Below are positions 1 to 64,000 of a stretch of DNA of 64,000 nt, piece after piece; within the stretch, counting starts at the first letter, position 1; each line of letters starts with the position of its first letter. The DNA is from Nocardia vinacea (GTDB taxonomy: Bacteria > Actinomycetota > Actinomycetes > Mycobacteriales > Mycobacteriaceae), in NCBI RefSeq assembly GCF_035920345.1, contig NZ_CP109149.1, forward strand, positions 9,982,001 through 10,046,000. Reading direction: 5' to 3'. The notes beneath the pieces were generated by a model that saw only the letters and a program-made list of their open reading frames with translations, had not been told where the DNA came from and ran no database searches. The translations under genes were made by a program, and so were the position numbers.

Positions 1-1
1 C

Positions 2-157
2 AGCGAATCCGATCACACCGCCGAGCCCACCGCCATCACCGACGCCATCGACGCCGCCCTACTCGAAGGCGCCTACGGCTGGGACAGCGAGCCCAACCAC
101 ACCGACCAGACCACCAACCCGCACCACATGACCGACCTGGGCACCGACCCCTATTAG
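2..157 (+). CDS. C-terminal end of an unknown conjugation-module protein (5' cut by window)
   Basis: Only the last 51 codons are inside the window, ending at a TAG at 155-157. The fold and function cannot be judged. The visible tail has the segment ITDAIDAALLEGAYGWDSEP starting about 40 residues from the C-terminus. A matching segment lies at nearly the same distance from the end in the 351-residue protein at 424-1479 and in the protein ending at 6133. The reading frame is therefore very probably a real gene of the same module as those proteins. Confidence 0.6.
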   Translation, partial: SESDHTAEPTAITDAIDAALLEGAYGWDSEPNHTDQTTNPHHMTDLGTDPY

Positions 158-349
158 CCGAACTCCACTAATCCAACCCCGCACCGATCACTGATCTACC
201 AGAGGTATTCGCAGCACACGCTTTTCGTCGACGCGCCGGTCACGGGTACTGACCGGGGGCGCCGAAACCGCACTGCCAGGGGACATCCGAACACCGCCGC
301 ACCGCCGATAACCGGTTCGCGGCACACGCCCTTCTCTCACCGGAGGTCG

Positions 350-427
350 ATGATGTCCTACACCACATCTGATTCCGTCTCTGCGCGATGCCACCGACTG
401 TGGCGCCATCGGCGGGCTGAGCGATGA
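350..427 (+). CDS. short Arg-rich upstream ORF coupled to the next gene
   Basis: A 25-codon ORF starts at ATG 350 (a second ATG lies at 353). A strong GGAGG at 342-346 precedes it. Its TGA (425-427) overlaps the ATG of the next gene in an ATGA arrangement. The peptide is basic (ends RLWRHRRAER) and matches no family I know. It may act as a translational coupling leader rather than as a functional peptide, because the 351-residue gene has no good ribosome-binding site of its own. A similar arrangement recurs at 6189-6254. Confidence 0.45.
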   Translation: MMSYTTSDSVSARCHRLWRHRRAER

Positions 428-1479
428 GCTGGCCCGATCCGCGACGCGGAACCACCGATCCCGCCTATTACCGCGACGCCGCCGACAGCACCGAAGCGCG
501 AATCCGGGCGGATTTCACGCGCTACTACCAGCTGCGGGAGATCGCGCCGCATGGCGAAACACCCGAGCAGCAGCAGCAATTCACCGCGGATGCCGATGCG
601 CTGGCCGCACGATGGGGCCGCCACGAATCCGTCGAGCACCGCACTTTATGGGCGCAACTGCAAGCCGCGGTCGCCGGGTGGGAGGCGCGTCCGGAATCCA
701 CCCGCCGCGCCTACGACCGCATCACCCAAGCCAGAGCCGATGGAGACCTCGACGTCGATGCGGTCGTGTGGCGCAACCTGCACCAGGCCGCCGTCATCAC
801 CGGCCATGTCGAAACTTTCACCGCGGGCTCCGACCAAGACGGCGTCCGCTGGAGACCACCGGAGCACACCCGTGGTCGGGAAGCCGACCGCGCCAGCCTG
901 CTCGACCGGGCCCTCGGTGGGCGCGCACCGGGACTGGCCACCCTGGCCGAGGTCGATGCGATCATCGCCGAAACCGATCAGCTCCTCGAGGCCGAGGAAG
1001 CAGCCGGAGATCTCGACAACGGTCGTGACGAACGCCTCGCCCGGCAGAACGCGGCCTTGCGGCAGCTGCAGGACGCGACCGCCGAACACACCCGCCTGGC
1101 GGATGCGTGGCCGGGCTCGCCCGAACGCGACCTTGCCCACATCGCGCGGCTGGAATCCCTGCTGGATGACGCCCGCACTGCCCGCAGCGACGCGGCCCTG
1201 GCCGGGGTACCGGTCGCCGACATCGAAGCTGTCTACCACGCCGGACGCGACGGCACCTACTGGGACGAACAGTCGGCGCCCCTTATCGGTGAGGCAATCA
1301 CCGGCGAGCCGGCCCCACCGGAACCGAGCACTGACCCCGGCGGCGCCGGGATCGAGGAAGCCATCGGCGCCGCCATGCCCGAGGCCGAGTTCGGCGACTG
1401 GAGCCCGGCCGACGGCGGCGAGGACACCCCCACGGCCCTCATGGCGGGCCTGGACGTCGATGCCGATATGTCGCGATGA
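424..1479 (+). CDS. helical hypothetical protein of the conjugation module
   Basis: This 351-residue protein is acidic and mostly helical, rich in Ala, Glu, Asp and Arg. Its middle (about 170-270) looks coiled-coil prone. There is no signal peptide or membrane segment. It precedes the coupling ATPase by 46 bp on the same strand and is probably in the same operon. Near the C-terminus it carries IEEAIGAAMPEAEFGDWSP, matching tails in the proteins ending at 157 and 6133. I do not recognise a named family. A conjugation accessory protein or a substrate of the transfer apparatus is an inference from context. The start is ATG 424, coupled to the short upstream ORF. Confidence 0.75.
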   Translation: MSWPDPRRGTTDPAYYRDAADSTEARIRADFTRYYQLREIAPHGETPEQQQQFTADADALAARWGRHESVEHRTLWAQLQAAVAGWEARPESTRRAYDRITQARADGDLDVDAVVWRNLHQAAVITGHVETFTAGSDQDGVRWRPPEHTRGREADRASLLDRALGGRAPGLATLAEVDAIIAETDQLLEAEEAAGDLDNGRDERLARQNAALRQLQDATAEHTRLADAWPGSPERDLAHIARLESLLDDARTARSDAALAGVPVADIEAVYHAGRDGTYWDEQSAPLIGEAITGEPAPPEPSTDPGGAGIEEAIGAAMPEAEFGDWSPADGGEDTPTALMAGLDVDADMSR

Positions 1480-1525
1480 AAACCATTGCCTCCCAATCCT
1501 TTCCATCTTCCTTCAGGAGTTGATC

Positions 1526-3400
1526 ATGATCTCGACCAGAGAGACCCGCCGCCGCACCAAACGCGGTCTGGGCGAGGAAACGACACTGCTGCTGGCGTTT
1601 CTGGCGTTGGTGGCCTTCGCGCTGTCGCTGTGGGCGGCGTTGAGCGTGGGCAGCTGGCTGGCTGGACTGCCGGTCACCGGCCACCCCGTGACCGCGCTCC
1701 TTCAGGTTCTCCTCGGCCAACATCGCTGGCCCTGGCAGGCCAGCGTCGTGGCCGTCGCTTTCACTGCCGCCGAAGCCGCACTCGTGGTCGCGTGCTGGCG
1801 AACGTTCAGTGCGGGCAGCGAGCTCGATGCCGCCGCGCGCACCATGCAACGCCCCGCCCAGATCCGGATGGCGCGCGCCCGCGACAACGCGACCGCCAAC
1901 CGGCGGCTGCTGCGCGACGCCTCTCCCGAAATCCAAGCCCTCAAGGGGCCACCGCTGGGAAAAACAGTGCTCGGTGGCGTGGAGCTTTACGTGCCCGCCG
2001 AACTCGGGGTGACGATCGCCGCCGGGACCCGAACCGGAAAAACCATGGCATGGGCGATCCCGGCGGTGTTATCGGCATGGGGGCCATGCCTGGCCACGAG
2101 CAACAAGCCAGACCTGTACCGGCACACCGCCTACGGGCGCGAGCGGCGCGGGCAGATCTGGTTGTGCGACCTGCAAGCGGTCACCGGGCAGGTGGAGTGC
2201 GGGTTCTGGGTCAACCTGCTCACCCAGGTCACCAACCTCCCGAAAGCTCGGAAACTGGCCGGTTTCTTCGTCTCCGCCGCCTCCGGCTCCGCGGCCCAGG
2301 CAGCCAACGCCAAGGTCGACAGCTATTTCGACGGCGGTGCCCAGGAGTTGCTCAGTCTGTATCTGTATGCCGCGGCCTGCGCCGGAGGGGACCTGCTGCA
2401 TTGCGCTGAATGGCTCGGCCGCGACCAGGATCAAACCCCGGTACTGATCCTGCGCCACTACGGGCATGACCGGCCCGCCGAACGCATCCTCGAATCCCAA
2501 GCGCTGTATGCCCGCCAGCGTGACGGCTTGTACGACATGGCGAGGCGGTTTCTCAACGTCTTGTCCGATGAGGGTTACGCCCGCATGGTCACCCCACCCC
2601 AGCGCGTCCGGTTGGTGGTGCGAGAGGAAACCGACAAGAAGACCGGCAAGACCGGTGTCGTCATCGACAAAACCGAACAAGACCGAACTCATGATCTGCC
2701 CGAGTTCACACCCGCTGCCTTCGTGACCTCGACCGACACGCTGTATGCGCTGTCGATGGCCGGTCCCGACGGAGCCACACCACTGACCTCGGCGTTGGTC
2801 GGGCAGATCCTGGAAGCCGCGCTCGATGCCGCCCGCGCCCGCCCGGACGGTCGGCTGGCAGTGCCGCTGCTGGGGGTGCTCGACGAGGCCGCCAACTGCG
2901 CTCGCATCGCTGAGCTCCCGTCGTATTACACCTACGCCGGCGGCTGCGGAATCATCCTCATGACCATCCTGCAAGTCCTCGAACAGGGCGAAGACCTCTG
3001 GGGCGCAAACGGTCTCAAAACGATGCGCGCCCAATCCATCGAGGTCTACGGCGGCGGCATCGCCGCGACCGACTACCTCGAACACTGGTCAGCCATGACC
3101 GGCCCGCACGATGTGGCCGACCGCTCCCGCAGCCACGGCGCCCAAGGAGTCAACAGATCCCTGTCCTGGCGCGCCGAATCCATCCTCGACGTTTCCTTAC
3201 TGGCCGCCTTACCGAAAGACCGCGCACTGGTGCGTCTTCCGAACCACGGGCCGGTGGTGGTGCGCAAGATCTGGTGGTCCGACACCGAATACGCGCCCCT
3301 GATCCGGGCGTCGCTGGCGCGGTTCGAGAAAGCCGCGCACCAGGTCGCGCTGCCCGCCAGTGACAACACCGACGGCCCGTCGGGCGGTGAGCAGCGGTGA
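1526..3400 (+). CDS. VirD4/TraG-like type IV coupling ATPase
   Basis: This is a membrane-anchored P-loop ATPase that would couple substrate recognition to a type IV conjugation channel. The 624-residue protein has a basic N-terminus, two hydrophobic segments (about 20-42 and 70-92), a Walker A GTRTGKT near residue 170 and a Walker B LLGVLDEAAN near 450. The segment downstream of Walker B resembles TraG/VirD4 proteins. The frame is open far upstream, but ATG 1526 has CAGGAGT just before it and the upstream part overlaps the previous gene in another frame. Its end overlaps the next gene by GTGA. No relaxase, VirB4 or integrase is visible in the window, so only the edge of the transfer region is present. 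Confidence 0.85.
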   Translation: MISTRETRRRTKRGLGEETTLLLAFLALVAFALSLWAALSVGSWLAGLPVTGHPVTALLQVLLGQHRWPWQASVVAVAFTAAEAALVVACWRTFSAGSELDAAARTMQRPAQIRMARARDNATANRRLLRDASPEIQALKGPPLGKTVLGGVELYVPAELGVTIAAGTRTGKTMAWAIPAVLSAWGPCLATSNKPDLYRHTAYGRERRGQIWLCDLQAVTGQVECGFWVNLLTQVTNLPKARKLAGFFVSAASGSAAQAANAKVDSYFDGGAQELLSLYLYAAACAGGDLLHCAEWLGRDQDQTPVLILRHYGHDRPAERILESQALYARQRDGLYDMARRFLNVLSDEGYARMVTPPQRVRLVVREETDKKTGKTGVVIDKTEQDRTHDLPEFTPAAFVTSTDTLYALSMAGPDGATPLTSALVGQILEAALDAARARPDGRLAVPLLGVLDEAANCARIAELPSYYTYAGGCGIILMTILQVLEQGEDLWGANGLKTMRAQSIEVYGGGIAATDYLEHWSAMTGPHDVADRSRSHGAQGVNRSLSWRAESILDVSLLAALPKDRALVRLPNHGPVVVRKIWWSDTEYAPLIRASLARFEKAAHQVALPASDNTDGPSGGEQR

Positions 3401-4269
3401 CCGCCCCGACCGCGGGCAAGAAGCCGCCGATGGCGCCGAGCTACACCCACTTCACCGAATTCGCGCAGCGATGGTTGTTCCCGTTCCTGACGGTGCGCCT
3501 GGCCGAAGCCAACCGGGAGAACACCTACACCTGGTGCAGCAAGTGGTGGGCACACCGCCCGGTCGCGGTGCGCATAGCACATATGCATGCCGCGTTCGAA
3601 GCCCAACGCCGCGCACAAACGGGCAACGGGTTCAGCACCTTCGTGGCATCCCACGTCGACGCCCACGTCAAAACCATGCTCGACGCCGCCAACGGGCCCC
3701 TGCACCGCTGCACCCGCACCACCCACGTCGCCACACCCTCACTGCCGTTCGACCCCGTCCCGGCCGGGTGGTTCGATTCCGCCTCACCAGCCGCTGGGCA
3801 AGCCGGTGCCACCGACACAGAGAGAAAGAAGAAGGAGGAGCCGCCGCCGCGGTTCGACCATTACAGCGAGTTCGTGCAGCAGTGGTTGCTGCCGGCCACC
3901 GCGGTGCGTCTGGCGGGCAACGGGCGTGAGGGCCAATACACGTGGTGCCGTCAATGGTGGCGCCACCACGGCGTGAGCGTCCGGTTCGCCGGGATACACA
4001 GGGTGTTCGAAGCCGCCCGCCGCGCCGAGGACAAGTCCGCGATGAGCAGCCTGTTCGTCCGCCACATCGACCCGCACCTGCGCCACATCCTCGACGCCGC
4101 CAATGGGCCGCTGTTCCGCTGTACCCCCGAGGCACACATCGACACCCCCGGTGTGCCCGCCGCACCGATCCCGGCCGCCTGGTTCGGTGCCCCCGGCGCG
4201 AAAACCCCCATTGAACGCCTCGGGTTCGGGCCCGACTTCCGCCGGTTCGTGGACGGGGCGAGGTCGTGA
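3397..4269 (+). CDS. DUF4913-type protein with tandem-duplicated domain
   Basis: This 290-residue protein consists of two copies of one domain of about 105 residues (roughly 9-120 and 150-262). Each copy has the pattern F...W.LP...VRLA, then YTWC..WW, then VR.A..H..FE, then H.D.H....LDAANGP, ending in P..WF. This matches my memory of DUF4913, an actinobacterial domain common next to plasmid and integrative-element transfer genes. Its biochemical role is unknown. The GTG start overlaps the TGA of the coupling ATPase (GTGA), so translation is coupled. A lysine- and glutamate-rich linker joins the copies. Confidence 0.8.
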   Translation: MTAPTAGKKPPMAPSYTHFTEFAQRWLFPFLTVRLAEANRENTYTWCSKWWAHRPVAVRIAHMHAAFEAQRRAQTGNGFSTFVASHVDAHVKTMLDAANGPLHRCTRTTHVATPSLPFDPVPAGWFDSASPAAGQAGATDTERKKKEEPPPRFDHYSEFVQQWLLPATAVRLAGNGREGQYTWCRQWWRHHGVSVRFAGIHRVFEAARRAEDKSAMSSLFVRHIDPHLRHILDAANGPLFRCTPEAHIDTPGVPAAPIPAAWFGAPGAKTPIERLGFGPDFRRFVDGARS

Positions 4270-5192
4270 CAGCACCGAGGCGGGCGCAGGTGACGGTTCT
4301 CAGATCCCTGCAAAACCAGAGCGTGTTCGTCAGCCGAATGCTGGCCACAGCCACCGAACGTCAGCAGCAGACCGGTCAACCCCCGCCGCAACCGTGGTTC
4401 GAGGACTACCACGGCCGCGCAGTCATGCGCGAAGAACTCAGCAACGCCGCCTATGCCGGTGGGGTGCCCCGGGTGTGGATCGATCACGTGCGCGAACGTG
4501 GGGACCGCGGTATCGGTTGGCGCGCCGAGTTGTACCTGCGTGCTCCCGAACCAACGGACTGGGACCGCATACTCGGTGACCTCGACGCGGACGTGCAGCG
4601 CCAGCGCGAGTGGATTGCTCTGGATGCCGCCCACCACACGATCAGCCCAAACACCGACAGCAGCGTCGCCTACGACGTCGAACGCAACCTGCGCGCCCTG
4701 CACCAGCGCACCACGGGAGTGGCCAACCTGCTCGGCCTCACCACCGAGGACGGCCACCAGCTGTGGGGCGATGTCTCCGACTGGGCCCACGCTGCGGTCA
4801 CGATGCTCGATGGTGTTCCCGCCGAACAGTTGACGCAGCGTTGGCACCAACTCGCGCGCACTGGTACCCGCGCCTACGCCCTGCAAGCCCGCGCGCTGGC
4901 CGAGGCCGGGATACCGATTTCTACTGCGGCGGCGTTGCCCTCCCACGAGGAGCTGGTCCCCGCGATCAGAGCGGGGCTCACGCTCCCACAGCCCCTGTTC
5001 CGATCGGCCGTTACCACCGGTGCGGATATCGACACCGCGATCAACGCCGCGAACCTCACCGTCACCGTAGAAACCGACAGCGCACCAGCGGAGTTCAGCC
5101 ACGCGCCCACCACGGAATTGTGGGTCTACGACCCCGCGGCAGACATCGGCGCGCCGCAGTTAGTGGCACCGGGCGAGGGATTCGAACCGTGA
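4266..5192 (+). CDS. helical conjugation-module protein, paralogue of the next gene
   Basis: This 308-residue soluble helical protein has no recognised domain. The GTG start overlaps the previous stop as GTGA. Two segments match the next protein: GGVPRVWIDHVRERGDRGIGW, less its first residue, aligns with its GVPASWVDTVRRLGQTGRAW, and RNLRALHQRTTGVANLLGL aligns with RNMNALWTRATTTATSIGM. The two genes probably arose by tandem duplication. Position in a tight operon with a coupling ATPase suggests a role in the mobile element. Confidence 0.75.
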   Translation: MTAPRRAQVTVLRSLQNQSVFVSRMLATATERQQQTGQPPPQPWFEDYHGRAVMREELSNAAYAGGVPRVWIDHVRERGDRGIGWRAELYLRAPEPTDWDRILGDLDADVQRQREWIALDAAHHTISPNTDSSVAYDVERNLRALHQRTTGVANLLGLTTEDGHQLWGDVSDWAHAAVTMLDGVPAEQLTQRWHQLARTGTRAYALQARALAEAGIPISTAAALPSHEELVPAIRAGLTLPQPLFRSAVTTGADIDTAINAANLTVTVETDSAPAEFSHAPTTELWVYDPAADIGAPQLVAPGEGFEP

Positions 5193-6133
5193 CCAGGCCG
5201 GGATCAGGTACGCGCAGCGGGGAGATCCCGCCTGAGCAGGCGGCACTGCTGCGCCGCATCCATCAGCTGGCCGCTGACGCCACCCGCCTGCGACAGACCG
5301 ATCACACCGCAGACGCGGGTACCCCGCCTACCCCACAGGTTCTCGCGCAGATTGCCGCGATCGACCGGGACCGCGACCTGACCGAGATCGCAGCCCGCGC
5401 ACGCGGTGTGCCCGCGAGTTGGGTCGATACTGTCCGCCGCCTCGGGCAAACCGGCCGGGCATGGACCGATGACCACCTGCTCCCGACACCGCGGCCAGGA
5501 CCGGGCCGCCGAAACCTTGAACGAGTCGTCGACGACACCCGCCAATTGGCCGATATGGCCGCGATCACGGTGGTCCGCGACCACCTGCTTGCTGCCGCCG
5601 GGATCACAAGTGAGCCGGACCCTGTTGCCGCGCAGCAACTCCGGCGGAACATGAATGCGCTGTGGACGCGCGCCACCACCACCGCCACCTCGATCGGCAT
5701 GCGCGCCGAGGACCGCGCCGACACATTCGATGCCGTCGCCAGGGACGTGGGCACCCATGTCGAACGCTACCGGCACTACAGCCTCGACAACCTCGACGCA
5801 CAGTGGCGCACCTACACCACATCGACCATCGCCGATGGCGTGCGGCGCTCCCTGAAAAGCCTCCGCCGCACCGACCGCGTCACCACCACCACCAGCAGCA
5901 GTAGCGACGCCGCGTTCGAGAAGCCACCGACACCGAACGCACTGCTCGACCACGCCCGCCATGCCCTCGACACGGCACACACCGACCGATCCGATGCCGG
6001 AGCCGTCATCGACGCAGCGGTCACCGACGCGATGCCCGATGCGGCGACCCATGACTGGGACACCACCACCCACGCCCACGACAGCGAGTTCGCATCCGCC
6101 GAGGCGTGCCCGGAGGCAGGACCCGATCCCTAG
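5189..6133 (+). CDS. helical conjugation-module protein with shared C-terminal tail
   Basis: This 314-residue protein starts at GTG 5189, overlapping the previous stop by 4 bp. The N-terminal 230 residues are a diverged copy of the upstream protein. The C-terminal 80 residues are extra: a Thr/Ser-rich stretch, a short helix, then VIDAAVTDAMPDAATHDWDT 42 residues from the end. That segment matches tails of the proteins ending at 157 and 1479. No enzymatic motif is seen. It is the last gene of the operon before a change of gene content. Confidence 0.75.
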   Translation: MTRPGSGTRSGEIPPEQAALLRRIHQLAADATRLRQTDHTADAGTPPTPQVLAQIAAIDRDRDLTEIAARARGVPASWVDTVRRLGQTGRAWTDDHLLPTPRPGPGRRNLERVVDDTRQLADMAAITVVRDHLLAAAGITSEPDPVAAQQLRRNMNALWTRATTTATSIGMRAEDRADTFDAVARDVGTHVERYRHYSLDNLDAQWRTYTTSTIADGVRRSLKSLRRTDRVTTTTSSSSDAAFEKPPTPNALLDHARHALDTAHTDRSDAGAVIDAAVTDAMPDAATHDWDTTTHAHDSEFASAEACPEAGPDP

Positions 6134-6188
6134 CCGACCCCGAACCGAACGTTGTTGCCCACCTTCAACTCTCACCCGAGAGGAGCCC

Positions 6189-6254
6189 ATGCACGCACTC
6201 GACAACGGTGCCACCGCCCCACGGCACGCGGCGACCCGCACGCTCTCGCGATGA
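6189..6254 (+). CDS. possible short Arg-rich leader ORF
   Basis: A 21-codon ORF follows GAGAGGAGCCC and ends in a TGA that overlaps an ATG at 6251 (ATGA). That ATG is in frame with the MBL-fold gene. The layout mirrors 350-427, and the peptide also ends in a basic stretch (RTLSR). Support is limited to the ribosome-binding site and the overlap. Confidence 0.3.
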   Translation: MHALDNGATAPRHAATRTLSR

Positions 6255-6370
6255 CCCGCCCGCCCAGCCGCCGAGACGCGACCCGCCCGAACGCCCACCG
6301 ACGGGTAGGACACCGACTCGTCTTCCGGCGCCGACCGCCAACGATTTCGCCCAGATCAGGAGACCGCTTC

Positions 6371-7234
6371 ATGACCCTCAGCCTCGACCACTACACCCGC
6401 CCCGCCACCACCCACAGACACCAGTTCGGCGACCACCGCATCACCTACCTCCCCGACGGTGTCGCGCTGCTCGAACCCCAAGCATGGTTGCCCGGCGCCG
6501 ACGACCAGATCTGGGCCGAGCACGCCCACTTGATCAATGCCGACGGCTATCTGGTCGCCAGCGTCGGTGCGCTGCTGGTCGAATACGGCAACCAAGCGCT
6601 GCTCATCGACGCCGGATTCGGGCCACTCGCCGTCTCGACACCGTTCGGGCTGCTGCGGGGCGGACAGTTGCTCGACAGCCTCGACGCAGTAGGCAAGAGC
6701 CCCACCGACATCGAACTCCTCGCCATCACCCATCTGCACCTCGATCACATCGGCTGGCTCTGGCAATCCTCGCCCACCAGCTACACCAGCCCGTTCGCCG
6801 ATATCCCGATCCTGGTCGGGGACACCGAATGGGATCAGCGTGACCTCGCCTTCGCCGACGGCGCCAGTCCCGAGATGATCGAGGTGTTCGCCGCGCAAGT
6901 CCACACCATCGGCGACGGCGAGGAAATCTTTCCCGGCGTCCACGCCATGGCCACACCGGGTCACAGCCACGGACACCTCGCCTACACCATCACCTCGCCT
7001 GGTCACCGGCTGATCGCGTTCGGCGACGCCATGCAAACTCCGCTGCAGATCACCCAATCCGAGCTGACCGCCGCCGTCGATGACGACCCCGTCGCATCCG
7101 TGGCCACCTGCCGACGACTGATCGACGAACTCACGATGCCTGGCGTCCTCGGCTTCGGCCTGCACTTCGCCGACGTCCAACTCGGCCGAGTCACCACCCA
7201 TCCCGATCGCGGTCGGACGTGGCAGCCGCAATAA
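6371..7234 (+). CDS. MBL-fold metallohydrolase (lactonase-like)
   Basis: This 287-residue metallo-beta-lactamase-fold hydrolase carries the metal-binding motif THLHLDHIG near residue 120. Further ligands are the GHSHGH histidine near 200 and the Asp in FGDAM near 218. The arrangement is that of the N-acyl homoserine lactonase/parathion hydrolase-like branch; the substrate is unknown. The start is ATG 6371, because AGGAGA sits 7 bases upstream. The longer in-frame extension is Arg-rich and unlike a domain. It is followed on the same strand by a GNAT and a flavin monooxygenase, suggesting a small catabolic or detoxifying operon. Confidence 0.85.
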   Translation: MTLSLDHYTRPATTHRHQFGDHRITYLPDGVALLEPQAWLPGADDQIWAEHAHLINADGYLVASVGALLVEYGNQALLIDAGFGPLAVSTPFGLLRGGQLLDSLDAVGKSPTDIELLAITHLHLDHIGWLWQSSPTSYTSPFADIPILVGDTEWDQRDLAFADGASPEMIEVFAAQVHTIGDGEEIFPGVHAMATPGHSHGHLAYTITSPGHRLIAFGDAMQTPLQITQSELTAAVDDDPVASVATCRRLIDELTMPGVLGFGLHFADVQLGRVTTHPDRGRTWQPQ

Positions 7235-7311
7235 CCACGCGCCCAACCACATTCGACGACGCTCACGCCAACTCCAAGACCCCGCACACTCATCAATCCA
7301 AGGAGACAGCT

Positions 7312-7971
7312 ATGCAACCCAACCCCCGATCCGCCGGTGTCACCGTTCAGATCCGCCCCGCCGCGAGCCGTGCGGAGCTGAGCGAGTTCACTCGATGGCA
7401 TCGCCTCGCCGGTGTGCCGCAAGCACGCCGGGCCGGACGCAACCTCGTCGATGTCAGCGACGCGGGGATCCTCTCTACTGGGCTGACACGCAGCTACGCG
7501 CCGTCCGTGCTGGAGGGCACCAGCACGGCGGGCAGCGTACCGACCGTGCTGGCTGCGCGAACGATGGCACTGGTCGCCATGGCCGACGGCCGCCCGATCG
7601 GCGGCCTGTCCGCGGGCCCCTCATTCTTCCTGTGCGCGCAGCTCGCCGTCCTCGGTCCCGCAGTGACCTTGCAAGCGGCGCTGTCGACGATCAAGATTCA
7701 CGCGCTGGCAGTCGAGCCCGGCTACCAGCGCCACCGCATCGGCACGGCGTTGCTGCGTCATGCGATTGCCACCGCCCGCGATGCCGGAGCCCGCATCGTG
7801 TACGGCCAATTCGATACCAGCACACCAGGACTGGCCGCGTTCTACCGCCACTGCGGAATGAACCTCGCCGAACCCGATGCACCACTGGACCTGGATGCAC
7901 TCATCGAGCTGCCAGCGATAATCGCCTCACTGCCAGGGGAGACCCTGTTTCATCAGGTGATGAACCAGTGA
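7312..7971 (+). CDS. GNAT-family N-acetyltransferase
   Basis: This 219-residue protein has the GNAT core: IHALAVEPGYQRHRIGTALL forms beta4 and the acetyl-CoA pyrophosphate loop (RHRIGT). It is followed by ARIVYGQF and a FYRHCGM segment typical of the C-terminal half. An N-terminal extension of about 75 residues precedes the core. The start is ATG 7312, with AAGGAG upstream. The end overlaps the next gene by GTGA, so it is co-translated with the monooxygenase. The acceptor substrate is unknown. Confidence 0.8.
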   Translation: MQPNPRSAGVTVQIRPAASRAELSEFTRWHRLAGVPQARRAGRNLVDVSDAGILSTGLTRSYAPSVLEGTSTAGSVPTVLAARTMALVAMADGRPIGGLSAGPSFFLCAQLAVLGPAVTLQAALSTIKIHALAVEPGYQRHRIGTALLRHAIATARDAGARIVYGQFDTSTPGLAAFYRHCGMNLAEPDAPLDLDALIELPAIIASLPGETLFHQVMNQ

Positions 7972-9521
7972 GCAACCAATCACAGCGCCCACTACAGACC
8001 GAACGGACGACACAAGCCGCTACATCGGTATCAGACATTCCAGATCTGCAGGTCGCCGTGGTGGGAGCGGGTTTCGGTGGAATCGGCATGGGGGTGGCGC
8101 TACGGCGTGCGGGTATCGACCGGTTCGCGATCTTCGAGCAGGCCGACGACCCGGGCGGCGTTTGGCGCGACAACACCTACCCCAACTGCAATTGCGATGT
8201 TCCCGCTCACCTGTACTCGTATTCCTTTGCGCCCTACCGCAACCGGCGCACCAGGTATCCAGGACAGCCCGAGATCCTGAGCTATCTGCGGCGGGTCTTA
8301 CACGAGGAGGGGCTTTCGCCACACCTACGGCTGAACACCGCGATCCGCGAAGCCACCTACCTCGAAGACCAGGGACGATGGGAACTGATCACCCAGTCTG
8401 GACAGCACGTGCTGGCGGATGCCGTGGTTTTCGCCGTCGGGCAGCTGCACCGGCCATATATTCCCGATCTGCCGGGTCGAGCCGACTTCACGGGGGCGGC
8501 TTTCCACACCGCGCGCTGGGACCACAACCAGGACCTGTCCGGACGCGATGTCGCGGTGATCGGTACCGGATCCAGTGCCGCCCAGATCCTGCCGAGTCTT
8601 GCCGCGACCGCGCACCGCGTGCGCGTCTTCCAGCGAACACCACATTGGGTGCTGCCCAAACCCGCCAGCGACTTCGGGCCCATCACTCGCACGGCGCTGC
8701 GAATACCTGGTGCGCACCGCCTCTACCGGCACGGGCTCTACTACAGTGCCGATCTCGTGCTCGCACCGATCATGCGCCGCGGCTGGTCGGGACGCCCCGC
8801 CGAATGGGCAGCCCGCCGCTACCTACGGCGACACATCCCCGACCCAGCACTACGCGCCAAGCTCACCCCCGACTACCCGATCGGAGGAAAACGCATCATC
8901 CTCGACAGCGACTACTACCCGGCGCTAACCCAACCGAACGTCGAGCTGATCACCGCCCCGATCACGCGCTTGACCCACGAAGGTCTCGAGACCGCCGACA
9001 GTGCACACCACCACGCCGATATCGTGGTGTACGCCACCGGCTTCCGCGCTGCCGAGTTCCTCGTCCCGATCACCGTGCGCGGCCGAGCTGGAGTCGTACT
9101 GCACGAGCAATGGCGTTCGGGTGCGTCAGCGTTGCACGGGTTGGCAGTGCCGGGCTTCCCGAACTGCTACCTCGTTGCCGGACCGAACACCTTCAATCCC
9201 GCGGGCAGCAACCCGGCGATGAAGCAACGCCAAATCGACTACATCATGAAATGCCTGCGCTGGCGCAACGAGACCTGCGCGGCCGCAATCGAAGTCGACA
9301 ACACAGCGATGCACACCCACCAGCGGTGGATGCAACACGCCATCGCCGAAACCGTCTGGCCAGCCGCAGGGCCGAGCTGGTATAAGCACCCCAGCGGAGC
9401 CATCACCAACCCCTGGCCCGCCTCCACGCGCCGCTTCGACCAGATGCTGCGCCAACCGCCCGCTCAATCATTCCACGCGGTCTCGGCCGAGTCGATGACC
9501 GCAGAGGCCGATTTAGGCTAG
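7968..9521 (+). CDS. FAD-dependent Baeyer-Villiger-type monooxygenase
   Basis: This 517-residue two-dinucleotide-domain flavoprotein would use NADPH and oxygen to oxygenate a ketone or aldehyde. The FAD Rossmann motif is GAGFGGIG (about residue 30). The second, NADPH-binding motif is GTGSSAAQ (about 200). Between them FTGAAFHTARWD matches the Baeyer-Villiger fingerprint FxGxxxHxxxW(P/D). YATGF is the usual C-terminal ATG motif. GTG 7968 overlaps the GNAT stop. The protein has a short unstructured N-terminal extension of about 25 residues. A hydroxylating flavin monooxygenase is possible, but the fingerprint favours Baeyer-Villiger chemistry. Confidence 0.85.
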   Translation: MSNQSQRPLQTERTTQAATSVSDIPDLQVAVVGAGFGGIGMGVALRRAGIDRFAIFEQADDPGGVWRDNTYPNCNCDVPAHLYSYSFAPYRNRRTRYPGQPEILSYLRRVLHEEGLSPHLRLNTAIREATYLEDQGRWELITQSGQHVLADAVVFAVGQLHRPYIPDLPGRADFTGAAFHTARWDHNQDLSGRDVAVIGTGSSAAQILPSLAATAHRVRVFQRTPHWVLPKPASDFGPITRTALRIPGAHRLYRHGLYYSADLVLAPIMRRGWSGRPAEWAARRYLRRHIPDPALRAKLTPDYPIGGKRIILDSDYYPALTQPNVELITAPITRLTHEGLETADSAHHHADIVVYATGFRAAEFLVPITVRGRAGVVLHEQWRSGASALHGLAVPGFPNCYLVAGPNTFNPAGSNPAMKQRQIDYIMKCLRWRNETCAAAIEVDNTAMHTHQRWMQHAIAETVWPAAGPSWYKHPSGAITNPWPASTRRFDQMLRQPPAQSFHAVSAESMTAEADLG

Positions 9522-9674
9522 TTCCAGTCGATTTCGAGCACCGACAAGATCGTTGGACTGTCGGGTTTATTGCCACGGCGTGGCTGCACAGGCAATGTGA
9601 GCTGATCAATGTTCATTGCCGGGTAGTCGACGATGACGACAACCGGTAGTCGGGGAGGCGAGGGGTGTCGTTGA

Positions 9675-11036
9675 TCAGTCGACGAGGACGACTTGTCTTG
9701 TGCTAACTCGCATCTGCACGCCGTCGGGTACCGGTACCTGTGTCATCGACATCGAGATCGGCCGCTGCGTAGACGACGCCAGTCGCCACCGACCGGTGAT
9801 CGTCGCCAATGCGAGCGCGGTCTCGATCAACGCGAACTGCTCACCGATGCACCGGCGCGCACCAAGACCGAACGGGATGAACGTCTTGCGATTGTGATGC
9901 GGTGTGGTGTCCACCCAGCGGTCGGGACGGAACGCGCTCGGATCCTCATACAGCTTGTCGCTGCGATGAATGACATACGGGCTCACCGCGATCGCTGTCC
10001 CTGCTGGAAGCAATATGTCACCCAGTTTGGTGTCTGCCGTGACCTGTCGAGTCACCACCCAGGTAGGCGGGTACAGCCGAAGGGTTTCGGTGATGATCCT
10101 GTTGGTGAGTGGCAGCGAGGGAAGGTCTTCACGCGTCGCTGGGCGGCCACCCAGGACCGAGTCGATCTCCTCGTGCAACGAGTCCTGCACGTCGCGGTTA
10201 CGATCTAGCAGGTACAACGCCCAGGTGAGGCAGCCCGCAGTGGTCTCGGCGCCCCCCAAAAAGAACGTGAATACCTGGTCGATCAGCTCGGAGTCGGTGA
10301 ACTGTGCCCCATCCTGTACATCGCTGGCTTGCAGCAACGCCGACAAGAGATCACCACGGTCTTTTCGATCGGCGCGCCGTTCCGCAATGACGGATGCGGC
10401 GAGTTGCCGCACGCGGCGGTTGGTGGCGTCGTAGCGCCGATTGTCGGGGGTGGGGAGGCGATTGATGATGGGGGGCAGTGCTGCCCGCCGGAAAAGTCCG
10501 TGAGCGATCGCGCTCAGATCTGTGGCGAATTCGCGAATCTGTTGGTCGGACAGCGACGTTGAGAACATGGTCTCGGTCGCAATCCGGAAGGTCATCCCAG
10601 ACAGCTCGACGCCCAGATCGATGACCTGGCCGTCGTGCCATCCCTGCGCCGTGGTCTCGATCGACCGGGTCATGCTCGAGACATACGACGGGAGCCGTCC
10701 AGAGCCGAACGCCGGCTGGCAAAGGCGGCGCTGTCGACGGTGCATGTCGTGTGGACAACTCCCGAGTCCGTCGCCAGCGATCTCTCTGGCCCGAGCATAG
10801 AACGGCCCACCTTTGTCGTAGACCTTGTCATCAGCGAGGACCTGCGATGTCAGGTCCGCATCGGAGACGAAAACGACGGTGTCCGCCGCGAGCCGGATTC
10901 GGCACATCGGACCGTACTCGGGCAGTGCCGAGAGCAGTCCGAGGGGATTTCGCATCAGCGCCAAACCATGTCCGATCAATGGCAGACCACCCGGAACGAG
11001 AGGGATGCGGTCGAGATCTGACTTTTCCACGTTCAC
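9675..11036 (-). CDS. cytochrome P450
   Basis: This 453-residue P450 has every hallmark. The I-helix is FFLGGAETTAG (AGxET type, about 255), and ETLRLYP carries the ExxR charge pair. The haem-ligand loop is FGLGARRCIG, with Cys 396. The start is GTG 11036 with GAAGGGGG upstream. A hydrophobic Pro/Gly-rich N-terminus replaces a membrane anchor, so the enzyme is cytosolic and needs a ferredoxin or reductase supplied elsewhere. It converges on the Baeyer-Villiger gene, and the XRE/MmyB regulator lies directly upstream on the same strand. The CYP family cannot be assigned by eye. Confidence 0.92.
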   Translation of the reverse strand: MNVEKSDLDRIPLVPGGLPLIGHGLALMRNPLGLLSALPEYGPMCRIRLAADTVVFVSDADLTSQVLADDKVYDKGGPFYARAREIAGDGLGSCPHDMHRRQRRLCQPAFGSGRLPSYVSSMTRSIETTAQGWHDGQVIDLGVELSGMTFRIATETMFSTSLSDQQIREFATDLSAIAHGLFRRAALPPIINRLPTPDNRRYDATNRRVRQLAASVIAERRADRKDRGDLLSALLQASDVQDGAQFTDSELIDQVFTFFLGGAETTAGCLTWALYLLDRNRDVQDSLHEEIDSVLGGRPATREDLPSLPLTNRIITETLRLYPPTWVVTRQVTADTKLGDILLPAGTAIAVSPYVIHRSDKLYEDPSAFRPDRWVDTTPHHNRKTFIPFGLGARRCIGEQFALIETALALATITGRWRLASSTQRPISMSMTQVPVPDGVQMRVSTRQVVLVD

Positions 11037-11226
11037 AGGGGTCCCCCTTCATCAGCTGGCTACTTCCCAGATGAGCGGGCAATTCATTCGCCAGCGAGCA
11101 GAACAATCATTCAGGATGCTACCAACATTCGGATGTTCATAACATCCCAAAAGCCGTCTGGTGCCTGGACGGTGAGTGTCATGCGTTGTGCCGGTGCGCG
11201 TGTCGCCCACAGCCCGCCGGGGCTGA

Positions 11227-12069
11227 TCAGGACAGCGGCGGGCCAGCATATGGTCGTCGCATCGCCTGATGGATGAGGATGTCACGGTCAGGGCCAGGAA
11301 GTTCACTGACCTGAACGGACACCGAGAATGGCTCTTTGGTCACCGGATCCACCATGTGGCACAAATCGTCGGGCTCACGTCCATATGTGACCTGGATTCC
11401 GGCCCGCCAGCGAGCATTGAACTCGTCGCTGGCCCGGAGTCGCTCGAGCAAGTCGATGGACTGGGGAGAATCGCGGTAGCGACCTAGCCCCGCACGGACC
11501 AATGCGATAAGGCCGTTGGCCTCATACTCCCATTGCAGGGCAACGTCTTTGGCGGGTGGCCTGGCCATACCGGGCCGGAAATGCCACAGTGCGACATTGT
11601 GGCCTGCGGCGACGATATCGGGTTCTGCTCGGTAGAAATTTTCGTTGCCGACAAGGACATTCCACAAGGGGTCGGTGAAAACGCAAATGACACCGACCTG
11701 GTCGAAGAACCGCAGTGCGGCAAGGCGGTCCGGCGTGGTCACCCGTTCGCGCAACTCCTCAATCGGCGTCAGCTCGACGGGCGGTTCGGCGAGTTCCCGA
11801 GTGAAGCGGGCCTGCATCTCGTCAAGCCGGTAGCCGACGATGAGCTGGTCCAGCACACCGCGAAGTGGCACGAGCTTGTTGTTCTCGATCTGTTTGATGT
11901 AGGACTCGCTGACGCCGGTACGCGCTTCGGCGGACCGCCGAGTGTGCTTGCGGTGCTCACGCACCTTGCGCAACCAGTCACCCAACCTCGGCATCTCGGC
12001 TTTATCTGCTGTCTGGGCGCGGCCACGTCGTTGGGCGGCCATGGCGCGTCTTGCAGGAGTGGAGCTCAT
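11227..12069 (-). CDS. XRE-family regulator with MmyB-like ligand domain
   Basis: This 280-residue protein has an N-terminal helix-turn-helix (about 28-85; RTGVSESYIKQIE is the recognition helix region). The C-terminal domain (about 100-265) has the MmyB pattern FFDQVGVICVFTDPLWNVLVGN and a later LLERLRASDEFNARW. In this family the C-terminal domain binds a small ligand, possibly a fatty acid. The start is ATG 12069 with GGGGAGGA 5 bases upstream. It lies 190 bp upstream of the P450 on the same strand and probably controls it. Confidence 0.88.
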   Translation of the reverse strand: MSSTPARRAMAAQRRGRAQTADKAEMPRLGDWLRKVREHRKHTRRSAEARTGVSESYIKQIENNKLVPLRGVLDQLIVGYRLDEMQARFTRELAEPPVELTPIEELRERVTTPDRLAALRFFDQVGVICVFTDPLWNVLVGNENFYRAEPDIVAAGHNVALWHFRPGMARPPAKDVALQWEYEANGLIALVRAGLGRYRDSPQSIDLLERLRASDEFNARWRAGIQVTYGREPDDLCHMVDPVTKEPFSVSVQVSELPGPDRDILIHQAMRRPYAGPPLS

Positions 12070-12404
12070 GTTGTCCTCCCCGTACGTCTTGTCATCTCTG
12101 CCAGAAATTCCTCACCATCACCAGATGGCAGAAGGTCACCGCAGACTCCCCCAAGCGGCTTATTTCCTATCAGACCTAGATCAGTCCGGCAAATGCACAA
12201 TGCGCGCACGCGATTGCGAAAAAGTTGCCTTCAGCCGTCGACGCTTCGAGTCATTGACCGGGGCGGCGATCAAGCACGTTTCTCACCGTCGCACACCGAA
12301 CCGACGCTACGCTCGGCTAGTCCATCGTGCGCTATGGCGCGATCGTGTTCTCCCGCACCCACATGCGGTGCCGATACGCGGGGCGGCCACCACGGGCGAA
12401 AGGC

Positions 12405-12474
12405 GCCTATGGGCAAAGCTATTGCCAAATCCCCCGATCCGCGCTGGTCAGGACAGTCAAGCCTATGGGCAAAG
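12405..12474. repeat. 14-bp direct repeat, possible operator pair
   Basis: GCCTATGGGCAAAG occurs at 12405-12418 and again at 12461-12474, starts 56 bp apart. The first copy runs into a GGCAA-N5-TTGCC inverted repeat (12412-12426). The location between divergent XRE and TetR genes fits regulator binding, but no binding specificity is known. Confidence 0.4.
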
Positions 12475-12805
12475 AAATTGACTGGCAAAAACGCTGTCCC
12501 CTGAAGGGGTAGCACCGCAACCGCTTTCGAGGTTTTGATGGCGTAAGGACGAACGCCGATCTCGACGCGCACCACGTCGCGTGCGGCGCGATCCATTCTC
12601 GGTGCTCAGGGGAGGAACCATGCAATTGATCCAGGTTCTGCGAACATACCGGATCGTCGGTACGGGCGAGGTGAACGGCGCGAGTGACAACCATGCTCCC
12701 ACAGCCGGTCTCGTCGTCGTAGCCACCAGTGCGATGGGACTTCCGAAACCATTCGCACCTACGAATCCGGTATTGCCAGGGACGTCCGCAAGTGGTTTCG
12801 GGCGA

Positions 12806-12837
12806 GACACTTCGCAAGCGCCGGACTGCGAAGTGTC
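12806..12837. promoter_or_regulatory. 11-bp perfect inverted repeat (operator or hairpin)
   Basis: GACACTTCGCA and TGCGAAGTGTC are separated by 10 bases. There is no T-run on either side and no gene ends just before it, so an operator is as likely as a terminator. It lies 200 bp upstream of the TetR start. Confidence 0.4.
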
Positions 12838-13038
12838 GCGATCGTCCAACGGCAGTGCAATCGCGACCATCACGAGGGACGGAGAACCGTCATCGCATGA
12901 CGCCAGCGCATCGGTCAGCGGGCGGTTCCGGTGATCACGTCGACCGATCACGTCGGCCCACACCCTTCTAGCCCGAGAACAGCCCGAGATGCGCGACAAC
13001 CCAGGACCTCCCCATGCCCAATCGTTCGAGAGGAACCG

Positions 13039-13719
13039 ATGGAAGAAGCGACCACAAGTGTGCCTGGCCAGCTGGTCGGTTCGACATCGGTGAGCGCACG
13101 AAGCTCTCCGATCAGCTTGACCGCGCGAGCTGCCGGAGTGGCACGTCGAGCGGCAGAGACCCGCGAGCATTTCTTTCGTGCGGCGACCGAGTTGTTTCTC
13201 ACGCGCGGCTACGCCGAGACTTCGGTCAAAGACATCTGCAATGGCGCAGGCCATGGCTACAACGCATTCGTAGCTCACTTCGACTCCAAACAGCAGATCG
13301 GCCACGAGGTCGCGGAAAAGCTTGCGAGCCGCGGTGCCCAGCGAATTCAGCACGCGAGCCCACGCGACACCGACCACCTGATCACGATGTTGGCGAGGTG
13401 GGCGACGATCCTGGTGACCAGGCCCGCATGGGTGTGCCTGGAGCTGGCCCTCGCAGCCATTGATGACCCCAGCCGTGCCAAGGCCACCGCGCGCGTCAGC
13501 CTCCTGCGCGACGCCATTGGCGAACTGGTTGTCACCACCGCAGACAAGCCACGCGAGTCACGTGCCGATATCGACAACACGATGTCTTTCCTGGTGACGA
13601 CGGTTATAGGCACTGCCATCCAATACGCCAACGGCTTGGAGATAGCCGGCGAGACGATCGGCGAACACGTCCGACTAATTCTGGAAGCTGGTGGACTCAG
13701 CAGATCCGCGCCGAGATAG
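13039..13719 (+). CDS. TetR-family transcriptional regulator
   Basis: This 226-residue protein has a TetR helix-turn-helix at about 38-88: FFRAATELFLTRGYAETSVK, then DICNGAGHGYNAFVAHFDSK. The C-terminal helical ligand domain follows and belongs to no recognised subfamily. The start is ATG 13039, chosen because AGAGGA lies 5 bases upstream; a longer frame from 12931 is Pro/Arg-rich and unlikely. No obvious target gene is adjacent except through the repeats in the upstream intergenic region. Confidence 0.85.
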   Translation: MEEATTSVPGQLVGSTSVSARSSPISLTARAAGVARRAAETREHFFRAATELFLTRGYAETSVKDICNGAGHGYNAFVAHFDSKQQIGHEVAEKLASRGAQRIQHASPRDTDHLITMLARWATILVTRPAWVCLELALAAIDDPSRAKATARVSLLRDAIGELVVTTADKPRESRADIDNTMSFLVTTVIGTAIQYANGLEIAGETIGEHVRLILEAGGLSRSAPR

Positions 13720-13813
13720 ACCTCGTCGTCGACCTCAGCGAGGTTGCGATGCCATCCGATCACCGCCAGCGATCAGGCGTGTTAGAGGGCTGGCATGTCA
13801 TCGTCTTCCACCG

Positions 13814-14002
13814 CTACCCGATCGCCTCGGATTCGTCGACAACCACGAGATCGGATGTGCGGGTAGGAAACTCGTAACCCCGGTCGCTAACCGGTTTGAC
13901 GAGCACGCGGCCCGGGTCGCCGTCGACCGCCACGTCGGTGACCCGGAACCGCGACACACCGTTTTCGCCGAGTTTGACCAGGTCGCCTAGCTTGATCTCC
14001 AT
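13814..14002 (-). CDS. small beta-rich hypothetical protein
   Basis: This 62-residue protein begins MEIKLGDLVKLGENGVSRFR, alternating charged and hydrophobic residues like a small SH3- or KOW-like barrel. Codon use fits the host. It is divergent from the gene at 14051, with 48 bp between starts. No family is recognised. The ribosome-binding site is weak, so the gene is likely but not certain. Confidence 0.55.
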   Translation of the reverse strand: MEIKLGDLVKLGENGVSRFRVTDVAVDGDPGRVLVKPVSDRGYEFPTRTSDLVVVDESEAIG

Positions 14003-14050
14003 TTGCCGCAGCCTAGCTCGGGCGTCTGACTGGTTGGTACCGTCTCCGCC

Positions 14051-14356
14051 GTGGCCGCGTACCGTGAGTACCCCGACGATGAGCTGATGAGTCCGCAGCA
14101 GCGTGCCCTACTCCTCGAGGTGCTCACCGCACTCGACGCGGGCGAGACCGATGTCTACCGCGCTGTCGCGACTCGAATGACTCCACCTCCGCCGCCCGAA
14201 CATGTCGATTCTGTGCTGCGAATCCTCGATATCGAGGCAATCCGATACCGGCCGGGCGAGCCGGGCGCGGTGGTTCTCTCACGTATCCTGGACGCTCTGG
14301 AAGCCGCAGCGAACGGCGTCGAGTTCAAGCTTCCGCCGGACGACGACATCGACTAG
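14051..14356 (+). CDS. small hypothetical protein (101 aa)
   Basis: This 101-residue acidic helical protein has a PPPPP turn near residue 45. A GTG at 14051 lies 7 bases after TACCGT (14038-14043), which fits leaderless transcription; an alternative ATG lies at 14087. It ends 12 bp before the SOS box at 14368. No family is recognised. Confidence 0.6.
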   Translation: MAAYREYPDDELMSPQQRALLLEVLTALDAGETDVYRAVATRMTPPPPPEHVDSVLRILDIEAIRYRPGEPGAVVLSRILDALEAAANGVEFKLPPDDDID

Positions 14357-14365
14357 ACCAGACGG

Positions 14366-14371
14366 TATTGT
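14366..14371 (+). promoter_or_regulatory. -10 element of a leaderless promoter for the 14378 gene
   Basis: TATTGT at 14366-14371 ends 6 bases before the ATG at 14378. That spacing places the transcription start at or next to the ATG. No Shine-Dalgarno sequence precedes the ATG. The hexamer overlaps the LexA-type palindrome. Confidence 0.45.
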
Positions 14372-14391
14372 TCGAACATGGGTTCGAACAA
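14368..14391. promoter_or_regulatory. LexA (SOS) box over a start codon
   Basis: A perfect 10-bp inverted repeat, TTGTTCGAAC and GTTCGAACAA, has a 4-base centre (ATGG) that contains the start codon of the next gene. The core TCGAAC-N4-GTTCGA is the mycobacterial/actinobacterial LexA consensus. LexA bound here would cover both the -10 element and the start site, giving tight DNA-damage control. Confidence 0.7.
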
Positions 14392-14719
14392 CTTCGACGG
14401 GTGGTCCCCGCAGTACGAACTCGACGGTGTCCCGGTCGACCCGGACCGGCTCTATGAAGTCCGTGGCGGGTGCGCGGCACCGAGCCCCGTAGCGTGCCCA
14501 CGCGGTCACCGGCTCGGGCCATGGCGCGTGCTGGTGGGCTGGCAATCGTGCCGAACCGTCGGCGGGCATGGCACGCATACCTGTGTCGAGTGCGGCTACA
14601 CGATCTTTACCCCACCCATGCGGCCCGACTGCCGGCACCATGCATTCGACGAGCGGCTGATCCACGAGCCCGAAATAGACGGAACCGCACCGCAGGCTGG
14701 GCCGTCCAATGCTATATGA
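14378..14719 (+). CDS. small zinc-ribbon-like protein, probably SOS-controlled
   Basis: This 113-residue protein carries Cys/His pairs that look like a zinc-binding module: ACPRGHRLG, a later C, HTCVECGY and a final CRHH. ATG 14378 sits inside the LexA box and 6 bases after a TATTGT hexamer, which argues for leaderless expression. Its stop overlaps the next ATG (ATGA). The function is unknown; regulation by DNA damage is inferred from the operator. Confidence 0.7.
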   Translation: MGSNNFDGWSPQYELDGVPVDPDRLYEVRGGCAAPSPVACPRGHRLGPWRVLVGWQSCRTVGGHGTHTCVECGYTIFTPPMRPDCRHHAFDERLIHEPEIDGTAPQAGPSNAI

Positions 14720-14925
14720 CCACTGAGCCGAGTCGCCCACCCCGATACGAGCCACCACTGCAGCCCTACGTACCGCGCAGTGTCCGCGCCAGCGAGGAGG
14801 ACCTGCCCGCTTGGATCGAATACCTCCGGCGAGCGCAAGTTCTGGAACCCGACGAACCATTGGTCCGAAAGCGAGAAAGCCGCCCCCGGAACGCGGCTTC
14901 ACCCAGAGTGTGCGGACGCTCATGA
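14716..14925 (+). CDS. small hypothetical protein coupled to the zinc-ribbon gene
   Basis: This 69-residue protein starts at ATG 14716, overlapping the previous stop by ATGA, so translation is coupled. It has a Pro-rich N-terminus, a short acidic helix (SEEDLPAWIEYLRRAQVLEP) and a basic tail. No family is recognised. If real, it would share SOS control with its partner. Confidence 0.5.
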   Translation: MTTEPSRPPRYEPPLQPYVPRSVRASEEDLPAWIEYLRRAQVLEPDEPLVRKRESRPRNAASPRVCGRS

Positions 14926-14968
14926 ATTCGCGGTGCCGCACACGGCGCGGACCAAATTGGTCGAAGCG

Positions 14969-15370
14969 TTAGTCCCAGGAAGGGCGCTGCGCGAGCAGGT
15001 GAGGGAATTCGGTTTGCAGCACGCAAAATTCGTTGTCCCAGGGATCTCGCAGAACCCAGAAGTCGTAGCCGCGCTCTTGTTGGTGGTCCCACCGGGCTGC
15101 ACCGAGCGCCTCGAGGCGGCGAACCTCGGCCTCCACATCGTCGGTTTCGATGTCGATGTGTACCCGTTCCTTCGACACCTTGTCGTCGGAGGTCGCTTGC
15201 AGCAAGATCCGAATGTCGGAATCGGGCAGACTGAGACGCCGGTAGACACGGCGGCTGGCGGGGTTTACCAGTTCCTCGGTCGCGTCGAGGGCGCGTCCCC
15301 AGAACGCGACCGCTTGATCGAGATCGGTCACGTCGATGACGATGTGGCACAGTCGACTTCGATGGCTCAC
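14969..15370 (-). CDS. VOC-superfamily (glyoxalase/bleomycin-resistance-like) protein
   Basis: This 133-residue protein has one vicinal-oxygen-chelate fold unit pair: CHIVIDVTDLDQAVAFWGRA at the start, VHIDIETDDVEAEVRRLEALG in the middle and YDFWVLRDPWDNEFCVLQ at the end. Candidate metal ligands are the H of CHIV, the H of VHID and the E of NEFCV. GTG 15370 was chosen because the longer frame adds a basic, low-complexity leader. It could be a dioxygenase, isomerase or binding protein; the substrate is unknown. Confidence 0.8.
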   Translation of the reverse strand: MSHRSRLCHIVIDVTDLDQAVAFWGRALDATEELVNPASRRVYRRLSLPDSDIRILLQATSDDKVSKERVHIDIETDDVEAEVRRLEALGAARWDHQQERGYDFWVLRDPWDNEFCVLQTEFPHLLAQRPSWD

Positions 15371-15546
15371 GGCTCGAAGCGTAGCGGGTCCCGTGGTACC
15401 CGTCAGGCAGGACGCCACTGCTGGCCCGGGGTGGAGTGGGCACCTCGTCGCTGTCTTACGGCGCTGTCCGGACCGGCGAATTGGCGGTCGGAGGACGTGC
15501 CCTGATGTCGAAAGGACATTTGGGCGCGGGTCGGTCGTAGCCCGCT

Positions 15547-16629
15547 TCACGGCCGTTGTTCTGGTTGCCATGGCGATTGCACTGTTGGCTGGTCGGGGTG
15601 TCGGACCAGTTCGAGTAACGCCCAGACCTGCTCGAAGGTGAATGTTGGGCCTTCGACAACGAACTCGCGATTGCTGCCGCCGTACCGGGCGCCCGCCAAC
15701 TGGAGAAGATCGAAGACATGATCGAAATCATCCACGTCGGAAGCTTGGATATCGAAACGCTGTGCGCCGCGCGGCGCGGAACGTCTCGGCGTGCCGTTTC
15801 CGGTCGGCGGGGGCAGCGGTAATACCGCCGATCCCTGCCATTGGACGTGGACATCGCGCCCGAGCACCGCTTGTATAGCTGCGCGTAGGGCATCGGCGTA
15901 TTTCGGTATCGTCAGGCGCTGCGCCAACACTGCGTGCTGATGGGCTAATACGACAGTATCGGCTTCGAGCCGAACCACCGACACCCCCGACAGCAGTGCA
16001 TCCACAACGCCGCCACCGAACTCACGCGCCTTTGCCCGGATCACCGGCCACGCAGCCTCGATCCCGTCAACCTCGTCACCGGACGAGATTCGCGTGATCG
16101 ACGGCGGTTCCGATGGGACGGGCCGCGAATGTACTGAGTTGCGTGCGCTCTCGGCGTCTCGGAGCCGTCGCCGTTCCGAGACCAATTGTGCGGTCAGTTG
16201 CTTGCGTAGCTCAACAGGGACCGTAATGCCGTCTGGCGTCAACACCAGGTCAGACAGCAAGAATTCGTAGGGGACGAGGCTGTCTCCGATACACGGTGGC
16301 AGGTGCTGTACACGATGATTGACGTCATTGACCGTCTCGGTCGACCGGTGCTGATGCGGTGCGCCGACCATCAGCGTGACAGCGGCCTTCCACGGATCGA
16401 GCATCCAAACATGCTGCGCGCGCTCGGTGGCGTCGAGGATCACCCACGGGATCGGGCTGTCAGGATGCCAGAGCCATACATCGATAACACCACTGGCCTG
16501 GTAGTCGCGGTGGCGGTCGCGCAAGTCGGCATCGGTCAGCCGAGAGCTCTGCGCCTCGAGCACAACCTCACGACCGTCGGCGAACACGACACGAACATCG
16601 CAGCGCCGAGCACGGTCCGGCAGCCACAC
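15547..16629 (-). CDS. CoiA-like protein, C-terminal part (after in-frame amber codon)
   Basis: The reading frame continues the fragment at 16669-16986 past a TAG. From residue 10 it reads CDVRVVFADGREVVLEAQSS, then RDRHRDYQASGVIDVWLW. This matches the nuclease-like core of CoiA-type proteins (D...E.Q restriction-like motif). After residue about 190 a second region (WPVIRAKAREFGGGVVDALL, then VLAHQHAVLAQRLTIPKYAD and ALRAAIQAVLG) resembles the tau-specific C-terminal domain of actinobacterial DnaX. The 360-codon frame has a possible GTG start at 16629, but 13 further open codons lie between it and the amber stop. Expression would need readthrough or reinitiation. It is best regarded as the second half of one damaged or recoded gene. 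Confidence 0.65.
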   Translation of the reverse strand: MWLPDRARRCDVRVVFADGREVVLEAQSSRLTDADLRDRHRDYQASGVIDVWLWHPDSPIPWVILDATERAQHVWMLDPWKAAVTLMVGAPHQHRSTETVNDVNHRVQHLPPCIGDSLVPYEFLLSDLVLTPDGITVPVELRKQLTAQLVSERRRLRDAESARNSVHSRPVPSEPPSITRISSGDEVDGIEAAWPVIRAKAREFGGGVVDALLSGVSVVRLEADTVVLAHQHAVLAQRLTIPKYADALRAAIQAVLGRDVHVQWQGSAVLPLPPPTGNGTPRRSAPRGAQRFDIQASDVDDFDHVFDLLQLAGARYGGSNREFVVEGPTFTFEQVWALLELVRHPDQPTVQSPWQPEQRP

Positions 16630-16668
16630 CTCGTTGCCGACCTCGACTACACCCGGCTGTGTCCGTGC

Positions 16669-16986
16669 CTAGCCAGCGAGAGTCTCCTTGCTGGCCAGAT
16701 GCCACACCGACTCCGGCTCATGTTGTCCCCCAACGGGTCCTCGGCCTGGTGGGTGCGCAAAATGGGGACGCCGAACACCACCGATACGACCTTTCACGAC
16801 CAGCGGAACCCTGATGCCCGGTGCTGCGTCGACACCCGCGTAGCACAGAGCGCACACCAGTGTCTGGTCACCGCGATAGCTACCTGCGCGCAGCGCATCC
16901 ATCGCTGGATCAGCAGGATCGGTTGGCGCGCAAACATATTGGTGGCCCACCGTATCCAGCGCGACCGTGAGGTTGTAGTCACTCAC
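16669..16986 (-). CDS. CoiA-like protein, N-terminal part (ends at amber codon)
   Basis: This encodes 105 residues from GTG 16986, chosen because GAGGAGG lies 6 bases upstream. It has a CxxC pair (LVCALCYAGV), RRPHFAHPPG and ESVWHLASKETLAG before the TAG at 16669-16671. RxxHFAH plus WHLASKxxLAxW is the typical N-terminal half of CoiA-like proteins. The TAG stands exactly where a Trp is expected, so a TGG to TAG change explains it. The frame continues in register into 15547-16629. Confidence 0.65.
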   Translation of the reverse strand: MSDYNLTVALDTVGHQYVCAPTDPADPAMDALRAGSYRGDQTLVCALCYAGVDAAPGIRVPLVVKGRIGGVRRPHFAHPPGRGPVGGQHEPESVWHLASKETLAG

Positions 16987-17016
16987 GAACATCCTCCTCG
17001 GAATAGGCGAAGACAT

Positions 17017-17657
17017 CCCGGCATAGGCCAGGAAGCCGTTACGAGACCGCGCTATTCGAAGTGGATAAATATATTGAGGTCCGGCTCAAAATTTGGCTGG
17101 GGGAGCGTGTGGCTCGGGTGATGGTGTCAATTCAGTTGCGTCGCCGGAGGTTTGAGGTTCGCGAGTTGTGTTGTTGCTGACGTGCGGCCTTCCCTGATCG
17201 TACGACGGCTGAGCCCGCGTGTCGACGATTAACGGGCTGCCCTGCCGCACTCACTTCTACCTCGGTGGTTTGCCAGCGCGAGCCGAAAGCTGCAGGACGA
17301 CACAGGAAACGAGGGGATCCACCGCCGTACGGGCGCAGTCATTCATGGGCAGAATCGGCCTGAAGCGCGTGAGCGGCATCGTGATGAGGAATGAGCAGCA
17401 GCGGCATCGACGGCTGCGGCGGCATCCCTGCGCGAGTGCATGAATGCACGACACGCTGACGCTGGGCGACCGGCGAAGAGTGGGGCAGCCGCGAGGGTTC
17501 GGTCTCTGCCAGCTATTCACTGCCGTTGTTGGTGTGCAGGATGAAGTGACGCTGGAGCGTTCACGCGTGGACTCGCGAAACGCAACAGCCGAATGCGCGG
17601 GCTGCCACCATGGACTGTCACGGGCGGAAAAGCTGCCGAGGAATCGTGGGGGCACTG
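17017..17657. other. non-coding stretch
   Basis: No convincing gene was found. Frames on both strands are short and lack ribosome-binding sites. A 6-2-6 palindrome (GTGCAT-GA-ATGCAC, 17436-17449) lies about 210 bp upstream of the gene at 17658 and could be an operator. Nothing else was recognised. Confidence 0.5.
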
Positions 17658-18611
17658 ATGCCGGAGACGAGCGCGACTGCTACTGAGACGCTGGCCGATG
17701 ATGCGGAACCGGTGGACTACCGATGGACCACTATCGTGACCGACGTGGACGGGCATCAACGGCCGATCTTGCACGGCCGGGGTTGGTTCGACGCCGAGGA
17801 TTCCTACACCGCACGCGTCCACGACAGCCACACCGGCATAGCTGCGGCGGTGTTCGCCGAGGTGTGCGGCGAGATGGTCGAATACCACCGAGACGCGGTG
17901 CTCGATGCCTGCATCGACGGCCAACCCGACCCGATCCCACCCATCACGGTCACCACCACAGTCCACGATGCCCACGACACCGCCGTGGCGATCTTGACCG
18001 GCCGCCTGCTCCATCGGCCGGTCACCGAGGACGAGGTCGCCGACACCGCAGTCGCACTGGGCCAGACAGCCGTCGCCGACGCACGCCTGCGCATCGACCA
18101 CCTTCGCGACCCCGGGGGCGCCAGCCACCACGACTTGATTCCGCCAGTCCTTGACCTCGATGTTGAGCTGCGCCCCGACATTGGCACCCGCACCGCTGGT
18201 GCTAGTGCAGTTGCAGCTGTCGACGACGACCGGCGACAACGCCTGCGCGCGCTGCGGGCGGCCGCCGCAGACCTGCGGGCCGAGGTGTACAACCCCGAGT
18301 ATTTTCGGCAACAACTGGCCACCATGGAAGACGCCCTCGCCGCCACCCACACCACCGAAACCTCACCCTTGACCACACCGCCCAGCGTCGAGGATCGAGC
18401 CGCTGTCGCCCCGATCGATTGGCAGGCCCGCGTCGATCGCTGGCGGCGGCTGTTGGAGATCTCCACCGAGGCATACCTCGACGCCGCCAGGCTCGACACC
18501 GCCGCCGAACACCTGCGCCGGAGACGCAAACATCACGACTCTGTCGATCGCCGCGAGACGCAGGGCGACGATGCCGACACGAACACCACAGAGGTCCAGA
18601 GCCGAGCATGA
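17658..18611 (+). CDS. hypothetical protein with coiled-coil C-terminus
   Basis: This 317-residue acidic protein starts at ATG 17658 after GTGGGGG. The N-terminal half has a beta-rich section (YRWTTIVTDVDGHQRPILHG). The C-terminal half (about 185-300) is helical with Arg/Glu/Leu periodicity suggestive of a coiled coil. There is no signal peptide or membrane span. Style and composition resemble the conjugation-module proteins at 424-6133, but the shared C-terminal motif is absent. No family is recognised. Confidence 0.65.
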   Translation: MPETSATATETLADDAEPVDYRWTTIVTDVDGHQRPILHGRGWFDAEDSYTARVHDSHTGIAAAVFAEVCGEMVEYHRDAVLDACIDGQPDPIPPITVTTTVHDAHDTAVAILTGRLLHRPVTEDEVADTAVALGQTAVADARLRIDHLRDPGGASHHDLIPPVLDLDVELRPDIGTRTAGASAVAAVDDDRRQRLRALRAAAADLRAEVYNPEYFRQQLATMEDALAATHTTETSPLTTPPSVEDRAAVAPIDWQARVDRWRRLLEISTEAYLDAARLDTAAEHLRRRRKHHDSVDRRETQGDDADTNTTEVQSRA

Positions 18612-18936
18612 CCTCAGCTAGCCGGAACGGCAGGACCACGCGGTGAAAGACAACGTGGATAGCCATGAGCACTGCATCGGGGGGATGCATGCTGACCACG
18701 CCGAAGACTGCGATTCGGCCGTGAGCTCCTTGAATGGTTTGGCTCGGTCCCGGTGGACCGGCTATGTCGAGCAACCGAACTACGAGAGGCGTCACCACAG
18801 AGCGCAACACATCGACCAAGCCATAGCAATCGGCCACCAGAACGGATGATCTCGAGCGCCGCGACTGCCGCCGGCCTCGGCACCGCGCTTGCTTGGGGTC
18901 TGTTGCGACGCAGTTGGTTAGCGGTGACCCGACGGA
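18612..18936. other. short non-coding stretch between convergent genes
   Basis: A 68-codon frame from GTG 18643 exists, but it lacks a ribosome-binding site and has atypical codon use. No clear terminator hairpin was seen. Confidence 0.4.
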
Positions 18937-19443
18937 TCAACTTGCGGTTGTCAATGTCTTCGCGAACGCGCGATTGAAGTCCGGCCGGTCCGGAACATAC
19001 GCGGGAATCAGGTGGTAGCCAGCGGATGTGTACATGTGCATAGCTGCCTGGTTGTAGGACCCGGTTTCGAGGATCACCTCGTGTGCGCCGTATGCGGCGG
19101 CGTGCTGCTCGAGCTCGGCCAGGACGCGGCGGCCCAGGCCGATCTTGCGATATCCCGGTGCGACGTACATCTTGCGGATCTCCATGACGTGGTCCCGGTC
19201 GGGATAGGTTCTCACACCGCCACACGCGAAGGGATCGGCTGCAGTGGTGTATGCGACGACGAACAATCCAGAAGGCGAGTGGTACTGCGATGGCTTATCC
19301 AGTCCCGGTGGATCGTCGAAGCCGACGACGCCCCGGCGTTCCTGCGCGTATGCGTGCAGCAGACACGTGGAGTCGGGATCGTCGAAATCACGCGCAGAGA
19401 GCGTGACATCGACCGCGCTGCGAACCCCTGCGACATGCGACAT
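18937..19443 (-). CDS. GNAT-family N-acetyltransferase
   Basis: This 168-residue protein has a clear GNAT core: MEIRKMYVAPGYRKIGLGRR (beta4 plus the acetyl-CoA loop RKIGLG), then AYGAHEVILETG and MHMYTSAGYHLI. ATG 19443 is preferred; an in-frame GTG at 19473 would add 10 residues. The substrate is unknown. It is convergent with the coiled-coil gene. Confidence 0.82.
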   Translation of the reverse strand: MSHVAGVRSAVDVTLSARDFDDPDSTCLLHAYAQERRGVVGFDDPPGLDKPSQYHSPSGLFVVAYTTAADPFACGGVRTYPDRDHVMEIRKMYVAPGYRKIGLGRRVLAELEQHAAAYGAHEVILETGSYNQAAMHMYTSAGYHLIPAYVPDRPDFNRAFAKTLTTAS

Positions 19444-19675
19444 GCGACCCATTCCAGCGATTATCCGGTTCACAACCCTAGGTGCAGTGGGAAGAGCTTT
19501 GATCCTTCGCTAATTGACCCGTTGTGGACGGTGGCTGCCTAGAAGTTGTTGGGGCAGACCGAACGTGTCGATGCTGGTCTATAGGATGCCCGCGACGGAG
19601 ACCTCAGCTTTGAATGGACCCGAGGCGGAGGGCCACCGATGAAGGAATCCGACGCCTTGGCGGTCGGCTGTTGTA

Positions 19676-20005
19676 TTAGTGCGCGGTTGTCTCGATTGCG
19701 GGCATCCATGCAACGGCTGTTTCCTTCGAGCTCTGGTGCACGGGGACCAGATCGCTGTGGTCGTCGAGGCTCATCATCGTCACACCTATAGCCGTGCCGC
19801 CGACATCGAGAGCCGCGATCGTGCTGCCGCAGTTGCCGCAGAATCCGCGGGCGGTCGTGGGCCAGGTCGTGTACCAGCGAGGCTCCCCGCCGGGCCCGAC
19901 CCATTCGAATCCTTCGATGGGGAAATCGACCCATGCCATCGCTGGGCAGCCACCGAGCTGCTGGCAGTGTGGGCACGAGCACAGTTCCCCGTCAAGTGCT
20001 TCTGT
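19676..20005 (-). pseudogene. 5'-truncated GFA-family remnant
   Basis: The frame reads ELCSCPHCQQLGG, then WVDFPIEGFEWVGPGGEP, FCGNCGS and VTMMSLDDH. This is plainly a glutathione-dependent formaldehyde-activating (GFA/CENP-V) zinc fold, close to the intact protein at 23327-23692. The N-terminal strand with the first zinc-site Cys is missing: an in-frame TGA (20006-20008) lies immediately upstream. An internal ATG at 19939 could still give 87 residues, without the CSC motif. It is probably non-functional. Confidence 0.65.
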
Positions 20006-20048
20006 TCAAAGGTAACGCCAATGACAGGATCCGGTCTGGGAAACTCGC

Positions 20049-21383
20049 CTACCCCGGCGACGCTGATGCTCCATTTGCCGCTGTTGGGAGAACTCCGGCC
20101 GCAGTCATCGCCACCGTCAGCGCCGGGTACCGGTAGTAGTCCTCTGGGTCGGGTGCCTTCTGCTGCGCCGCTGCCAGGAACTCCAGGAACGCGACTTGTT
20201 GGTCGGTGCCAAGATGACGGGTACTTTCGAACAGCTCGGTCGCGATCTGTGGCATCTGGGCGGCCTTCAGGCATTGGTCGTTGGCCGCCCACGCCTGCAG
20301 CGCCTGGCGCAACGTGTCCGGTCGCAGCCAGTTCGCATGAGCCACAACGAGCTGACCGATAGGCTCGGCGTCCCGGAAGGACGGTGCCTCACGCAAGAGT
20401 TCGATCAGAGTCGGGACGTAGAACTCGGCTGGCCTGAGGCCGATGAGATAAAGCTTGCTGTACCAGTTCATCTCGTCGAACCGTCGCTCCAGCACTGGCA
20501 GTCGCCTTCGTGCCTGGCTGTTGCCTACCATCGCTAACCCGGCTGTCAGATCTGGATCCAGGGGGCCGGGCGGAGTCGGCACGTTCAGCAGGTTCGTGAG
20601 TCGATCGGTGAGCGGGCCGTCGACGAGATCCCAGAAGAAGTCCTCGGCGCCGAGCCGACCAAGCGCTCGCAATTGCGCGGCGCCGTCGAGGTTGTCGAAC
20701 TTGTCGCGTTGCTCGGCGACGACGGTCCGAACTAGGCTTGGATCCCGCTGCGCGAATGCTGACAGCACCACTGCGGATCGATCCGCGTACTTTTGCTTTG
20801 AGGGGAACCGTTCACCGGGGTCGACTTCCAGCAGAGCATGTTTGGCTGCGAGTTTGGCGATTCCCTTGCGGGTCGCGGCACGTAGTCGGTCGAAGAACAC
20901 GGCCTGGATGTGGGAGACCGACTCGGGAGCGAACATGGGGTCGCAGGTGTAGTCGAGGTAGGCATCAATCGCTTTGCGGCCCTGCGTCGGCGGGTGAATC
21001 AGAAGCGTCGTCAATGCGATCGCCAGGTGGGCTCGTGCCTGCTCGGGCCGAGGTTCGTAAACATCCCCGAATGGCCGCAGCGAGGGGTGAACGCACAGGT
21101 TGCGGTCCTCACGGATACGCTCCAGCTCCCGCTTCCCGACCGAGTCGATAAGTTCGAACTCGACCGCGGTGTCGAGCAGCTCGTTCTCGATCTGCTGCAT
21201 CTGCTTCACGCCGTCGGTGCTGATCCCTTTCGACTGCGCTGCAATCACTTTCGCCGAGAACAGCTTCGCCTTGCCGTCGTCGCCATCGGCCAGCTCGATC
21301 AGCTTCCCGATGATGTCGGTGGTCACCGCGCTCCACGTCGCAGCGATGCTTGCTCGGACTGCGCCGCAGAGTAGCAGATCCAC
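20049..21383 (-). CDS. HEPN-type protein with an apparent 5' frameshift
   Basis: The main frame gives 444 residues from GTG 21383. The N-terminal 120 residues are helical and contain ERIREDRNLCVH, an RxxxxH motif typical of HEPN RNases or HEPN folds. The rest is helical, repeat-like and of unknown function. The true N-terminus seems to lie in another frame: GTG 21451 begins VSDVEHLLTQVRTPDVRPLV and reaches EAWICYSA, which would continue as GAVRASIAATWSAV if one G were restored at 21361-21367. A one-base deletion (or sequencing error) therefore separates residues 1-32 from the rest. It is paired with another HEPN-type gene upstream on the same strand, which hints at a defence module. Confidence 0.65.
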   Translation of the reverse strand: MDLLLCGAVRASIAATWSAVTTDIIGKLIELADGDDGKAKLFSAKVIAAQSKGISTDGVKQMQQIENELLDTAVEFELIDSVGKRELERIREDRNLCVHPSLRPFGDVYEPRPEQARAHLAIALTTLLIHPPTQGRKAIDAYLDYTCDPMFAPESVSHIQAVFFDRLRAATRKGIAKLAAKHALLEVDPGERFPSKQKYADRSAVVLSAFAQRDPSLVRTVVAEQRDKFDNLDGAAQLRALGRLGAEDFFWDLVDGPLTDRLTNLLNVPTPPGPLDPDLTAGLAMVGNSQARRRLPVLERRFDEMNWYSKLYLIGLRPAEFYVPTLIELLREAPSFRDAEPIGQLVVAHANWLRPDTLRQALQAWAANDQCLKAAQMPQIATELFESTRHLGTDQQVAFLEFLAAAQQKAPDPEDYYRYPALTVAMTAAGVLPTAANGASASPG

Positions 21384-21747
21384 GCCTCACCGACCAGCGG
21401 TCGCACATCCGGAGTGCGCACCTGAGTCAGCAAATGCTCCACATCACTCACCGCCAAACAGTCCTCTCTGTCGTGACTCTCGGAAGAGCCAGTAGTACGC
21501 ACTGATCGCGTCGACCTCGATCGTAAAGTGATGGATTCCCCCGGAAGGTGTCTCTGCGGCAGAGCTTTCCGCGCCGACCGATCGAAGACACAGCTGCGCG
21601 GTACGCGTTGTCACTGTCACGCAGCCTCGGCACCACGAGGGCAGCTCTGGCGGCGTGGCTGGCCACAGCGCGAGTGTTTTTGTTCATCGTCGTCGTGCTG
21701 ACGGAACCCATGGACAGCTGCGTGTCACAAGATCGACGACCGGGTGC

Positions 21748-23223
21748 TCAGCGGTCGTCGGCGGTGAGCGAGTACACCGGAGGTTCAGACCTCGCGGCCG
21801 CGACGCCAGCGCCCAGTGAATCCAGCGTGTCGCGCCAGTAGGCCCGCCAGATCGCTCGAGTGGCGTCATCGGACAGTTCGGCATCGACCTTGACCGTGCC
21901 CTCTTTACCCTTCTCCTTGAACGGCCAGGGGGGCTCGTCCCCGCTGGCCAAACAAATACGGGCAAGGACGGTGCGTCGCACGATATCCCGCAGCCGGTCG
22001 ACGGCGTACCCGAGCCGAACCAGGGTATTCTCCTCGGCCTTCTCGCTGGGCACGCACTCCATCGCTCGCAGCTTCCCGTTCAGGGACTTCACCGATACTT
22101 CCCCACCGTGGACGATGCTCGATCTCAGGCTATAGAGCTGCTTCAGGTCCTCGAAAAGTATTGCGGCGGGATCGTCGTCGTGCGCAAGCAGAGCGGTAAC
22201 ACGGGTGCACAACCGAAGCGTCAAGCCCTCTCCCTCGTTCGTCCCGAGCGCCAGTCCCTCCAATGAGGTGGCGAGATCTACGATCTGCTCGCCGAATCCT
22301 GTTGTGTCGTCGAAGTTCACGAACTTCTTGAGTGCTTCCCTGAAAGAGCTGAGCCAGACATCCGGACCGCCGGTCTTTGATTCAGCCTCCGCGACCAGCG
22401 CGGTCAGGGCGGTGATCGCTGGGCCTTCCGTTCCGTCGAGTCGTGCCGTTCGCCGCGTCGCCGTAACGTCGCTGTTCCGGGCCAGAAGGTTAAGAGAAGC
22501 CGGTTGGGTGGCAATCTTGCAGCTCGGTCCGAATACCTGATACATGCCTTGCACGTTGGCTCCGGTCAGAAGGCAGACGCCGAGCTGGAACCGATCCAGC
22601 GTCCGCGCCAGGCTACCAACGCCGAAGTAGTCGACGCCGGAGATCTGCTCGCGGACGATCAACAAGGCGTGCGGGGGCCGATACGGCTTGGAAAGGCGCC
22701 GTTTCCAGGCATGATCGGCGTCAGGGATCTCCTTCAGGATGCGTAGCGTCATATGCGTGCGCCCGTCGGGAACGATGGTGACGCCGTTGATCTCGATCTC
22801 ACGCCCTGAATCCGGTACGAGATGAGAGACGTGGCGTGCCAGCACCATGTCGTAGGGCTCTCCGGACACCACCTGGATCAACTGCGCGATGGCAGCAGCC
22901 ACTTGCGGACCGTTCGGATCGTAGGTGTTCGCGAAGGAACACTCCCGCACGCACAACTCAAGAAAACTCGTTAGCAGCAACGAGGCCGCGAACTCCGGCC
23001 CGCCGGAACCCTGGTAGCTATCGCGCATGCCGTCAGGCGCCGCCGAAATCACCGATTCCGCGAGCCGCGCATACTCCGGAAGCTTCTCGATTGGGGAGAT
23101 TTCGAAGTCGAGGCCGGCCTGGAGATGTCTGTGGGAGGTAGACGTCGGGATCGCTCCTTCTGCTCGCAATCTTTCGAAGCAGACTGTTACGAATGCCTTG
23201 GCGGTCGACTCGAACTCGTTCAA
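21748..23223 (-). CDS. HEPN (Apea-like) domain protein
   Basis: This 491-residue protein starts at TTG 23223, chosen because GAGGAG precedes it by 4 bases; a GTG at 23298 would add 25 atypical residues. The C-terminal third contains QLYSLRSSIVHGGE. RSSIVH is an RxxxxH motif set in the Y.LRs..vHG pattern of Apea-like HEPN domains. The central part is a mixed fold that I do not recognise. Such proteins often act as RNases or sensors in antiviral or abortive systems. The neighbour at 20049-21383 is a second HEPN-type protein, 364 bp away, and the two are bracketed by GFA-family copies. Confidence 0.65.
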   Translation of the reverse strand: MNEFESTAKAFVTVCFERLRAEGAIPTSTSHRHLQAGLDFEISPIEKLPEYARLAESVISAAPDGMRDSYQGSGGPEFAASLLLTSFLELCVRECSFANTYDPNGPQVAAAIAQLIQVVSGEPYDMVLARHVSHLVPDSGREIEINGVTIVPDGRTHMTLRILKEIPDADHAWKRRLSKPYRPPHALLIVREQISGVDYFGVGSLARTLDRFQLGVCLLTGANVQGMYQVFGPSCKIATQPASLNLLARNSDVTATRRTARLDGTEGPAITALTALVAEAESKTGGPDVWLSSFREALKKFVNFDDTTGFGEQIVDLATSLEGLALGTNEGEGLTLRLCTRVTALLAHDDDPAAILFEDLKQLYSLRSSIVHGGEVSVKSLNGKLRAMECVPSEKAEENTLVRLGYAVDRLRDIVRRTVLARICLASGDEPPWPFKEKGKEGTVKVDAELSDDATRAIWRAYWRDTLDSLGAGVAAARSEPPVYSLTADDR

Positions 23224-23326
23224 CGAACTCCTCGGTGGGCGTGAGCAGCTTCTGGCCGTCGTTTCGAATAGCCGACCGAAACTGTTACGGAGACACACTC
23301 AGCCACCGTGCTCGGTCGTGACACGG

Positions 23327-23692
23327 TCAGTCCTGTGCGCCGACGATCGGCAGCCACGGGGCGGCATTGGGGCGGAAACTCTGCCGCTCGGGCACCAAAC
23401 CGGCGTGATCATCGAGGCTCATCATCGTGACGCCGACCAGTTTCGCGTCGCCGTCGTCCTGGGCGGCCACCGAACTTCCACACACGCCGCAGAAGCCACG
23501 CTGGGAATCGGGAAAGGTGTTGTACCAGACCGGCTCTCCGCCCGGCCCGGTCCACTCGAAACCTTCCCGGGGAAAGTCGACCCACGACATCACGGGGGCA
23601 CCAGACAGTTTCTGGCAGTGGATACACGAACAAAGGTGGGGGGACGAGAGGTCACCCGATGCCTGATACCGGATGTTGTCACAGACAGCCAC
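23327..23692 (-). CDS. GFA-family (CENP-V fold) zinc protein
   Basis: This 121-residue protein keeps the full zinc-binding set: VCDNIRYQASG, LCSCIHCQKLSG and FCGVCGSS. Members use or resemble S-hydroxymethylglutathione-type chemistry, but most are of unknown substrate. The start is GTG 23692; a stop lies just upstream in frame. It is the intact relative of the truncated copy at 19676-20005. Confidence 0.8.
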   Translation of the reverse strand: MAVCDNIRYQASGDLSSPHLCSCIHCQKLSGAPVMSWVDFPREGFEWTGPGGEPVWYNTFPDSQRGFCGVCGSSVAAQDDGDAKLVGVTMMSLDDHAGLVPERQSFRPNAAPWLPIVGAQD

Positions 23693-24173
23693 CCTCGCGC
23701 ATCAGAATCTCCCTCTTCATCGATACTTCGAATGTTGTTGGCACAGTGGAAATTCAATAGTTCAGGAATAAACGCCCCCGGCCTCGGAAAGCTTGGGTCC
23801 GGGCCGCACCGGTTGCTGATTGCCAGGCGAGGCCCGCAGCAGTTGTCCGAACGTTTCCTGGGCGCGTCGCGCGGCACCATCGTTGTGAAGCGTCGGGTCC
23901 CGAAGCTATTCCAGGTGCAGCCCCGACGGTGGGAAGTGTAGTGCGGCACTGAGTTCGGCGCGTAATGAGATCCCGGTGAGATGTCCATTGGTGCGGCACC
24001 ACAATGGAAGTCGTGTTCCCCAGTATCGGCTACGCGGGACGGCCAGTCGATGTCTCCGCGTGGTTGTGGTCAGGGAAGGCATGGAGGTGATTCGACGGTC
24101 GGGATGGCGGATGTACGTTCAGCAGTTGGCTCGCAGGCAAGGCAGGCACGGCACCACCAGGTGACCGAGCGCT
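23693..24173. other. non-coding stretch
   Basis: No supported gene, repeat or terminator was found. Frames on both strands have poor codon use and lack ribosome-binding sites. Confidence 0.45.
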
Positions 24174-25115
24174 CTACCGTCCGGGCATTGTGATTCGTTT
24201 GGTCAGCCATTCTCGAGAGATGCGGGCCTTTTCGGCTTGGTGGACACGCAGATTCGGTGACCGCGGCTGTGCGGGCAGTCGACTGTTACGGGCCCAGTAG
24301 CCCGACATCGCGCACACGAACGCGGTGATCGCGGCCGGGTCGGTGTCAACAGTGGTTGGGTGGGTGGCGAGGATGGGGTCGGGGTCGATCCCGTCGGCGA
24401 GCAGTGATGGCATGAGTGAGACGAGGTCGACCCACGCGGCACCGCTGCAGGGCCAGGCCCAGTCCACCACGACCACGCCGCGGTCTTTTTGGTAGAGCAT
24501 GTTGTCGGGGCGAAGGTCGGTGTGCAGCAACGTGTCACCGGCCGCCAGATCTGGCCAGGTTGCTTCCAACTCGGCGAGCCGGTCCAGGTTGCCTAGCGAC
24601 CACCGGTCGAGGTCAGCGGGCGGACCATGTTCGGCGAACTGCCGCCAACCGGTCAGTTCCGGCCCGTAGGACTGCTCGATCGTGGGCACCCCAGCCAGCG
24701 GGTTCGGCGTCAACACCACCGCCAACTGCTCAACCACGTCTAACACGGCGGCCAGCTCACGGGGCCGATCGAGGCGAGGATGCCAGCCGGGCACAGCTTC
24801 GAACACGGTGACCACCCATCCCGCCGACTCGATCGAGAACAACACCGCAGGCGTCGGCACCACAGCGGGTAGCCGGGAAACGGTGTCTGCTTCGGTGCGA
24901 TAGCGGAGGGCGAGGGTGTCATCGCTGGGGATCGCCTTCGCGAAAACCGTTCGGCCGTCGTCCAATTTCAGAAGCGCGGCCATGCCGTGGCTGAACCCGC
25001 CAGACGGAACTGTCACCATCTGAACCCGAGCATGCAGGCGGCGCTCGATCGCCGCGCGCGCCGAGGCGGGCAGTTGATCCCATCCGATCCGATACGCGGC
25101 TTGCTCGTCTGTCAT
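24174..25115 (-). CDS. APH-type small-molecule kinase
   Basis: This 313-residue protein has the aminoglycoside-phosphotransferase fold. LLHTDLRPDNML near residue 197 is the Brenner motif (HxDxxxxN), and VVVVDWAWPC supplies the metal-binding Asp. The N-lobe nucleotide loop is GGFSHGMAALLKL. It could phosphorylate an aminoglycoside, a macrolide or a cellular metabolite; there is no basis to choose. The start is ATG 25115. A GNAT gene lies directly upstream on the same strand, 37 bp away. Confidence 0.85.
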   Translation of the reverse strand: MTDEQAAYRIGWDQLPASARAAIERRLHARVQMVTVPSGGFSHGMAALLKLDDGRTVFAKAIPSDDTLALRYRTEADTVSRLPAVVPTPAVLFSIESAGWVVTVFEAVPGWHPRLDRPRELAAVLDVVEQLAVVLTPNPLAGVPTIEQSYGPELTGWRQFAEHGPPADLDRWSLGNLDRLAELEATWPDLAAGDTLLHTDLRPDNMLYQKDRGVVVVDWAWPCSGAAWVDLVSLMPSLLADGIDPDPILATHPTTVDTDPAAITAFVCAMSGYWARNSRLPAQPRSPNLRVHQAEKARISREWLTKRITMPGR

Positions 25116-25152
25116 CGCACCATCGTGGGTCCCGCGCCACGGTGGACTCCAC

Positions 25153-25719
25153 TCATTTTCGGCGAGCGACCGAGGTCGGACGTCTTGGGGGAGTGGGGGC
25201 TGTCACGGATGCGTTCGAGGCTGCCGCAGGTAGAGGCCTGCTTCCTCGAAGTCCCCAGCCCCGTTTGTAGAATCCTGCAACGTCGAGATGTGCTGCCAGC
25301 CCGAGGTGGTGGAGCTGCCGTTGGGTTGCCCAGTCGGTGATTCGGTCCATGATGAGCGTGCCGATGCCTCGATGGTGGTGTCTCGATGGTGGTGTCTCGA
25401 TCAATCCGTATAACGCGCCGTCGCCGATGACCCGTCCCATCGCGAGGACCTCATCGTTGCGATCGGTAGCGACCACACCGAAAAGGGATCCCGACAGCGC
25501 ATCTGCGCACTCCTCGGTGGACGGACAACGCCATCCGACAGCCGCCCGAAGCCGGAGATATTCGGCGGGACTCGCGGTGCGGTCCACCACCTGGATATCT
25601 GACGGTTCGGTCTGCATGACTAGTTCGTGTTGACAGTTCGATCCTGGAACGCGGTCGGGCTCCAGATCTTCAGGTGGGTCTGCTTGCTCGCCGGGTGAGT
25701 GGTCGAGTTCGTTCATCAT
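25153..25719 (-). CDS. GNAT-family acetyltransferase, possibly frameshifted at the C-terminus
   Basis: This 188-codon frame starts at ATG 25719, with GGAGG 10 bases upstream and 4 bases after the DUF89 stop. The core is GRVIGDGALYGLIETPP, then HHHRGIGTLIMDRI, AAHLDVAGFYKRG. The sequence after FYKR is atypical. Shifting one base gives FEEAGLYLRQPRTHP and a stop at 25203-25205, which reads like a normal GNAT C-terminus. A C-terminal frameshift is therefore likely. A 14-bp tandem duplication lies at the acetyl-CoA loop (around 25368-25402). Confidence 0.65.
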   Translation of the reverse strand: MMNELDHSPGEQADPPEDLEPDRVPGSNCQHELVMQTEPSDIQVVDRTASPAEYLRLRAAVGWRCPSTEECADALSGSLFGVVATDRNDEVLAMGRVIGDGALYGLIETPPSRHHHRGIGTLIMDRITDWATQRQLHHLGLAAHLDVAGFYKRGWGLRGSRPLPAAASNASVTAPTPPRRPTSVARRK

Positions 25720-25723
25720 GGAA

Positions 25724-26902
25724 TTACCGCCTCCTACTGAGGGTGGTGGATCCAGTTTGTATGACGGCGTGTTCGCCGTTGGTGCGCCATCGGCTGTCTG
25801 TGAGGTCCAGGGTTTCGATGTCTTCGGGTGCTAGTCCGACGATTACGTCGGATTTCAGTGCTCGCAATGCAGTGGGAGGGGAGGGGAAGTAGTCGACCAG
25901 ATCGCGAAATGATGTGGTTGGAGCCCATTTTCGATCGCCGACGAGGCGTCTGTAGTTGAGGTCGCCCTTGAGGATTGTGATCGTCGCGGTGCCCAGTTCC
26001 GCTCTCAGATCGTCTGGCATGTCGTGGAATGGCAGTGGGGCGCAAAAGAATTCGTGCGTGCGCACGATCAGGCGATCTTGGGACAACGCCTGCCACAGCC
26101 GCATGCCGATTTTGTGTGCTTGCGTTTCGGACGCGGCGCGAAGCCTGCGAAGTGCTGCGAGCATGTCGTGCATTGTCGCGTCGGAAACGTAATACGGATG
26201 GGGCTTGACGTACAAGACAACGCGTGCGGCGAGACGGCTGGTGAGAAGGTGATCGACGAGGATGAGATCCGGCAGCAGTTCGCGGCCCGCGTTGTCGGCG
26301 ATGATGCACACGGTCGCGGCGACGGAGTCCTCGAGGATGGTCCACAGCGCGGTGCTGTCGTCGACGAGCAGACTCGATGATCGGTGTTGTGTGTCGGTGG
26401 TGAGCCGGAATCCCAGGTCCGCTTGATTGCCCCACAACGCTGATACGAGCAGCGAGTTCCGCCTGCTTTCCTCGTCAAGGCGTTCCAGGTCGTCGAGCGC
26501 GGCGAGTTCGTCGCTGACCGTTGGGCTGCTCAGTTCAGCGGTCTTGGTCGGTTCGAATGGGTCGATCCCATGCCACACACCGGGACCGAAGTAGCCCACG
26601 GCTTCGAGGAGCCGTTTGTAGAAGAAGCTTTCGGCCCATAGGAACGGCGTGTCGGCCCAGGTCCGTCCCCATATTCCGCGGCCCCATTCCGACCACTGTT
26701 CCCAGTCCGCCGCCGATTCCGGAAGTTGGTCGATGACACCACTCGTGCTTTCGCCGAGCAGCTGATGAAGCGCGGCTTCCTCGTTCGATCCGTATGGACG
26801 GGCAGCGATGACCTGATCGATGAGTTTGGGGTGGCGTTGGTGGAAGACGCTGCGGGCGAACGAGCCTGGGGTGCCGGTGAGGATCGGCGGCGCGACGGTC
26901 AT
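25724..26902 (-). CDS. DUF89/ARMT1-like damage-control phosphatase
   Basis: This 392-residue protein matches the DUF89 (ARMT1-type) fold. LLVSALWGNQADLGF is followed by CIIADNAGRELLPDLILVDH (metal ligands Asp and Asn), VVLYVKPHPYYVSDA, ILKGDLNYRRLVGDRKW and ALRALKSDVIVGL. These metal-dependent phosphatases remove harmful sugar phosphates or related metabolites. The start is ATG 26902. It is co-transcribed with the GNAT that follows (4-base gap). A sugar phosphate substrate is inferred from the family. Confidence 0.85.
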   Translation of the reverse strand: MTVAPPILTGTPGSFARSVFHQRHPKLIDQVIAARPYGSNEEAALHQLLGESTSGVIDQLPESAADWEQWSEWGRGIWGRTWADTPFLWAESFFYKRLLEAVGYFGPGVWHGIDPFEPTKTAELSSPTVSDELAALDDLERLDEESRRNSLLVSALWGNQADLGFRLTTDTQHRSSSLLVDDSTALWTILEDSVAATVCIIADNAGRELLPDLILVDHLLTSRLAARVVLYVKPHPYYVSDATMHDMLAALRRLRAASETQAHKIGMRLWQALSQDRLIVRTHEFFCAPLPFHDMPDDLRAELGTATITILKGDLNYRRLVGDRKWAPTTSFRDLVDYFPSPPTALRALKSDVIVGLAPEDIETLDLTDSRWRTNGEHAVIQTGSTTLSRRR

Positions 26903-27187
26903 GAGCGATATCCTGTCCTATCCGTTCGGGTGCGCGGCACGGCTCGTTGATCGGTACGGCTGATTCCGGACGGGCCGACGTGCTGTGCGGTGGAGGCATT
27001 GGGAAGCTGGAGCACCAGTGACGTCACGAGATGGTTGACGTGGTCAACCCAATCACAACCACCACACCTGCCTGAGTGGGCATGGAACACGTCGGCCGAC
27101 CGAGCGCGACCTCGAACTCGACGCCGCGCTCTCGGTCAATCGGGAACTCATCACAAACCTCAACCGACGCAGCAGCTAACCGCCATT

Positions 27188-27226
27188 GACGGCATCGGCC
27201 GAGCCCAACATTCGGCCGATGCCGTC
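27188..27226 (-). terminator. strong hairpin downstream of the 27302 gene
   Basis: GACGGCATCGGCCGA (27188-27202) and its exact reverse complement (27212-27226) flank a 9-base loop. It lies 75 bp past the stop of the minus-strand GNAT and upstream of the DUF89 start. There is no T-run, as is usual in actinomycetes. Confidence 0.65.
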
Positions 27227-27301
27227 GCCCGCGTCGGCTGAACCGCAAGACGGGTGGAGAGCAGCCGAGCGGCCGGAATGTGAATGGCGTAAACGGTCGG
27301 A

Positions 27302-27871
27302 TCAGGTCGAGAGTGGAAGGTCGACGATGAGCACGTCGAAGCGGGGGGCACCGTCCCAGGAGGGTTGGAGCGTGCCGACACGTCGTGCTCCCCAGTGCCG
27401 GTAGATCGCATATGCCTTGTTGATGGGATTCACCAGCCAGGTGACCCGCTGCTCGTGTCGGTCGGCGAGCAGGCCTCTATAGAGCGCGCTGGCGATGCCG
27501 CGCCCGGTGCGTTTTTTGTCGACCATGAGTTCACTGAGTCCGAATGTCTTGGTTCCGTCCTCGGCGGCGAACTCTGTGAGAGTGGGCTGTCCTGGATCGA
27601 GGGCGAGGCCGGTCCACCAGGTGGTGTCGGCGGCAAGCGGCCAGCCGAATGTCTGGCCGACGGGTTCGCTGTCGATGGTTGCCAGGATCATCGAGAAGCC
27701 CGGTATGGCCGAGTAGACCTCGAACCGCTCCATGAACGCTTCGGTGGACTCGAACGGGTTGCCAGTGGCGATGGCATCGACGTATCCGCGGGCCTGCACG
27801 TCGGCGATCGTGCTGCGGATCGTGCGGGCCTGTTCACCAGAAAACGATTGTAGAGCAACGTCTTCCGCCAT
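27302..27871 (-). CDS. GNAT-family N-acetyltransferase
   Basis: This 189-residue protein starts at ATG 27871, set by AAGGAGG 5 bases upstream. The core is TFGLSELMVDKKRTGRGIAS (beta4 and acetyl-CoA loop), then LYRGLLADRHEQRVTWLVNP and IYRHWGARRVG. It lies 10 bp after the XRE-TPR regulator stop, so the two are co-transcribed, divergent from the megasynthase. The substrate is unknown; a self-protection role beside a biosynthetic operon is plausible. Confidence 0.85.
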   Translation of the reverse strand: MAEDVALQSFSGEQARTIRSTIADVQARGYVDAIATGNPFESTEAFMERFEVYSAIPGFSMILATIDSEPVGQTFGWPLAADTTWWTGLALDPGQPTLTEFAAEDGTKTFGLSELMVDKKRTGRGIASALYRGLLADRHEQRVTWLVNPINKAYAIYRHWGARRVGTLQPSWDGAPRFDVLIVDLPLST

Positions 27872-27881
27872 CGGACCTCCT

Positions 27882-29234
27882 TCAGACCTGGATCGAGAGC
27901 TGATCGTATCGTTCTCGGAAGTCGGTATGGTGCGGTTTGGTTGCGGCGTTGCGAACCGGCTCCAACACACGCAAGGTTCGGCTCGAGGACACACCGCTGG
28001 CGAGGTTGGTGATGACGTCGGTGGCTTCGGTGATTGCGTCGGCGATGTTGCCCACTTGGGCCAGGGAGCAGGCGAACCAGGCGCGATAGTGGGCGGCGTT
28101 GCGTTGCCCGGCGCGCTCGGCGGCCACTTGCTCGAACAACTCCGTGGACATCGAAGCGTCGCCGAGGTATGCGTTGCCACAAGCCTCATGGTAGCGAACC
28201 TCGTTGTGGCACATAAATTTCAACCAGTCGGGGCATTGGTCGAGAGGTTCGTGATCGTAGGCGAGGTCCATCTCCCGCCACGCGCTTGCGATCGAGCGGT
28301 TGAACGCCGAGCGGTCGCCGAGGCAGGAATGAGCCAGCGCCTGCCTCGCGGCGATCAAGGCATGGATTCGGCCCGCGGCCGCGGGCCGGGCGAGGTCAGC
28401 GGCTCGCAGGGCGGATCGCAACGCGGAGTGCGGGTTGGCTTTTCCGCGTCGGGCCTGCGTGATGGTTTGCAACGCCCTGTTGAGGCAGGTGTGGGCAGCC
28501 AGTTCGTCATCGCCGACCTCGGCGGCCAACGCCAATGCGTCGCGGTAGCAGGCGGTGGCGGCATCCTGGTCGTCGGAGTCGTAGAACAGCCAGCCCGCCA
28601 TGACCGCCATATTGCCCGCCGCCGAAACGAAGGCCGGTAGTGCGGCGCCATCGATGTCGTGGGTCTGCAACATCATCTCGGCGTGCTCGAGGTCGGTTCG
28701 GGCCGCGGTCGCCAGCGTGCCTCCGCCGACCCGCTGTTCGGTGTTGACATAGCTGTCTACCCGCGCCGCAAGACGTTTGGCGGCGTTTATGCCGATGCGG
28801 GTGGGGAAGCGTTGTGGGCGGTGTGTGATGACGGTGAGACCGGCTGCGGTCCCACCGACGAGCAGTTGTCGCCGTTCCATGTCGTCGTCCTCGTCTAGTT
28901 TCGGTTCCCGGGCGACGTGGTGTGTATCGGCGATGATATGCCCAGCGATCGTCGACACGACAGCGGACTCGCCCGGTGGGAAGAACCCCAGAGCGGCGTC
29001 TGTAGCCGCTCCCAGCACAGCCCGCAACGCGTTTCGGTAGTCGGCGTTGGGCCAGCGCATCGTGCCCCGTTCCAACCTGCCGACATAGTTGCCGGACATG
29101 TCCATCGAGACGCCGCGGGCATGTGCCCACGCGTTGGCGGCCTCTGCGACCTCGTCGCGAGACATTGCGTAGCCGGTCACAGGCGAGACGATCGCCTGCC
29201 GGGCGGCTCGCAGCTGAACGTTGTTCTCCGACAT
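27882..29234 (-). CDS. XRE-type regulator with TPR-like C-terminal domain
   Basis: This 450-residue protein starts at ATG 29234. Residues about 8-75 form an HTH-like unit (MSRDEVAEAANAWAHARGVS and NYVGRLERGTMRWP), then MERRQLLVGG at about 123. The C-terminal 300 residues are Ala-rich helical pairs of TPR type (GWLFYDSDDQDAATACYRDA, HYRAWFACSLAQVGNIADAI). Such regulators are common in Streptomyces and Nocardia and often control secondary metabolism or development. It diverges from the megasynthase, with the direct repeats at 29303-29335 between them. Confidence 0.8.
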   Translation of the reverse strand: MSENNVQLRAARQAIVSPVTGYAMSRDEVAEAANAWAHARGVSMDMSGNYVGRLERGTMRWPNADYRNALRAVLGAATDAALGFFPPGESAVVSTIAGHIIADTHHVAREPKLDEDDDMERRQLLVGGTAAGLTVITHRPQRFPTRIGINAAKRLAARVDSYVNTEQRVGGGTLATAARTDLEHAEMMLQTHDIDGAALPAFVSAAGNMAVMAGWLFYDSDDQDAATACYRDALALAAEVGDDELAAHTCLNRALQTITQARRGKANPHSALRSALRAADLARPAAAGRIHALIAARQALAHSCLGDRSAFNRSIASAWREMDLAYDHEPLDQCPDWLKFMCHNEVRYHEACGNAYLGDASMSTELFEQVAAERAGQRNAAHYRAWFACSLAQVGNIADAITEATDVITNLASGVSSSRTLRVLEPVRNAATKPHHTDFRERYDQLSIQV

Positions 29235-29493
29235 CGCCTTGATCGTCGCATGATTCATTGTGTGCGCGTGTCGATTTCGGGTGCGACCAGGTGAGCAGGC
29301 CCGCACTCGAACGGCACTCGATCCGCACTCGAACTGGAATTGGCCTGGCCTGGGGATAGCGGGATTGTTGGCACCGTGGACGCCCGCTCGGTGCTGGGTC
29401 GTGGTGTGTGCCATCCCCGGATCCTGCCTGGGTCCGAGCCTCGGGCGGGTGTCCGCGTCGACAGTGATGGCCGGATATCAGGTGGTGGATGAG
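29235..29493. other. divergent promoter region of regulator and megasynthase
   Basis: These 259 bp separate the XRE-TPR gene from the megasynthase. Apart from the direct repeats, no clear -10/-35 pair was found. An in-frame upstream ATG at 29467 could extend the megasynthase by 9 residues. Confidence 0.55.
29303..29335. promoter_or_regulatory. three 11-bp direct repeats, SARP-box-like operator
   Basis: GCACTCGAACG, GCACTCGATCC and GCACTCGAACT lie head to tail. Each contains a heptamer TCGAWCN separated by the constant spacer GCAC. Heptamers at 11-bp pitch are the signature of SARP activator sites (for example TCGAGCN in antibiotic promoters). No SARP gene is in the window. It is 159 bp upstream of the megasynthase start and 69 bp upstream of the XRE-TPR start. 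Confidence 0.55.
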
Positions 29494-32400
29494 ATGAGTC
29501 ATGACACGGAACGATTCTGCGAGGATCGATCTCGGCATGATGCCCCGCTCTCGACACGATTGAATTCTGAGGGCACATCGAATGAGCGGGTGGCTGTTCA
29601 TCATCTGATCGAGCACACCGTCCGCGCCTACCCCAACGCGCCCGCTGTCGAATTCGGCGACCGCATCATGAGTTACTCGCAGCTCAACGCGTATGCGAAT
29701 CGCATTGCGCGGCAACTGGTCGCGGTCGGGGTGAAGATGGGTGACGCCGTTGGGCTGTGTGTGGACAGGTCCATCGATCAGATCGCCGCGGTGGTGGGCA
29801 TTGTGAAGGCAGGTTGTGCGGTCGTCCCGCTGGATCCGGCGTACCCGCGAGATCGGTTGGCGTTCATGGTTTCCGATTCCGGTGTCGAGGTCGTGATCAC
29901 CGCCGGCGCGCTCCCGGTCGAGGACCTGGACCCGCAGCTGCAGGAGATGACCACTGTCTGGCTCGATGAGCAGGCCGCCGCGATCGCCTCGCGGGCCGAT
30001 CACGATCTGCCGGGCACGCTACCGGCCGAGGCCACCTGTTACATGATCTACACCTCCGGCTCGACCGGACAGCCGAAGGGCGTCGTTGTCGAGCATGCGG
30101 CGGTGGCAAATCTTGTTGCCTGGCACCGAAATGCATGGCTGTCGGAGGTCGGTACCCGGACGTTGCTGTTTTCGCCGATCAGTTTCGACGTGGCCTTCCA
30201 TGAGATCTTCGCCGGATTGTGCACCGGCGCGACGCTTGTGCAGGTCGATGAAGACACCCGCCGTAATCCGATGGCGCTGCTGGAGTTCGCTCGAGTTCGG
30301 CGAATTCAGAAGTGGTACATGCCGTTTGTCACCTTGCAGCAGATCGCGCAGGCCGCCCACGGTGCCGAGGCGCCGGGCGAGCTCGCCGAACTCATCGTCG
30401 GCGGCGAGGTGCTGCGGGTGACCCCCGCGATCCGGGAGTTCGCCCGCCGTAGCGGGTGTGTCATTCACAACCACTACGGGTCGACCGAATGCATCGATGT
30501 GGCGACGTACACGCTGTCCGGTGACCCGGACCTGTGGCCGGGCGTGGTTCCCATCGGCCACCCCAACGTGGCGAATATGAACCTGTACCTGCTCGACCGG
30601 TCGCTACGACCGGTGTCGCAGGGAGAGGTCGGGGAGATCTATGCCGAGGGCGAGTTGCTCGCGCGGTGCTATCACCGGCGTCCGGGGCTGACGGCGGCGC
30701 GGTTTGTGCCGAACCCGTTCATGATCGGGGGGCGGCGGCTGTATCGGATGGGTGATCTGGGGCGCTACCTGCCCGACGGGACGATCGAATGCCTCGGCCG
30801 TGCGGACAACCAGGTCAAGATCCGCGGGTACCGCGTCGAACCCAGCGAAGTCGAGGCCGCCCTGGCCGAACACCCGGCCGTAGCCGAATGCGTCGTCACC
30901 GCCAACACTGCCGGTCACGACACCCGCCGGCTGCTCGCCTACGTCGTGGCCGCTAACGGATCCGACATCGCGGCCCTGCCGGAAGTGTTGCGCGCCAATA
31001 CAGCCCGGACACTGCCCGACTATATGGTCCCTGCGGCGGTGATCGTTGTCGATGCCTTGCCGCTGACCCCCAGCGGCAAAGTTGACGTGCGTGCCTTGGC
31101 CGCCCTCGCAACGTGTGTGGCACCCGAAAGCGCTGCGGAGGAGTCGATTACGTCGGTGCGGGATCTGGTCACCCGGATCTGGTGCGAGCTGCTGGAGGTG
31201 ACGCAGATCGACGTGCACAAAAGCTATTTCGACCTGGGTGCCGACTCGCTCATGATGGTGCACGCGCACCAGCGCATCGCTGCCGAGCTGGGACGGGATC
31301 TACCCGCCGAGACACTGTTCCGGTATCCGACGGCGCAGGCCCTGGCCAGCTTCCTGTGCGGTCGCGCCGATGGCGAGCCCACCGACCGCGCTCCGGTCAC
31401 GCAGTACCGGGCGCCAGGCCGCGACGAGGGGGCGGTGGCGATCATCGGCATGGCCTGCCGAGTTCCTGGTGCCGACACACTTGATCAGTTCTGGTCGAAC
31501 CTGCGCAACGGGGTCGAGTCGATCACACGGTTGCCGGACTCGCAGGTGTTCCGGCTGCCGACCGATCAGACTCGCGATCCGCACTTCGTGCCGGTGGCCG
31601 CGTCGATCGAGGGCATCGAGTACTTCGATGCGGAATTCTTCGGCTACAGCCCCGCCGAGGCCGCAGTGATCGATCCGCAGCAGCGGCTGTTCCTGGAATG
31701 CGCGTGGGAGGCGCTCGAGAACGCCGGTGCCGACACCCGACGCCTCCGGGCCGGTGTGTATGCGGGGTCGAGCATGAGCACCTATCTGATCAACAATGTG
31801 CTCCCGGCGAAGTTGCGGTCCGGAATCTATTTGAGCCACAGGCATTTCGACGATGCCACTGAGTTACGCATCGAGGTGGGCAACTCGCGCGATCACCTGC
31901 CGATGCGGACCTCGTTCAAGTGCGACCTGCGCGGCCCGAGCGTCAATGTGCAGTCCACCTGCTCGACCTCGCTGGTCGCGGTGCACATGGCGCGCCAGGC
32001 GCTGCTGTCGGGTGAGTGCGAGATCGCCGTGGCCGGAGGCGTTTCGATCATCACCCCGCAGGACACCGGCTACTTGTGGCGCGAGGGGATGATGGTGTCT
32101 CACGATGGGCACCTGCGGGCCTTCGACGCCGCCGCGGACGGCACGGTCTTCGGCAACGGGCTCGGTGTCGTAGTCCTCAAACGCTTGTCCGCCGCCCTGG
32201 CCGAGGGCGACCACATCTACGCAGTGATCACCGGCTCTGCGGTCAACAACGACGGGTCAAACAAAATCGACTACTCGGGCCCCAACGTCGCCGCCCAAGC
32301 CGAGGTCATCGCCCGAGCCCACCACGACGCTGGGGTGAACGCCGAGGACATCTCCTACGTCGAAACACACGGCACCGGCACAATATTGGGTGATCCGATC

Positions 32401-35400
32401 GAGATCGCGGGCCTGACCGAAGCATTCGGGCACAGCACCGATCGCGACGGGGCGTGGTGTGCGATCGGGTCGGTGAAAACCAACATCGGTCACCTCGACG
32501 AGGCGGCCGGAGTGATCGGACTGATCAAAACGGCGCTGAGCCTGAACCACCGCCAGATTCCGCCCAGCCTGGGATTCACCACCGCGAACCCACGGGCCGC
32601 GCTGGCGGCGAGCCCGTTCGTCGTCAACACCGAACTGCGCGACTGGTCAAGCGTCGACGGGCGGGTGCGCCGCGCCGGGGTGAGTTCCTTCGGCATGGGC
32701 GGCACGAATTGCCACGTTGTCCTGGAAGAGCCACCCGGCCAGCCGGTCTCACCGGCACCGGATATCGAGCGGCCCGCGCACTTGTTGACGATCTCAGCCC
32801 GCACTCCGGATGCGTTGCGCGCCAACATAGAGCGCTACCACGACCATCTCGACCAGCAACCGGCCGACCGGTTCGCTGACATCTGCTTCTCCGCCGCAAC
32901 CGGGCGCCGCCATTTCGACCATCGGATCGCAGTGCTGGCCACCGACGCTGCCGACGCACGCTCGCAGCTGACGCAGCTGCTATCCGAACCGGAACTCGGC
33001 GGGACCGCCTCCACAGTGGGGCCGCAGCAGCCGCCGGTGGCGTTCCTGTGCACCGGCCACGGATCGCAATACCCGCAGATGGGGCGGGTGTTATATGAGA
33101 CGCAGCTGGTGTATCGGGAGGCGTTCGATCGCTGCGACGCGATCCTGGCTCCGCTGATCGGGTGTTCGCTATCGGCGCTGCTGTACGGGCCGGACCCAGC
33201 GGACTGCATCGATGACAACCCGATCGCGCACCCGGCGTTGTTCAGCGTCGGCTACGCGATCGCCGCGCTGTGGGAATCCTGGGGCGTGCGGCCTGATCTC
33301 GTGGTCGGCTACAGCCTCGGGGAGTACCTGGCAGCCTGTCTTGCCGGGGTTTTCAGCCTCGAGGATGGGCTGCGATTGGTCGCGTCCCGGGCGCGGTTGG
33401 TCGACGAACTCACCCCGCCCGGCGCAATGGTGTATGTCCCGGCGGACGCGGACACCGTCGCCGCGGCGTTGATCGGATTCAACGAGAAAGTCTCGATCGC
33501 CGTGGTGAACGCCCCCGACGGCACGGTGATCTCCGGTGACCGCACCGTTCTCGACACTGTCGTCGCCGCCTTTCAGCGCGGTGGGATCGAACCGATTGTG
33601 TTGCCGGTGTCGCGGGCCTTCCATTCACCGGCGATGGTCGCGGTCGCCGAGCCGTATCGAGCGGTGGCCGAAACGGTGGTGTATTCGCCGCCGCGGTGCA
33701 ACATCATCGCCAACCTGACCGGGGAACTCGCCGGCGCCCATGAGCTGCAGAGCGCCGATTACTGGGTCCGGCACATGATCGAACCAGTGCAGTTCACCCG
33801 GGTGATGGCCGGGGCAGACCAGCTCGGGATCGGGGCGTTCGTCGAGATCGGCCCCAAGGCGACGTTGAGCAGTCTCGGGCGTCGCTGCCTGCCCGACAGC
33901 CCGGCTCTGTGGCTGCCCAGCCTGGCTCCGCGCGACCCGCATGCGATCCTCGCCGCCTTCCGCGCTCTGTACCTGGCCGGAATCCCGGTGGACTGGAACG
34001 GATTCGACAACCCTTTCCCCCGCCGCCGTGTCCCGGTGCCGACCTACGCCTTCCAGCGACGACGCCACTGGATCGACCTCCAGCCAGCCCCACATCACCC
34101 CAGGGAACGCGAGGCGCCGCCGCGCGCACTCGCCCCAGCCAGCGAACCGGAAGATGCGATGATCCCGCCGATCCTCGACCTCGTCTGGGAGCCTGCACCG
34201 ATCCCGGCGACCGCTGCGGGTCCGGTCACCGGCTACGTGGTGATCGGCCCCCGCGGCGAACTCACGCAACGGCTCACCGCAGGACTGCGAGCCAGCGGAG
34301 CGTCCTGTGCGCTTGTGCCGGTTGACCTTTCGGCCGACACGGACTCGTCGCTGTCCACCCAACTCGGGCGCCTGGCTCAACCGGTGATGTCACTGCGTGT
34401 GCTGCTGGTCGCTGACCCAGATGGGGGAGAGGACCCTGCGGCGGCCTTGCTGCCGGTGGTGACCGCAGCCAGGGCGGTGCTGGAGTTCGCCACCGGATCG
34501 AGCGCGGTGTCGAGCCTGTGGTTCGTGACCCGTGAACGCGATATCCGCAGTGCGGGTTTGGCGGCGCTGGCTCGCACGATCACCGCCGAGCACCCCGACC
34601 TCGCCTGCACCGCGATCACAGTGCCCACCCAGATCAGCGGCAGCGATCTCGAGGTGATCACCACCCGCCTGCGCCACGGCACCGACGCGGGTGAACAACT
34701 CGCGCTGCGAGCGGGCACCGTCCACCGTGCCCGCCTGATCCCGCGCCACGACGTTGGAACGGAGGCGGCGGTGCCGGTGCGTCATGACGGGACCTATGTG
34801 ATCACCGGCGGCACAGGGGGATTGGGGTTGCACGTGGCGGCGGCGCTTGCCCAGCACCGGCCGCAGCGGTTGATCCTGGTCAGCCGCTACGGCAAGCCCG
34901 CCGACACCCGAGCCTGGCAGGCCCTGTCGGCGAGCGGGGTCACGGTGGAGGTGGTGTGCGCGGAGGTGACCGACGAGGCGCGGATCCGCGAAATCTTCGC
35001 CGACTGCGGGCCGAACCTGCGTGGTGTCATCCACTGCGCTGGCGTGGTCGATGACGGAATCTTTGTCCGGCAGACCGCGGCGCGTATCGCGGGGGTGCTC
35101 GGGCCGAAGGTGCGTGGTGCGTGGCTGCTGCACACGCTCACCGCCGATCGAGACCTGGACTTCTTTGTCCTGTTCTCCTCTCTGGCCTCGGTGATCGGCT
35201 ATCGCGGGCAAGCCAGCTACGCCGCCGCCAACGGATTCCTGGATGGTCTGGCCGCCTATCGCCGCCAGCGTGGGTTGCCCGCGGTGAGTGTGAGCTGGGG
35301 CAGCTGGGCCGGAGCAGGCATGTCGGCCGCTCTCACCGAGGCCCAACGCGCAGCCCTGCGCGCTGACGGCGAAACCCGCCTCATTCCAGGCGCTGCGGTG

Positions 35401-38400
35401 TCCGCCCTGACCAGGTTGCTGACCAGCGCGACGCCGCACGCGGTCGTCGCCGACATGGACTGGGAACGCTTCGCAGTCTCCCGCAACTACCCCACTCCGA
35501 CGATCGAGGCCCTGATGAACCCCGCATCGACCGAACCCTCCCCCAGCGTCGCGACCGGATCGTTGCGGACCCGGCTGCGCAACACGGCCCCGCAGCACGC
35601 CCGAGAGCTGCTGCGCCGGGAGGTCTCTACAGCCGTGGCTGCCCTGCTGGGTTGCGATCCCGATCACCTCGACCCTCGCCGCGGGCTCGAGGAGATGGGC
35701 CTGGACTCGTTGGGCGCTCTGGACCTGCGCGCGAAGCTGGAAACCGATCTCGGTGTGCGACTGTCTGCCACCGTCGCGTTCGACCACCCCTGCGTCGATG
35801 CCCTGGTCGAGCACCTCGCCGACCGGCATTTCACCGATGACATCACGGCCACACCGGCACCGATCCCGGTAACTGCGGAGCCCGTAGCTGCGGCCGGGGC
35901 GGGTGCGCGACCCGATCGAGACGCCGAGGCGGCGCAGGGGGAGACCGGGGTCGCGATCATCGGCATGGCGTGCAAGTTCCCGGGCGCCGATTCTCCCGAC
36001 GAGTTGTGGAAGCTGCTGCTCGAAGGCCAGGATATGGTGGCCGAAATCCCGCCTGGCCGTTGGGATGTCGATGGCTTCTACGATCCGTCGCCGCAGGCAC
36101 CGGGCAAGATGCATGTTCGTGATGCTGCGACGATCACCGGCCTGGACTTCTTCGACACAGGTTTCTTCGGGATCTCCCCGCGCGAGGCCGCGAGCATGGA
36201 TCCGCGGCATCGGCTGCTGCTGGCATCGGCGTGGCACGCGGTGGAGAACGCCGGAATCGACCCGACATCTTTGCATGGCAGCGACACCGCGGTCTATCTC
36301 GGCTGCGACGAGTTCCTCAACGACTACCTGCGCCAAGCCGACGCCGGCCTGGGCAGCGAACCTTATTTGGCGACCGGGACGACGCTGAGCATGACCGCAG
36401 GGCGGTTGTCCTACAAGTTCGGCTGCCACGGCCCGAGCCTGGTGATCGCCACCGGATGCTCATCAGCGCTGGTCGCGGTGCACTCCGCGGTGCAGGCGAT
36501 CCGCAGCGGTGACTGCGAACTCGCGATCGTCGGCAGCGGCAAACTGATGGTGGACCCGCTCGAAACCGTCCAACTGTGCAAGCTGGGCGCATTGGCGTCC
36601 GACGGGCGTTCGAAAGTGTTCTCCGCGGCCGCCGACGGATTCGGGCGCGGCGAGGGTGTCGCGACGATCGTGCTGAAGCGCCTCGACCACGCTCTCACCG
36701 ACGGCGACCCCATCCACGCGGTGATCCGCGGGTCCGCGGTCAACCACGACGGGCCCAGCTCCGGGTTGACCGTCCCCAACGGTGCCGCGCAAACAGCGGT
36801 CATCACACGTGCGCTGCGCAACGCCGGAATCACCGCCGCCGAGGTCACCTACGTCGAAACCCACGGCACCGGAACACAACTGGGTGACCCGATCGAACTC
36901 AACGCCCTCGGTGCCGCATTCGACGGCGACCGGGCCCGCGCACTGTTCGTCGGGTCGGTCAAGGCCAACATCGGACACCTCGAAGAAGCCGCAGGCCTGG
37001 CCGGACTGATCAAGACAGTCCTCATGGTGCACCACGGCGTCATCCCCGCCCAGCTGCACTGCGAACACCTCAACACCAACGTGGACTGGGCGCAGCTGCG
37101 GTTGCAGGTGCCCGGCACAGCCACGGACTGGCCGACCGACGCCGCGCGGATCGCCGGAGTGAGTTCCTTCGGCCTCAGCGGCACCAACGCCCACGTCATC
37201 GTCGAATCTCACACCCCCGCAACACAACCGACGCCGCAAGGACTGTTCGTCTTCCCGTTCTCCGCCCGCGACGAGGACGACCTGCGCGCCAGCATCGGGC
37301 GCATCGCCGACGCTCTGTCCGCCGGGCACGACCCGGGCGCGATCGCCTACACGCTGCAGGTGGGCCGCCAGCACTACCGCCACCGGCTGGCTGTCGTCGC
37401 TGCCTCGATTAGCGAAGTCCGCGCCCGCCTGCAGGCTGTGCTCGGCAACGGCGCGACCGCGGCCAGCGTGCACCGCGGTAATGCCGGGACCCAACCGCGT
37501 CACCTCGACCCGCAAGCCGCCGAGCATCTGTACGCCGACCGGGATCTCGTCGGTGTGGCCGCACGGTGGTGCGAGGGATTCGACATCGACTGGCAGCGCC
37601 TCTACCCCGCAGGCCTGCCACGGCGGGTCGCGCTGCCGGGCTATCCGTTCAAACACGAGAGCATCTGGAGTGCAACGCCGCCTGCGCTTGGCGCATCGGC
37701 CCAGGCCGCGCCGAAACCTGTGGCACCGCAACTAGATACACCTGCAACGCCTACACCATCGGCTTCGACAGTGCGCGCCGAGATCCACGCTGGTGTCGCC
37801 GCGTTGCTCGGCTTTACGCCTGAGGCGCTGGACAGCGCGGCCAGCCTCGAAGGGTTGGGCGCGGACTCGCTGATGTTCACCCGCCTGGGCCACTTCCTGC
37901 GCGATCACTACCAGGTCGAAATCCCATTCCAGCAACTCATCGACGAGGCGGCCACCGTCGACGATGTTGTCGCTGTGGTGACCGCCCGCCAGCCCCACAC
38001 CACCGCACCGACCCCACCGAGCCCCGCACCAGCGGAACCGCTGGCGGCATCGACGCCGATGCTGCGATCCGGGCCCGCCAGCTTGGCGGGCGGGCCGCCA
38101 GTAGCGGGGCTGTTGACCGACCAGCAGACGGCCTTCATAGGCGAGCTCGTCGCGGCGTACGCCGCTCGCACTTCAGGGTCGAAATCCCGTGCCGCGCAGG
38201 ACCGGCCGGTGATGGCGAACTGTCGGATGACACCGTTCCAGATGTCGTTGAAGGAGCTGTGCTATCCGATCGTGGCCGAACGCTCCTACGGTTCCCGGTT
38301 CTGGGACGTCGACGGCAACGAGTACCTCGATATCGCGATGGGCTACGGAGTGCACTTCTTCGGCTACCAGCCCGACTTCGTGCTCGAGGCGCTGCGCGCG

Positions 38401-40707
38401 CAGCTCGACGAGGGCGTCCACATCGGCCCCCAGGTCGCGGGCGCCGGCCACGTCGCGCGCCAGCTGTGCGAGATCACCGGCAACCAGCGCGCGGTGTTCT
38501 GCAACTCCGGCACCGAAGCGGTCATGGCCGCATTGCGTTTCGCGCGCGCGGCCACCGGCCGGACCCGGTTCGTGATGTTCGAGGGCTCCTATCACGGCTG
38601 GTCTGATGGCACCTTGGCCCTGCCCGCCGGTACCCAGAAATCCATGGCGATGTCGCGCGGTGTCGGTGCGGGCGTGATGAGCGATGTCATCGTGCTCGAC
38701 TACGGGGCACCGGAGAGCCTCGAAGTGATCAGTGGCCTCGGTGCGGAGCTGGCCGCGGTGTTGGTCGAGCCGGTGCAAAGCCGTCGACCCGATCTGCAGC
38801 CGGCCGAGTTCCTGCACACGTTGCGTGAACTGACCCATGCCTCAGGTATGGCCCTGATCTTCGACGAGGTGGTCACCGGGTTCCGGGTCGGACCGCGCGG
38901 TGCACAAGGTTGGTCGGGTGTGGACGCCGATATGGCCGTCTACGGCAAGATCCTCGGCGGGGGGCTGCCGGTCGGTGCCGTCGCCGGGCGTGCTGAATTC
39001 CTCGACACCATCGACGGCGGTGCCTGGTCCTATGGTGACGACTCGAGCCCCTCGGTGCCGACGACCTTTTACGGCGGAACGTTCAACCGCAACCCGCTGA
39101 CGATGGCGGCGGCCTCGGCAGTGTTGACTCGCGTGGCCGCCGAGGGCCCGCAGCTGGCGCAGCGCGCCAGCGAGCACGTGGCATGGCTGGCCGAGGACTT
39201 CAACACCTTCTGCCGCAGTGAAGGATTCCCGCTGCGGATCGTGTACTTCACCTCGGTGTTCCGGTTCATCGGCGAGGGTGACTATCGGCTGCTGCGTTCC
39301 TCCCTCGAACTCGAACTGTTCTTCCACCTGCTCGCGCTGCACGGGGTCTACGTTCTCGAAACCCGCGTCTGCTACCTGTCAGCGGCCCACACCGACCAGG
39401 ACATGCGCCGCATCGCAGAGACCGCGAAAACCTGCCTGCACGAGTTGCGCCGCGGCGGCTTCTTCCCAGCACCAACTCTCACGACTGCTTCGGTGCCGAT
39501 CCGGCAGCGGTCGCGGCTGCTCGACGATGCTCACCTGGACCTCACTGTGGCGACAGGGCTCGCTCCGGACGCCGACAGGGGCGAGGACGTGCTGGTGACC
39601 GGTGCCACCGGATTCCTCGGCCGCTACCTGACACGGGATCTGCTCGAGGCCACCTCGGCACGTATCCACTGTTTGGTGCGCGCACGCGACACCGATCAGG
39701 CCAACCAGAGGGTGATCGCCGCGCTGACCGAAGCCGGCGAGATCGACGACGCGTGGCGGGAGCGGATCGTCGCCATCCCCGCCGAGTTGTCCAGTCCGAG
39801 ACTGGGAGTGGCGACCAATCAGTGGCGACACCTCGCTGAGCAGATCACCGCGATCTACCACTGCGGGGCACACGTGAACGCGCTGCTGCCCTACGACAAA
39901 CTCGAGCCCGCCAACGTGTGCGGGACCCGCGAGCTTCTGCGCCTGGCCGCCGAGCATCACCCGACACCGTTTCACTATGTCTCCTCCGACGCGGTATTCG
40001 ATGCCCACGGTTATCACCGGCACGCCGTCCTCTACGAAGACCAACCGCTGGCCTACAGCGACAGCATGTACGGCGGCGGCTACGCCGAAACCAAGTGGGT
40101 GGCAGACACACTCGTCGACCACGCCCGCAGTCTCGGCCTGCCCACCAACATCTATCGCCCCGGCGTGCTCTTGTGCGCCACTACCGGCGGCTGCGGGCAG
40201 CCCGGCGACTTCATGAACCGTTTCCTGCGCGGCGTCATCGAGCTCGGCGTATGCCCGGATCTGGACGCAACGATCGACCTCACCCCGGTCGACTACGCCT
40301 CACACCTGATCGTGGACCTCTCGCGCACAGGCCGGACACACTCCACGTTCCATCTGACCCATCCCGACCCGATCAGCTATGCCGAGTTCATCGAGGCAGT
40401 GCGCGCGAACGGGTATCGGATCCAGACCGTCGCGCTACACGAGTGGGACGCCATTGTGCGGGCATTGCGGCACGAGGACGGCAACCCGCTGTACCCACTG
40501 GTGCCGCTGCTCACCGAGTCGCCGGATCCCTACTTCCGCAAGGCACGCCTCGATGTCGGCAACACCCGCGCCGCCGCACCCACGGTGATCGACTCCTGCC
40601 CGTCGCTGCCCGAGTTGATCGCGCTGCATCTGCAACGCCTTCGCGCCCAAGGATTTCTGCCCCCGGCGCCCGAGTTGGCAGGCACTTCGGCGGTGGCGGC
40701 CCGATGA
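29494..40707 (+). CDS. hybrid NRPS-PKS megasynthase A-PCP-KS-AT-KR-ACP-KS-ACP-AMT-R
   Basis: This 3737-residue assembly line has these domains. Adenylation 34-530 (YTSGSTGQPKG; PSGKVD) and PCP (FDLGADSL, about 580). KS1 648-1083, Cys 823 in QSTCSTSL, histidines in ETHGTGT and KTNIGH. AT 1180-1520, Ser 1274 in GYSLGEY and an AFHS malonyl-type motif. KR 1766-2009 (GGTGGLG; YAAAN; GVVDDG suggests B-type). ACP Ser 2072. KS2 2151-2571, Cys 2322. A linker without AT, then ACP Ser 2792. Class-III PLP aminotransferase 2875-3322, Lys 3152 in YGKILGGG. Thioester reductase 3365-3703 (GATGFLG; YAETK 3530-3534). There is no DH, ER or thioesterase. The likely route is: activated amino acid, malonyl extension and ketoreduction, second extension, transamination of the beta-ketone, reductive release as aldehyde or alcohol. 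ATG 29494 was chosen; 29467 is possible. Confidence 0.92.
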   Translation: MSHDTERFCEDRSRHDAPLSTRLNSEGTSNERVAVHHLIEHTVRAYPNAPAVEFGDRIMSYSQLNAYANRIARQLVAVGVKMGDAVGLCVDRSIDQIAAVVGIVKAGCAVVPLDPAYPRDRLAFMVSDSGVEVVITAGALPVEDLDPQLQEMTTVWLDEQAAAIASRADHDLPGTLPAEATCYMIYTSGSTGQPKGVVVEHAAVANLVAWHRNAWLSEVGTRTLLFSPISFDVAFHEIFAGLCTGATLVQVDEDTRRNPMALLEFARVRRIQKWYMPFVTLQQIAQAAHGAEAPGELAELIVGGEVLRVTPAIREFARRSGCVIHNHYGSTECIDVATYTLSGDPDLWPGVVPIGHPNVANMNLYLLDRSLRPVSQGEVGEIYAEGELLARCYHRRPGLTAARFVPNPFMIGGRRLYRMGDLGRYLPDGTIECLGRADNQVKIRGYRVEPSEVEAALAEHPAVAECVVTANTAGHDTRRLLAYVVAANGSDIAALPEVLRANTARTLPDYMVPAAVIVVDALPLTPSGKVDVRALAALATCVAPESAAEESITSVRDLVTRIWCELLEVTQIDVHKSYFDLGADSLMMVHAHQRIAAELGRDLPAETLFRYPTAQALASFLCGRADGEPTDRAPVTQYRAPGRDEGAVAIIGMACRVPGADTLDQFWSNLRNGVESITRLPDSQVFRLPTDQTRDPHFVPVAASIEGIEYFDAEFFGYSPAEAAVIDPQQRLFLECAWEALENAGADTRRLRAGVYAGSSMSTYLINNVLPAKLRSGIYLSHRHFDDATELRIEVGNSRDHLPMRTSFKCDLRGPSVNVQSTCSTSLVAVHMARQALLSGECEIAVAGGVSIITPQDTGYLWREGMMVSHDGHLRAFDAAADGTVFGNGLGVVVLKRLSAALAEGDHIYAVITGSAVNNDGSNKIDYSGPNVAAQAEVIARAHHDAGVNAEDISYVETHGTGTILGDPIEIAGLTEAFGHSTDRDGAWCAIGSVKTNIGHLDEAAGVIGLIKTALSLNHRQIPPSLGFTTANPRAALAASPFVVNTELRDWSSVDGRVRRAGVSSFGMGGTNCHVVLEEPPGQPVSPAPDIERPAHLLTISARTPDALRANIERYHDHLDQQPADRFADICFSAATGRRHFDHRIAVLATDAADARSQLTQLLSEPELGGTASTVGPQQPPVAFLCTGHGSQYPQMGRVLYETQLVYREAFDRCDAILAPLIGCSLSALLYGPDPADCIDDNPIAHPALFSVGYAIAALWESWGVRPDLVVGYSLGEYLAACLAGVFSLEDGLRLVASRARLVDELTPPGAMVYVPADADTVAAALIGFNEKVSIAVVNAPDGTVISGDRTVLDTVVAAFQRGGIEPIVLPVSRAFHSPAMVAVAEPYRAVAETVVYSPPRCNIIANLTGELAGAHELQSADYWVRHMIEPVQFTRVMAGADQLGIGAFVEIGPKATLSSLGRRCLPDSPALWLPSLAPRDPHAILAAFRALYLAGIPVDWNGFDNPFPRRRVPVPTYAFQRRRHWIDLQPAPHHPREREAPPRALAPASEPEDAMIPPILDLVWEPAPIPATAAGPVTGYVVIGPRGELTQRLTAGLRASGASCALVPVDLSADTDSSLSTQLGRLAQPVMSLRVLLVADPDGGEDPAAALLPVVTAARAVLEFATGSSAVSSLWFVTRERDIRSAGLAALARTITAEHPDLACTAITVPTQISGSDLEVITTRLRHGTDAGEQLALRAGTVHRARLIPRHDVGTEAAVPVRHDGTYVITGGTGGLGLHVAAALAQHRPQRLILVSRYGKPADTRAWQALSASGVTVEVVCAEVTDEARIREIFADCGPNLRGVIHCAGVVDDGIFVRQTAARIAGVLGPKVRGAWLLHTLTADRDLDFFVLFSSLASVIGYRGQASYAAANGFLDGLAAYRRQRGLPAVSVSWGSWAGAGMSAALTEAQRAALRADGETRLIPGAAVSALTRLLTSATPHAVVADMDWERFAVSRNYPTPTIEALMNPASTEPSPSVATGSLRTRLRNTAPQHARELLRREVSTAVAALLGCDPDHLDPRRGLEEMGLDSLGALDLRAKLETDLGVRLSATVAFDHPCVDALVEHLADRHFTDDITATPAPIPVTAEPVAAAGAGARPDRDAEAAQGETGVAIIGMACKFPGADSPDELWKLLLEGQDMVAEIPPGRWDVDGFYDPSPQAPGKMHVRDAATITGLDFFDTGFFGISPREAASMDPRHRLLLASAWHAVENAGIDPTSLHGSDTAVYLGCDEFLNDYLRQADAGLGSEPYLATGTTLSMTAGRLSYKFGCHGPSLVIATGCSSALVAVHSAVQAIRSGDCELAIVGSGKLMVDPLETVQLCKLGALASDGRSKVFSAAADGFGRGEGVATIVLKRLDHALTDGDPIHAVIRGSAVNHDGPSSGLTVPNGAAQTAVITRALRNAGITAAEVTYVETHGTGTQLGDPIELNALGAAFDGDRARALFVGSVKANIGHLEEAAGLAGLIKTVLMVHHGVIPAQLHCEHLNTNVDWAQLRLQVPGTATDWPTDAARIAGVSSFGLSGTNAHVIVESHTPATQPTPQGLFVFPFSARDEDDLRASIGRIADALSAGHDPGAIAYTLQVGRQHYRHRLAVVAASISEVRARLQAVLGNGATAASVHRGNAGTQPRHLDPQAAEHLYADRDLVGVAARWCEGFDIDWQRLYPAGLPRRVALPGYPFKHESIWSATPPALGASAQAAPKPVAPQLDTPATPTPSASTVRAEIHAGVAALLGFTPEALDSAASLEGLGADSLMFTRLGHFLRDHYQVEIPFQQLIDEAATVDDVVAVVTARQPHTTAPTPPSPAPAEPLAASTPMLRSGPASLAGGPPVAGLLTDQQTAFIGELVAAYAARTSGSKSRAAQDRPVMANCRMTPFQMSLKELCYPIVAERSYGSRFWDVDGNEYLDIAMGYGVHFFGYQPDFVLEALRAQLDEGVHIGPQVAGAGHVARQLCEITGNQRAVFCNSGTEAVMAALRFARAATGRTRFVMFEGSYHGWSDGTLALPAGTQKSMAMSRGVGAGVMSDVIVLDYGAPESLEVISGLGAELAAVLVEPVQSRRPDLQPAEFLHTLRELTHASGMALIFDEVVTGFRVGPRGAQGWSGVDADMAVYGKILGGGLPVGAVAGRAEFLDTIDGGAWSYGDDSSPSVPTTFYGGTFNRNPLTMAAASAVLTRVAAEGPQLAQRASEHVAWLAEDFNTFCRSEGFPLRIVYFTSVFRFIGEGDYRLLRSSLELELFFHLLALHGVYVLETRVCYLSAAHTDQDMRRIAETAKTCLHELRRGGFFPAPTLTTASVPIRQRSRLLDDAHLDLTVATGLAPDADRGEDVLVTGATGFLGRYLTRDLLEATSARIHCLVRARDTDQANQRVIAALTEAGEIDDAWRERIVAIPAELSSPRLGVATNQWRHLAEQITAIYHCGAHVNALLPYDKLEPANVCGTRELLRLAAEHHPTPFHYVSSDAVFDAHGYHRHAVLYEDQPLAYSDSMYGGGYAETKWVADTLVDHARSLGLPTNIYRPGVLLCATTGGCGQPGDFMNRFLRGVIELGVCPDLDATIDLTPVDYASHLIVDLSRTGRTHSTFHLTHPDPISYAEFIEAVRANGYRIQTVALHEWDAIVRALRHEDGNPLYPLVPLLTESPDPYFRKARLDVGNTRAAAPTVIDSCPSLPELIALHLQRLRAQGFLPPAPELAGTSAVAAR

Positions 40708-41855
40708 CCGGATTCGGCCCGGGCCTCTCCGCCGTGGATGTCGCTGACATCGACCACGATTGGCTGCATACCCGGCTGGGCTGGAGGGTGAACCATGAGC
40801 AGCCGGTGTCGGCGGAGTCCCTGCTCCGCGCGGGCGGCTCGACCTGCGGGGTGCATCGCGTCCGCTGCGGTGACCGCTCTTTCATCTACAAGACCGCACC
40901 GCAGGGCAACAGTGTGTGGGCCCAGTGGATCCGCGACGCCGACGCAGTCGCGCGGGAAGTGCGCAGCTACCGACTCCTGGGTGAGCACGGGCCGGTTGCT
41001 GAGCTGATCGCTCCGCGATGCTATTGGTCGACACTCGGCGTCGACGGGCGTGGGGCGTTGGCGCTGCAAGACCTGGGCGCATCCGGCGCACCCGATCCCA
41101 CCGCATTGGCTCGGGGGCTGACCTATCCGCAAGCACGGGCCGCGATGCGGCCGCTGGCGGTTCTGCACGCGCTCGCCGCCAACACGGCTGCGGACTTTTC
41201 GGTGCCGCCGCATCCGTGGCTGCTTTCCGCGTCCTCCGCCGATCTGATCACCGCCATTCGCGCGGGTTTCGACGATCTGCCCCGCGCATGGGAGATCTGT
41301 CAGCCCGATGTCGGATCGGTTGCGGTGCAACGGATCATCTCCGGCATCGACGTGGAACAGGAGTTGATCGGTGCGCATCAAGGCTCGACGTTGATCTCGG
41401 TATGCCATGGCGATCTGTGGGCAGGAAATCTCGTCTTCACCACTGCCGGCCCAGCCCGGCCGATGACCGCGCGACTGATCGACTGGCAGTTCACGATGTG
41501 GGGCAACCCGCTGTCCGACCTGGCCGTGCTGCTGATGTCGTCGCTGCACCCGGCACACCGGCAGGCTTGGCAGGAACCCCTGCTGCGCCACTACCACCAA
41601 ACTCTGATCGCGCAATCGGGGCTGGCCTACAGCTTCGCCGAATGCCTCGACGACTTCGACCGAGCCCAGCGGTTCGCAGCGCTCGTCGTGCTGGCAACCC
41701 TGGACGGCTATACCGCCGAGATGACCGTCACCGAGCGCGCACGGTTCGCGCCTAGAGTGCTGACCGCCCTGAACCTGGTCACCACCGCATACGCCACCGG
41801 AACCCCATCTGACACAGACAGTTTCGAAGCCAACAGTCGAACAGGAGCGAGGTAG
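40704..41855 (+). CDS. APH/ecdysteroid-kinase-like small-molecule kinase
   Basis: This 383-residue kinase-fold protein has a catalytic loop VCHGDLWAGNLVF near residue 235 and RLIDWQFTMWGNP near 260, the pattern of the APH/DUF1679 (EcKL) group. The N-lobe has CGDRSFIYKTAPQG, with a candidate ATP-binding Lys. ATG 40704 overlaps the megasynthase stop (ATGA), so it belongs to the biosynthetic operon. It may phosphorylate the product (self-protection or tailoring). That role is inferred from position only. Confidence 0.82.
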   Translation: MTGFGPGLSAVDVADIDHDWLHTRLGWRVNHEQPVSAESLLRAGGSTCGVHRVRCGDRSFIYKTAPQGNSVWAQWIRDADAVAREVRSYRLLGEHGPVAELIAPRCYWSTLGVDGRGALALQDLGASGAPDPTALARGLTYPQARAAMRPLAVLHALAANTAADFSVPPHPWLLSASSADLITAIRAGFDDLPRAWEICQPDVGSVAVQRIISGIDVEQELIGAHQGSTLISVCHGDLWAGNLVFTTAGPARPMTARLIDWQFTMWGNPLSDLAVLLMSSLHPAHRQAWQEPLLRHYHQTLIAQSGLAYSFAECLDDFDRAQRFAALVVLATLDGYTAEMTVTERARFAPRVLTALNLVTTAYATGTPSDTDSFEANSRTGAR

Positions 41856-41857
41856 AC

Positions 41858-43156
41858 GTGGCGAAGATCGTTGAAGTCGCGGTGATCGGCGCCGGCATGT
41901 TCGGGGCAGCGGCCAGCAAATACCTCAGCCGCGAAGGCGCCGACGTCCTCGTCATCGGGCCGGGCGAACCCGTGGGCACGGGGCAAGTCAGCCCAGCCGC
42001 GTTCAGCGCCCATTTCGACGAAGCCCGGATCTGCCGACGGCTGGGCTGGGACGAGGTATGGGCGGCGCTGGATGCCCGATCCCTCGAGCGGTTCCGCGAC
42101 ATCGAAACCGAATCCGGCATCGCCTTCTTCCGCGACTGCGGATCACTGGTATTGCTGGCCAAGTCGATTCACCACCGGACCACGGTGATCGTCGACCAAT
42201 GCCACGACGAAGGGATCCCGGTCGAGCGACTGACCGAACCTGCACTGCGGGCAGAGTTTCCCGCACTCGGACTGCCGCGCCTGGCCGACGGGGTCGAGGG
42301 TTTGCTCGAGCGGACGCACGCCGGCTACCTGAACCCGAGAAAACTCGTCGCCGCCCAGCTCGTTCTGACCGACGCTGCCGGGGGCCGACGCCTGCGCGGC
42401 GCTGTCCACGCGATCAGCAAGGACCGGGGACTGTGGAAGCTGCAGGTAGTCCACGACGACGGGGGCATCGATGAGATCACTGCCGAGAAGGTGCTTATCG
42501 CCACCGGCGCGCTCACCAACGAAACCGGTGTCCTTCCCGAGGGGCGCCGCCTCACGCTTCGCGCGTTCACCGAACCCAACCTGCTGTTCGAACTCAGCGA
42601 CAGCGATCGTGACCGCTTGCAGACGCTACCGCCGGTAGTGACCGTCGACCCTCGTGATGTCGGTGACGCCAACATGTCGCTGTATATGCTGCCGCCGATC
42701 CGATACCCGGACGGCCGCTGCTACATGCGTATCGGGCCCGGCATGCAGCCGTTCGTCCAGCCGCTGCGCTCGGCCGCCGAGATGATCGACTGGTACACCG
42801 CCCAGCAGATCACCGCGCGACAAGCCCGGTTCCTCACCGATGCGATGGAAACCATGGTGCCCGGCCTGCGCCCGGCATCGGCGCGGCAGGCCTGCTGCAT
42901 CATCGAGAAGACCGCCACCCGTTACCCCTATATCGGCCACCTCGACGATGACGATGACAGCCTCACCGTCGCGGTAGGAGGCAACGGGCACGGTGCCCGC
43001 GGATCCGACGAGATCGGCCGCCTCGCCGCGAACACCGTCCTGGGAAAGCCCTGGGACTGCCCCATCCCCGAGAACACATTCACTCCCGTCATAACCCAGA
43101 CGAGTGATTGTTCGACCCAACTCGACGGACTCAAACCACCGTTCGGCCTGTGCTGA
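41858..43156 (+). CDS. DAO-family FAD-dependent oxidoreductase
   Basis: This 432-residue flavoenzyme of the D-amino-acid/glycine-oxidase type carries the N-terminal dinucleotide motif VAVIGAGMFGAAASKYLS, then VLVIGPGEPVGTG. VLIATGALTN sits mid-protein and VAVGGNGHGARGSDEIGRLA forms the C-terminal FAD contact. GTG 41858 lies 2 bases after the kinase stop. It probably oxidises an amine in the megasynthase product or a precursor to an imine or keto acid. The exact substrate is unknown. No signal peptide is present. Confidence 0.85.
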   Translation: MAKIVEVAVIGAGMFGAAASKYLSREGADVLVIGPGEPVGTGQVSPAAFSAHFDEARICRRLGWDEVWAALDARSLERFRDIETESGIAFFRDCGSLVLLAKSIHHRTTVIVDQCHDEGIPVERLTEPALRAEFPALGLPRLADGVEGLLERTHAGYLNPRKLVAAQLVLTDAAGGRRLRGAVHAISKDRGLWKLQVVHDDGGIDEITAEKVLIATGALTNETGVLPEGRRLTLRAFTEPNLLFELSDSDRDRLQTLPPVVTVDPRDVGDANMSLYMLPPIRYPDGRCYMRIGPGMQPFVQPLRSAAEMIDWYTAQQITARQARFLTDAMETMVPGLRPASARQACCIIEKTATRYPYIGHLDDDDDSLTVAVGGNGHGARGSDEIGRLAANTVLGKPWDCPIPENTFTPVITQTSDCSTQLDGLKPPFGLC

Positions 43157-43185
43157 CCGTCCAGAAGTGATTGGGTGTCGCGAAG

Positions 43186-44643
43186 TTAGGGGATGACCGC
43201 CTCGATCGGCAGATTCCATCGGGTCTCGGTCCGGCCGTTAGCGACGCCGTGCGACGGCACGGGAATCGGGTAGTCGCCGGTCAAGCACGCTGTGCACAGG
43301 CCGGTTGTGTCTTCGGGGCTGATGGCGGTGAGCATCGCGTCGATGTCCAAGTACGCCAAGGAGTCCGCCCCGAGGAAGGTTCTGATCTCCTCGACACTCA
43401 TTTGCGCTGCAACCAGTTTCGACTGGTCGGTGGTGTCCATGCCATACCAGCACGGCCATTTGTACGGCGGTGAGAGCACCCGCAGGTGGATCTCGGCCAC
43501 ACCGGAATTGCGCAGCATGCGCATCGTTTCCAGCAGTGTGGTAGCTCGGATGATCGAGTCCTCGACCACGACGAGGCGCTTGCCTTCGATGTTCTCTCGA
43601 ATCGGGTTCAGCTTGATCTTGACCGCGTTGCGGCGAAGCTGCTGAGTGGGGGCGATGAATGTTCGGCCGATGTATCTGTTCTTGACGAAACCGTCGACGT
43701 ACGGGATGCCGGACTCGTGCGCGTATCCCTGGGCGCCGGGAACGCTGGATTCCGGGATCGGGACCACGGCGTCGGCGTCGACGGGAGCCTGACGTGCCAG
43801 GGCTTCGCCCATGCGCTGCCGGACTCGATGAACATTCTGGCCCCGCAGATTTCCATCCGGCCGAGCGAAATACACATACTCGAATGAACAGAATTTCGGC
43901 ACGATCTCTTCGGCGGGGAAGGGCCACAACGACTTCACACCGGCGCCGTCGATGACAACCATCTCGCCAGGTTGAATCTCACGAACGACAGCGGCGTCGA
44001 TAACATCGAGCGCCGGTGTCTCCGACGCCAGGGCCCAGCCCCCATCATTGAGGCGGCCGAGGAACAGCGGGCGAAAGCCATGCGGGTCACGCACACCGAT
44101 GATCGCGTCCTGGCTCAGGAGCACGAAGGAATAGGCTCCGCTGAGCCGGGGGAGCGTGCGGACGAATGCCTCGACGAGTTCGTCCTGATCACCGCTGCCG
44201 CCATGCAATTCGCGTGCCAGCAGCTCGGCCGCGAGATCGCTGTCGCTGCCGATTCCATCGGCGGGGACACCGAGTTCCGTAGCGAGTGGCTCGGTATTGA
44301 CGAGGTTGCCGTTATGGGCCAGCGCGAATTGGTGTTTGCCGACTTGCCGGTACACCGGCTGGGAGTTTTGCCAGTCGCCGGAACCTGTTGTGCTGTAACG
44401 GGTGTGGCCGATCGCCAAGTCCCCACGCAGGGTCTGCAAACGATAGTCGTTGAAAATGGTTGAGACCAGGCCGGTGTCCTTGTCGACCCAAATCTTGTCG
44501 CCCTCGCTGACCGCTATGCCTGCGGCTTCCTGTCCCCGATGCTGCAGGGCGAACAGGCCGAGATAGACCATGTGAGAGACGGGGCTGCCGGGGGCATAGA
44601 GTCCGAAAACGCCGCAAGATTCCTTGGGTGCACTGTCGTCCAC
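43186..44643 (-). CDS. purF: amidophosphoribosyltransferase
   Basis: This 485-residue class-II glutamine amidotransferase fused to a PRTase makes phosphoribosylamine from PRPP and glutamine. The propeptide VDDSAPKES precedes the catalytic Cys of CGVFGLY. HRGQEAAGIAV, TRYSTTGS and HNGNLVN are the glutaminase motifs. VVEDSIIRATTLLETMRML is the PRPP loop, where Ala replaces the usual Gly. Cys residues at CSFEYVYFA, PCWYGMD and LCTACLTGDYPI could hold an Fe-S cluster, as in Bacillus-type PurF. The start is GTG 44643. No other purine gene is adjacent, so it may be a second copy. It converges on the biosynthetic operon with only 29 bp between stops. Confidence 0.9.
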   Translation of the reverse strand: MDDSAPKESCGVFGLYAPGSPVSHMVYLGLFALQHRGQEAAGIAVSEGDKIWVDKDTGLVSTIFNDYRLQTLRGDLAIGHTRYSTTGSGDWQNSQPVYRQVGKHQFALAHNGNLVNTEPLATELGVPADGIGSDSDLAAELLARELHGGSGDQDELVEAFVRTLPRLSGAYSFVLLSQDAIIGVRDPHGFRPLFLGRLNDGGWALASETPALDVIDAAVVREIQPGEMVVIDGAGVKSLWPFPAEEIVPKFCSFEYVYFARPDGNLRGQNVHRVRQRMGEALARQAPVDADAVVPIPESSVPGAQGYAHESGIPYVDGFVKNRYIGRTFIAPTQQLRRNAVKIKLNPIRENIEGKRLVVVEDSIIRATTLLETMRMLRNSGVAEIHLRVLSPPYKWPCWYGMDTTDQSKLVAAQMSVEEIRTFLGADSLAYLDIDAMLTAISPEDTTGLCTACLTGDYPIPVPSHGVANGRTETRWNLPIEAVIP

Positions 44644-44713
44644 CGCCAAAGCGTACCCGACCGGCGGCCATCCTTCGTCGGCCGCAGTGCGTAGGTTTGC
44701 GCCGCAAGCAGTG

Positions 44714-45286
44714 TCATTTCGTGCGGGCATGCAAGTGCATGTCGTGCCATCCATCCAGGTGCAGCCCGGCGCTTGCTTTCGTGCCCTCCAGCCCAAAACC
44801 CGTCTTGTCGGCGACACGGCAGGAGGCGTGATTGTGTACCGAGTGAGTCAGCTCGAGCCGGTGAAATCCGACTCCGTCGAAGGCCCAGGCGGTCAGCGCC
44901 TCAACGGCGCGAGGGGCAACGGCCAAGCCGCGGGCCGCGGGCATGGTCCAGTACGCCATCTCCGCCTGGCCGGCGGGCAAGTCCATGTGCTTGAGCGAAG
45001 TCCGCCCGACAACGCGACCGTCGCTGTCTGCGACTGCCCAGTGAGCCCGGATAGCGTTGCGCCATGCACGATTCCACGCCTGGATCCAGCTGCTCGCCTC
45101 ATCTGTCGATGCCGCGGCGCGAACATGCCATCGCTGGATCATCGGGTCCTGGAATGCCTCGAACACCGCTGGTGCGTCATCATGCGACCACGGCCGCAGA
45201 ACCAAGCCGCCGGGAGCCGGAATCATAGGTTGAGCGGTCTGCGTGAAACGCTCGGCGCTGACGACATCGGGTGTCAGTTCAGGCAT
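44714..45286 (-). CDS. GNAT-family acetyltransferase (RimJ/RimL-like)
   Basis: This 190-residue protein has LVLRPWSHDDAPAVFEAFQD at the start, then VVGRTSLKHMDLPAGQAEMA and AYWTMPAARGLAVAPRAVEA. GFHRLELTHSVHNHASCRVA, followed by DKTGFGLEGT, resembles the RimJ-like group. The usual RxxGxG loop is degenerate (AARGLA). The start is ATG 45286, divergent from the operator at 45368. It sits upstream of purF on the same strand. Confidence 0.82.
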   Translation of the reverse strand: MPELTPDVVSAERFTQTAQPMIPAPGGLVLRPWSHDDAPAVFEAFQDPMIQRWHVRAAASTDEASSWIQAWNRAWRNAIRAHWAVADSDGRVVGRTSLKHMDLPAGQAEMAYWTMPAARGLAVAPRAVEALTAWAFDGVGFHRLELTHSVHNHASCRVADKTGFGLEGTKASAGLHLDGWHDMHLHARTK

Positions 45287-45367
45287 ACAGGGATTCTGTG
45301 GTGCCGACGCGATTTACCGTGGTAAGCCCCGGTCGACACGGAGAGTCGAAACTGCGGTGAAAATGGA

Positions 45368-45392
45368 TCCTGTAGGTCGTAGGCCTACAGGA
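45368..45392. promoter_or_regulatory. 9-bp inverted repeat operator candidate
   Basis: TCCTGTAGG and CCTACAGGA are separated by 7 bases; the centre GTAGGCCTAC is itself palindromic. It lies between the minus-strand GNAT (start 45286) and the plus-strand pair at 45581-47018. That fits a repressor site for one or both directions. The cognate regulator is unknown. Confidence 0.45.
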
Positions 45393-45580
45393 CGAGATTA
45401 CAACGCGGCATCCGAAGTCATCATCGCGTTACGCCGCGCCGATCGTCACCGATCACGGACACAACTACATCCGTTCGTGAAAACTATTCCGGCTGATGAT
45501 GTTCTGGCGCCGACCTCGCCACCGACCACAGCATCACCCCCAGCCAACTCGCGGCGGCCCGCATCGATACCACCACGACC

Positions 45581-45868
45581 TTGCCCGGCGCGCGCGATGA
45601 GCGGGCAGGACAGAACCCAGGGATCTGGCAGCAAACGATCTACAACTACACCCGCGATTTCACCATCAACCTGCGCCACGCCGAAGCCGGGGATTTGATT
45701 AGCTGTTCCGCGACCGAGGAGCATCAAAATGGCGCCGAGCATTCAACAGCTGATGGTCTTATTTGGGACTGCGAGGATAACGGTGTCATCGCTACGCTGA
45801 CTCGGCAGTATCTACGTCCGAGCCAAACAGTCACACTCCGCTGGAAGGTTACCCGTGAGCACTCGTGA
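45581..45868 (+). CDS. hypothetical protein, probably 5'-truncated
   Basis: The frame is open from about 45500, after two TGA codons. It reads SITPSQLAAARIDTTTTLPG, then GIWQQTIYNYTRDFTINLRH and LRPSQTVTLRWKV. Codon use is host-like, but only a TTG (45581) is available as a start, with no ribosome-binding site. The end overlaps the next gene by 14 bp, which argues that it is a genuine partner of that gene. No family is recognised. Confidence 0.45.
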   Translation: MPGARDERAGQNPGIWQQTIYNYTRDFTINLRHAEAGDLISCSATEEHQNGAEHSTADGLIWDCEDNGVIATLTRQYLRPSQTVTLRWKVTREHS

Positions 45869-47018
45869 CGCGGTCGAGCACACCATCCGGGCATGGAATC
45901 AGCACGAGATCGGTCGAGGTGCCCCAGCCGTCATCGACTTCGACTTCTTCCCATCCGCTGGTTCGCAGCCAAGCCCAGTCGACCGGCTCGCAACGTTTCG
46001 GCGGTTGAGCGAGCTGCTGCGCGAAACCGAGGAACCCTCGGTTGTGAAGCGAGTCAACGCTGATCTCGCGTATCTCCGAGCACTCATGGGCGAACGCGCG
46101 ACCCTCGATGACTATGTCCGCGCAACGCAAGGATGTCCGGCCGCTGGGTGGCCCACCGACTATGTCACCGCCAAGGGGGAGATCGCCCGCCAATGCCTGG
46201 ACAGCCGCGGTATCCGATGGGGCGAGAACACCGCCATTGATCTCGCTGAGGCTGAAGGCCCGATCGATGCGTCTGCGGCACCGGACGCGATCCGCCAAGC
46301 CGCAACCGAATACGAGCCGGTCGTGCGGATCGCGACCAATACGCAGGCCGCCTACGAGCTGACGATCGAGGAAGCCGACGTCGACGCCTACTGGGGGTAC
46401 TGGCTCGACGGCGCTGGTCAACGAGTTCGTCTGCGGCTCAATATGCGCAATGCGAGCTATACGAAAGTCCAAGCCCGCCAGTTCGCGCTGCATGAGGTCT
46501 TAGGTCACGGATTGCAAAGCGCCAGCATCGCCGCCCGCTGCGCGACAGAAGATGTCCCGTGGGTGCGCCTATTGTCTGTTCACGGCCCACAACAGGTCCT
46601 GCTGGAAGGCTTGGCACAGGCGATGCCGTTATTCATCGCCCCCGACGATGAAGCGTTGGTTGCGCGGGTACGGATCGACCACTACACCCACCTCGTGCGC
46701 TCCGAACTGCACATCGCGTTGAACGCCGGAACACCCATCGAAGAATGCGCGCGACACGCCCAATCGCGCGTGCCATGGTGGAAAGACAGCCAAATCGCCG
46801 GTCTGCTGGCAGACCGCAGTACCGACCCGCAGCTCAGAACCTACATGTGGGCATACGCCGCTGGCATCGACTGGTTCGCCAACCTCGCCGACGCGAACGA
46901 GACAACGATTCAACAGGTACTCCACGCCGCATACCGTGCCCCACTGACCCCGACCGACCTCGAAGAACTCTGGCGCGAAGGACCAGCTGTCGGTGGTCCC
47001 GGAGGTTGTGGCCTGTAG
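45855..47018 (+). CDS. HExxxH metallopeptidase-like protein
   Basis: This 387-residue protein starts at GTG 45855 with GGAAGG 6 bases upstream. FALHEVLGHGLQSA gives an HExxxH zinc site, and LLEGLAQAMPLF, 40 residues on, supplies a third ligand Glu. This geometry is like the DUF885/DUF1704 group of gluzincins, whose members cut peptides or esters. No signal peptide or membrane span was found. The N-terminal half is unrecognised. It is coupled to the short frame upstream. The true substrate is unknown. Confidence 0.7.
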   Translation: MSTRDAVEHTIRAWNQHEIGRGAPAVIDFDFFPSAGSQPSPVDRLATFRRLSELLRETEEPSVVKRVNADLAYLRALMGERATLDDYVRATQGCPAAGWPTDYVTAKGEIARQCLDSRGIRWGENTAIDLAEAEGPIDASAAPDAIRQAATEYEPVVRIATNTQAAYELTIEEADVDAYWGYWLDGAGQRVRLRLNMRNASYTKVQARQFALHEVLGHGLQSASIAARCATEDVPWVRLLSVHGPQQVLLEGLAQAMPLFIAPDDEALVARVRIDHYTHLVRSELHIALNAGTPIEECARHAQSRVPWWKDSQIAGLLADRSTDPQLRTYMWAYAAGIDWFANLADANETTIQQVLHAAYRAPLTPTDLEELWREGPAVGGPGGCGL

Positions 47019-47032
47019 GAGCACAAGATTCG

Positions 47033-47057
47033 CGCGGTCACCGGCAGCCGGGCCGCG
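47033..47057 (+). terminator. hairpin after the metallopeptidase-like gene
   Basis: Stem CGCGG/CCGCG with an inner CCGGC-A-GCCGG stem lies 15 bp after the stop at 47018. There is no T-run. Confidence 0.45.
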
Positions 47058-47215
47058 TTAGACAGCTCGCAGCTGATTGGGAACGTTTCGACGTGTGGGG
47101 CAGCTTTGCTGCGCGAGCGTGGTGCGGATGGGAGCGTTTATCCTGTTGCGGCAGAATGTGTTTCGGCGCCGTGAAGGGGGCGGGTTCACGTGGTCAGTCC
47201 GGGCGGGGCCACCCG

Positions 47216-47764
47216 ATGTGGACGCTGAGGCGGGCGCGTGCGGGTGATGGGCCGCGGTTGCGTGCCCTGCGGATACAGGCGCTGCGCACTGACGGAGCGG
47301 CGTTCCTCGAAACTCTACGGGAAGCTGCAGCATTGGATGCAGCCGCCTGGGAAGCCCGCATAGCCCGCTACAGCCGTCGCGGGCATCAGGTCCTGGTCGT
47401 CGCCGAGGATCTGGGCAACTCTTCGTGGGTGGGCATGGCGGGCGCTTTCCTGGATTCCGAGCGTGACAGCGATGAGTTCGATCTCCCGGATCCGCCTGTT
47501 GCTGCTGGTGATCGGTGGGCAATGGTGTGGGGCACCTATGTTGATCCGTCGCACCGGGGCCAAGGTGTCGCCGATGGCTTGTGTGCAGGGCTCTACAAGT
47601 GGGCCGCTGAGGAAGCCTGCGTCGACTGGCTGGGCCTGCATGTACGCGATTCCAACACCCAAGCGATCCAGCTGTATGACCGCCAGGGGTTTCGCGTTGT
47701 TTCGCTCAGCCACCATCCAGAGCTGGGCGTGACCTCCTTGGTCATGGTCCAACCGATTACCTAG
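47216..47764 (+). CDS. GNAT-family N-acetyltransferase
   Basis: This 182-residue GNAT has WAMVWGTYVDPSHRGQGVAD (beta4 and acetyl-CoA loop HRGQGV), then YKWAAEEACVDWLGLHVRDS and LYDRQGFRVV. The start is ATG 47216 (MWTLRRARAGD), the usual N-terminus. A longer frame upstream is not supported. The substrate is unknown; it is a single-gene unit on the plus strand. Confidence 0.82.
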   Translation: MWTLRRARAGDGPRLRALRIQALRTDGAAFLETLREAAALDAAAWEARIARYSRRGHQVLVVAEDLGNSSWVGMAGAFLDSERDSDEFDLPDPPVAAGDRWAMVWGTYVDPSHRGQGVADGLCAGLYKWAAEEACVDWLGLHVRDSNTQAIQLYDRQGFRVVSLSHHPELGVTSLVMVQPIT

Positions 47765-48235
47765 ACCAACCGCAGGCAACCTGGATCGGATGTGTCCACT
47801 ACTGCTGGCTGAACCACCTCGCTGGAGGTCGACCGGCCCGCCACCGGCTCAATCCTGGCTCTCAACGGTAGCCCGGATGAAGCATCGTTACCACCGTGAA
47901 TCCACCGACACGATGACCACTGGTGACCGTCTGCACACCACCTTCGGTGGGGCGGCGCGGATCGATTCCAACTAGGATCTGCGGATCCGGATGTGATCAT
48001 CGGTGACAGGGGTTGAAAGTAGTCATCGGTGACCGAGTGACGATCCGTCACGGAGCCACCCTGCTGGCATCGAAATCGGCGGCGACGCAGCGATCGGGAA
48101 GAACATTGTGAGCTCGCCGATGGCATCCATCCGGATCAGCCACACAGGGATGGCATCTGACATCGAGCTGATTTGCCTGCCATGCGCCTATTCTCACCGG
48201 CACAATTGATGTCCGTCGTACTAGGGGAGGAGCGT
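47765..48235. other. non-coding stretch with short repeats
   Basis: No gene was found. TCATCGGTGAC occurs twice (47997-48007, 48023-48033), followed by GTGACG-ATC-CGTCAC (48037-48051). This cluster of GGTGAC-type elements could be an operator for the isochorismatase-like gene downstream. Confidence 0.45.
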
Positions 48236-48964
48236 GTGTCGATGCCGACGACTGCGCTGTTGATGATCGATCTGCAGAATGGCTACCTGGTTCAGGATGT
48301 GCGGGACGCCCTCGGGTGGCCGCCGATCTGGCGCCTCGATGAGGTGGTCACTGAATGCCGATTGCTTTTGACCGCGGCCAGAGCGGCATCGGTGCCGGTG
48401 ATCTACTCGCGTCAAATACCCAGCCCGGCAGGGCAGTTGGCCTTCAATCCCCGAGCCGCACGGCATCGCCGATACCGGGCAGCGCGAGTGCCGAAGCTGA
48501 CGCCGCAGGACAAGGCGTGGCGATCTGAGTTGATGGATGCGATCGCTCCCGAACCCGGCGATTTGGTATTGGAGAAGACCAGGCACAGCTTCTTCGCCTA
48601 TACCGAGCTGGCCCCGATCTTGCGTAGCCTCGGCGCCCAACGGCTCATCGTCGCCGGGCTGCAGACCAATGTGTGCGTCGAGGCCACCGTACGGGCGGGG
48701 CTGGAACACAACTTCGAGGTCGCCGTCCCCGAGGATGCTGTCAGCACCGACGGGCCCGCATTGCATTACGCCGCTCTGAATTCGATGCGCGTCCTCTACG
48801 TTGAAGTCGCGCCGTGGCGAGACCTGATCGATCCCGACGCAGAATGGGAGACCGCGTTCACAACCCCGAACTACGGCCGCGATACCGCCTATTGGATCGA
48901 CCCTGCGACCACCTCGCACGACGACGATTCCAGCGCCGATCTACCCGCGGGCGCGCGTCCATAG
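48236..48964 (+). CDS. isochorismatase-like cysteine hydrolase
   Basis: This 242-residue protein of the isochorismatase/nicotinamidase superfamily has all triad residues visible: Asp in LLMIDLQNGY, Lys in VLEKTRHSFF, and Cys in VAGLQTNVCVEAT. The start is GTG 48236, chosen because GGGGAGGAG lies just upstream; an ATG lies two codons later. The substrate is uncertain: amides such as nicotinamide or ureido compounds, or isochorismate. No partner gene suggests a pathway. Confidence 0.85.
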   Translation: MSMPTTALLMIDLQNGYLVQDVRDALGWPPIWRLDEVVTECRLLLTAARAASVPVIYSRQIPSPAGQLAFNPRAARHRRYRAARVPKLTPQDKAWRSELMDAIAPEPGDLVLEKTRHSFFAYTELAPILRSLGAQRLIVAGLQTNVCVEATVRAGLEHNFEVAVPEDAVSTDGPALHYAALNSMRVLYVEVAPWRDLIDPDAEWETAFTTPNYGRDTAYWIDPATTSHDDDSSADLPAGARP

Positions 48965-49117
48965 ACGACGCCGTGGGTGAACGCACCACCCTGTTGCCGC
49001 TTGTGTGTGAGACCGCTAAACCCGCGACATCGATACGGGAACTCTCATCCCGCCGTGGGGACCATCGAGCGCCTGGGTTGCGCTTGAGCAGTCGAACTCA
49101 GGTGGCGTAGTGCCGAA

Positions 49118-49123
49118 TATAGT
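49118..49123 (+). promoter_or_regulatory. -10 element of a leaderless promoter
   Basis: TATAGT ends 6 bases before the GTG at 49130, placing the transcript start at the codon. There is no Shine-Dalgarno sequence and no convincing -35. Confidence 0.4.
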
Positions 49124-49129
49124 GGGGCT

Positions 49130-49915
49130 GTGCGGGTTTCACTGGCTGCGAAGGTGGCCGACGGCGTAGAGCCGCGTGGAACGAAGATCGAGGCGTGCAT
49201 ACCCGTAATCGGAACCCGATCGGCGCGCACGATGTCGGTGGGCTGTGATGAACTGGTGTCTGTGCCAGCCGAATCCGAGTCTCGCCCGAGCACATCACTC
49301 CTGACAACCACGCCACCGCCATTGGTCCTGCCGCAAGATATCCGGACCGCCATGGAGCAGTGCGCCGCCCGGCTGGACGGTCGCGGAGCTGTGGCTGTGT
49401 GCGGCTTTCCTGCTTCTGGAAAGTCCACGGCCGCTGCCTATTTGGCCTCGCTCGTGGGTGCGACCGTCTTGGACAAGGACACCCTGGCGCCGGGACTCGA
49501 GCAAGCCGTAATGGGGGAACTGACAGGGGATCCGCACGATCGTGACAGCGAGACCTACCGACGATTGATCGCCCCGCACATCTACGACGCGCTGCTTCGC
49601 ATTGCCTTGACCGTCGCAGTTAAACACCCCGTCGTGCTCGACGCACCGTTCCTCGAAGTCATCCGCCAGGCAGCCCGCGCCGGTGTGCCGCTCTCGGTGC
49701 AGATGCTGGCCCGCTCCGGTATTAACTCCGCGCCACCGCTTTCCACGGTGTGGCTCGACAGCTCGGCAGAACAGATCCGATCCCGGATGATCGCCCGCGG
49801 CGCTGAACGCGACAACCCGAAACTTGCCGACTGGCCTGCCTACCAGGCCGACGTACTCAACAGTGGAGTGCGCGAACTGGCGCATTCCGTTGTCGACGTA
49901 GTTATCGGCAACTGA
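49130..49915 (+). CDS. AAA/zeta-toxin-like P-loop kinase
   Basis: This 261-residue protein has a Walker A GFPASGKST near residue 91 and LDKDTLAPG after it, the pattern of small-molecule or zeta-like P-loop kinases. VVLDAPFLEVIRQAARAG, STVWLDSSAEQIRSRMIARG and DNPKLADWPAYQ form the rest of the kinase core. GTG 49130 is supported by leaderless geometry; ATG 49232 is an alternative. The N-terminal 70 residues are poorly conserved. A phosphate-acceptor small molecule is likely. A toxin role is possible, but no antitoxin is adjacent. Confidence 0.72.
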   Translation: MRVSLAAKVADGVEPRGTKIEACIPVIGTRSARTMSVGCDELVSVPAESESRPSTSLLTTTPPPLVLPQDIRTAMEQCAARLDGRGAVAVCGFPASGKSTAAAYLASLVGATVLDKDTLAPGLEQAVMGELTGDPHDRDSETYRRLIAPHIYDALLRIALTVAVKHPVVLDAPFLEVIRQAARAGVPLSVQMLARSGINSAPPLSTVWLDSSAEQIRSRMIARGAERDNPKLADWPAYQADVLNSGVRELAHSVVDVVIGN

Positions 49916-50138
49916 TCCCTGTCCTGCTCCTGCGCGCCCGACGACCACCGAGGGACAGTGATGTTTCTTGAAAAGTTCACTGATGATTCGAACCTCGGCG
50001 GCGCGGCGGCCTGGGAGGGGAGTTGTGCTCCTCGCTGCGCGGGAAGAGGCCGACCCTTGGAAGCGTTTCGGTCGGTGATCGTCGGTATGCTGCGATCACT
50101 GAACTGGTGGGTGGCGCAGCAATCGCGGAGGGCACACA

Positions 50139-50528
50139 ATGTCTGACGCCGACAGGTCTGATGCCCTGCGGTCGGAAATCGCTGCCTTCTATGCGGGTTT
50201 CGGGCAGCCGGAGGTGTTGCGAGAGGCGTTCCTGCAGGCGTCGCTGCTGGTGCCGCTGATCGACGAGGATCGCGTGTATACCTCTCGGCTCGGGGGTGTC
50301 GATTGGGTTTGCGCGTTCACCAGCGTGGAGGAGTACGCCCGCTATATGGCTGCTCGTGGTGTTGATCCTGATCAGGAGTACCGGTATCAGACGCTGTTCG
50401 GTTGGCGGTTGGTCGAGTACGCCGCGACACGTTCGGAGCCGACGGGTGTGGCCGTCGATATCACTGGTTCGGCGCCGATGGCATTTCCACCAGAGGTGAC
50501 CGGGGAGCCTGTTGGGGAGCGGGTGTAG
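50139..50528 (+). CDS. SseB-like small protein
   Basis: This 129-residue protein starts at ATG 50139 with GGAGGG 6 bases upstream. LREAFLQASLLVPLIDED, VCAFTSVEEYARYMAARG and VDITGSAPMAFPPEV resemble SseB-type domains that accompany secreted actinobacterial effectors. It is the first gene of a four-gene operon with the Rhs toxin (2-bp gap to the next gene). It may act as a chaperone or adaptor; that role is inferred. Confidence 0.75.
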   Translation: MSDADRSDALRSEIAAFYAGFGQPEVLREAFLQASLLVPLIDEDRVYTSRLGGVDWVCAFTSVEEYARYMAARGVDPDQEYRYQTLFGWRLVEYAATRSEPTGVAVDITGSAPMAFPPEVTGEPVGERV

Positions 50529-50530
50529 CG

Positions 50531-51124
50531 GTGGGTGAGCAATTGAACGTTGATCCGGCGGTGTTGCAGCAGGCCGCGGATGGGATCACCGGTGTCATCG
50601 GTGAGTTGTCGGACCTGGGTGTGGGTGAGACGGGGGCGATGGGTCGAGGGTTTTCGCTGCTTACGTTGTCGCCGATCCAGGCGGGAAAGCAGTCGGTGCA
50701 GAACGCGTTCGAGACTTTCACCGAGCGGTGGTCGTGGGGTGTGCGGGCGTTGGTGCAGGCAGGCAATGCGATCGCGCAAACGTTGGGGTTGGCGGCGGGC
50801 CGCTATCACATCATGGATGAGAAGCTCTCGAACACGTTCAAGGAGATCACCAGCCATCTGATCGGGAACCCGCATCTGTCGAACGAGGAGATCGACAAAA
50901 GGTCGTGGGGAGAGACCCTGGCCGATAACCAGTACAACCAGATCCGCAACCGCGACTACAGCGCCGAGTCGTTCCAGAACGCGTTCAACCAGATCGGCAC
51001 CAACATCGAAGTCATCCAGGCGGTGGGCCCGGACGCGCTCGCTGGCGCAGTGCCCGGGGTTCACTGGAATACCGGGGCGGCGCAGCGGGCCGCTGAGATC
51101 CGTAACGAGCAAGGGGGGCAATAG
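50531..51124 (+). CDS. WXG100-like helical partner of the Rhs toxin
   Basis: This 197-residue protein starts at GTG 50531, 2 bases after the previous stop. It is helical throughout, with LNVDPAVLQQAADGITGVIG and a W-containing turn FTERWSWGVRALVQAG, as in type VII secretion helper proteins (EspC/WXG100-like). There is no signal peptide. It probably pairs with the N-terminal helical domain of the toxin for export by an ESX system elsewhere in the genome. Confidence 0.7.
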   Translation: MGEQLNVDPAVLQQAADGITGVIGELSDLGVGETGAMGRGFSLLTLSPIQAGKQSVQNAFETFTERWSWGVRALVQAGNAIAQTLGLAAGRYHIMDEKLSNTFKEITSHLIGNPHLSNEEIDKRSWGETLADNQYNQIRNRDYSAESFQNAFNQIGTNIEVIQAVGPDALAGAVPGVHWNTGAAQRAAEIRNEQGGQ

Positions 51125-51126
51125 CT

Positions 51127-54100
51127 TTGGGGATCGGGGACTTCGTCAACTCGGTCGGTGACGCGATCGAGCACGGCGTCGAATCGGTCACTCAGAAAGC
51201 GGGCGAGCTCGCCGATTCCGGGTTGGACGCCGCCGCCGCGCTGGCCCGCAACCTTGGCGCGGACGGGGTCGCCGAAGGGCTGGACGATCTCGGCGACAAG
51301 ATCGCCGATCTGGCCGGCGGCGAAATTCACGAGCGTGAACTCGGGCAAACCAGGGATCCGAAAGAACTGATCCGTGGTGATCCCTCGGCGATCCATGATG
51401 CCGCCGAAGCATTGGGCAAGATGGGTGATTCGATCGGGCAGACCGGTGATGCCCTGCGCACTGTGAACACCGCGGATTGGACTGGGACCGCCGCGGAGGA
51501 GTTCCACACTGAGTTCGCTAAACAGCCCAAGCTGTGGTGGGAAGGCGCGGACGCGATGCACAAGGCGTCGGGCGTACTCAACAGTTGGTATTACGAGGTC
51601 ACCGCCGCCCAAACCAAAGCCGCCGACGCGATCGCGCGATGGGATGCCGCCGAGGTCGAGGAAACCAGCAAGAAGACCCAGTGGAACGCGCTGTCCGATG
51701 AGCAGAAACGCAAAACCCCCCTGGTCGACACGTGGACGTCGATACGCAACGAGGCCCGCGAGATCCTGCGTGGTGCCCGCGCCCAACGCGACAACGCCGC
51801 AGCCTCGGCCGCGGGAGCGTTGGCGGCGGCGACAGAGTCCGCGCCGACCGAGCCGCCGTTCACCGAACGCTGGTCCGACAACGTCTCGGACCTGTCGGGG
51901 GCGTTGGATCAGGCGAAGCTGAATTTCACCTCCGGGTTGTTGACCAGTTTTTCCGGGATCGTGCAGTTCGTGCGTCAGGTCAGCCCGCTCGACGCCTACA
52001 ACCTCACTCATCCGGCCGAATACTTCTCGGGGATGTCGGATCTGGGCACCGGGCTGGTGGTGGCCGCTGCCGATCCCGGGGCGACGACGTCGGCGATCCT
52101 GTCCGGTGCCCGCAAGAACCCCTCGGAATTTTTGGGTTCGCTCACCGGGGACTTGATCACCACCGTCGGGACCGGTGGTGCGGGCGCGGCCAAACCCGCA
52201 CTGTCGGCGTTGGACACGGTCGGTGACGTCTCCAAAGTCACCAAAGCCACCCACACCGTGGCCAGCGCGGCAGAACACGCCCCACACCCCACGCCCAGCA
52301 CCCCACACACCACCCACACCCCGACCTCGACCCCGCACGAAACCGGGACACCCGCGAGCACGCACCCGACGACCGAATCACCCTCGCCAGCCTCGACCGG
52401 ACACGAACCAGGAACACCGACCGCAACCCAACCGAGCGCGACCGAGCCCGGCGCGCACCCGAGTACGACCACGGAGTCTGCGCCACAACCGGGATCTACC
52501 ACCTCCCCTGAAACCCCTACCCACACAAACGAACCCGCCGCTGCTCGACCGGATGACGCAACGCCGGGCCACGCACAGGCCGACGCGCCTGGATCCACTC
52601 ATCCCGAACAGCCTGGGACCCACTCCCCTCCCTCCGCCGAACACCTGGGTGACGCGCCACAGTCACCCTCACAGCACAATCCCGATTCGCCATCGGGGCG
52701 ACCGGATTCGGGCACACCCGCAGCGCCACACGCCAGCACCGAGACTCCTGGGCATTCGGGTCCGGAGGCGGGTCAGCCCACCCAGCACCCGGATACTCCA
52801 GACACCCCTACCGAGCACGGCGGCGAGAGCCCGCACCAAACCCACGACCCCGAGCCGTCACACGCAGGCGAGGACGGCACGAACCCCGGCGGCCACGACG
52901 GTGCATCCCCGGAACATCAAGCACCGCACCAGGATTCGCCGTCAGAGCATCCCACGCCGCAGGATCGCGCCGACGCCGATCACGGTGCGGGCGATACCGC
53001 ACGGGAGAACGGCGCGGACAACGACCGCACCCCCGGCGATAAAACCTGCTCGGAGGACCCGGTTGATATCGCGACCGGTGAATTCCTGCTCCCTGAAACC
53101 GATGTCGAGCTGCCTGGCGTCCTCGCTCTGGCATTGCGGCGCACGCATCGCTCGAACTATCGATACGGTCGCTGGTTCGGTCCCTCTTGGTCGGCGACCT
53201 TGGACATGCGCCTGGTCGTCGAACACGAAGGCGTGACGTTCCTCGGCGAGGACGGCATCATGCTGGCCTATCCACACGCTGAGGTCGGTGTCGCCACCGA
53301 ACCGGTGACCGGTGGACAGCAGTGGACATTGACCCGCACCGAGGTCGGCGGCTACCGGATCTGGGACCAACACCGGGAAATACTGTGGCATTTCGCGCCC
53401 GAACCCGGCCTCGACAGCATCGAATCCCGGCTGGGCAACTACGCCATCTCCGCGATTACCGACCGACACCGCAACCGGATCCGCTTCCACTACGACACCA
53501 ACGGCGTCCCGACCGAAGTGTCACACTCCGGCGGATACCGCGTCCGCATCGACACCACGGCCGGACGGGTGACCCGACTATCACTGATCGGTGTCGATCC
53601 CGATGGTGCCGAAATCCGTACCCGGCTAAGGGAATTCGCGTACGCGCATGGAGTGCTGTCGGCGGTCGTGAACGCTGTCGGTGCGACCACGACCTACACC
53701 TACGATGACGATCATCGGTTGATGTCCTGGACCGATTCCAACGGCAACCAGATGGTCAACACCTACGACGGATCCGGTCGTGTCATCTATCAACGAGGCA
53801 CCGCAGGAGTACTCGATACCGACTTCGAATATCTCGAATTCCCTGACGGCACAGGATGTCTCACCAGCGTCACTGACTCGCTTGGTGCGAGCACCACCCA
53901 CGGCTTCGATCGTGACTTGCGTCTTCGCGATCTCGTCGAACCCGGTGGCGGCCGAACCCATATCGACTACAACGCCGACCGCAAACCGCTGAGAGTTATC
54001 GCACCCGACGGGGCGGTGACCCAATACGGGTACACGCGCGACGGCGACATCGCCGAAGTAACCCGCCCAGACGGACGCACCGTCGAGATCGAGTACATGT

Positions 54101-56667
54101 GGCGCAACCGCCCTACCCGCGTCGTCGACGCGGACGCCACCGTGCGGCAACAGGAATGGGATAAGAACGGCAATCTTGTCAGTAGCGTCGATGCCGCGGG
54201 GACGAGGACGTCCTACAGCTACCACCCGAACGGCGCGGTCGCCGAGACAATCGGCGCAGGTGGCGCGCGGACCGGCTTCGAAGTCGGTGCCGCCGGGCTC
54301 CCTGTTCAGATTACCGATCCATCCGGGGCGATTACCCGCATCGACCGCGACCACTTCGGCCGCCCCATTCGAATCACCGACCCATTGGGCGGCCGGACCC
54401 ACTACGAGTGGGCGCCCGATGGAAAGCTATTGCGGCGCATCGACTCCGACGGACATGCGCAGGTTTGGAGCTACGACGGTGAAGGCAACCTGCTCACACA
54501 TACCGATAGGGCAGGCAACCTCACCCGATTCACCTACGGCGCGTTCGACCTGGTCAGCTCCCGCGTTGACCCCGATGGCTCCACGACCCATTACAGCTGG
54601 GATAGCCAACGCCGCCTTACCGCCATCACCAATCCCCTCGGTCAATCCTGGACCTATGAATACGATCAGGCTGGACGTCTGATCGCCGAGACCGACTACG
54701 ACAGCGCCACAATCCGATACGCACACGATCGATGTGGACGAGTCGCCAGCGTTACTCCAGCGACCGGCGACTCACGCCACCACACCTACGACGTTCTAGG
54801 TCGTCTGACGGCCATCGCCACCGACACCGGCGATTGGGTCCGCTACACCCACGATCCGATGGGGCGAGTACTGGCCGCCGTCACCGGCGCCGCTGACGAG
54901 ACCATCAGCGCCCTCGAATTCACTTACACCGCAACCGGGAACCTGGCGACGCAACGCCTCGACGATCAACAGGTGATGCGCTACGAATACGACGAGCACG
55001 ATCGTCGAACCCGCCGGCAGTCACCGACCGGCGCCACCACCGCGTGGCACTATGACTCCGGTGGCCGCGTGCGCGCGATGGGCGCCGATGGGCACCACAT
55101 CGACTTCGCTCACGACCCGCTCGGTCGTCTCACCGGTTGGCGACTCGGCGAAATCACGGTGAACCGTCAACTCACCGACATCGGCTACGTCGCTGCCCAA
55201 CAGGTCACCGCCTACCCGGGCACCTCGCTCGACCTCGACCTCGGCCCGTCGACCCGACCGGCACCTCGACAGATCCGCTCCGACGAATACCGTTACCGCC
55301 CCGATGGATATCTCACCAGCCACGTCCTGACCCGCCCGGACACCGAACCCGCGCGCCGGGACTACACGCTCGACCGGGCCGGTCGCATCACCACCATCGC
55401 ACACAATGGAATCCTCGCGGAGAAATACGTCTATGACCCGCTGAGCAACATCACCAACGCGCTCGCGATACCGGAATCCCGTGCAGCCCATGATATTCAC
55501 GCCCAGATCTCCGCAGGGCCGGACGCCCCTGGACAGGCTGCGCCACCGGCCGCGGATCGCAACACGGGTGAGCGGGAATATCGAAAGAACCAGCTGATCC
55601 GCGACGGCCGCACGCGTTACCAGTACGACGAATCCGGGCGCCTCATCCGCAAAACAACAACGCGCCCCTTCCGCAAGCCCGACATCTGGCACTACCGCTA
55701 CAACGGCTTCGACCAACTCACCGACGTCTGGACACCCGATCACCAGTGGTGGCATTACACCTATGACGCCCTCGGGCGGCGAACCAGCAAACAACGCCTC
55801 GACACCAACCGAGCCGTCCTCGAACGCATCGACTACACCTGGGACGGCACCCGGCTCATCGAGCAATCAACCGACGACTCCACCACACGCTGGCAGTACC
55901 ACCCCGGCTCATACTCACCGATCACCCAGACCACCGACCAGGACACCGTCGACCGCGAGTTCTACGCGATCATCACCGATCTCGTCGGCACCCCAACCGA
56001 ACTCGTCGAACCCAACACAGCCACCACCGTGGCCACAGCGACAACCGACCTCTGGGGCAACACAACATGGGAAGGGCAAACCAGCACACCGCTGCGCTAC
56101 CCCGGCCAGATCCGTGACCCCGAAACCGGACTGCACTACAACCTCCACCGCAGCTACGACCCCACCACCGGCCGATACCTGACACCAGACCCACTCGGCC
56201 TCACCGCAGCACCCAACCCGAACACCTACCCCCACAACCCCACAACCTGGTCAGACCCCCTCGGCCTCATACCCAACGAATGCTCAACCGGCCCCGGCGC
56301 CAATCCACAGAACCAGACACCGGGCCAACCAACACCTGAAACCCTTTACCACTACACAAACCATGAAGGGCATGACGGAATCCTGGAAAGCCAAGAACTG
56401 CACCCATCCCTCCGCGAGCAGAACCCCAAAGACGCTCGCTACGGCGACGGCCAGTACTTGACCGACATCGAGCCCGGAACCCGAACACTCGGCCAGCTAT
56501 CAGCGGCTTTCCTACGCGTCCCCTGGGCAGGCCAGAAGTTCACCCACTTCATCGAGATCGACGTCACCGGCCTCACAGTGGTGCAAGGGCGACCTGGAGT
56601 ATTCGTGATACCGAACACCGGACCCCTAGACCTTGCAGGACGAATCATCCGGTCAGGAAGGAACTGA
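51127..56667 (+). CDS. type VII-exported Rhs toxin with ADP-ribosyltransferase tip
   Basis: This 1846-residue polymorphic toxin starts at TTG 51127, with AAGGGGGG upstream and 2 bases after the previous stop. Residues 1-380 are helical, with a WxG turn (TADWTGTAAEEFH) like type VII substrate domains. Residues about 382-640 are a Pro/Thr/His-rich linker. DPVDIATGEFLLPETDV at 644 opens the DUF6531/Rhs shell; many YD repeats follow to YDPTTGRYLTPDPLGL, the Rhs core end. The C-terminal 109 residues begin TLYHYTNHEGHDGIL and contain RYGDGQYLTDI, resembling the HYD1-type ADP-ribosyltransferase toxins. The gene is tightly followed by its immunity gene. Target and delivery are inferred. Confidence 0.88.
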   Translation: MGIGDFVNSVGDAIEHGVESVTQKAGELADSGLDAAAALARNLGADGVAEGLDDLGDKIADLAGGEIHERELGQTRDPKELIRGDPSAIHDAAEALGKMGDSIGQTGDALRTVNTADWTGTAAEEFHTEFAKQPKLWWEGADAMHKASGVLNSWYYEVTAAQTKAADAIARWDAAEVEETSKKTQWNALSDEQKRKTPLVDTWTSIRNEAREILRGARAQRDNAAASAAGALAAATESAPTEPPFTERWSDNVSDLSGALDQAKLNFTSGLLTSFSGIVQFVRQVSPLDAYNLTHPAEYFSGMSDLGTGLVVAAADPGATTSAILSGARKNPSEFLGSLTGDLITTVGTGGAGAAKPALSALDTVGDVSKVTKATHTVASAAEHAPHPTPSTPHTTHTPTSTPHETGTPASTHPTTESPSPASTGHEPGTPTATQPSATEPGAHPSTTTESAPQPGSTTSPETPTHTNEPAAARPDDATPGHAQADAPGSTHPEQPGTHSPPSAEHLGDAPQSPSQHNPDSPSGRPDSGTPAAPHASTETPGHSGPEAGQPTQHPDTPDTPTEHGGESPHQTHDPEPSHAGEDGTNPGGHDGASPEHQAPHQDSPSEHPTPQDRADADHGAGDTARENGADNDRTPGDKTCSEDPVDIATGEFLLPETDVELPGVLALALRRTHRSNYRYGRWFGPSWSATLDMRLVVEHEGVTFLGEDGIMLAYPHAEVGVATEPVTGGQQWTLTRTEVGGYRIWDQHREILWHFAPEPGLDSIESRLGNYAISAITDRHRNRIRFHYDTNGVPTEVSHSGGYRVRIDTTAGRVTRLSLIGVDPDGAEIRTRLREFAYAHGVLSAVVNAVGATTTYTYDDDHRLMSWTDSNGNQMVNTYDGSGRVIYQRGTAGVLDTDFEYLEFPDGTGCLTSVTDSLGASTTHGFDRDLRLRDLVEPGGGRTHIDYNADRKPLRVIAPDGAVTQYGYTRDGDIAEVTRPDGRTVEIEYMWRNRPTRVVDADATVRQQEWDKNGNLVSSVDAAGTRTSYSYHPNGAVAETIGAGGARTGFEVGAAGLPVQITDPSGAITRIDRDHFGRPIRITDPLGGRTHYEWAPDGKLLRRIDSDGHAQVWSYDGEGNLLTHTDRAGNLTRFTYGAFDLVSSRVDPDGSTTHYSWDSQRRLTAITNPLGQSWTYEYDQAGRLIAETDYDSATIRYAHDRCGRVASVTPATGDSRHHTYDVLGRLTAIATDTGDWVRYTHDPMGRVLAAVTGAADETISALEFTYTATGNLATQRLDDQQVMRYEYDEHDRRTRRQSPTGATTAWHYDSGGRVRAMGADGHHIDFAHDPLGRLTGWRLGEITVNRQLTDIGYVAAQQVTAYPGTSLDLDLGPSTRPAPRQIRSDEYRYRPDGYLTSHVLTRPDTEPARRDYTLDRAGRITTIAHNGILAEKYVYDPLSNITNALAIPESRAAHDIHAQISAGPDAPGQAAPPAADRNTGEREYRKNQLIRDGRTRYQYDESGRLIRKTTTRPFRKPDIWHYRYNGFDQLTDVWTPDHQWWHYTYDALGRRTSKQRLDTNRAVLERIDYTWDGTRLIEQSTDDSTTRWQYHPGSYSPITQTTDQDTVDREFYAIITDLVGTPTELVEPNTATTVATATTDLWGNTTWEGQTSTPLRYPGQIRDPETGLHYNLHRSYDPTTGRYLTPDPLGLTAAPNPNTYPHNPTTWSDPLGLIPNECSTGPGANPQNQTPGQPTPETLYHYTNHEGHDGILESQELHPSLREQNPKDARYGDGQYLTDIEPGTRTLGQLSAAFLRVPWAGQKFTHFIEIDVTGLTVVQGRPGVFVIPNTGPLDLAGRIIRSGRN

Positions 56668-56669
56668 AC

Positions 56670-56951
56670 ATGCGATACGTGAAAGTCACCTGGCACCATG
56701 ATTTCGACGACGAGCCCGTCGAATACTTCCACGAAGTCGGCGACGACAACTGGGAAACACGCAGAGTACAGGTCTACCGCGACGGACATCTGGAATGGGC
56801 CGACGAAACCCACGAAACCGCAACCGCCGGAGTCGCGGAAATACCGATCGCGCCAATCGAAGAGATAGCAGCGCAACCCGAATTCGACGCAGAAGAAATA
56901 TCCCAAGACCAATTCGAGCGCCAGTGGTCACAAGCCCGCGCAGAGATGTAA
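56670..56951 (+). CDS. DUF6881-type immunity protein
   Basis: This 93-residue acidic protein starts at ATG 56670, 2 bases after the toxin stop; AGGAAGGA inside the toxin end serves as ribosome-binding site. YVKVTWHHDFDDEPVEYFHE, then RRVQVYRDGHLEWA and EEISQDQFERQWSQA match the DUF6881 pattern, which is found beside Rhs toxins. It would bind and block the ADP-ribosyltransferase tip in the producer cell. Confidence 0.8.
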   Translation: MRYVKVTWHHDFDDEPVEYFHEVGDDNWETRRVQVYRDGHLEWADETHETATAGVAEIPIAPIEEIAAQPEFDAEEISQDQFERQWSQARAEM

Positions 56952-56957
56952 CACTTT

Positions 56958-56979
56958 ACCCCGCAGGGTCGCTCGGGGT
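56958..56979 (+). terminator. hairpin after the toxin-immunity operon
   Basis: ACCCCG and CGGGGT with a 10-base loop lie 7 bases after the immunity stop. There is no T-run. Confidence 0.4.
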
Positions 56980-57319
56980 TCTGTGGCCAGTGGATGTGGT
57001 CGCCACGGTCGCAGACGGAGATGCCTGCTGGGGGAAAGTTCGTCGACTCAGCTGATGTGCGAGTGAGCGCCGGCTGGGTTGTTCGCTCGGTATGCGGCTA
57101 GTTAAGGCTGATGGTAGGACTTGATCCCGGCCAGGATCAGTCCGAGGTACCCGGTGGGAGGCTCCCTAATCGGCTGCCCGCCAGCAGTATCGGTGTGGCT
57201 CTCTAATGGCTTGCATCCCACAGGGTTACCGTGCGGGCGGGCTGGAAAGAGTCTGCTTTGGCTCGAAGTAGCGGTGCCTTCTCGCGCAGATACGTATCCA
57301 TCGATCTGGAAGGATACCG
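56980..57319. other. non-coding stretch, probable IS110 left flank
   Basis: No gene was found. The segment directly before the IS110 remnant may hold the element's left end and, by analogy with IS621, a bridge-RNA region. No secondary structure was computed. Confidence 0.4.
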
Positions 57320-57478
57320 ATGTCGGTCATCATCGGAACGGACCCGCACAAATGCTCGGCTACCATCGAAATCATCGGCCTTGACGCGAAGATCCTAGCG
57401 AGCGGGGTACGCCACCGGCCCGGCCGAGTACGGCGAAATGCTCTGTGCGGCAAAGCGCTGCGGTCTCTGAAAGACTGA
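57320..57478 (+). pseudogene. IS110-family transposase N-terminal remnant
   Basis: ATG 57320 with GGAAGGA upstream gives MSVIIGTDPHKCSATIEIIG, the start of the DEDD (RuvC-like) domain of IS110 transposases; the D of TDPHK is the first catalytic Asp. After ILASG the frame shifts: the other frame continues YATGPAEYGEMLCAAKRCGL and stops at 57468-57470. Nothing of the remaining transposase (serine domain) follows. It is therefore a truncated, frameshifted relic. The next 250 bp hold no clear gene; a minus-strand frame at 57482-57700 with one hydrophobic segment is unconvincing. Confidence 0.7.
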
Positions 57479-57731
57479 TCGTCACGTCTTGCGCGACCGG
57501 CGCAGCCAGAGCCTAGCGAAAGGGACGATCACGGTGAGGACGCCGACCGCGATGGATTCGCTGGGCCAGTCGCTGCTGCCGACCTTGTCGCACACAGGGT
57601 GTCGTGATGCGCGATGATGCTCGTGTGACGCACCGGCTGCTGCAGACTGTGCGCCGTCTGCTCGGACGGCGCGCGCGGGGTCGCGGTGGGCGTCAAACAT
57701 TCATTGTCGAGTGAGCCTCGTAAGGAGCCTT

Positions 57732-59477
57732 GTGAGCACCCTCGGTAGTTTCATCTGGTCGATTGCCGACCAGCTTCGGGGTCCCTACCGCCCCAACCAG
57801 TACGGCAACGTAATCCTCCCGCTCACGATCCTGCGCCGCCTCGACTGCATCCTCGAGCCCGACCGGGAGACGGTGCGCACGCTGTCGGCGAAGTACGACA
57901 ACCCCAACCGGCTCAAGATCGAGGTCAAGAAGGCCACTGGGCGGCCGTTCTATAACACCTCGAACTACTCCTTCGCCAACCTCCTCGAAGACGCCGACGG
58001 GCTGGCGGACAACCTGGCCGACTACATCGACCGGTTCTCGCCTGATGTCGACGTGTTCGAGTACTTCGACTTCAAGAAGGAGATCCTCGCCCTGGAGAAG
58101 GCGGAGTTGCTGCGCGAGGTCGTCACGTCCTTCAAGGCCGTCGACCTGCATCCGGACGTCGTCTCCAACGCCGATATGGGCGATGCGTTTGAGTACATCA
58201 TCCGCAGGTTCAACGAGGCCGCGAACGAGACCTCCGGCGACCATTACACCCCGCGGGACGCGATCCGGCTGCTGGTCGACCTGCTCTTCGCCGAGAAGGA
58301 CGCCGACCTGACCGAGGCCGACATTGTCCGCACGCTGTATGACCCCACGGCGGGCACCGGCGGCATGCTCGCCCTGGCCGAGGAGCATCTGCTCGCACAG
58401 AACCCCGACGCGAAGCTGAGCCTGTACGGCCAGGAGTACAACCCGCAGTCGTACGCGATCTGCAAGTCCGACCTGCTGGCCAAGGGCCACGACGCGACCA
58501 ACATCGCCTTCGGCAACACGCTCACCGATGACGGGTTCAAGGGCCGCCAGTTCGACTTCTGCATGTCCAACCCGCCGTACGGCGTCGACTGGAAGCAGTA
58601 CGCCAAGGCGGTCACGAAAGAGCGCGACGAAGCGGGCCCCTACGGCCGGTTCGCCCCCGGCCTCCCGGCGACTTCGGATGGGCAGATGCTCTTCCTGCTC
58701 CACCTGGTTCACAAGATGCGGGCGCCGGAGGACGGCGGCGGCCGGGTCGGGATCGTGATGAACGGCTCGCCGCTCTTCAACGGCGCCGCCGAGTCCGGCC
58801 CCTCCAATATTCGCAGGTGGCTGCTGGAGAAAGACCTGGTCGAGGCCATCGTCGCGCTGCCAACCAATATGTTCTTCAACACCGGCATCCCGACCTACAT
58901 CTGGATCCTCGACAACACCAAACACCCCGACCGCAAGGGCCTGGTCCAGCTCATCGACGGCACCTCGTTCTGGACCAAGATGCGCAAGAGCCTCGGCGCC
59001 AAAAACCGTGAGCTCAGAAGGGATGACCGCGCCAAGGTGGTGCGTCTGTACGCCGACTTCACCAACTCCGACCCGGACTACTCCAAGGTGCTGCGCAACG
59101 ACGAGTTCGGCTACTGGACCATCACCGTCGAGCGCCCCCTCCTCAACGAGTCCGGCAACCCCGTCGTCGACCGCAAGGGCAAGCCCAGACCGGACCCGAA
59201 GAAGCGCGACACCGAGAACGTCCCGTTCACCTACGGCGGCTCGACCGCCGGTGTGGCTGGCAAGGTCGAGGTCATCCAGGCGTACTTCGACGCCGAGGTG
59301 AAGCCGCACGTTCCCGAGGCCTGGATTGACTGGGCCAAGGTCAAAACCGGCTACGAGATCCCCTTTACCCGCCACTTCTACAAGTACGTCCCTCCGCGTT
59401 CCCTCGCCGAGATCGACGCCGACCTGGAGAAGCAGGTCGCCAAGATCCTCGACCTGTTGCGGGAGGTCGAGCAGTGA
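57732..59477 (+). CDS. hsdM: type I restriction-modification methyltransferase subunit
   Basis: This 581-residue N6-adenine methyltransferase starts at GTG 57732, because AAGGAG lies 5 bases upstream. An N-terminal helical domain (about 10-165) precedes the S-adenosylmethionine site DPTAGTGGML near residue 205 and the catalytic NPPYG near 280. It methylates the host recognition site together with HsdS and forms the restriction complex with HsdR. Its stop overlaps hsdS by GTGA. The operon is complete. Confidence 0.93.
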   Translation: MSTLGSFIWSIADQLRGPYRPNQYGNVILPLTILRRLDCILEPDRETVRTLSAKYDNPNRLKIEVKKATGRPFYNTSNYSFANLLEDADGLADNLADYIDRFSPDVDVFEYFDFKKEILALEKAELLREVVTSFKAVDLHPDVVSNADMGDAFEYIIRRFNEAANETSGDHYTPRDAIRLLVDLLFAEKDADLTEADIVRTLYDPTAGTGGMLALAEEHLLAQNPDAKLSLYGQEYNPQSYAICKSDLLAKGHDATNIAFGNTLTDDGFKGRQFDFCMSNPPYGVDWKQYAKAVTKERDEAGPYGRFAPGLPATSDGQMLFLLHLVHKMRAPEDGGGRVGIVMNGSPLFNGAAESGPSNIRRWLLEKDLVEAIVALPTNMFFNTGIPTYIWILDNTKHPDRKGLVQLIDGTSFWTKMRKSLGAKNRELRRDDRAKVVRLYADFTNSDPDYSKVLRNDEFGYWTITVERPLLNESGNPVVDRKGKPRPDPKKRDTENVPFTYGGSTAGVAGKVEVIQAYFDAEVKPHVPEAWIDWAKVKTGYEIPFTRHFYKYVPPRSLAEIDADLEKQVAKILDLLREVEQ

Positions 59478-60700
59478 AGTCAGACCGTTGGCAGAGTCTT
59501 CCCCTCAAACGGATCGTCGAATCCGTTCAGAGCGGGACTAGCGTCAACGGCGCACCCTGGCCTGCCAACGGCAATCAGCCAGGGGTGCTCAAGACAAGCT
59601 CCGTGTACGGCGGGGTTTTCAACCCGACGGAGAACAAGGAGATCGACAGCTACGACTTGGACCGCGTCTCATGTCCGGTGCTCGCAGGCTCGCTGATCGT
59701 GAGCAGGATGAATACGAAGCAGCATTTGGGCGTCGCTGCCGCGGTTCGCCAGGACTTCGCCAACCTCTATCTCCCAGACCGCCTTTGGGCTGTGACGTTC
59801 CGCGGCGCCGAGCCGCGGTTCATAGATTGGTGGACGAAGACCCCCGCGTACCGGTCCCAGGTGGAGGCAGTAAGCGTCGGGACCAGTTCATCGATGCAGA
59901 ACATTAGTCAGGGTGACTTCCTGGACCTCCGTATCGAGCTCCCGGATCTCGAAGCCCAACGTGCCATCGCAGATTACCTCGACCGCGAGACCGATCGCAT
60001 CGACGCGCTCATCGAGGAGCAGCAGCGCCTGATCGAGATGCTCCGCGAGCGGCGTGAGGCAACGATCCGCTCGGCGCTGCTGTCCGGACTCGATGATGCA
60101 GAGACCGCGCCGTCTGGGGTGGAGTTGCTGGGCGCCGTGCCGAAGCACTGGCGGATGGTTCCTACCCGGTATCTGTGCACAATCACAACAGGGTCCGAAG
60201 ACTCCGGGAACGCCACTGATGGCGGTGAATATCCGTTCTACGTTCGCGGTCGTGAGGTTCTGCGGATCGACCACTACTCGTTTGAGGGAGAAGCGGTCAT
60301 GACGCCTGGTGACGGTCAGGGCGGCACCGGCAAAGTCTTCCACTACTTCGATGGGAAGTTCGAAGCGCACCAGCGGGTCTACGTGTTCACAGACTTTACA
60401 GACGTCACGGGTTGGTACTTCTACTACTTCCTGTCGACGTTCCTCCGTCCGGTCGCACTCGCAGGTAGCAACACGGTCACCATGGAGTCTCTACGGCGTC
60501 CGCTGCTCGCTGACTTCAAGGTCGCCGTGCCGCCTATCTATGAACAGCAGCGGATCACGGCGTACCTCGATGATCAGACAGCGAAGATCGACACGCTCAT
60601 AGCCGAAGCTGAGCACTTCATCGACCTTGCGCGGGAGCGGCGGTCCGCGCTGATCACGGCAGCGGTGACGGGCCAGATCGACGTACGTGCGATGGCGTGA
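59474..60700 (+). CDS. hsdS: type I restriction-modification specificity subunit
   Basis: This 408-residue protein has two target-recognition domains (about 10-150 and 215-360). Each is followed by a conserved helix: RETDRIDALIEEQQRLIEML and DDQTAKIDTLIAEAEHFIDL, which set the spacer of a bipartite DNA site. The target sequence cannot be predicted by eye. GTG 59474 overlaps the hsdM stop; the TGA overlaps the hsdR start. Two-domain layout and length are normal. Confidence 0.9.
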   Translation: MKSDRWQSLPLKRIVESVQSGTSVNGAPWPANGNQPGVLKTSSVYGGVFNPTENKEIDSYDLDRVSCPVLAGSLIVSRMNTKQHLGVAAAVRQDFANLYLPDRLWAVTFRGAEPRFIDWWTKTPAYRSQVEAVSVGTSSSMQNISQGDFLDLRIELPDLEAQRAIADYLDRETDRIDALIEEQQRLIEMLRERREATIRSALLSGLDDAETAPSGVELLGAVPKHWRMVPTRYLCTITTGSEDSGNATDGGEYPFYVRGREVLRIDHYSFEGEAVMTPGDGQGGTGKVFHYFDGKFEAHQRVYVFTDFTDVTGWYFYYFLSTFLRPVALAGSNTVTMESLRRPLLADFKVAVPPIYEQQRITAYLDDQTAKIDTLIAEAEHFIDLARERRSALITAAVTGQIDVRAMA

Positions 60701-63700
60701 TGGCCGATCACAACGAGGTCGTCTTCGAGTCCGAGATCTGTGAGTACCTGGCCGACCACGGGTGGCTGTACTCGACGGACGACAACGGCTATGACCGGGA
60801 GCGGGCGTTGTTCCCGGAGGACCTGTTCGCCTGGCTGGAGGAGACCCAGCAGGCGGCGTACGAGAAATCGTTGAAGGCGGCGGGGTCGAAGGCGAAGTTC
60901 CTCGACGTGCTGGTCGCGGCGCTCGACAAGCCTCTCGAACACGGCGGTGGGATGCTGAACATCCTGCGCAACGGGGTGCAGTACATCGGCGGTGGTCGGT
61001 TGAAGATGGCGCAGTTCCGCCCCGAGACCAGTCTGAACGTGACCACCAACGAGCAGTACGCGGCGATGCGGGTGCGGGTGATGCGGCAGGTGCACTTCTC
61101 CACCGCCGACCAGCGCAGCATCGACCTGGTCTTCTTCGTCAACGGGCTCCCGGTCGCGACCGTCGAGTTGAAGACCGACTTCACCCAGTCTCTCGATGAG
61201 GCGATCAACCAGTACCGCAAGAAACGGCATCCGCTGACCAACGGGCGGCCGGAGCCGCTGCTGTCGTTCGGGCACCGGGCGCTGGTTCACTTCGCGGTCT
61301 CCAACGACCTGGCCGCGATGACCACCCGGCTCGAAGGCGAGAAGACGCATTTCCTGCCGTTCAACATGGGTCACGACGGTGGCGCGGGCAACCCGCCTGG
61401 TGCTGAGGGAAAGTCGGCGACGGCGTACCTGTGGGAGCGGATCTGGGCGAAGCATGCCTGGCTCAACATCATCGGCCGACTGATGATCGTGGAGACCAAG
61501 GAGGAGTGGGATGTCACGACCGGAACGTCGGTGCGGCGTATCAGCATGCTCTTCCCTCGGTTCCACCAGTGGGAGGCCGTGACGAACATCGTGGCCGCGG
61601 TGAGCGAGGAGGGGGTGGGACAGCGCTACCTGATCGAGCACTCGGCAGGGTCGGGGAAGACGAACACCATCGCCTGGACCGCGCACCGGCTGGCGCGGCT
61701 GCACGTGAACGACGAGAAGGTGTTCGACTCGGTGATCGTGGTCGTGGACCGCACTGTGCTCGACGGGCAGCTCCAGGAGGCGATCCGGCAGATCGACGGG
61801 TCGGGGAAGATCGTGGCCACGATCAGCCCGCAGGACGTCCGCAAGGCGGGAGCGAAGTCGAAATCCGGGCTGCTGGCGACCGCTTTGAAGAACGGGGAAC
61901 TGATCATCGCGGTGACGGTGCAGACCTTCCCGTTCGCCCTCGACGAGATCCGGGCAGACTCGTCGCTGAAGGGGCGGCGGTTCGCGGTGATCGCCGACGA
62001 GGCGCACTCCTCGCAGTCCGGCCAGATCTCCTCCAAGCTCAAGGCCGTGCTGACCGCGGAGGAGGTCAAGGAGATCGAGGAGGGCGGTCAGGTTGACGTC
62101 GAGTCGATCCTGGCCCTGGAGATGACCGAGCGGGCCGAGTCAGAGAACATCTCCTACTTGGCGTTCACCGCGACGCCGAAGAACAAAACCCTGGAGCTGT
62201 TCGGCCGCAAGGGGCCTGACGGGAAGCCGGTCGAGTTCCACCTCTACTCGATGCGGCAGGCGATCGAGGAGGGTTACATCCTCGACGTGCTCAAGGGCTA
62301 CCAGACCTACGACACCGCACTGAAGATCGCTGGCAAGGCCGAGAGCGGCGACGGTGGCGAGGTGGAGGAGGCCGCGGCGCGTAAGGGGCTGATGCGGTGG
62401 GTGAAACTGCACCCGACCAACATCAGCCAGAAGGTGCAGATCATCGTCGAGCACTTCCACGCCAACGTCGCCCACCTGCTGGAGGGCAAGGCGAAGGCGA
62501 TGGTCGTCACCGACTCGCGCAAGGCCGCGGTGAAGTACAAGAAGGCGATCGACGCCTACATCGCCAAGCGGGCTGCCCTGGACGCCTCCTACAACTACCG
62601 CACCCTGGTCGCCTTCTCCGGCTCGGTGACCATCGCCGAGGACGAGGAGTGGGCTTCGGACTGGGGGCCGCAGCCGAGCAAGGACGACGAGTTCACCGAG
62701 GCCAACCTGAACCCCGGCGCCGGCTCGGATCTGGCCGCCGCCTTCAAGGGCGCGACGTACAAGATCATGCTGGTCGCCAATAAGTTCCAGACAGGGTTCG
62801 ACCAGCCACTGCTCTCGGCGATGTACGTCGACAAGAAGCTCTCCGGGGTCACTGCCGTGCAGACGCTGTCGCGGCTCAACCGCACCCATCGTACTGTGGG
62901 CGGGGAGCAGAAGCGCAAGACGTTCGTCATCGACTTCGTGAACAAGCCCGAGGACATCCGGACTGCGTTCGAGCCGTACTTCACCAACGCCACCCTGGAG
63001 ACCGAGACCGACCCGTACGTCGTCGTCCACCTCGCCACCAAGCTCGCCCAGGCCGGGATCTACACCCCAGAGCAGGTGCGCGAGGTCGCCGAACTCTGGG
63101 TCACCCGCAAGGGCAACAACGCGCTCTCGGCCGCGATCAGCCCGGCCAAAGATAGTTTCGCCCGCCGCTACGCGGCGGCGATCGAGGCCGACGACGAAGT
63201 TACCCTCAACACTCTCGACCTGTTCCGCAAAGACGTCTCCACCTACGTCCGGCTCTACGACTTCATGAGCCAAATCGTCGACTACGGCGACCCGTACATG
63301 GAGATGTTGTCGATCTTCCTGCGCCTGTTGGAGAAGCTCATCGCGGACTCCTCCTGGGCTGCGGAGGTCGACCTCTCCGACGTGGTCCTGGTCGGGGTCA
63401 AGCACACCAAGGGCACTGCGGTCGACATCTCGCTGACCGGTGACGGCGAGCTCAAGGGCATCGGTGCCGCAGGCACTGGCACCCGGAAGGAGCCCAAGTA
63501 CGTCGCACTACAGGTCGTCATCGATAAGATGAACGACCTCTTCGGCGCCGAGTCGTTCTCCGCGTCTCAGGTCCGCGAGTTCGTGCAGGGACTCGTGCAG
63601 CAGCTGCTCACCTACCCGGACCTGATCAACCAGACCAAGGTGAACTCGAAGAAGCAGTTCATGGAATCGCAAGACTTCCAAGCCGCGGTCACCGAGGCGG

Positions 63701-63834
63701 TGATCGACAACCAAGAGGCCCACAACACCATGGCCGACTACTTCTTCAGCGACGGCCCTGGCATCAGCGCTGTCATCATGGCGCTCGCGGACGCCTTCTA
63801 CGAAGCAGCGATCGATCAGCAGACGGACGTGTGA
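60700..63834 (+). CDS. hsdR: type I restriction endonuclease/translocase subunit
   Basis: This 1044-residue protein starts at ATG 60700, overlapping the hsdS stop; GTG 60697 is possible. The N-terminal nuclease core has IDLVFFVNGLPVATVELKTD (D...ExK, about 145-162). The SF2 motor has EHSAGSGKTNTIAWTAHRL (Walker A, about 318), VIADEAHSSQSG (about 434) and YLAFTATPKNKTLELFG. The remaining SF2 motifs and a helical C-terminus follow. It cuts unmethylated DNA after ATP-driven translocation with HsdM and HsdS. It looks intact. Confidence 0.93.
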   Translation: MADHNEVVFESEICEYLADHGWLYSTDDNGYDRERALFPEDLFAWLEETQQAAYEKSLKAAGSKAKFLDVLVAALDKPLEHGGGMLNILRNGVQYIGGGRLKMAQFRPETSLNVTTNEQYAAMRVRVMRQVHFSTADQRSIDLVFFVNGLPVATVELKTDFTQSLDEAINQYRKKRHPLTNGRPEPLLSFGHRALVHFAVSNDLAAMTTRLEGEKTHFLPFNMGHDGGAGNPPGAEGKSATAYLWERIWAKHAWLNIIGRLMIVETKEEWDVTTGTSVRRISMLFPRFHQWEAVTNIVAAVSEEGVGQRYLIEHSAGSGKTNTIAWTAHRLARLHVNDEKVFDSVIVVVDRTVLDGQLQEAIRQIDGSGKIVATISPQDVRKAGAKSKSGLLATALKNGELIIAVTVQTFPFALDEIRADSSLKGRRFAVIADEAHSSQSGQISSKLKAVLTAEEVKEIEEGGQVDVESILALEMTERAESENISYLAFTATPKNKTLELFGRKGPDGKPVEFHLYSMRQAIEEGYILDVLKGYQTYDTALKIAGKAESGDGGEVEEAAARKGLMRWVKLHPTNISQKVQIIVEHFHANVAHLLEGKAKAMVVTDSRKAAVKYKKAIDAYIAKRAALDASYNYRTLVAFSGSVTIAEDEEWASDWGPQPSKDDEFTEANLNPGAGSDLAAAFKGATYKIMLVANKFQTGFDQPLLSAMYVDKKLSGVTAVQTLSRLNRTHRTVGGEQKRKTFVIDFVNKPEDIRTAFEPYFTNATLETETDPYVVVHLATKLAQAGIYTPEQVREVAELWVTRKGNNALSAAISPAKDSFARRYAAAIEADDEVTLNTLDLFRKDVSTYVRLYDFMSQIVDYGDPYMEMLSIFLRLLEKLIADSSWAAEVDLSDVVLVGVKHTKGTAVDISLTGDGELKGIGAAGTGTRKEPKYVALQVVIDKMNDLFGAESFSASQVREFVQGLVQQLLTYPDLINQTKVNSKKQFMESQDFQAAVTEAVIDNQEAHNTMADYFFSDGPGISAVIMALADAFYEAAIDQQTDV

Positions 63835-63842
63835 GCAAGCCT

Positions 63843-63859
63843 GGCCCCGGAAGGGGACC
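63843..63859 (+). terminator. short hairpin after hsdR
   Basis: GGCCCC-GGAA-GGGGACC with one bulged base lies 8 bases after the stop. The last 140 bp of the window hold nothing else recognisable. Confidence 0.4.
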
Positions 63860-64000
63860 GTGCGGTACAGGTTGAGCAGCTACAACGACCGCAACACCAC
63901 CGTCCTCGGCGAATGAGGTTCGACGGCTCTTCGCCACGGAGAAGGCGTTGATCTAAAACCGTCCGGCATCGAACCCTGCAATTCGGCGTCGACGAGTCCG

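Follow-up and report, generated by a model that had tools for sequence, protein, structure and literature searches.

A rare single-protein NRPS-PKS assembly line ending in aminotransferase and reductase domains, and the extra PurF copy beside it in Nocardia

What might a single bacterial protein make when it starts from an amino acid and ends in an aminotransferase and a reductase, and why would a purine-synthesis gene lie beside it? We addressed this question in a window of 64,000 nucleotides from Nocardia vinacea (the whole stretch of DNA analysed here; features in Table 1). A preliminary description had read the order A-PCP-KS-AT-KR-ACP-KS-ACP-AMT-R in one chain, and this order was confirmed by the Pfam and NCBIfam domains together with the core motifs. 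With domain E-values down to 2.6e-153, chance is ruled out as the source of these predicted domains. The plus-strand frame is open over 29260..40707 (3815 codons), and the ATG at 29494 named in the preliminary description falls inside it. The gene's own database entry (P0002) has 3705 aa, for which the start would be 29590. The synthase is a single protein of about 3.7-3.8 thousand amino acids that ends at 40707. An NsdA-family TPR regulator gene (27882-29414, minus strand) is divergent from the synthase and overlaps its longest possible start; it has no match at the other synthase loci at E <= 1e-12.

Table 1. Features of the synthase locus (positions in the window)
Feature	Position	Residues	Strand	Basis or remark
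NRPS-PKS megasynthase A-PCP-KS-AT-KR-ACP-KS-ACP-AMT-R	29494..40707		+	frame open from 29260; alternative start 29590
Adenylation (A) domain	29611..31080	118-607	+	Pfam/NCBIfam; motif A3 YTSGSTG
Peptidyl carrier protein (PCP)	31153..31353 (limits approximate)		+	GADSL
KS1	31435..32925	from ~726	+	Cys/His/His present
Acyltransferase (AT)	33043..33894	1262-1545	+	GYSLGE, RAFH; the protein's only AT
Ketoreductase (KR)	34789..35310	1844-2017	+	TGGTGGLG, VDD, YAAAN
ACP1	35620..35817	2121-2186	+	Pfam/NCBIfam, carrier motif
KS2 with RhiE-like linker, AT-less module	35947..37446	2230 to ~2650 (KS2)	+	Cys/His/His present
ACP2	37762..37986	~2835-2909	+	Pfam, carrier motif
Class III aminotransferase (AMT), iturin/mycosubtilin type	38215..39459 (limits approximate)	~3002-~3396	+	NSGTEA, GKILGGG
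Thioester reductase (R)	39589..40659	3444-3800	+	TIGR01746 284.6 bits, cut-off 213.35
EcKL/APH-like small-molecule kinase	40704..41855		+	Pfam PF02958
FAD amine oxidase, sarcosine/N-methyltryptophan oxidase kind	41858..43156		+	Pfam/NCBIfam
Second, diverged PurF (amidophosphoribosyltransferase)	43186..44817		-	TIGR01134 470.4 bits, cut-off 350
GNAT acetyltransferase adjoining PurF	44714..45286		-	conserved in some loci

The protein has all the domains of a modular NRPS-type I PKS hybrid with reductive release in one chain, with their core motifs. Three carrier GxDSL serines are present, the Cys/His/His sets are intact in both KS domains, and the R domain contains TGATGFLG and YAETK. Pfam found one AT stretch only, 3' of KS1, and its RAFH motif presumably follows the rule for malonyl-like specificity. 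An AT after KS2, sought by Pfam and by motif, was not found, and a RhiE-like linker occupies that place. The malonyl unit of module 2 must therefore come from the first AT or be supplied in trans. This module is of the iturin type: a mycosubtilin-subfamily AMT, with the PLP-lysine motif GKILGGG aligned, adjoins its ACP in a KS module that contains no integrated AT. The best PDB match of the AMT is the mycosubtilin AMT (6kfm, E 1.7e-128), followed among different molecules by glutamate-1-semialdehyde aminomutase (6e-54). By blastp it is about 46% identical to the AMTs of the 3981-3982-aa synthases at Bacillus loci L050 and L057.

Three known systems resemble parts of this protein. MycA and ItuA of mycosubtilin and iturin synthesis belong to the same AMT subfamily, and the KS-ACP-AMT cassette of MycA has no AT of its own either. 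They differ in using a fatty-acid starter, where an amino acid is predicted here, and in continuing after the cassette with a condensation domain, where the window synthase has a reductase; a full KS-AT-KR-ACP precedes the cassette here. Membership in the iturin-family lipopeptide synthases, defined by a fatty-acyl starter and peptide-forming C-A-PCP modules 3' of the AMT, was rejected on the amino-acid A start and the reductase end, which leaves a shared cassette only. SwnK-type (swainsonine) synthases have the order A-T-KS-AT-KR-ACP-R and share the aminoacyl starter, one reduced malonyl extension and reductive release to an aza-cycle; unlike them, the window synthase is bacterial, has an extra AT-less KS-ACP-AMT step and has other neighbours. 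Pathways of the zeamine and fabclavine type are PUFA-synthase-like multi-protein systems for long polyamines and in this are unlike the window synthase. Zeamine, fabclavine and deoxy-polyamine pathways resemble it in combining amination and a thioester reductase in one pathway, according to the accessible portions of two papers (PMC3547906, PMC9113149).

The pocket residues of the A domain, located by eye from motifs A4 and A5, are D V H Y I G H D V K, with the last K assumed from A10. When the pocket stretch alone was compared with the PDB, the best matches were tyrocidine synthetase 2 and gramicidin S synthetase 2, in domains that we take to be proline-activating. Five of nine positions agree with tyrocidine synthetase 2 and four differ (H, Y, G and D here; Q, S, A and V there). 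Because of these four differences we do not claim a proline starter. A 2,3-diaminopropionate starter was considered since the Streptomyces synthase locus (L110) has SbnA and SbnB, which direct 2,3-diaminopropionate synthesis, and an asparagine-synthase-like protein nearby (L110:12292-17487), possibly as an adjacent cluster. SbnB was positive in 6 of 150 Nocardia genomes, none of them synthase-bearing, and SbnA had only relatives of at most 39% identity in the synthase-bearing Nocardia genomes. With SbnB absent from all six Nocardia synthase genomes while most pocket motifs are alike across the family, the idea was dropped. The C6 skeleton predicted with a glycine starter would equal negamycin acid. 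Negamycin was rejected as the product, as its cluster encodes lysine hydroxylation and beta-lysine formation in the accessible part of a preprint (PMC12154649).

The preliminary description had further predicted an amino-acid-derived chain with a beta-hydroxyl, an amine set by transamination of the beta-ketone, and release as aldehyde or alcohol. The domain content supports the first prediction through the aminoacyl A-PCP start and one extension reduced by KR; the iturin-type AMT in the second extension supports the predicted amination, and the match to a terminal NAD(P)-type thioester reductase supports reductive release. This logic of starter, extension, AMT and R stands, while the AT-less state of module 2 and the conserved kinase, oxidase and PurF neighbours had been overlooked. 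The amino aldehyde may, as suggested there, cyclise to an imine, a step that makes chemical sense and is in keeping with the amine-oxidase neighbour. From the order of the domains alone it cannot be told whether the AMT instead acts after R; on the free aldehyde it would produce a terminal amine, while the starter amine would capture the beta-ketone as a five-ring imine. Aminotransferases that aminate aldehydes after thioester reductases reportedly act in the myxochelin, coelimycin and prodigiosin pathways. Against such late action, the AMT is nearest to that of mycosubtilin, which works on a carrier-bound beta-ketone, and it lies upstream of R and adjoins its ACP; we therefore consider late action unlikely and prefer amination on the carrier.

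The preliminary description also knew of no pathway with this domain order and called for a search for proteins sharing it. Residues 2950-3790 (AMT-R) were compared with 5.8 billion proteins; at least 2102 candidates were scored and at least 1162 had E <= 1e-3. The following figures are among the best 120 of these 1162 matches, the first entry being the window's own protein. At least 35 homologues (P0003-P0037) span 97-100% of the query at 48-70% identity, whereas the remaining matches cover 51-71% of it. The named sources are Nocardia, Microbispora, Lentzea, Micromonospora, Nonomuraea, Streptomyces and an Acidobacteria MAG. By motif position, A<KS<AT<KR<KS<AMT holds in 32 of 36 proteins (the window's and the 35 homologues), and the other four are N-terminally short. 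A strict count that included a regular expression for R gave 27 of 36, five more failing that expression alone; the R region is covered in the family search alignment of all 36. The architecture is thus that of a family and not a singleton. No description of the order was met in the literature searched, mostly outside subscription journals and apart from MIBiG, and to that extent the earlier view stands.

The motif FDV[AS]FHE occurs in all 32 A-domain-bearing proteins of the 36, and most other A pocket motifs are also alike among them. Pocket position 330, judged by eye, is mostly D, with E in P0023; P0032-P0035 and P0037, which form a distant group, have T. All 20 listed homologues of more than 3900 aa have a C domain. 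The second His of HHxxxDG, the catalytic one, is replaced by T, A, P or E in 20 of these 20 (a count that left out P0029, of 3678 aa, which also has a C-domain entry). A working C-domain start in the larger homologues was therefore rejected; we take the C domain as a relic, so that A-PCP loads the chain. Class-wide genome sampling gave one positive in 394, the window's own genome. The single plasmid-borne relative at E <= 1e-100 was a Planktothrix AMT with 52% coverage. A scan of named genomes returned mostly other AMT synthases, L009 and L010 being the close ones among the matches listed. The synthase belongs to a real assembly-line family, rare in the sampled genomes, in which known parts form a new combination.

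The comparison of neighbourhoods covered eight synthase loci, the window among them: one from Streptomyces and seven from six Nocardia genomes, one of which has two. Matches to the kinase, the oxidase and PurF lie beside the synthase at all eight. In the window the kinase and oxidase genes follow directly 3' of the synthase on the same strand, and PurF is convergent to both. A single ORF of 798-804 aa encodes both kinase and oxidase in L103, L105 and L107; the window and Streptomyces L110 have a separate gene for each. By sequence the kinase has no relative in the PDB. The nearest PDB relatives of the oxidase are monomeric sarcosine oxidases (E 1.5e-8), and its Cys 347 falls in the alignment on their Cys 315, presumably the covalent FAD site. 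The neighbours conserved with the synthase, namely the kinase, the flavin amine oxidase and the duplicated PurF, carry most of the biological meaning. GNAT genes adjoin PurF in the window, L100, L107 and G121, and a relative of the HAD phosphatase of L102 adjoins PurF in four Nocardia loci.

Other genes of the window were also recorded. Upstream, 24174-26902 (minus strand) encodes in a row an APH-type kinase, a weak GNAT match and an ARMT1-like damage-control phosphatase; the APH has a 51% relative at L102:9132-10106. An FMO-like flavin monooxygenase (7395-9521, plus strand) has a relative (57%) at L107:8976-10685, close to the GNAT and PurF of that locus. HsdM, HsdS and HsdR genes in a row form a type I restriction-modification operon (57711-63834, plus strand). 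No RNA family reached its gathering score, and the tRNA search found none.

Among the new results, the dedicated PurF copy is the strongest. Its true start probably lies near 44646, judged from the 486-aa homologue P0125. It belongs to the TIGR01134 equivalog and contains the N-terminal CGVFG glutaminase motif and the PRPP loop EDSIIRATT. In all seven synthase genomes a cluster PurF (73-100% identity to that of the window) is accompanied by one other PurF (49-52%), so the idea that it is the genome's only copy was rejected. We infer that the other copies are the housekeeping enzymes. The genome with two synthase loci (G115; L101/L102 and L103/L104) has two cluster PurFs, one at each locus; the long ORF of its second locus begins after the AT.

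When 8 cluster and 7 housekeeping PurFs were aligned, 59 columns had fixed differences, three of them gaps. The glutaminase motifs CGVFG and HNGNLVNT are kept in the cluster PurFs. The PRPP loop changes from [VI]VVDDSIVRGNT in the housekeeping proteins (n=7) to VV[VI]EDSI[IV]RATT in the cluster proteins (n=8), and a second loop from PESGTPAA to PESS[VI]PGAQ. The altered residues presumably bind the ribose and phosphate of PRPP. A search that scored 7999 candidates gave 27 homologues with E <= 1e-200; the E of the PRPP loop is present in all 27, with RATT in 18 and RGTT in 9, which leaves the E alone invariant. The loop reads DDSIVRGTT in Bacillus and Arabidopsis PurF, which makes its T ordinary and the E the diagnostic change. 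A FastTree phylogeny united all 34 cluster-type PurFs in one clade (support 0.79), with the 7 housekeeping sequences outside it. By these sequence comparisons the cluster protein is an extra, diverged PurF.

The synthase (E <= 1e-150) and the cluster PurF (E <= 1e-175) were sought in 150 Nocardia and 392 Streptomyces genomes. The synthase was present in 6 and 1 of these, respectively, and the cluster PurF in 7 and 1. Both occur in 7 of the 542 genomes, PurF only in one (G121), the synthase only in none, and neither in 534 (Fisher p 3e-15, with genomes that are not independent and include the window's own). Beyond these genomes, seven PurF/synthase pairs lie on equal-sized contigs, six of them also with the same strain name, which is an indirect form of linkage (P0127/P0003, P0130/P0016, P0132/P0014, P0134/P0021, P0141/P0006, P0144/P0011 and P0149/P0010); they include Streptomyces, Microbispora and Nonomuraea. 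Synthase and PurF distances correlate over 15 pairs (Mantel r 0.70, 0 of 20000 permutations), where two of the 15 synthases (P0003 and the Streptomyces G640 piece) were untrimmed to AMT-R and identities were taken from shared columns only. The two proteins could track each other in this way through shared strain ancestry. Taken as a whole, the anatomy of the synthase and its link to PurF are very probably correct.

G121, which has PurF and GNAT without the synthase block, bears on what this PurF is for. Its PurF is 98% identical to the window's, but it stands beside a different NRPS cluster and is convergent to an extra IMP dehydrogenase. At the DNA level, 43181-45366 of the window (PurF and GNAT) is 94% identical in G121 and 48019-48993 is 93% identical. 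The synthase, kinase and oxidase had no match within the 39 kb compared, and the synthase none genome-wide. The G121 block encodes the IMP dehydrogenase (TIGR01302 591 bits, cut-off 481.5), an asparagine-synthase-like protein, a TauD dioxygenase and an NRPS of 2340 aa with a thioesterase at its end; around PurF (L138/L139/L140) the NRPS, AsnB-like and TauD genes occur together with a SARP-FHA regulator. A PurH-type AICAR formyltransferase gene lies about 4 kb from PurF on its opposite flank. The IMP dehydrogenase beside PurF is extra: G121 encodes another one, to which it is 72% identical, and it is missing from the window's genome. A second PurF, at 52%, is also present in G121. One immunity-like PurF thus occurs with two biosynthetic engines, in one case beside an extra purine enzyme, which we read as support for protection of purine synthesis. 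The G121 NRPS cluster is a second candidate cluster for a purine-synthesis inhibitor. The arrangement can also be read as an accident of a shared insertion site. PurF would then be a passenger at a favoured site, or would only raise purine flux or escape feedback, with no link to the product; the near-perfect co-occurrence in 542 genomes, the outside pairs and the adjacency at all eight loci make this quite improbable.

Our preferred explanation is that the megasynthase, kinase, oxidase and PurF form a small cluster for an aza-cycle and that PurF is a self-resistance copy of the target; we give this whole explanation a probability of about 0.5. Its single element that the cluster PurF serves as a target-replacement self-resistance gene seems slightly better than an even bet, and a second PurF, linked to the cluster and additional to another copy, was found in 7 of 7 synthase genomes. 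The A-PCP would load an amino acid, and a malonyl extension followed by KR reduction would give a beta-alcohol. The AT-less module would extend the chain again, the AMT would aminate the new beta-ketone, and R would release an amino aldehyde able to close to a cyclic imine or amine. We infer that the kinase and oxidase may act on the synthase product and that cyclisation, oxidation and phosphorylation would follow the synthase: the oxidase may desaturate the ring and the kinase may phosphorylate the hydroxyl. The finished, perhaps phosphorylated, compound would inhibit purine synthesis at its first step, which the producer would sustain by means of the cluster PurF with its uniformly altered PRPP-binding loop. 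The extra copy suggests that the cluster product may attack purine synthesis. In a more specific and rather unlikely form of this proposal, a family of phosphorylated aza-cycles, derived from short amino-acid/polyketide amino aldehydes and mimicking PRPP or its transition state, would target amidophosphoribosyltransferase, which catalyses the committed step of the purine pathway, and the rebuilt loop (DD to ED in every cluster-type case, RG to RA often) would provide an immunity common to the unrelated NRPS cluster.

IMP dehydrogenase with mycophenolic acid is an example of self-resistance by target replacement, and such cases resemble the present one in that a biosynthetic cluster is linked to a second, diverged version of an essential enzyme. 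The concept is treated in a self-resistance database paper (PMC10419868), the accessible main text of which did not mention PurF. A PurF self-resistance gene was likewise not described in the literature searched, mostly outside subscription journals. Literature negatives of this kind, including that for the domain order, give weak support for novelty. Duplicated purine or pyrimidine enzymes occur in antibiotic clusters, as does phosphatase logic around a phosphorylated toxic product; in the accessible parts of PMC8724604, minimycin self-protection involves a uracil phosphoribosyltransferase, a phosphatase and a transporter, and formycin uses a second Pur-like enzyme set for biosynthesis.

The formycin case favours another reading, in which the PurF paralogue is itself biosynthetic and aminates a modified phosphosugar, or supplies phosphoribosylamine to be joined to the amino aldehyde, the altered loop fitting a new donor. 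The core motifs of both halves are kept while the PRPP and pyrophosphate loops are changed, and a kinase match lies at 8 of 8 synthase loci, in keeping with such a role. However, no other purine-pathway enzyme is conserved in the block at the loci compared, and the 98% identical copy of G121, with its unrelated NRPS and extra IMP dehydrogenase, fits shared protection better. We regard a biosynthetic role as doubtful; if it were true, an amidophosphoribosyltransferase would be put to unusual use here.

If PurF is instead the self-resistance gene that we favour, it would point to the start of de novo purine synthesis, its first step, as the predicted target of a metabolite family that is apparently undescribed and has synthases in Nocardia, Streptomyces, Micromonospora, Microbispora, Nonomuraea and Lentzea. 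Being compact, with one protein and a short conserved block, the synthase is well suited to expression, and PurF with EDSIxR[AG]TT would then be a marker for finding more such clusters.
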